From Verrucomicrobia bacterium UBA4286 (GTDB lineage: Bacteria; Verrucomicrobiota; Kiritimatiellia; RFP12; UBA1067), in assembly GCA_002395905.1 (NCBI GenBank), contig DGVK01000142.1, positions 1 to 17,057 on the forward strand: a stretch of DNA of 17,057 nucleotides, given 5' to 3'. The notes under the pieces are model-generated. The model did no database searches and was not told the origin of the DNA. It saw only the letters and a program-made list of their open reading frames with translations. Shown one piece after another: positions 1 through 17,057 of this stretch. Every line of letters starts with the position of its first letter. The first letter of the stretch is position 1. The position numbers and the translations under genes are program-made.

Positions 1-350
1 ACGATGCGGTACTGCTTCTGGTAGAACGGGATGTTCGCCTCGGCGACGAGCTTCTTGGCCTGCTCGGGGTCGTAGCAGAGACGCTGCACGACGCGCCCCT
101 TGACGAGGTGCTCGGCGACGATCTCCTTGACGTCCTCGGGCTTGACCTGGACGTAGAAAGTGCCCTGGGGCAGGATCTTGACGATCGGGCCCTGCTCGCA
201 GAAACCGAGGCAGCCCGTGGTGACGACCTGGACGGAGGTGTCGAGGTTCTGGGCCTTGAGCTCGTTGTGGAACGCTTCGACGATCTTGTCGCCGCCGCCA
301 GAGAAGCAGGCGGTGCCGCCGCAGATCAGAACGTAAGATTGATAAGCCAT
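1..350 (-). CDS. hndC: NADP-reducing hydrogenase subunit HndC / NuoF-like, N-terminal part (partial)
   Basis: This gene starts at ATG 350 behind a good Shine-Dalgarno (GGAG about 7 nt upstream) and runs off the left edge, so only about 116 residues are visible. They form the N-terminal thioredoxin-like [2Fe-2S] domain that precedes the NuoF (51 kDa, FMN/NADH-binding) domain in HndC/HydB. Four cysteines, C10 and C15 in ICGGTAC and C47 and C51 in TGCLGFC, give the CX4C...CX3C cluster pattern. The domain ends around VKPEDVKEIVAEHLVKG, followed by the usual linker (YDPEQAKKL). In the family this subunit oxidises NAD(P)H or reduces NAD(P)+ and passes electrons to the [FeFe] hydrogenase subunit. 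The gene lies 27 bp after hndB, and the order hndA-hndB-hndC matches the hndABCD operon of Desulfovibrio fructosovorans. The FMN/NADH part and the hydrogenase subunit should lie further left. Whether the cofactor is NADH or NADPH, and whether the complex bifurcates, cannot be seen here. Confidence 0.9.
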   Translation of the reverse strand, partial: MAYQSYVLICGGTACFSGGGDKIVEAFHNELKAQNLDTSVQVVTTGCLGFCEQGPIVKILPQGTFYVQVKPEDVKEIVAEHLVKGRVVQRLCYDPEQAKKLVAEANIPFYQKQYRI

Positions 351-377
351 TTTGTCTCCTTGAGAATGTCTGCGGCG

Positions 378-773
378 TCAGCCGTTCTTTATGATGTCGA
401 TCGACGGACGGTCGCAGATCTTCGAATCGATCAGCTGGTGGCCGACGATGTGCTTCTCGACGATGTCCTTCGCGGTCGCGGCGTCGACGTGGCCGTAGAT
501 GACCGCGGGCATCCCGGGAACGACGACCTCGACCGTCGGCTCGGAGTGGCACAGACCCATGCAGCCCGTCTGGCGGATCAGCACGTTGGTGATGCCCTTC
601 TCGGTAAGCGTGTCGATGAGGGTTGTGAACGTCTCCTTGGCGCCGGCGGCTATGCCGCACGTGCCCATGCCGACGATGACCTGCACGTCCTTGTTGGAGT
701 TGTCGCGCATTTCCATCGCCTTCTGCTTGTCGCCGCGCATCTTGCGCAGGTCGTCCAGTGTAAGCTTTGCCAT
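378..773 (-). CDS. hndB: HndB-type (2Fe-2S) ferredoxin-like hydrogenase subunit
   Basis: This is a 131-residue cytosolic protein with ATG at 773 and a Shine-Dalgarno GGAG 7 nt upstream. After a short helical N-terminus (residues 1-28) it is a single thioredoxin-like ferredoxin domain. Visible motifs are VGMGTCGIAAGA with C39, and QTGCMGLCHSEP with C71 and C75. The position that is the second cysteine of the CX4C pair in HndA and HndC is alanine here; as far as I recall this GTCGIAAGA form is usual for HndB proteins. A further cysteine, C119, lies near the C-terminus. The protein is expected to act as a small electron-transfer or structural partner in the soluble hydrogenase complex. It lies 36 bp after hndA and 27 bp before hndC, so co-transcription is very likely. 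Confidence 0.9.
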   Translation of the reverse strand: MAKLTLDDLRKMRGDKQKAMEMRDNSNKDVQVIVGMGTCGIAAGAKETFTTLIDTLTEKGITNVLIRQTGCMGLCHSEPTVEVVVPGMPAVIYGHVDAATAKDIVEKHIVGHQLIDSKICDRPSIDIIKNG

Positions 774-809
774 TTTACTTCTCCTTGGTGTTTAAGATTG
801 TCCAATCGC

Positions 810-1289
810 TCAGCCGCGCGCGCGGTACTGCTCGATGATCTTCGAGACGTCCTTCGTCTCGAGCTTGCCGTGGACCTCGCCGTTGACGACGGCCACAGGC
901 GCAAGGCCGCAGCACCCGAGGCAGCGGACAGCCTCGACCGTGAACATCCCGTCGGCCGTCGTCGCGTTGAGACCGACGCCGAGCTGCTTCTCGAACTCCT
1001 TGACGAGATCGTCGCCGCCGCGCAGGTAGCACGCCGTGCCGAGACACACCTGGACGATGTACTTGCCGGCCTTCTGCAGCTTGAAGAAGTTGTAGAAAGT
1101 GACCACGCCGTATATCTTGGCGAGCGGCACATCAAGCATCTGCGATATCTCGATCGCTATGTTGCGGGGAATGTATCCGTACGTCTGCTGAACCTGGTGC
1201 AGCACCATGATGAGGTTTCCCGGCTTGGATTTCCAGTCGGAGACGAACGCCTTTAGTTCAGGCGTCATCGTTTCGAGTTGTTCGCTCAC
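810..1289 (-). CDS. hndA: NADP-reducing hydrogenase subunit HndA / NuoE-like
   Basis: This is a 159-residue NuoE (24 kDa) family [2Fe-2S] protein. Residues 10-75 form the N-terminal helical bundle (LHQVQQTYGYIP, YGVVTFYNFF), followed by the thioredoxin-like domain with C82 and C87 (VCLGTACYLRGG) and C123 and C127 (RCLGCCGLAP). These four cysteines give the complete CX4C...CX3C cluster. In the Hnd/HydABC complex this subunit takes part in electron transfer between the flavin subunit and the hydrogenase. The start is taken as GTG 1289: it has GGAGAAAA upstream, gives the normal family length, and lies about 30 nt downstream of a strong promoter. A longer reading from TTG at 1367 would begin upstream of that promoter's -35 element and adds 26 residues unlike the family. 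It is the first gene of the hnd operon. Confidence 0.93.
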   Translation of the reverse strand: MSEQLETMTPELKAFVSDWKSKPGNLIMVLHQVQQTYGYIPRNIAIEISQMLDVPLAKIYGVVTFYNFFKLQKAGKYIVQVCLGTACYLRGGDDLVKEFEKQLGVGLNATTADGMFTVEAVRCLGCCGLAPVAVVNGEVHGKLETKDVSKIIEQYRARG

Positions 1290-1323
1290 GAGTTTTCTCC
1301 CTAGTCTTTGGTTGATGATGGAC

Positions 1324-1355
1324 GTATTATACCATAAACCACCGCGGCATGGCAA
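1324..1355 (-). promoter_or_regulatory. Sigma70-type promoter of the hnd operon
   Basis: On the minus strand a perfect -10 TATAAT (1331-1326) is preceded by TGG, making an extended -10. A -35 TTGCCA (1355-1350, 5 of 6 matches to TTGACA) lies at an 18-bp spacing. The predicted transcription start is near 1319, giving a leader of about 30 nt before GTG 1289. The 16-mer GTTTATGGTATAATAC here (1339-1324) recurs exactly upstream of the XylR-type gene. Confidence 0.8.
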
Positions 1356-1379
1356 CTTGTTAGCCAAAACTAATCAAAG

Positions 1380-1524
1380 GCGCGGGCAGGACTTTGGCAA
1401 AGTGTGGGCAGGACTTCGCCAAAGCGTGGGCAAGACTTCACCAAAGTCTGGGCAAGACTTGGGCAAAGCGTGGGCAAGACTTCGCCAAAGCGTGGGCAAG
1501 ACTTTAACAAAGCGTGGGCAAGAC
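1380..1524. repeat. 22-bp tandem repeat (minisatellite), six full units plus a partial
   Basis: Six consecutive 22-bp units start at 1380, 1402, 1424, 1446, 1468 and 1490, with a 13-bp partial unit at 1512-1524. The plus-strand consensus is close to GCGTGGGCAAGACTTC followed by GCCAAA. Units differ mostly at positions 14-18. The array sits between the hnd promoter and the 3' end of the oppositely placed operon. Because 22 is not a multiple of three, the period is read in all three frames and gives spurious repetitive peptides on the plus strand; I see no Shine-Dalgarno or other sign that it is coding. Its role is unknown: it could be a slippage-generated spacer, a protein-binding array (22 bp is close to two helical turns), or part of a transcript end. 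Confidence 0.9.
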
Positions 1525-1539
1525 GGCAGGACGGCCGTC
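1522..1539 (-). terminator. Small GC-rich hairpin after the sialate-type operon (weak terminator candidate)
   Basis: On the minus strand GACGGC pairs with GCCGTC around a CGTCCT loop, giving a 6-bp perfect stem followed by only TT. It lies about 27 bp beyond the stop of the aldolase gene and overlaps the last partial unit of the 22-bp repeat. The position fits a transcript end but the U-tract is too short for a convincing intrinsic terminator. Confidence 0.3.
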
Positions 1540-1565
1540 GCGTGAAATCACATGGAGAAGCAAAG

Positions 1566-2555
1566 CTACATCAGGCTGCATTTTGCCAATGCAATGGAGA
1601 AAGAACGGTATTCATCCTCCGTGTATGGTTCGTGCGGCGGACGGAACTGTCCACAATCCATGCCGATGTAGCGCATCACCGCCTTTCTAAGGCTGTGCTT
1701 TGGATAGGTATGACAGACGGTTTCAACAATCCTGTTGATATTCTGCTGCATCTTTGCCGCGCTACTTACATTATTTTCGCGCATAAGCGAATAAAGCCGC
1801 ACGAACTTTGCGGGAACGACATTCTGTATCGTGCCGATTGCACCGCAAAAGAGATCACCGAAGGAAAGCGCGGCAATCATGTGCTGATCGCTTCCCGAAA
1901 AGAAAACCGCCTTCTTCGACAGCCTTCCCGCAAGACGCTGGACGGAATAGAAGTCCGTTCCGGTGTACTTCATGCCCATCACATTCTTCAGGTCGAACGT
2001 CCGCGCATCCCATTCAAGATCCACTACACCGTTGTTGGCGTATATCATGAACGGCAGGTCTGTCGCCTCGCTTATCATGCGGTAATGGTTGAAAACATCG
2101 GATGGCTTGACGCCGTAATAGACGGGCGGCATCGACGAGACCCAGTCGCAACCGGCGTCTGCGGCGGCACGTGCAAGCGATACGGCATCGGAAGTCCTGA
2201 TGCATCCGACATGTGCAATGCTCTTGGCGCGTCCGTGCGCAGTACGAACAACGCGTTTGTAGACCTTCGCACGCTCCTCGACGGACATCAGAAGGCCCTC
2301 TCCCGTTCCGCCGGTCAGATAGAAGCCCTTCACGCCGTTTGCTATTCCAAATTCCACAAGTCTTTCAAGCATCTCCTCATTGAGACTGTAATCCTGTTTG
2401 AACGGCGTGAACAACGCAGTAAATACGCCGGACATCTCCTCTGCGCCGCCGTTTGCGGCGTCCCGCCCGCGCATCTCGTCGACGCCTTGTTCCGCAGGCA
2501 TCGCCACAGGCAATGACGTTGCTCCTAAAATGAAATCGCGTCTTGTGACTTTCAT
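1566..2555 (-). CDS. N-acetylneuraminate lyase / DapA-family aldolase with a Tat-like signal
   Basis: This 329-residue class I aldolase belongs to the DHDPS/NAL family. Residues 41-329 align with N-acetylneuraminate lyase: FTALFTPF at the N-terminus, GGTGE (82-86) for the substrate carboxylate, IAHVGC (113-118), catalytic Tyr172 (MIYANNG) and the Schiff-base Lys196 (GMKYTGTDFY). Spacing matches E. coli NanA Tyr137 and Lys165. The family cleaves sialic acid to pyruvate and ManNAc, or related 2-keto-3-deoxy acids; the YNxP signature of NanA is changed to YANN, so the substrate is not certain. The first 40 residues are extra: TRRDFIL (4-10) is a twin-arginine motif, followed by a short hydrophobic stretch and a possible AMPA cleavage site. 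ATG 2555 has a strong GGAGG and overlaps the upstream stop as ATGA. The internal Met41 has a GAGGAG directly abutting it, too close to work well. This is the last gene of the operon. Confidence 0.82.
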   Translation of the reverse strand: MKVTRRDFILGATSLPVAMPAEQGVDEMRGRDAANGGAEEMSGVFTALFTPFKQDYSLNEEMLERLVEFGIANGVKGFYLTGGTGEGLLMSVEERAKVYKRVVRTAHGRAKSIAHVGCIRTSDAVSLARAAADAGCDWVSSMPPVYYGVKPSDVFNHYRMISEATDLPFMIYANNGVVDLEWDARTFDLKNVMGMKYTGTDFYSVQRLAGRLSKKAVFFSGSDQHMIAALSFGDLFCGAIGTIQNVVPAKFVRLYSLMRENNVSSAAKMQQNINRIVETVCHTYPKHSLRKAVMRYIGMDCGQFRPPHEPYTEDEYRSFSIALAKCSLM

Positions 2556-4756
2556 CGATTCTTCCTCCCCTTCTCCGCTTCGATTAATCGTTCCACTGCA
2601 AAGGCGTCCGCAACCACCGTTCCTTGGGATTTTGCCGGAATCAACCGCAGCTGGGCACCTTTGGCAAGACGAAATTCGCCCATTTCATGCCACAACCCTG
2701 TCGCCAGCCCCTGGTCGATGCAGATTTCCGAAACATCCCCGCCTGAAACGATCTCCAGAACCGTGCGAGAACCGCTTTTCGCCCACCACAGATACGGAGC
2801 CTTGAACCGAATCGCATAAAGGCCGTCTTCGTATACAGGCAGAGGATAGACCACAGGCGATGCAGCGGCGAGGTCAATGACAGGAACAGCCCCGCTGCCT
2901 TCGCCGACAACTCCCGGGAAATGCGCGGCATCACCCTCCTGTCCGCCGTTCGGGCACCAGCTCTTCATCCAACCTTTTCCGAACGCTACGTTCGGAGATT
3001 CGTCGTCCACGATATGCCAGCGTGCTCGCTCCGGTGCGCAACGGTCAGGCCAATCCCCGCCAATGCGGTCTTGAAGCATCCGGATGTGACCGCGCGAATA
3101 CACCTCCCTCGGCGATACATGCAATTCACGGCACAAGGCGGCGGCTTCGCCAGCCGCCACGCCCAGCTGGGCAAGCGTGCAGATGACGCGCGCGCTGCCG
3201 AGTCCGGCATGCGTTGCGCTAAAGCATCTGCCGGACATGAAGAGATTCGGCACGTTTCGCGAATAGATGCATCGATAGGGAATCCAGTATCGTCCATAAT
3301 GAGGCTGAACGCACTTGGTCAGAAAGTCCGCCTCGGACGAATCGTCTTCGTAATGCAGGTCGACACTCCACGATCCTGTGGCGATGGCATCCTCGAACTG
3401 ACGCCGCCCGATGATGTCCGTCTCGCTCAAGACCAAGTCGCCGAGAAGCCGTCGCGACTCTCGCTTGCCTATGAGAAACGGGCAGAACGAAAGCACCCGA
3501 TTTGCGTTTTCATGCTTCCTCTTTGCAAGTGAAAACGCGCCGTATATAGCAAGCAGCAGTCTGTCTCGGATGGCCTCTCCATCACCTGTCATGTCACGAT
3601 GGATACCATATTCCCAGTTCCATTCGCCATTCAGTGCAACCACTCCTTGCGCATAACTCTCCGCCCACGGTGCGGTAAACGGGACGGGGGCGTTGGCTTC
3701 GGAGCTTTCCCACATTATTGACGCGCCGAGTGTGTCGGCATCAGACGAATCGGGGGCGGACGGCTCCGCATATTCGTCCTTTGACTCCCGCCCCGTCCTG
3801 AAATCCGCACCTGCCCAGAAACCGATCCATCCATCGCCTGTCGCATCGACGAAAAGGGGCGCAACAAACGACACAACCCTGTTGCGTTTCAAGTCTAGCG
3901 CTTTCACGGCCGCGATAGAGCCATCGCCGTTCTTTTCCACGCCGAAAGCGCGCGTGGAAAGCCTCAAAACAATATTGGTTTCTCTTCCCACGACTGCCAT
4001 ACGCATCGCATCCGAACGCTCGCTCGCAGATGCGCGGTTCATGAATACGCCACGAAGCTCGCGCACGATCGGATGGCGCGCTTCACCGGCACACCACACG
4101 CGAATCTCGGAGGAAGCGTTGCCTCCCAATACCGGCCGGTCATGCAGAAGCGCGACTTTCATTCCGCGCCTTGCCGCCGCCACAGCTGCACACGCGCCTG
4201 GCACTCCGCCGCCGACCACGACTAGATCGACCGCCACGGTCTCTTCCACCTCTATTGATTCCGGCGACAGCGCTTCGGCGGTCGGCGGCATGCCATCTTT
4301 AGAGAGAACGACGCCCGCGCAGCGTCCGTCGAAACCCGTCAAATCGCGCAGGGAGAGCCTGGATGCTCCGCGTTCCAGCCGAACGACGCCACCATCCTCC
4401 CACGACCATTCACGCGAACCGGCGCCAAACTTCTTGTCGAGCAAACTGCCGTTCACGGAAACCATGAAGCGGCCTGGTGCGCTCGACGCCCAGTTGCGCG
4501 CCCGCACCCACACGCGATATTCGCCAGGTTCTTCCACCCGCACGGTCGCTGCCGCGTCTGCGACAGGCACGCCAAGGCCATGGGCAATCAGATACGGAGA
4601 TCCTGTCTCATACATGAATTGCGAATCAAGACTCCATCCACCAGCGTCAAAAACCTGCGACGGGACGACAATCTGCGCCACGCACGACACCGCGCCGAAC
4701 AGGGATGCAACCGCACACGAAACAAATATGGCAGAATTCTTCAATTCAATCTCCAT
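2552..4756 (-). CDS. Secreted FAD-dependent oxidoreductase (PF12831 type) with flanking beta-sandwich domains
   Basis: With start ATG 4756 this is a 734-residue exported protein. A signal peptide (MEIELKNSAIFVSC...) ends near AVSCVAQ; the cysteine there might instead be a lipobox. Residues about 30-150 form a carbohydrate-binding-like beta-sandwich (GEYRVWVRARNW, PGRFMVSVNG, LTGFDGRC). The FAD Rossmann motif VVVGGGVPGA lies at about 179-188, followed by VLGGNASSEIRVW, typical of the FAD_oxidored family found in glycan-degradation loci. The last 90 residues (DGLYAIRFKAPY, TGLWHEMGEFRL, VVADAFAVERL) resemble a golvesin-like beta domain. The reaction is unknown; oxidation of a sugar hydroxyl is a guess. 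The start overlaps the sialidase gene's 3' end by 16 bp with no strong Shine-Dalgarno of its own, implying translational coupling. An upstream in-frame start at 4822 would put 22 non-signal residues in front and is less likely. The stop overlaps the aldolase start as ATGA. Confidence 0.85.
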   Translation of the reverse strand: MEIELKNSAIFVSCAVASLFGAVSCVAQIVVPSQVFDAGGWSLDSQFMYETGSPYLIAHGLGVPVADAAATVRVEEPGEYRVWVRARNWASSAPGRFMVSVNGSLLDKKFGAGSREWSWEDGGVVRLERGASRLSLRDLTGFDGRCAGVVLSKDGMPPTAEALSPESIEVEETVAVDLVVVGGGVPGACAAVAAARRGMKVALLHDRPVLGGNASSEIRVWCAGEARHPIVRELRGVFMNRASASERSDAMRMAVVGRETNIVLRLSTRAFGVEKNGDGSIAAVKALDLKRNRVVSFVAPLFVDATGDGWIGFWAGADFRTGRESKDEYAEPSAPDSSDADTLGASIMWESSEANAPVPFTAPWAESYAQGVVALNGEWNWEYGIHRDMTGDGEAIRDRLLLAIYGAFSLAKRKHENANRVLSFCPFLIGKRESRRLLGDLVLSETDIIGRRQFEDAIATGSWSVDLHYEDDSSEADFLTKCVQPHYGRYWIPYRCIYSRNVPNLFMSGRCFSATHAGLGSARVICTLAQLGVAAGEAAALCRELHVSPREVYSRGHIRMLQDRIGGDWPDRCAPERARWHIVDDESPNVAFGKGWMKSWCPNGGQEGDAAHFPGVVGEGSGAVPVIDLAAASPVVYPLPVYEDGLYAIRFKAPYLWWAKSGSRTVLEIVSGGDVSEICIDQGLATGLWHEMGEFRLAKGAQLRLIPAKSQGTVVADAFAVERLIEAEKGRKNR

Positions 4757-5913
4757 TTCGTCGCCATGATGCAAGGTTTTCCTCCGCCCGGCGGCTGCTG
4801 GTAGTAAACAGTAAGCAGGCATCCGTCGTCAAGCTGGATTGTGGCGGGGTATCCAAGGTCGTTGTTCCGCGCCCCCGAAAGTTTGATCTCGAAGTTCCAC
4901 GTCCGGCCGCCATCGGAGGACACGGAAGCATATTCTCCAAATCCGCCCCGATCATTTGTTCTCCGCCCATAGGTGGCAACAAGCCGTCCGTCGCCGAGGA
5001 CTGTCAAGTGAGGCGGCAGACCAGACAAACCAGTGGGAGTGATCGGCTCCCACGTGCGGCCGCCGTCTTTGGATCGCGTCTGGCGCATCATGACGTCCTT
5101 CGCGTAGTCGGCGCGTATGAGAGCGTATAGTTCGCCGTTCGGCAGTTCGGCGACATGCGGCTCGTGGAAATAGTGCTTGCGGCGGTCGTTTTCGCCTGTG
5201 GAGTCGGCTATGCCGTCGCATAGCGTCCGCCAGGTGTGGCCGCCGTCGGTGGAGCGCTCCACCGTTATGGTGGTGTGCTCCCAGTATTTCGGCGTGAACA
5301 TCTTCTTGAGATTGTCATCGAAGCGTCGCCCGAACTGCATCAGCGAGCCGTCCTTGAGCAGAATCGGACCGTGCGGAGTCTGCGAACGCAGCGTGACGAG
5401 TTTTTCCGGCTTCGTCCACGTCTCGCCGCCGTCGGCCGACCATATGCCGTAGTAGCCCCAGTTGGCGCGCTTCTCGGCGTCTGTCATTGAACGGTCGAAC
5501 TCCTGCCACTTCGCCTTTGCCGATATCGGCGGGTAGTTGGTCGCGTCCATGTCGAAATAGGTTCGGTAGGCCACGGAGTTGAACCATGTGACAAAGAGCC
5601 TTCCGTCGGGAAGTGCAACAATGCCCGCATCGCGGTCGTCCAACTTTGTTTTGCCGATTGTGCGAGGGATAGACCACGTCTCGCCGCCATCGGAGGACTT
5701 GACCATCTGGACTTTGCCCCATGGACAGATGTGTGCCTCGCGGTCGCCGGAGAAGACAACGACCAGCGCGCCGTCGGCGCATTTCGCGACAGACGGCCAC
5801 GAGCACTGCCTGCCTTCTTCACGCGCAATCACACGCGTCCACAAGATTTCGCCGTCTCTCGCAACCGGTGTCATGGCAGCCGTAAGCAAGCATATCGCAG
5901 CAAAGAGCATCAT
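4741..5913 (-). CDS. Exported sialidase-fold enzyme with five Asp-boxes
   Basis: This is a 390-residue protein with start ATG 5913 (MMLFAAICLLTAAMTPVA signal peptide), AAGG about 9 nt upstream, and 29 bp after the preceding gene. Five Asp-box (BNR) motifs of the SxDGGxTW form lie at residues 73-80, 159-166, 221-228, 281-288 and 332-339, spaced as the blades of a six-bladed propeller (BNR_2/PF13088 type). Candidate arginine-triad residues are present (for example in SGDREA, IRADY and GRRTN), but the classical N-terminal FRIP/YRIP motif of GH33 sialidases is not seen. Exo-sialidase activity is therefore probable but not proven; other sugar acids are possible. The aldolase of the N-acetylneuraminate lyase family two genes downstream supports a sialic acid substrate. 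A longer in-frame reading from 6015 lies inside the upstream gene and has no ribosome binding site. Confidence 0.83.
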   Translation of the reverse strand: MMLFAAICLLTAAMTPVARDGEILWTRVIAREEGRQCSWPSVAKCADGALVVVFSGDREAHICPWGKVQMVKSSDGGETWSIPRTIGKTKLDDRDAGIVALPDGRLFVTWFNSVAYRTYFDMDATNYPPISAKAKWQEFDRSMTDAEKRANWGYYGIWSADGGETWTKPEKLVTLRSQTPHGPILLKDGSLMQFGRRFDDNLKKMFTPKYWEHTTITVERSTDGGHTWRTLCDGIADSTGENDRRKHYFHEPHVAELPNGELYALIRADYAKDVMMRQTRSKDGGRTWEPITPTGLSGLPPHLTVLGDGRLVATYGRRTNDRGGFGEYASVSSDGGRTWNFEIKLSGARNNDLGYPATIQLDDGCLLTVYYQQPPGGGKPCIMATKWRLN

Positions 5914-5942
5914 TCTGGCCTTTCTCTTTTCCAATAATCGTT

Positions 5943-8630
5943 CTATCGTATGACGATCATCAGTCCGTTGACAGGCTTGAGCAAGATTGAGTTGCCCTTC
6001 GTCACGACACGCCACCGTTCGACATTTTCCGTAGAACCTTCGGGGAAGGCGAGTTCAATATTGCCAAGAAGTGCAAGCGTCTTTTTGCATTCGAGCAGCG
6101 TCGCGCCGTTTCCGTTGCGGTATTGCGCCAGGTTCTCAGGATCGGTCACGACGATCTTAACGCCGTTGACAAGCGTGATGTTTTGATCAACGGTCAGGTG
6201 CCGTCCTTCGAAGATGTCGGCGGCGGTGCATTCGATGCGGTCGGTGACCGTGAAGTCTCCGTATGACGTCGCGCCTGCGCCCGCGATGAACGGCACAGTG
6301 ACCGCTGTATGCATCTCCTCGAAAGTAAGTGTCGCGCCATTGGCAATCGTCACGCCTGCACCCATCGGCATCCCGCACTGCGGCGCGGTCGCATTATGAA
6401 AGCCGAGTATGCCCTCCTCGACAGTGACATCGCCCTTAAACGTGTTCGCGCCATACATGTTGAGACGCCGGGCGCCGCGTTTAGTGAAACCTTTCCATCC
6501 GCTCGACGGCTGATCTTCAAGCGTTACCGTCGCGGTGTAGTCCTGCGAAAGACCGCCGCCGGAAAGCTCAGCCGACGCAGATGTGTAACCCCAGCCCGGA
6601 CTGGTTACGACGATGTTCGTCACTGTGCGCGTATTGTCGTCGAAAAGCGCGAACGCGCTCGCGCCCACGCCATCGCCGGTGATCGTCACAAGCGGAGAGC
6701 CTGCGAGCCTCTTCTCGGATGAGAGATCTGGCATCGCAATCGCCGCGACACGCCTGCCCGTTTCAGCCGGAGAGGTGAATGATATGTGCATCCAGACAGC
6801 GCCGTCGCCAGACACGGAAGAAGTATCGACGGCAAACCCGCCTTCGTAAACCGTGGATTGTGTCGGCCTGCGAAATTCGTCGGAGCCGTTGGAGAAATGC
6901 GCTTGGCTAAGGCGTGGCTTGATTACGCCGCCGTTGAGATTGAAATACCAGTTGTAATTGCTGGAAACTCGATACAGGCGACTTGCCTCAAGCGTTCCGC
7001 CGTCATTGAGATTGACGAATGCCGATGCGACTGCATTCGTCCACAGAAAGCGCAGCCACGTGCCGACTTTCATAAGCGAGCCTCTGCCTGCAACAGTCAC
7101 TTCGCCGCGTCCGGCGTAATTGCGGCTCGCGCTGTCGCCGAAATCGAAGCCTTCGTCTACATCTACCACGGCTCCGCCGTTCTGGAACCACGCGAGCGGT
7201 CCTGCGCGGTAGGCGAAAGCGATGTTGTCCGAGTTGTTGAATGCCGCCGTGCCGCCGGAGAGCGAAAACGCCGCCTTGCCGTTTACGCCGAGGAGGGTGG
7301 TTTTCTTCGATCCGTCCGCCAGCGCCGTCAGTGAAAGACTTCCTCCGCTCTGACCGACGTAGCCGTAGCTCCCGACAGCGCTGGCCATGCGATCGAGCGC
7401 GGCATCACCAGTGCACCAGTGCGACGCGCCGCCGCGCTGGTAGATGGCGCCCGTGCCTTCTCCGCCGACGCGCAATGCGTAGTTTGTCACAATTGAACCG
7501 TCCTCGACGGAAACCGCGCCGTAAGTGCCAGCAGTTTCGCCGACATAAAAGCGGGTCTGCCCATAACCAGCGGCAGACAGTTTCCCGACCAGTTCAGAGG
7601 CACCGGAAATCCCCACAAACGCGCCGGTCTCGTTTTCGACGGTAACGCGGGCGGTTGCGGTATTCGTAACGACCGCCTCGACGAACGATACGCTGCCTTT
7701 GCCGTTGACCGTAAGTGCGCCGCCCAAAGTGACCGGACCGTTGGCGAACGACATGACAGCGTTGGAATCGGAAGCATTCACTGTGAGTGCGCCTGCGGCG
7801 GTTACTGGCCCGGCAAGCCGGTTGCGCGGCGGGTCCGCCGTGTTTGAGTCGTCCGAAACCACGGTCGCGTTGCCTACGGCCACCACGGACCAGGCGAGCG
7901 GGCCGGAATGCCGCAGTATCAATGTTGTACCGTTCTTGAGAGTGATCTTGTTTGAGCTGCCGCCTCCCTTAAGCGCATTGCCGTTGTGCAGAAAGAGCGT
8001 TCCTCCCTCGATGACTATATTGCCGGGGTTCGCCGTAGTGCCGTCCGCACCGTATGCAAAAGTGTTGTTACAGTAGAGGATGCCGGTGGAGGCTTTCGTG
8101 AGCGTGAAGCCGTTGAGATTAAGCTGCCCGGAGTTTGAATCGAAACCCGTCTGCGTGCCGAGGACAATGCGGGCGTCTGCCGCAAGAGTTATTTTTCCGA
8201 ATAGGGTGTTGAGTGTTTTAAGTGAACCGTTTCGCCGTATGGCGCCGCGATTGTCGCTTGCGCCCGTGCCGGCGATTACGATTTCGGTCTGCGGTATCTT
8301 GCCGACGGAATCCTCGCTCCATGAAAGGTCCAGCGTCGCGCCAGAGCGAACCGTGATCTTCGTCGGCGCACCGAAGCTGTTGGGAGTTGTCTTGACCTTA
8401 AGCTCACCCTCGCGGATTTCGATTTCGCCAGTGAAGGAGCCGGTCATGTCGCCCAGGTCGAGCGTTGTCACGCCTTTGCCGGTCTTTACAACCTTCGAGG
8501 CTGCGGCATATGCAGTCGTGTTGTTGTAGGTGTTCGCAGACGAACCCCCTCCGACGTCAATCTCGCCCGCAACAGCTCCGAGAGCAAAAACCGCCGCAAC
8601 AACACTCACTTTTTCTCTTACAGACTTCAT
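5943..8630 (-). CDS. Large secreted surface protein with autotransporter-associated beta-strand repeats
   Basis: This is an 895-residue exported protein. ATG 8630 has AAAGGAG 7 nt upstream; an earlier in-frame start at 8675 adds 15 charged residues and lacks a site. The signal peptide is MKSVREKVSVVAAVFALGAVAG. The rest is Gly/Ser/Thr/Asn/Val-rich and consistent with a beta-helix. Clear PATR-like (TIGR02601/PF12951) repeats occur near residues 40-100 (VVKTGKGVTTLDLGDMTGSF) and 711-745 (FTKRGARRLNMYGANTF), with shorter cycles such as GALTVNGKGSVSF between. There is no terminal 12-strand autotransporter barrel; the protein ends in a beta segment and the tail GLMIVIR. Such proteins are usually cell-surface or extracellular scaffolds or adhesins. 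It opens the sialidase operon, so binding or displaying enzymes at the glycan is a reasonable guess. No catalytic motif is recognised. Confidence 0.85.
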   Translation of the reverse strand: MKSVREKVSVVAAVFALGAVAGEIDVGGGSSANTYNNTTAYAAASKVVKTGKGVTTLDLGDMTGSFTGEIEIREGELKVKTTPNSFGAPTKITVRSGATLDLSWSEDSVGKIPQTEIVIAGTGASDNRGAIRRNGSLKTLNTLFGKITLAADARIVLGTQTGFDSNSGQLNLNGFTLTKASTGILYCNNTFAYGADGTTANPGNIVIEGGTLFLHNGNALKGGGSSNKITLKNGTTLILRHSGPLAWSVVAVGNATVVSDDSNTADPPRNRLAGPVTAAGALTVNASDSNAVMSFANGPVTLGGALTVNGKGSVSFVEAVVTNTATARVTVENETGAFVGISGASELVGKLSAAGYGQTRFYVGETAGTYGAVSVEDGSIVTNYALRVGGEGTGAIYQRGGASHWCTGDAALDRMASAVGSYGYVGQSGGSLSLTALADGSKKTTLLGVNGKAAFSLSGGTAAFNNSDNIAFAYRAGPLAWFQNGGAVVDVDEGFDFGDSASRNYAGRGEVTVAGRGSLMKVGTWLRFLWTNAVASAFVNLNDGGTLEASRLYRVSSNYNWYFNLNGGVIKPRLSQAHFSNGSDEFRRPTQSTVYEGGFAVDTSSVSGDGAVWMHISFTSPAETGRRVAAIAMPDLSSEKRLAGSPLVTITGDGVGASAFALFDDNTRTVTNIVVTSPGWGYTSASAELSGGGLSQDYTATVTLEDQPSSGWKGFTKRGARRLNMYGANTFKGDVTVEEGILGFHNATAPQCGMPMGAGVTIANGATLTFEEMHTAVTVPFIAGAGATSYGDFTVTDRIECTAADIFEGRHLTVDQNITLVNGVKIVVTDPENLAQYRNGNGATLLECKKTLALLGNIELAFPEGSTENVERWRVVTKGNSILLKPVNGLMIVIR

Positions 8631-8685
8631 TTTTTCGCTCCTTTGTTTTCGTGGATGTTCATGCGCATCGCGCAAGGATGCTGGT

Positions 8686-8742
8686 ATTGTAGCATGTTAT
8701 CGCGCCGATCTTGTCCAATCGGTGGAATATTTTTTTATTGAA
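8686..8742 (-). promoter_or_regulatory. Extended -10 promoter with A-tract for the sialidase operon
   Basis: On the minus strand TGC is followed by TACAAT (8691-8686), an extended -10 element. I see no good -35. An A/T-rich block including seven consecutive As (complement of 8730-8736) lies about 50-60 bp upstream of the predicted start near 8679, where an UP element would sit. The leader to ATG 8630 would be about 50 nt. The 132-bp gap from 8631 to 8762 holds nothing else I can recognise. Confidence 0.6.
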
Positions 8743-8762
8743 CAGCTCTCCGCAGGAGGTCG

Positions 8763-9680
8763 CTATGCGCTGCGGAAGGAGGACGGTGTGCGCCCGGTTA
8801 TGGACTTGAATGCGGTGGAGAAATACTGAGAACTCGCGAATCTAAGGGTGTGGGCAATTGCTTCGATGCTCATTCTGCCCTCTCGCAGCAGCGCTTCCGC
8901 CTTGCGGACGCGGCAGGCCATCAGATGGGCATGCGGAGGCAGTCCCGCAACGCACTTGAACTGCCGGGAAAACATATTGGGGGAAAGGCCGACGCTGCGG
9001 CTCATCGCGTCCAGCGAATAATCAGCGGTCGGATCAGTCTCCATGCGGTGCATCCATTCGGCGACGCCCGGAAGAATGTGCTGCCGGACGCTGGATTCCG
9101 CCGCCTCAACAACGGCAAAAATCAATTCCTGGCATGAAAGCCGAAGCGCCGCCTTGCGGCGCACGGGCGACCATTCACGGCGGTCGTATATCTCGAAGCA
9201 GCGTTCGAACGTATCCCGCAGCGTTTTCCCGGAGGTTTGAAAACGTCTGGGCAACAACATGAGGGCCGAGCATATCCATCGTGTCTCTTCAAGCGTCAAC
9301 CCTGCCATGCATCTGCCCGCTCCAGGCAGGTGCACAAGAATGCGGTAGACAAAAAGGCCTTTTGGGTTTGACGTCAAGCAATGAGGTTCGTCAGCGCGAG
9401 AAACGAAAACGTCTCCAGGAACAAAAGGGAATTCCCTGCTTGGTGTGCGAAATGCCAATCTCCCTTTGACGCAGTAGGCGATTTCGACGCATCCAGCATG
9501 TATGTGAAAAAGCGGCCCGCATGAAAAAACACGACATTCGCGTCGCGACAGAACTTCTGCAAACGGCACGCCTTCGCTGCGCAGATCAAGAACCCGTTCT
9601 CCGGGTTCGTCTCTATACCGCGTCGTCTCGGATTTCCACTCTCCGACTTCTTCCCCCCGGTTTTTACGCTTTTTATTCAT
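8763..9680 (-). CDS. AraC-family transcriptional regulator
   Basis: From ATG 9680 this is a 305-residue regulator. The N-terminal half is a cupin-type sensor (GPLFHIHAGCVEIAYCVKG, FVPGDVFVSRADEPH), as in AraC-like sugar regulators. The C-terminal ~100 residues carry the two helix-turn-helix units: YSLDAMSRSVGLSPNMFSRQFK and MSIEAIAHTLRFASSQYFSTAFK, ending in GRTPSSFRSA. The start is uncertain: ATG 9680 (16 nt after the GH43 stop) and ATG 9695 (1 nt after it) both have weak ribosome binding sites, and either implies coupling to the GH43 gene. It is the last gene of the second operon and lies immediately upstream of the first operon's promoter, so it may control one or both. Inducer unknown. 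Confidence 0.88.
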   Translation of the reverse strand: MNKKRKNRGEEVGEWKSETTRYRDEPGERVLDLRSEGVPFAEVLSRRECRVFSCGPLFHIHAGCVEIAYCVKGRLAFRTPSREFPFVPGDVFVSRADEPHCLTSNPKGLFVYRILVHLPGAGRCMAGLTLEETRWICSALMLLPRRFQTSGKTLRDTFERCFEIYDRREWSPVRRKAALRLSCQELIFAVVEAAESSVRQHILPGVAEWMHRMETDPTADYSLDAMSRSVGLSPNMFSRQFKCVAGLPPHAHLMACRVRKAEALLREGRMSIEAIAHTLRFASSQYFSTAFKSITGRTPSSFRSA

Positions 9681-9696
9681 GCTGCACGCCGCCATA

Positions 9697-10683
9697 TTAC
9701 GGATTAATGCGCAGCGCTGCGCCTGTGTCCTCAATCTCAAAAAGCGCCATACGTTCGGCAGGCGTGACATTGGGCTGGTGGAGCGTCAACATCAGACGTC
9801 CGTCGAATGCTTTGAATATCATGCCGTGTCCACCGTCCTTTCTGAAAAGAAGTTCGTCCTTAGACCATGGCCCGGCAATCCTGCCGCCAGGTGATGTACG
9901 CGCAAAAATGCAGTAATCCGACCCTTCCTTGTCAGTGCGCTTCATCGCGTTCGACCATATCATATAGAGTGCGCCGCTTTTCTCTGAGCGCCAAAGGAAC
10001 GGGCCGTCCGTTACACACCCCGCGCCGACCATAGCTTCAGACGCACTGAACAGCACCGTCGGTGCAGCAGTGAACGAGGCGAAATCTGGAGCAAGCGGCG
10101 CATAACACATCAAACCGTCTTTCATCTGACACCATTCATGACAGAAGACCATATAAGGCCGACCATCCTCGACATAGAGCGAGCCGTCGAGAGTCATCCA
10201 GTCTCGCGGCGGAACAGGGCCGTTCTTGACCGGAGTGAAAGGCCCTGTTGGACTTTCTGCCTTGTACACCCATACTCCGCGCGGAGCGAGAAATTTCTCC
10301 CTGCCAGCAACAAGCAAGGCGGGTTCATACGCGCCCTGTCCGAGCGTCAATGTCACAAAAAGATAGTAGACACCGTTGTGCTTGTGCACTTCGGGAGCCC
10401 ACACCATCGCCACGGGCGTATCACCCGCGACGCGCATTACCTGAGTCTTTCCTGTCCAATGCTCAAGATCAGCGCTTCGACGAACACAAACGCCTTGTAC
10501 GCCATTCAGCGATCCGGATTCGTACAGGTAATACACGCCACGCTCTGCAAGAATGAACGGATCACGAATACGAAAGTCCGTCCGGGCGAACGGTGTTTCA
10601 AGAGGTGTTATTCCCGCGAAACCGCAAGTCGCATTGAGCACGACGGTCAAAAGAGCCGTTGCGCCAACAATTGATTTATTCAT
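9697..10683 (-). CDS. Secreted GH43-family glycosidase
   Basis: This is a 328-residue protein with signal peptide MNKSIVGATALLTVVLNATCGFAG, followed directly by a five-bladed-propeller GH43 domain. Visible landmarks are the catalytic base Asp41 in FRIRDPFIL, WAPEVH (95-100), the pKa-modulating Asp166 in TLDGSLYVEDG, and GGHGMIF (284-290) with LHQPN (301-305). At the general-acid position the sequence is VTDGPFLW with Asp226, not the textbook EGP; from memory some GH43 subfamilies share this TDGPFL form. Likely activities are arabinofuranosidase, xylosidase or galactosidase. Start ATG 10683 has AAGGAG upstream; an ATG at 10725 overlaps the -10 of the promoter and cannot be the start of that transcript. 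The gene is followed closely by the AraC regulator. Confidence 0.9.
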   Translation of the reverse strand: MNKSIVGATALLTVVLNATCGFAGITPLETPFARTDFRIRDPFILAERGVYYLYESGSLNGVQGVCVRRSADLEHWTGKTQVMRVAGDTPVAMVWAPEVHKHNGVYYLFVTLTLGQGAYEPALLVAGREKFLAPRGVWVYKAESPTGPFTPVKNGPVPPRDWMTLDGSLYVEDGRPYMVFCHEWCQMKDGLMCYAPLAPDFASFTAAPTVLFSASEAMVGAGCVTDGPFLWRSEKSGALYMIWSNAMKRTDKEGSDYCIFARTSPGGRIAGPWSKDELLFRKDGGHGMIFKAFDGRLMLTLHQPNVTPAERMALFEIEDTGAALRINP

Positions 10684-10723
10684 TTCCCGGATTCTCCTTA
10701 TTGCACCTCTCACGACGGTTTTC

Positions 10724-10753
10724 ATTATATCATTTTTACACGCTTAGGGGCAA
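10724..10753 (-). promoter_or_regulatory. Internal promoter before the GH43-araC pair
   Basis: On the minus strand TGA is followed by TATAAT (10729-10724), and TTGCCC (10753-10748) lies 18 bp further upstream, inside the 3' end of the six-hairpin enzyme gene. The predicted start is near 10717, giving a leader of about 34 nt before ATG 10683. It would allow the GH43 and AraC genes to be expressed apart from the operon's first two genes. Confidence 0.65.
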
Positions 10754-12336
10754 CCCCCGGCTCGTGACCGTTCGGGGCGGGCAGGCTTGGGACGAGAGGT
10801 CGCGCACGACGAGCGGCACCTGTCGGCGACAGCGAGGAATTCCAGCCGGTCGGCAACATAGACCATGCAGTTGACCCAGTCGCTGCCGCGACGCGAATCG
10901 AAATATGTCGGAATCGTTCCGTCGTCGCGCTGCCGGCGCGTAAGACTGTCCGCGAGCGCCCTGGCTTTCTCGAGATAGAGCTCGTCGCCAGTCGCGCGGT
11001 ATGTCGCGGCGAACGCGCCGATCATATCTCCCATGGACGCATCGATCGGAGTATAGTAGTCATACTGTTCGAGCGCCGTGGGCGTCTTCCAGTTCTTCCA
11101 GTCCATTACGTGCACTGGATCGCTCCACACCACGAACTGGTCTTCGCACCAGTCCACGATCTCTTTCGCCTCGGCTGTGCGCCCCAGCTCGAAAAGCCTG
11201 AGCGCCGTGTCGACGGCGACGCCTTTTTGCAGGTTCTTGTAAGGAGGCGCCGGGTCCATGTCTTCGAACTGTCCGTCCCAGTTCCACGTCTTCAGCGGCC
11301 CGTTCTGCACATATGCGAAAGCCCTGTCGCGCGCGGCGGCGAACGAACCGTCGCCTGTCGCGGCGAACGCGCGGTCGAACGCTCCGAGCAGATAGCGGTC
11401 CGGCACAAGTCTGTTCGAGCGCACCGGCGCGCCGTCGCTCTCGCGCACCTTGAGCGGCCATGTGCCGTCCTCGCCTTGAAGCCTCGCGTATGTGCGCATG
11501 ATGGCGAGCGCGGCTTCACGGTACTTCACATCGCCGGTCGCCTCCGCAAGATCGAAGTATGCGTTCGCGGCGTGCGCGGGATAGCCGAGCATGTTCTGGC
11601 CGGAGTATTTCACGGCGACGTCGCGACGGTCGCCCCAGTATGTCGGCGGAAAGAACGCGAGCGGCGCCTGCGCGCCCTGGCTGTGCGCCAGAAGCCAGTC
11701 GGCCATCTTGCGGGCGACGGCCAACGCGCCTTCCGCATCTTCCGGCGCATATTTCGCGTGGCGGCAGAGCGCGCGGATCATCGAGCTTAAGATCTTCGCC
11801 GGATAGCAGTACAGGTCGTAACCCTGCGGCGGACCGTCGCTCGTCTTCCACATCTGCACATGCGGCATTCTGTAAACGGCCGCGTAAACCCGACGCGCTG
11901 AGGCGCGGCAGTCCGGCGCACCTGCGGGGTATGGGCCGTGAAACACGGCTGCGCGGTAGAAAGCGCGCCCGCCGCAACCGTCCACCTGCAGGGAATAATA
12001 GCCCGGCGCGAGCGCGTCCCACACAGCGGCGGGAACAGGCGACCACGGCTTCGCCGACGTCCACGTCGCAACCTTTTCCTTGTTCGTAGTCAGCGAAAAT
12101 CGGTATTCTTTGAAACCATCGACCTCTTTGAAGTCGAACGCCGGCGGATGGATGAACGCCTTGGAGTGAGCGTTCCAGAACGGACGCTCCCCCGGAACGC
12201 CCGCACGGACAGGCTCGCTGGCCTGTTCGCGGGCGGCCGCGTTGACACGCGCCCAGTAAGCCTCGTCGCGCGAAGCGCCGACGGCGGACGCCGCCACCGC
12301 AAAAACGCATATCGACAAAAGCACATTGCCTCTCAT
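10744..12336 (-). CDS. Secreted six-hairpin (alpha/alpha) glycan-active enzyme, unknown specificity
   Basis: This is a 530-residue exported protein (signal MRGNVLLSICVFAVAASAVGA) with start ATG 12336 behind GGAGGAGAA, 18 bp after the preceding stop. Residues about 50-125 look like the small beta domain found at the N-terminus of some heparinase-II-like and related lyases (PPAFDFKEVDGFKEYRFSL, KPWSPVPAAVWDALAPGYYSL). Residues about 150-505 are repeated helix pairs with aromatic-rich loops (GQNMLGYPAHAANAYFDLAEATGD, GTWPLKV, MGDMIGAFAATYRATGD, GSDWVNCMVYVADRL), typical of the six-hairpin glycosidase/lyase superfamily that includes GH88/105, AGE epimerases and several polysaccharide lyases. I cannot assign a family or catalytic residues. 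The last ~25 residues are a basic, Cys/Pro/Arg-rich tail unlike the rest. It is co-transcribed with the DNRLRE protein and probably acts on the same polysaccharide. Confidence 0.72.
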   Translation of the reverse strand: MRGNVLLSICVFAVAASAVGASRDEAYWARVNAAAREQASEPVRAGVPGERPFWNAHSKAFIHPPAFDFKEVDGFKEYRFSLTTNKEKVATWTSAKPWSPVPAAVWDALAPGYYSLQVDGCGGRAFYRAAVFHGPYPAGAPDCRASARRVYAAVYRMPHVQMWKTSDGPPQGYDLYCYPAKILSSMIRALCRHAKYAPEDAEGALAVARKMADWLLAHSQGAQAPLAFFPPTYWGDRRDVAVKYSGQNMLGYPAHAANAYFDLAEATGDVKYREAALAIMRTYARLQGEDGTWPLKVRESDGAPVRSNRLVPDRYLLGAFDRAFAATGDGSFAAARDRAFAYVQNGPLKTWNWDGQFEDMDPAPPYKNLQKGVAVDTALRLFELGRTAEAKEIVDWCEDQFVVWSDPVHVMDWKNWKTPTALEQYDYYTPIDASMGDMIGAFAATYRATGDELYLEKARALADSLTRRQRDDGTIPTYFDSRRGSDWVNCMVYVADRLEFLAVADRCRSSCATSRPKPARPERSRAGGCP

Positions 12337-12354
12337 TTCTCCTCCGGAACCACT

Positions 12355-14988
12355 CTATTTGATGATTATTACAAGGCCGCGCTTTACCCAGTTCTTGAGC
12401 ACAAACACGATCTGCGGTGCGCATGAAACACCCTGCGAACGCTCGCGGGAGATTATGCCGAAGTTCCACTGGCCGCTGCTGTAGGCTGCGGTGTGGAGCG
12501 TGACGTGCGTGTCGCCCGCCGCGCGCGCCGTGCGGATTGCGTCGGCCACGTCGAACTCCACAGGCACGTTCGCCGTGATGTCACCGGATTCGGCGACGAT
12601 GTGGGATCCGAGTTCCGTTTCCAGCGGGCGCTTTCCGTCGGGATGGTTGCCGTATGCCTGCGGCGTCGCCCAGCCGTTGCCGAACACATCATTCCAGGCC
12701 GGGGCGCTCGCGTCCGACCACTCGAAGTCTGGATATTTGAGGAGGTCGAAATGCGCGTTATCACTGACGTTAGCGGCGTTGCCCGTGGGATACAGCTTCA
12801 GCGTCGCCGACGTAAAGTTCTCCGGCATCTCCGCGAGGCTGAAGCGGTAAAGCGCTTCGCGGACGCCACCGCTGTTTTCAAGGCCATCGTATTTGTGGAC
12901 GAGTGTGGCCGCGGTGCCAAACGATGTGTTGGCTCTGCCGCCGTTCTGCACGTATGTATCGGCGCAGGCGAAGACCGTCTTTTTCGCATCAAACGCAACG
13001 GTAGCTTCGACAGCGGCGGAGGAGCCGTCGGCGGCGTCGTAGCCGGTGATGCGGTAGGTGTGCGATATCCCCGGCTCGGCGGTTCCGTCGAGGCAGGTCG
13101 CCTCCGAAAGACCCGATGCGACCGTCTTCCAGGAGCCGTCGCTCTTCTGGCGTTCGACCGTATATTCGCCCTGGCCCGAAGGAAGCGCCGTCCACGCGAG
13201 ACGAAGGGCGGGCGTCGCGCCGCTCATGTCGAGAGAACACGTAACCTTGTTCGCAAACTTCGTATCTGGGTCGGGAAAGATGAGAACGGGCGGATAGGCA
13301 CTCGCGCTCTTGTAGAACTGCGGCCAGAATCTGCCAGGATTGTTGTAGCCGTAGTTGCTAAACAACCCGATGGAGAGCATTCGCCCAGCGGCGGCGGCGG
13401 CACGTGCAGAAGCCGTTACGTCCACTTCAAAGTACGTCCCTGCTCTCTTTAACTGTGTGGTGTAGATGTCGGCGACAAGCCCGTTCGGCGGATTCGCCTC
13501 CGAAACGGAGGCGGGCTGCGGGAACCAAGGGGTTGCGGTGTTCCAAGTGAGATTCGTCGCGCTCCAATAGTCAGTAGTCCATGCGGAGACGCGCAAGGTG
13601 CCGGCTCCAGCAGCGACATTGCCATACGACGCCACGCGGAGACGCACAAACTCGGCATCCTCCAGTCCCGAAGGGTCAAAGAGCATCGTGGCATAGACAA
13701 CCTTGCTTTGGTTGTTGCAGCCAATCAGGAAGTGGTCGGCATAAGTGCTGTTGGAGAAGAACGCCGTGTCCTTTTCGGTGTCATCATACCCAGAAAGGTG
13801 CGTCTCCTGCACTGAGGTACGGGTGGCATACGTAATTTCATCAAACGGCTTCTGAAGAATGTAAGGATGGAACGCAATGGCATCGGCATAATCCTTCGAG
13901 TAGCAGATGAAAAAGCGCGGGCTTGAGTTCTGAACCGTGATGTGCAGCGACATCGTCGTCTTTCCGGCGGCAAGAGCTTGGTTCACAAGCGGCGCAAGTT
14001 CAATGTCATAGAACGCATCCGCCCCAGGCGTCGGCACTCGCATTGCGTTTGACGGCGTCGTTTCGGCCCATGCCGCCCCCGGTGTCACTCCTGGCGGCGG
14101 ATTGTTCCAAGTGACCGCGCCTTCAGACCAATCGTCGCTTACAATCTGGAGCTGGATGGTGTTGCCGGTCGCCGTCTGGTCATTGGTTCTGACGCGAAGT
14201 TTTGCCGAAGCTACGGATTGCGCGTTGATTGTGGAAAGGTCAAACTTCATCAACCCCTCTCGCCTACCTCTCTCTACAACAATGGCTCCGCTGCGCTCTC
14301 CGCCGTTCGCCACGGTTCCGAAATTGGAGTTGGGATTGGCACGCTCAATGAAAGCGTCCTCGATCAATTTCAAAGCAGTTTCCTCGCCCTGAAACTCAAG
14401 CACTGGATGCAGCGAAGCATCCGCGTTATTGGAAGACAGGAATATAAGCGGTGTCGAGTCGCCGCTATTGTTATCCTGATAGGTATAGATGTGCAGCGCA
14501 AGGCGACCGCGAGACGCGGCAGTCCTGACGCCCTCCGTGACATCGACCTCAAGCCAACTGCCCTGTGATCCAGCGGGAATCTCGGCATACCCTGCGAGCG
14601 TCACGTCATTCGTCGCAAGAATCGGCGATGGCGCGACGCGGAACTCGTCGGGAAGCAAATTCCACGTAAGTGTCGCCTCGTTCCATGTGTCGTTTCGCAT
14701 GACGCGGAAATAGACAGGCCACTTCACGCCATCCGTCGTGCCGCACTGCGAAATGTATAACTTGATCTTGGCGGCGGTGACATTCGCGAGGCCAGATACG
14801 TCGAACATCATACAGCCCTCACGACTGTTGCCGACGATGATACCAGCATTGTCGCCATAAGCCGTGTCGCGAGTAGCGTAGTTCACGAAAGTGTCCTGGA
14901 TCGGCGCACGCGACTGCCACGTTTCGCCATCAGCCAACGCCACAGCGGCAGCCATAGCCGCCACACCGATTACGAGTAGTCTTTTCAC
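12355..14988 (-). CDS. Secreted surface protein with four DNRLRE (CBM96-like) domains and a fibronectin-III-like domain
   Basis: This is an 877-residue exported protein with start GTG 14988 behind AAGGAGG. A reading from 15045 would place the start upstream of the -10 of the operon promoter. The signal peptide is VKRLLVIGVAAMAAAVALA. Four DNRLRE-type beta-sandwich domains run at about 28-200, 207-382, 392-575 and 671-863. Each begins with a DTFV/DAFI/ETHL/DTYV strand, contains a FD-S/L strand after a G-rich loop, most have an LTWN/VTWN motif, and each ends in a hydrophobic strand such as YPPVLIFP or APQIVFV. Residues 585-667 form a fibronectin-III-like module (YTVERQKSDGSWKTVASGL, HTYRITGYDA). 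After domain 4 there is an appended 14-residue tail, LKNWVKRGLVIIIK. DNRLRE domains are known in secreted carbohydrate-binding and biofilm proteins, so glycan binding is likely. First gene of the second operon. Confidence 0.85.
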   Translation of the reverse strand: MKRLLVIGVAAMAAAVALADGETWQSRAPIQDTFVNYATRDTAYGDNAGIIVGNSREGCMMFDVSGLANVTAAKIKLYISQCGTTDGVKWPVYFRVMRNDTWNEATLTWNLLPDEFRVAPSPILATNDVTLAGYAEIPAGSQGSWLEVDVTEGVRTAASRGRLALHIYTYQDNNSGDSTPLIFLSSNNADASLHPVLEFQGEETALKLIEDAFIERANPNSNFGTVANGGERSGAIVVERGRREGLMKFDLSTINAQSVASAKLRVRTNDQTATGNTIQLQIVSDDWSEGAVTWNNPPPGVTPGAAWAETTPSNAMRVPTPGADAFYDIELAPLVNQALAAGKTTMSLHITVQNSSPRFFICYSKDYADAIAFHPYILQKPFDEITYATRTSVQETHLSGYDDTEKDTAFFSNSTYADHFLIGCNNQSKVVYATMLFDPSGLEDAEFVRLRVASYGNVAAGAGTLRVSAWTTDYWSATNLTWNTATPWFPQPASVSEANPPNGLVADIYTTQLKRAGTYFEVDVTASARAAAAAGRMLSIGLFSNYGYNNPGRFWPQFYKSASAYPPVLIFPDPDTKFANKVTCSLDMSGATPALRLAWTALPSGQGEYTVERQKSDGSWKTVASGLSEATCLDGTAEPGISHTYRITGYDAADGSSAAVEATVAFDAKKTVFACADTYVQNGGRANTSFGTAATLVHKYDGLENSGGVREALYRFSLAEMPENFTSATLKLYPTGNAANVSDNAHFDLLKYPDFEWSDASAPAWNDVFGNGWATPQAYGNHPDGKRPLETELGSHIVAESGDITANVPVEFDVADAIRTARAAGDTHVTLHTAAYSSGQWNFGIISRERSQGVSCAPQIVFVLKNWVKRGLVIIIK

Positions 14989-15021
14989 GGGTTCCCTCCT
15001 TGGGTTAAGATGTTGCCATAT

Positions 15022-15050
15022 ATTATACAATACTCCTCTGCCCATGACTA
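15022..15050 (-). promoter_or_regulatory. Promoter of the DNRLRE-GH43 operon
   Basis: On the minus strand a perfect -10 TATAAT (15027-15022) has TAGTCA (15050-15045, 4 of 6 matches) 17 bp upstream. The predicted start is near 15015, about 27 nt before GTG 14988, leaving room for the AAGGAGG site. The 143-bp divergent gap to the XylR-type gene is the likely site of operators. Apart from promoter elements and Shine-Dalgarno sites I cannot pick out a convincing symmetric operator. Confidence 0.65.
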
Positions 15051-15102
15051 TCGCAGTTTCCGTATAATTATTTTCCTATTTGCGCACGAACGCCCTTCCC
15101 CC

Positions 15103-15134
15103 AAGGAGCGCGTTTATGGTATAATACCGGCATG
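15103..15134 (+). promoter_or_regulatory. Extended -10 and unusual leader of the XylR-type gene
   Basis: TGG at 15117-15119 is followed by TATAAT at 15120-15125, only 6 bp before ATG 15132. If this is the promoter, transcription starts at or beside the A of the ATG and the mRNA is leaderless. In conflict with that, a good Shine-Dalgarno AAGGAG (15103-15108) lies upstream. It is spaced 7 nt from ATG 15116, which opens a two-codon frame, ATG GTA TAA, ending 7 nt before ATG 15132. A second plus-strand TATAAT at 15063-15068 could supply a longer transcript, but it has neither a TGn nor a good -35. Confidence 0.6.
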
Positions 15135-16331
15135 GAGCATGTGGAGAACCGACACCCGAAGATAGCGATATTCGCATCGATCAACCTGAAGGGCGGGCGC
15201 ACCAGCGTTCGCGGAATACTGGACTACGCGCACAGGCACGGGCCGTGGCGGTGCATGCTGCTGGAGGGCCGCGACAGCGAGCAGGCGATCCAGCCCGGGC
15301 TTCTGGGCTTCGACGGGATAATAGCGCACAATCTTTCTCGCGACGAGGCGAAAGCCGTCGCGGCCGCGAACGTGCCGGTCGTCCTCATAGAGCCGTGGCC
15401 GCAGCAGCTGGCGCGCGGAAATCCGCTGGCTGACGCGCCATACGTGAAGATGAACTCATACGACGTCGGCGCGCTGGCGGCCGAATACTACCTCGACCGC
15501 GGATACAAGTCGTTTGTGTATGTGGGCGAAACGCTCGGCCTGTATTGGTCTGCGGACAGGCGTGCGGGATTCGTCGATACGCTCGCCAAACGCGGCTTCG
15601 GCTGTATTGTCTACGACACCTTTTCCGCAAGGGAGCGTCGCAGCTGGGCGGCGGAGCGACCTAGGATGATGCGTTTCCTCAAAGGTCTTGAAAAGCCTAC
15701 CGCCATATTCGCGGCGATGGACAATCGGGCGCGTCTGGTGCTCGACGCCTGCGCAGAGGCCGGGATATCCGTCCCCGAAGAAATCGCAGTCCTCGGCGTG
15801 GACAACGACCCGATCATCTGCGAGTCTTCGGTGCCGACGCTTTCCAGCATCCGCACAGGAGGCTTCAGGCGGGGGCAGATGGCCGCCTCGATGCTTGACG
15901 ATCTTATGTGTTCGCGCCCCATAAGGCAGAGGACTCTCTCCATTGGGCCGCTCTCGGTTGTAACACGCGAATCGACAGGCTATGACGCGATGCGCGATCC
16001 CGTGCTGGCCCGTGCGCTTAAATTCATCCACGCCAACGCGGCGGAGCACCGCATAGGCGTCGCCGACGCGGTCGCGGCCGCAGGATGCTCGCGCCGATAT
16101 GCGGAGGTGCACTTCCGCAGGCACCTCGGCATTTCGATACATGACGCCATAATACAGACGCGTCTTGAGCGCGTGAAAGCCCTGCTTGAACAGAGCAACC
16201 TTTCCATAGGGGAAATCTCCGAACGGTGCTCGTTCGCCCGCGAAAGCCACCTTGCCGTTCTGTTCAGGAAGGCGACCGGGATTTCGATGAGGGAATACAG
16301 GCGTCTCCGGCGGGAAGAGTCCGACGACTGA
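15132..16331 (+). CDS. XylR-type regulator (periplasmic-binding-protein-like sensor fused to AraC HTH)
   Basis: This 399-residue regulator is the only plus-strand gene. Residues about 10-285 are a LacI/periplasmic-binding-protein-like sugar sensor (IAIFASINLKGGRTSVRGILDYA, FDGIIAHN, YFLD-type helix YYLDRGYKSFVYVG, AAMDNRARLVLDACAEAGISVPEEIAVLGVDND, TLSSIRTGG). Residues about 290-395 are an AraC-type double helix-turn-helix (VADAVAAAGCSRRYAEVHFRRHLG, SIGEISERCSFARESHLAVLFRKATG), ending in REYRRL. This is the E. coli XylR architecture, which activates xylose genes on binding the sugar. It is divergent from the DNRLRE/GH43 operon across 143 bp, so it most likely activates that operon and perhaps itself in response to a sugar released from the target glycan. 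The ligand cannot be read from the sequence. ATG 15132 starts at the right place for the sensor domain. Confidence 0.92.
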   Translation: MEHVENRHPKIAIFASINLKGGRTSVRGILDYAHRHGPWRCMLLEGRDSEQAIQPGLLGFDGIIAHNLSRDEAKAVAAANVPVVLIEPWPQQLARGNPLADAPYVKMNSYDVGALAAEYYLDRGYKSFVYVGETLGLYWSADRRAGFVDTLAKRGFGCIVYDTFSARERRSWAAERPRMMRFLKGLEKPTAIFAAMDNRARLVLDACAEAGISVPEEIAVLGVDNDPIICESSVPTLSSIRTGGFRRGQMAASMLDDLMCSRPIRQRTLSIGPLSVVTRESTGYDAMRDPVLARALKFIHANAAEHRIGVADAVAAAGCSRRYAEVHFRRHLGISIHDAIIQTRLERVKALLEQSNLSIGEISERCSFARESHLAVLFRKATGISMREYRRLRREESDD

Positions 16332-16353
16332 CGCAATAGTTTCAGCTTGCGTT
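16332..16353. terminator. Weak hairpin in the convergent gap
   Basis: ACGCAA (16332-16337) pairs with TTGCGT (16348-16353) around a 10-nt loop, right after the XylR-type stop codon and 22 bp beyond the convergent LysM gene's stop. The stem is short and the T-run after it is only two bases, so this is a tentative bidirectional terminator at best. Confidence 0.25.
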
Positions 16354-16375
16354 TGGTTGAGAAAGGTCGCCGCGT

Positions 16376-17057
16376 CTACAGCTCGGCTATGATAACGGAC
16401 GCCCCGCGCGCAAGAAGCATCTCAAGCTCGGCACGGTCGCCGGGCTTGAGGGGAATGCCCTTCTCCTGCCATATCTGGCGCGTTCTTTCGGGCACTTCGT
16501 ATGCGCCGACATTCCCCTTCACATCACCCGTAAGGTAATAGCGCTTGAAGAACTTTCCGTTGAGCGAGAGATCGGCCGTCCTGGTGCGGCGGTGGACCAC
16601 GAGGCTGAAGCGCGGGTGGTCAAGAACGCGCAGTTTCTTTCCCGCAATCAGCCTGTCGACATCGCCGCCGTTCAGCTTCTTGAGAGAGGCCAGCGTAGAA
16701 CCGTGCTCGTGGGCGATTCGCGAGGCGTTGTCACCGCGCCGTATCTCGACCTCGACGACCCATGGCGACCTGTCCGAACCGAACATAGAGCGCATGTTCA
16801 ACGCTCCAAGCCGCCTCGCAAGGGCGTCGTCCAGATCGGCGGCAGGGTCGCCGGGAAGCGCACGAAGCTGCTCGATCGTGGAAATAGCCATTGCGACATC
16901 TTTGCGGCGCTCGGCCTCGTCCAGCCTCATGAGAAGATTGCGCACTTTTGCCGGACGCTTCGCGTCGCCGGACGGAAGTATCTTCTCTGGAGGCGGAACT
17001 TCGGGCGCGACGGCGGCGGGCCGCGCCTCAGCCGACGATGAAACATCCGGCTGCGGG
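16376..17057 (-). CDS. LysM protein with a truncated L,D-transpeptidase-like C-terminus (partial)
   Basis: The reading frame is open to the right edge, so the N-terminus is missing; 226 residues are visible. The first ~35 are a Pro/Ala-rich linker, followed by a helical stretch (LLMRLDEAERRKDVAMAI). A LysM domain for peptidoglycan binding lies at about 101-145 (IRRGDNASRIAHEHGSTLASL, IAGKKLRVL). After it, RFSLVVHRRTRTADLSLNG and KFFKRYYLTGD match the first strands of YkuD L,D-transpeptidase domains in LysM-YkuD proteins, and the very end (RAELEMLLARGASVIIAEL) matches the last helix and strand of that domain. The catalytic middle, with the conserved His and the HGCIRM cysteine motif, is absent. 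The domain is only about 78 residues long where the full one is about 120-130. It is therefore probably a cell-wall-binding pseudoenzyme. Unrelated to the operons on its left, which it faces convergently. Confidence 0.75.
   Translation of the reverse strand, partial: PQPDVSSSAEARPAAVAPEVPPPEKILPSGDAKRPAKVRNLLMRLDEAERRKDVAMAISTIEQLRALPGDPAADLDDALARRLGALNMRSMFGSDRSPWVVEVEIRRGDNASRIAHEHGSTLASLKKLNGGDVDRLIAGKKLRVLDHPRFSLVVHRRTRTADLSLNGKFFKRYYLTGDVKGNVGAYEVPERTRQIWQEKGIPLKPGDRAELEMLLARGASVIIAEL

Follow-up and report, generated by a model that had tools for sequence, protein, structure and literature searches.

A seven-residue C-terminal tail on large exported proteins of an uncultured Kiritimatiellae bacterium

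The window analysed here, that is, the whole stretch of 17,057 nucleotides of contig DGVK01000142.1 (Verrucomicrobia bacterium UBA4286, GCA_002395905.1), encodes two large exported proteins ending in GLMIVIR (GGACTGATGATCGTCATACGATAG) and GLVIIIK, each followed directly by a stop codon (Table 1). Both tails were found at the codons where an earlier note on this DNA had placed them. The beta-repeat protein matches TIGR02601 below the cut-off of that model and gave no match in a Pfam scan; its mechanically called open reading frame extends to 8675. The DNRLRE/CBM96 protein is probably glycan-binding, and its modelled C-terminal part fits the chondroitin-sulfate-binding CBM 8wab and the alginate-binding CBM 7vbo; here the mechanical frame extends to 15045. 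As the earlier note had it, the enzymes of the two operons lack the tail: the four that adjoin the tail genes end in KWRLN, GRKNR, RINP and AGGCP.

Table 1. Genes and tails in the window
Feature	Position	Strand	Remarks
Dihydrodipicolinate synthase family protein, no tail	1566..2555	-	PF00701; ends KCSLM
FAD-dependent oxidoreductase with Golvesin_C domain, no tail	2552..4822	-	PF12831, PF25275
BNR/sialidase-like protein, no tail	4741..6015	-	PF13088; ends KWRLN
C-terminal tag GLMIVIR and TAG stop of beta-repeat protein	5943..5966	-	kept in 3/3 orthologues; no structure in model
Large exported beta-strand-repeat protein, 895 aa from MKSV start	5943..8630	-	signal peptide by heuristic
AraC-type regulator	8763..9770	-	PF12833
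GH43 glycosidase, no tail	9697..10725	-	PF04616
GH127-like exported protein, no tail	10744..12336	-	PF07944
C-terminal tag GLVIIIK and TAG stop of DNRLRE/CBM96 protein	12355..12378	-	outside fold
Exported four-domain DNRLRE/CBM96 protein, 877 aa from MKRLL start	12355..14988	-	PF24517 (4 stretches), NF033679
Regulator, Peripla_BP_3 and AraC-type HTH (XylR-like)	15132..16331	+	divergent from DNRLRE gene

In the structural models of both proteins the tail comes after the last predicted strand. In the DNRLRE model, built with 30 of 55 homologues, it has no structure of its own and lies outside the fold. In the beta-repeat model it is likewise unstructured, and residues 267-271 have pLDDT values below 50. 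Conservation in orthologues, one of the two checks set out in the earlier note, was borne out: the tail is kept in all three orthologues of the beta-repeat protein (P0002-P0004). Of 55 listed DNRLRE proteins, including that of the window itself (P0005), 54 carry a tail, and the remaining one (P0045) ends within the domain. Just 27 of the 55 fit the motif of the earlier note exactly, the other tails being variants such as PFVVVVR and PFVIVLY. The form G-L-x-I-x-I-[RK] proposed there is too narrow for the clade: 30 of the 54 tails begin with G and 20 with P, 49 end in R or K, and every one has hydrophobic residues at positions 4 and 6, whereas position 5 also accepts T, S, R and A.

A logo of 32 carriers sharing less than 40% identity across the 30 residues upstream of the tag reads G32; L20, M9, F3; M23, V5; I19, L6, V5; I26; V17, I10, L5; and R22, K9, H1. 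Conservation is confined to the seven codons preceding the stop, with little information upstream. Within these codons the first and second positions are conserved and the third is mostly freer, all three stop codons occur, and the flanks carry no signal. This points to selection on the protein, not to a DNA repeat.

The tag is abundant in the genome from which the window comes. A DNA pattern for G, five hydrophobic residues, a basic-type residue and a stop (GGN-(NTN)x5-MRN-TRR) gave 45 matches, as compared to one for the same pattern read backwards. Forty of the 45 are C-termini of open reading frames (ORFs) found by the gene caller of this analysis and two end in TGG, which is not a stop; the other three lie outside called ORFs, at the ends of frames of 1237, 131 and 48 codons, of which the longest ends with the tail and the shortest probably arose by chance. 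Of 460 sampled ORFs, 39 end in the strict motif, where its occurrence at 2 of 199,756 interior positions would predict 0.005, and 41 end in the looser motif of the earlier note, with 0.11 expected; this sample is enriched, because 41 of its 60 stretches were picked for holding matches. In unselected stretches of four other tag-bearing genomes, the general motif ends just 10 of 387 ORFs, with 0.45 expected. In small samples from tag-poor or outside genomes, it ends none of 437 ORFs (G253, G171, G282, G209, G239, G326 and G015) and one of 37 ORFs in G107, that one being without a signal peptide.

Enrichment among secreted proteins, put forward earlier as the way to check the motif, was clear: the looser motif ended 34 of the 126 ORFs in which a simple heuristic called a signal peptide, versus 7 of the 287 complete ORFs in which it called none (Fisher P 3e-13), and none of 47 ORFs that were cut at the 5' end and had no signal peptide. 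Of the seven exceptions, L036 and L071 fall just below the cut-off, the N-terminus of L048 contains masked bases, L067 and L068 each show a signal-peptide-like stretch at an internal start, and in L046 a signal-like stretch follows a start that is probably mis-set, leaving L069 without explanation. Carriers are mostly large; in this sample, enriched for matches, the tail occurs in 31 of 52 signal-peptide ORFs of at least 600 aa versus 3 of 74 shorter ones.

The carriers form 20 sequence clusters. Thirty-eight were scanned for families, namely 37 of the 40 strict carriers (omitting L066, which has 115 aa, as well as L033 and L038 2635-6120, both truncated at contig ends) and one near-match (L038 67-2286). 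Laminin_G_3 was matched by 12, and others match CBM96, F5/8C or PA14. A restriction to glycan binders is not strict, as phosphodiesterase and polysaccharide lyase families were matched too. Among 19 large tail-less signal-peptide ORFs, 8 match enzyme families, e.g. GH3, GH31, GH78, GH123, GH127 and FAD_oxidored, and 6 gave no family match; this set comprised 18 of the 20 others of at least 617 aa (omitting L086, 4394 aa, and L041, 995 aa) and one of 466 aa, the tail-less FAD protein of the window having been scanned separately with the other window proteins. Named carriers come mostly from MAGs titled Kiritimatiellae, Lentisphaerae or Verrucomicrobia, or from RUG MAGs.

The tag is patchily distributed across the class and occurs in dialects. 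Its count is high in the window's own genome and in G329, G279, G259, G330, G110, G383 and G395, and low in ten f2 genomes and in G171, G239 and G326. The window's own genome uses G[LM]MII[VI][RK], with 45 matches to the form of G followed by five hydrophobic residues versus 1 in the control, and 0 versus 0 for GT-led tails. The latter are found in other genomes: the counts for the two forms, each against its control, are 28 versus 9 and 49 versus 2 in G259, 15 versus 7 and 31 versus 0 in G312, and 82 versus 7 and 6 versus 1 in G329. Such differences among genomes are as expected if a reader co-evolves with the tag. Four genomes of the same genus gave no clear excess of either dialect (first form, 1 versus 4 in G171, 1 versus 0 in G239, 1 versus 1 in G324 and 2 versus 1 in G326; GT form, 0). 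A pattern for a PF dialect, modelled on DNRLRE orthologues of the PFVVVVR type, was matched 0-3 times in each of 57 genomes, a yield close to that of its control, and this variant is thus not established genome-wide in the sampled genomes.

The same tag stands, strictly at the C-terminus, on unrelated exported proteins, as is characteristic of C-terminal sorting tags in general. We consider it probable, at roughly 0.65, that the tail is a C-terminal sorting tag for delivery to or anchoring at the cell surface, distinct from PEP-CTERM. The tag would be read by a single machine of the envelope, probably as an extra beta-strand whose terminal charge is fixed. This machine would bring the large glycan-binding and beta-repeat proteins to the cell surface or anchor them there, and the untagged enzymes of the same operons would stay elsewhere. 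A point against this reading is that the tail lacks the membrane-spanning helix of other CTERM signals. As far as examined, this machine would not be encoded beside its clients: the co-occurring processing or secretion gene suggested earlier did not emerge, and clustering of the genes near tail genes identified no receptor, protease or translocon. Type II secretion was rejected, since TIGR02517, matched in 56 of 57 genomes (7 above cut-off), does not discriminate, the tag-poor genomes matching too.

Other readings of the tail were weighed against a sorting tag. It could be a stand-alone beta-signal of the BAM type, with BamA or another Omp85 protein recognizing G-x-x-Phi-x-Phi and inserting or threading the protein at the outer membrane. 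The spacing matches the consensus zeta-x-G-x-x-[Omega/Phi]-x-[Omega/Phi] given in PMC10945584, and the invariably hydrophobic positions 4 and 6 of the DNRLRE tails, with a tolerant position 5, agree with it. Set against that consensus, however, the logo fits at G and at both Phi positions but not at the polar one, no polar preference being evident two residues before G (P9, V5, S3, R3, D2, I2, K2 among 32 carriers). Moreover, the tag ends in R or K where an aromatic residue would be wanted, the 16 families matched by the 38 carriers include no barrel family, and both modelled tails hang free of non-barrel folds rather than forming the last strand of a beta-barrel. We regard this reading as unlikely. 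It is quite unlikely, too, that the tail serves as the docking strand for secretion of a type IX-like kind, the C-terminal domain having otherwise been lost. According to PMC11285876, the Ig-like domain of type IX cargo (motif C-t.; KLIKK peptidases) includes a strand at the extreme C-terminus that is conserved and needed for function, and the tail resembles it in its conserved end with hydrophobic and basic residues. That system needs a folded Ig-like domain, whereas the carriers share no sequence ahead of the tag and in neither model is the tail part of a fold. Por_Secre_tail (PF18962) had no match in the window's genome, with the control matched in one genome below cut-off, and SprA_N (PF14349) matched none of 15 genomes, the control genomes giving no match either.

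A donor strand inserting into a neighbouring surface subunit, and so building a fibre or lattice of beta-rich proteins, would be in keeping with tails that are free and hydrophobic in both models and with the many large carriers that match beta-rich domains. We hold it to be very unlikely, because the carriers are unrelated in sequence and domains and one common acceptor would be needed for all. Tail-specific and PDZ proteases usually recognize hydrophobic C-termini, which the tail resembles, but a periplasmic quality-control or turnover tag is improbable, as the conservation of a degradation tag on so many large exported proteins would be hard to explain and the basic last residue is unlike any turnover tag known to us. 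There is hardly a case for a PEP-CTERM signal that has shrunk and is still processed by the exosortase of the genome. Exosortase is indeed present in 55 of the 57 genomes of the family, including the window's own and tag-poor ones, but ordinary PEP-CTERM matches occur in 52 of the 57, with 7 in the window's genome and 4, 3 and 5 in the tag-poor G171, G239 and G326, and the tag has neither a helix nor PEP. Since exosortase has its own PEP-CTERM matches, processing of the tag by it was rejected as the main reading. An artefact, whether from repeated DNA at the ends of genes or from C-termini that are hydrophobic throughout the genome, is next to inconceivable: the DNA repeat was rejected on the freer third codon positions and the signal-free flanks, and the motif is rare in protein interiors (2 of 199,756 positions).

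The earlier comparison with PEP-CTERM holds in role but not otherwise, the genome having separate exosortase and PEP-CTERM matches. CTERM models matched neither window protein at E up to 1, nor were any among 25 of the 98 families listed for the 38 carriers. GlyGly-CTERM and MYXO-CTERM tags contain a membrane-spanning helix, whereas the hydrophobic run here is five residues long. The order of motif residue, hydrophobic run and basic end at the C-terminus is common to the tail, GlyGly-CTERM/rhombosortase and MYXO-CTERM/myxosortase, the last with dozens of proteins per genome (PMC3237569, PMC11980579). According to Haft 2006 (PMC1569441), PEP-CTERM is a short C-terminal tag with a basic end that occurs sporadically across genomes on many unrelated signal-peptide proteins, as does the tail, but it combines a PEP motif with a transmembrane helix and a basic cluster, instead of seven helix-free residues, and both kinds coexist in the same genome. 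In the open-licence literature, searches for four tail peptides as strings returned no mention, and no paper was found on Kiritimatiell* with PEP-CTERM. There are papers that mention Kiritimatiell* together with autotransporter or type IX secretion, or Kiritimatiellae together with secretion and C-terminal, and wider searches returned known CTERM papers.

If the tail is a sorting signal, a heptapeptide without a helix on dozens of large exported proteins would be, to our knowledge, among the smallest such signals of Gram negative bacteria, and it implies a machine that awaits discovery, for which the patchy spread over the class provides a ready search profile. Some of the surface proteins of uncultured Kiritimatiellae could then be recognised from sequence. 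The tag separates tagged binding proteins from untagged enzymes inside single polysaccharide-utilisation operons. More tentatively, at somewhat less than even odds, Kiritimatiellae may possess a system, so far undescribed, that delivers proteins to the outer membrane or anchors them there, with about 40 to 80 clients per tag-rich genome, recognizing a seven-residue C-terminal strand, with dialects that drift with the receptor and partial control by ECF sigma factors that share a reading frame with a tagged client. In that case, the state of export could feed back on transcription. Among the genes near tail genes, the families that recurred were regulators, at 13 loci, and sigma factors, at 3 loci, with two members in each of the remaining clusters, and a homologue of the XylR-like regulator lies at most four genes away from 15 of 42 tail genes.

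In the genome of UBA4286 (2.37 Mb, 82.6% complete, 237 contigs, the window lying on C217), a tag of seven C-terminal residues is far more frequent than expected by chance. The earlier note had reported two such tails in the window, each directly before a TAG stop, and both were borne out; the sialidase, FAD enzyme and GH43, said there to have no tail, indeed have none, and neither have the remaining three genes of the row. Read in DNA as G, five codons with middle T, [CA][GA]N and TRR, the tag has 45 matches in the whole genome, versus 1 for the identical pattern read backwards. Among 460 ORFs called in the window and 60 other stretches of this genome, the strict motif ends 39, a frequency raised because 41 of the 60 stretches were picked for holding matches, whereas 0.005 would be expected from its interior rate in the same ORFs (2 of 199,756 positions). 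The count of 45 versus 1 is independent of that choice.

Features of the window and of other DNA stretches (L, stretch; G000, genome of UBA4286; C, contig)
Sequence	Position	Strand	Feature
Window	5943-8630	-	Beta-strand-repeat protein, ends GLMIVIR-TAG
Window	12355-14988	-	Four-domain DNRLRE/CBM96 protein, ends GLVIIIK-TAG
Window			Rest of gene row: sialidase-like, FAD oxidoreductase, GH43, GH127-like, DHDPS-family, AraC-type regulator
Window		divergent	XylR-like regulator, before the DNRLRE gene
Window	about 1350-1545	+	Short repeated stretches (GQDF.KVWA-like when translated), ahead of the start of the next gene listed
Window	810-1367	-	Gene
L049	G000:C124:1403-2128		Exosortase gene
G000:C139	within about 13 kb		Five PEP-CTERM matches, frames of 188-207 aa
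L094	102-6468	+	Three tagged genes in tandem (RUG10619, named MAG)
L067	555-3101	+	One stop-free frame: ECF sigma factor, membrane segment, signal-peptide-like stretch, LamG-type cargo, tag
L068	3483-6286	-	Frame following an ECF sigma gene: anti-sigma-like membrane segment, signal-peptide-like stretch, cargo, tag
L061	1593-3218	+	Sigma-like part, membrane segment and further protein ending GGLVIIVNFDNQKGRSNT
L053	1346-7228	-	Gene row: sigma-like, small membrane, further exported and tagged protein

The carriers are largely unrelated: blastp sorts the 42 that a somewhat broader motif collects into 20 clusters, 14 of them holding a single protein. In 32 carriers with <40% identity across the 30 residues preceding the tag, its seven positions are occupied by G (32); L (20), M (9) or F (3); M (23) or V (5); I (19), L (6) or V (5); I (26); V (17), I (10) or L (5); and R (22), K (9) or H (1), and positions upstream hold 0.35-0.95 bits each, partly small-sample bias. 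In the DNA of the tag, codon positions 1 and 2 are conserved and third positions are mostly freer, albeit less so at Met-rich sites; all three stop codons occur (12, 10 and 10 times), and no clear signal is seen in the 30 bases 3' of the stop. Taken together, these features indicate that selection is on the last seven amino acids of the protein.

The enrichment among secreted proteins that the earlier note had named as a check was found. With signal peptides called by a simple heuristic, the note's motif G-[LMT]-x-[IVL]-x-[IVF]-[RK]-stop ends 34 of 126 positive ORFs versus 7 of 287 complete negatives (P 3e-13, excluding 47 negatives cut at the 5' end, of which 0 carry it). In this sample, which is enriched for matches, 31 of 52 signal-peptide ORFs of >=600 aa are tagged, and 3 of 74 shorter ones. 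Six of the seven tagged negatives likely have an explanation (two just under the cut-off, one N-terminus masked, two internal starts, one start mis-set); the seventh has none. Pfam scans of 38 carriers gave matches to 16 families altogether, with Laminin_G_3 in 12 and Laminin_G_2, F5/8C, CBM96, PA14, phosphodiesterase, polysaccharide lyase, sialidase N-terminal and others in 1-3 each. Of 19 tail-less signal-peptide ORFs scanned, the large ones taken from one ORF list, eight matched enzyme families, two a permease or transporter, one was a permease-kinase fusion, one had DUF6259 and one Flg_new repeats, and six matched no family; part of this set probably consists of membrane or cytosolic proteins misjudged as exported by the heuristic.

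The tail is also retained in relatives of both window proteins, one of the two points on which the earlier note had let its proposal stand or fall. All three relatives of the beta-repeat protein have it (GMMVIIR, GTVIMFR, GMVMVVR). For the DNRLRE proteins, the tail itself held up in 54 of 55, including the window's own (P0005), but its exact proposed motif in 27 of 55; the tail-less protein stops within the domain, and one member is assigned by one source to a Kiritimatiellae bacterium. These 54 tails begin with G (30) or P (20), are all hydrophobic at positions four and six, and end in R or K in 49. The C-terminal parts of both window proteins were modelled with AlphaFold2, 237 residues for the DNRLRE protein (31 sequences, mean pLDDT 87.8) and 271 for the beta-repeat protein (4 sequences, 85.1). 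Their last strands end at residues 224 and 262, respectively, and the tail after them has no secondary structure, with pLDDT of 61 in the last DNRLRE block and <50 at beta-repeat residues 267-271. Thus, the tag is predicted to hang free of the fold. Foldseek matches of the DNRLRE model include the solved carbohydrate-binding modules 8wab (chondroitin sulfate) and 7vbo (alginate).

Like PEP-CTERM, which was recognised by strict C-terminal place, unrelated carriers, Sec signals and conservation beyond hydrophobicity (PMC1569441), the tag shows all four marks. The exosortase/PEP-CTERM system exists separately from the tag: of 57 same-family genomes, 55 have the exosortase family and 52 PEP-CTERM, including genomes poor in either tail form. 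The tag shares the G-x-x-Phi-x-Phi spacing of the BAM beta-signal, but shows neither its polar position nor the barrel (PMC10945584), and it resembles the T9SS cargo motif C-t. in its basic and hydrophobic extreme end, but lacks the Ig-like domain (PMC11285876). On these grounds, we propose that the tag is a sorting or anchoring signal with a machine of its own. A putative envelope machine would read it as a beta-strand whose C-terminus is free. The nature of the cargo, namely large proteins, frequently with domains of the carbohydrate-binding type, whose genes share rows with those of untagged enzymes, leads us to infer that tagged proteins are located at the cell surface.

Two dialects were found in the 57 genomes (G numbers; pattern v control). 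The form with G, five hydrophobic residues and a basic end is high in G329 (82 v 7), G279 (56 v 5), G330 (36 v 5) and G259 (28 v 9), as in the own genome, and does not clearly exceed its control in G171 (1 v 4), G239 (1 v 0) and G282 (0 v 2). The GT-led form is high in G259 (49 v 2), G312 (31 v 0), G330 (30 v 1), G316 (24 v 0) and G309 (23 v 0), with 0 matches in the own genome. Of 30 GT matches checked as loci, 20 end frames that span all 507 upstream codons, four end shorter frames truncated at the locus boundary and six end closed frames of <100 codons. Apparently one small protein of <100 codons with GT-type tails (LNTKKI[VI]GT...R) occurs in several genomes (L171, L177, L178, L179, locus edge to stop). 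G259, G101 and G309 gave 22 tagged ORFs of 626-2032 aa in 20 stretches that surround GT matches; 10 have a heuristic signal peptide, four are cut at the 5' end and eight have none, at least two of these eight starting signal-peptide-like by eye. In stretches of G259, G312, G329 and G101 chosen blind to matches, the general motif [GP]-x-x-Phi-x-Phi-[RK] ends 10 of 387 ORFs (0.45 expected).

Class-wide, 67 of 193 genomes have at least one GT match, with high counts in other families as well (G110, 25 v 0; G383, 18 v 1; G395, 15 v 0; G385, 11 v 0; G375, 9 v 0; G195, 9 v 1; G216, 8 v 0; G201, 7 v 0), and none of the ten f2 genomes has any. Phylum-wide, the G-Phi pattern matches 120 of 288 genomes, most near control level outside the family; a slight excess outside the class (4-6 v 1-2) in G054 (6 v 1), G042, G072, G152 (family f37) and G129 (5 v 1) could be composition. 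With a narrow pattern for the tag's DNA, matches were obtained in 16 stretches of named GTDB genomes, titled Kiritimatiellae (1, yak rumen), Lentisphaerae (2), Verrucomicrobia (3), Rhodobacteraceae (1), uncultured bacterium with RUG names (8; RUG for rumen genomes) and another uncultured bacterium (1). A tagged ORF ends at the match in 12 of these; none was found in L100, L101 (titled Rhodobacteraceae), L106 and L108.

In the L067 frame, a Shine-Dalgarno-like run precedes an internal Met that is followed by the signal-peptide-like stretch, and the internal Met of L068 is again preceded by such a run. Judged from these sequences, an internal start likely yields the cargo as a separate protein, and the long sigma-to-tag product may also be made. 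When relatives were sought with the first 330 residues of L067 among the 7993 candidates sharing most words, 12 proteins were found, 11 of which join sigma part and C-terminal tail: nine close (P0060-P0068) and two distant (P0069, GMILIFQ; P0070, GVVIVIR). The twelfth, P0071, is different, polymerase-like and tail-less. The end of the L061 frame looks like a drifted tag with a lost stop, and the gene after it codes for a tagged protein whose start is phosphodiesterase-like.
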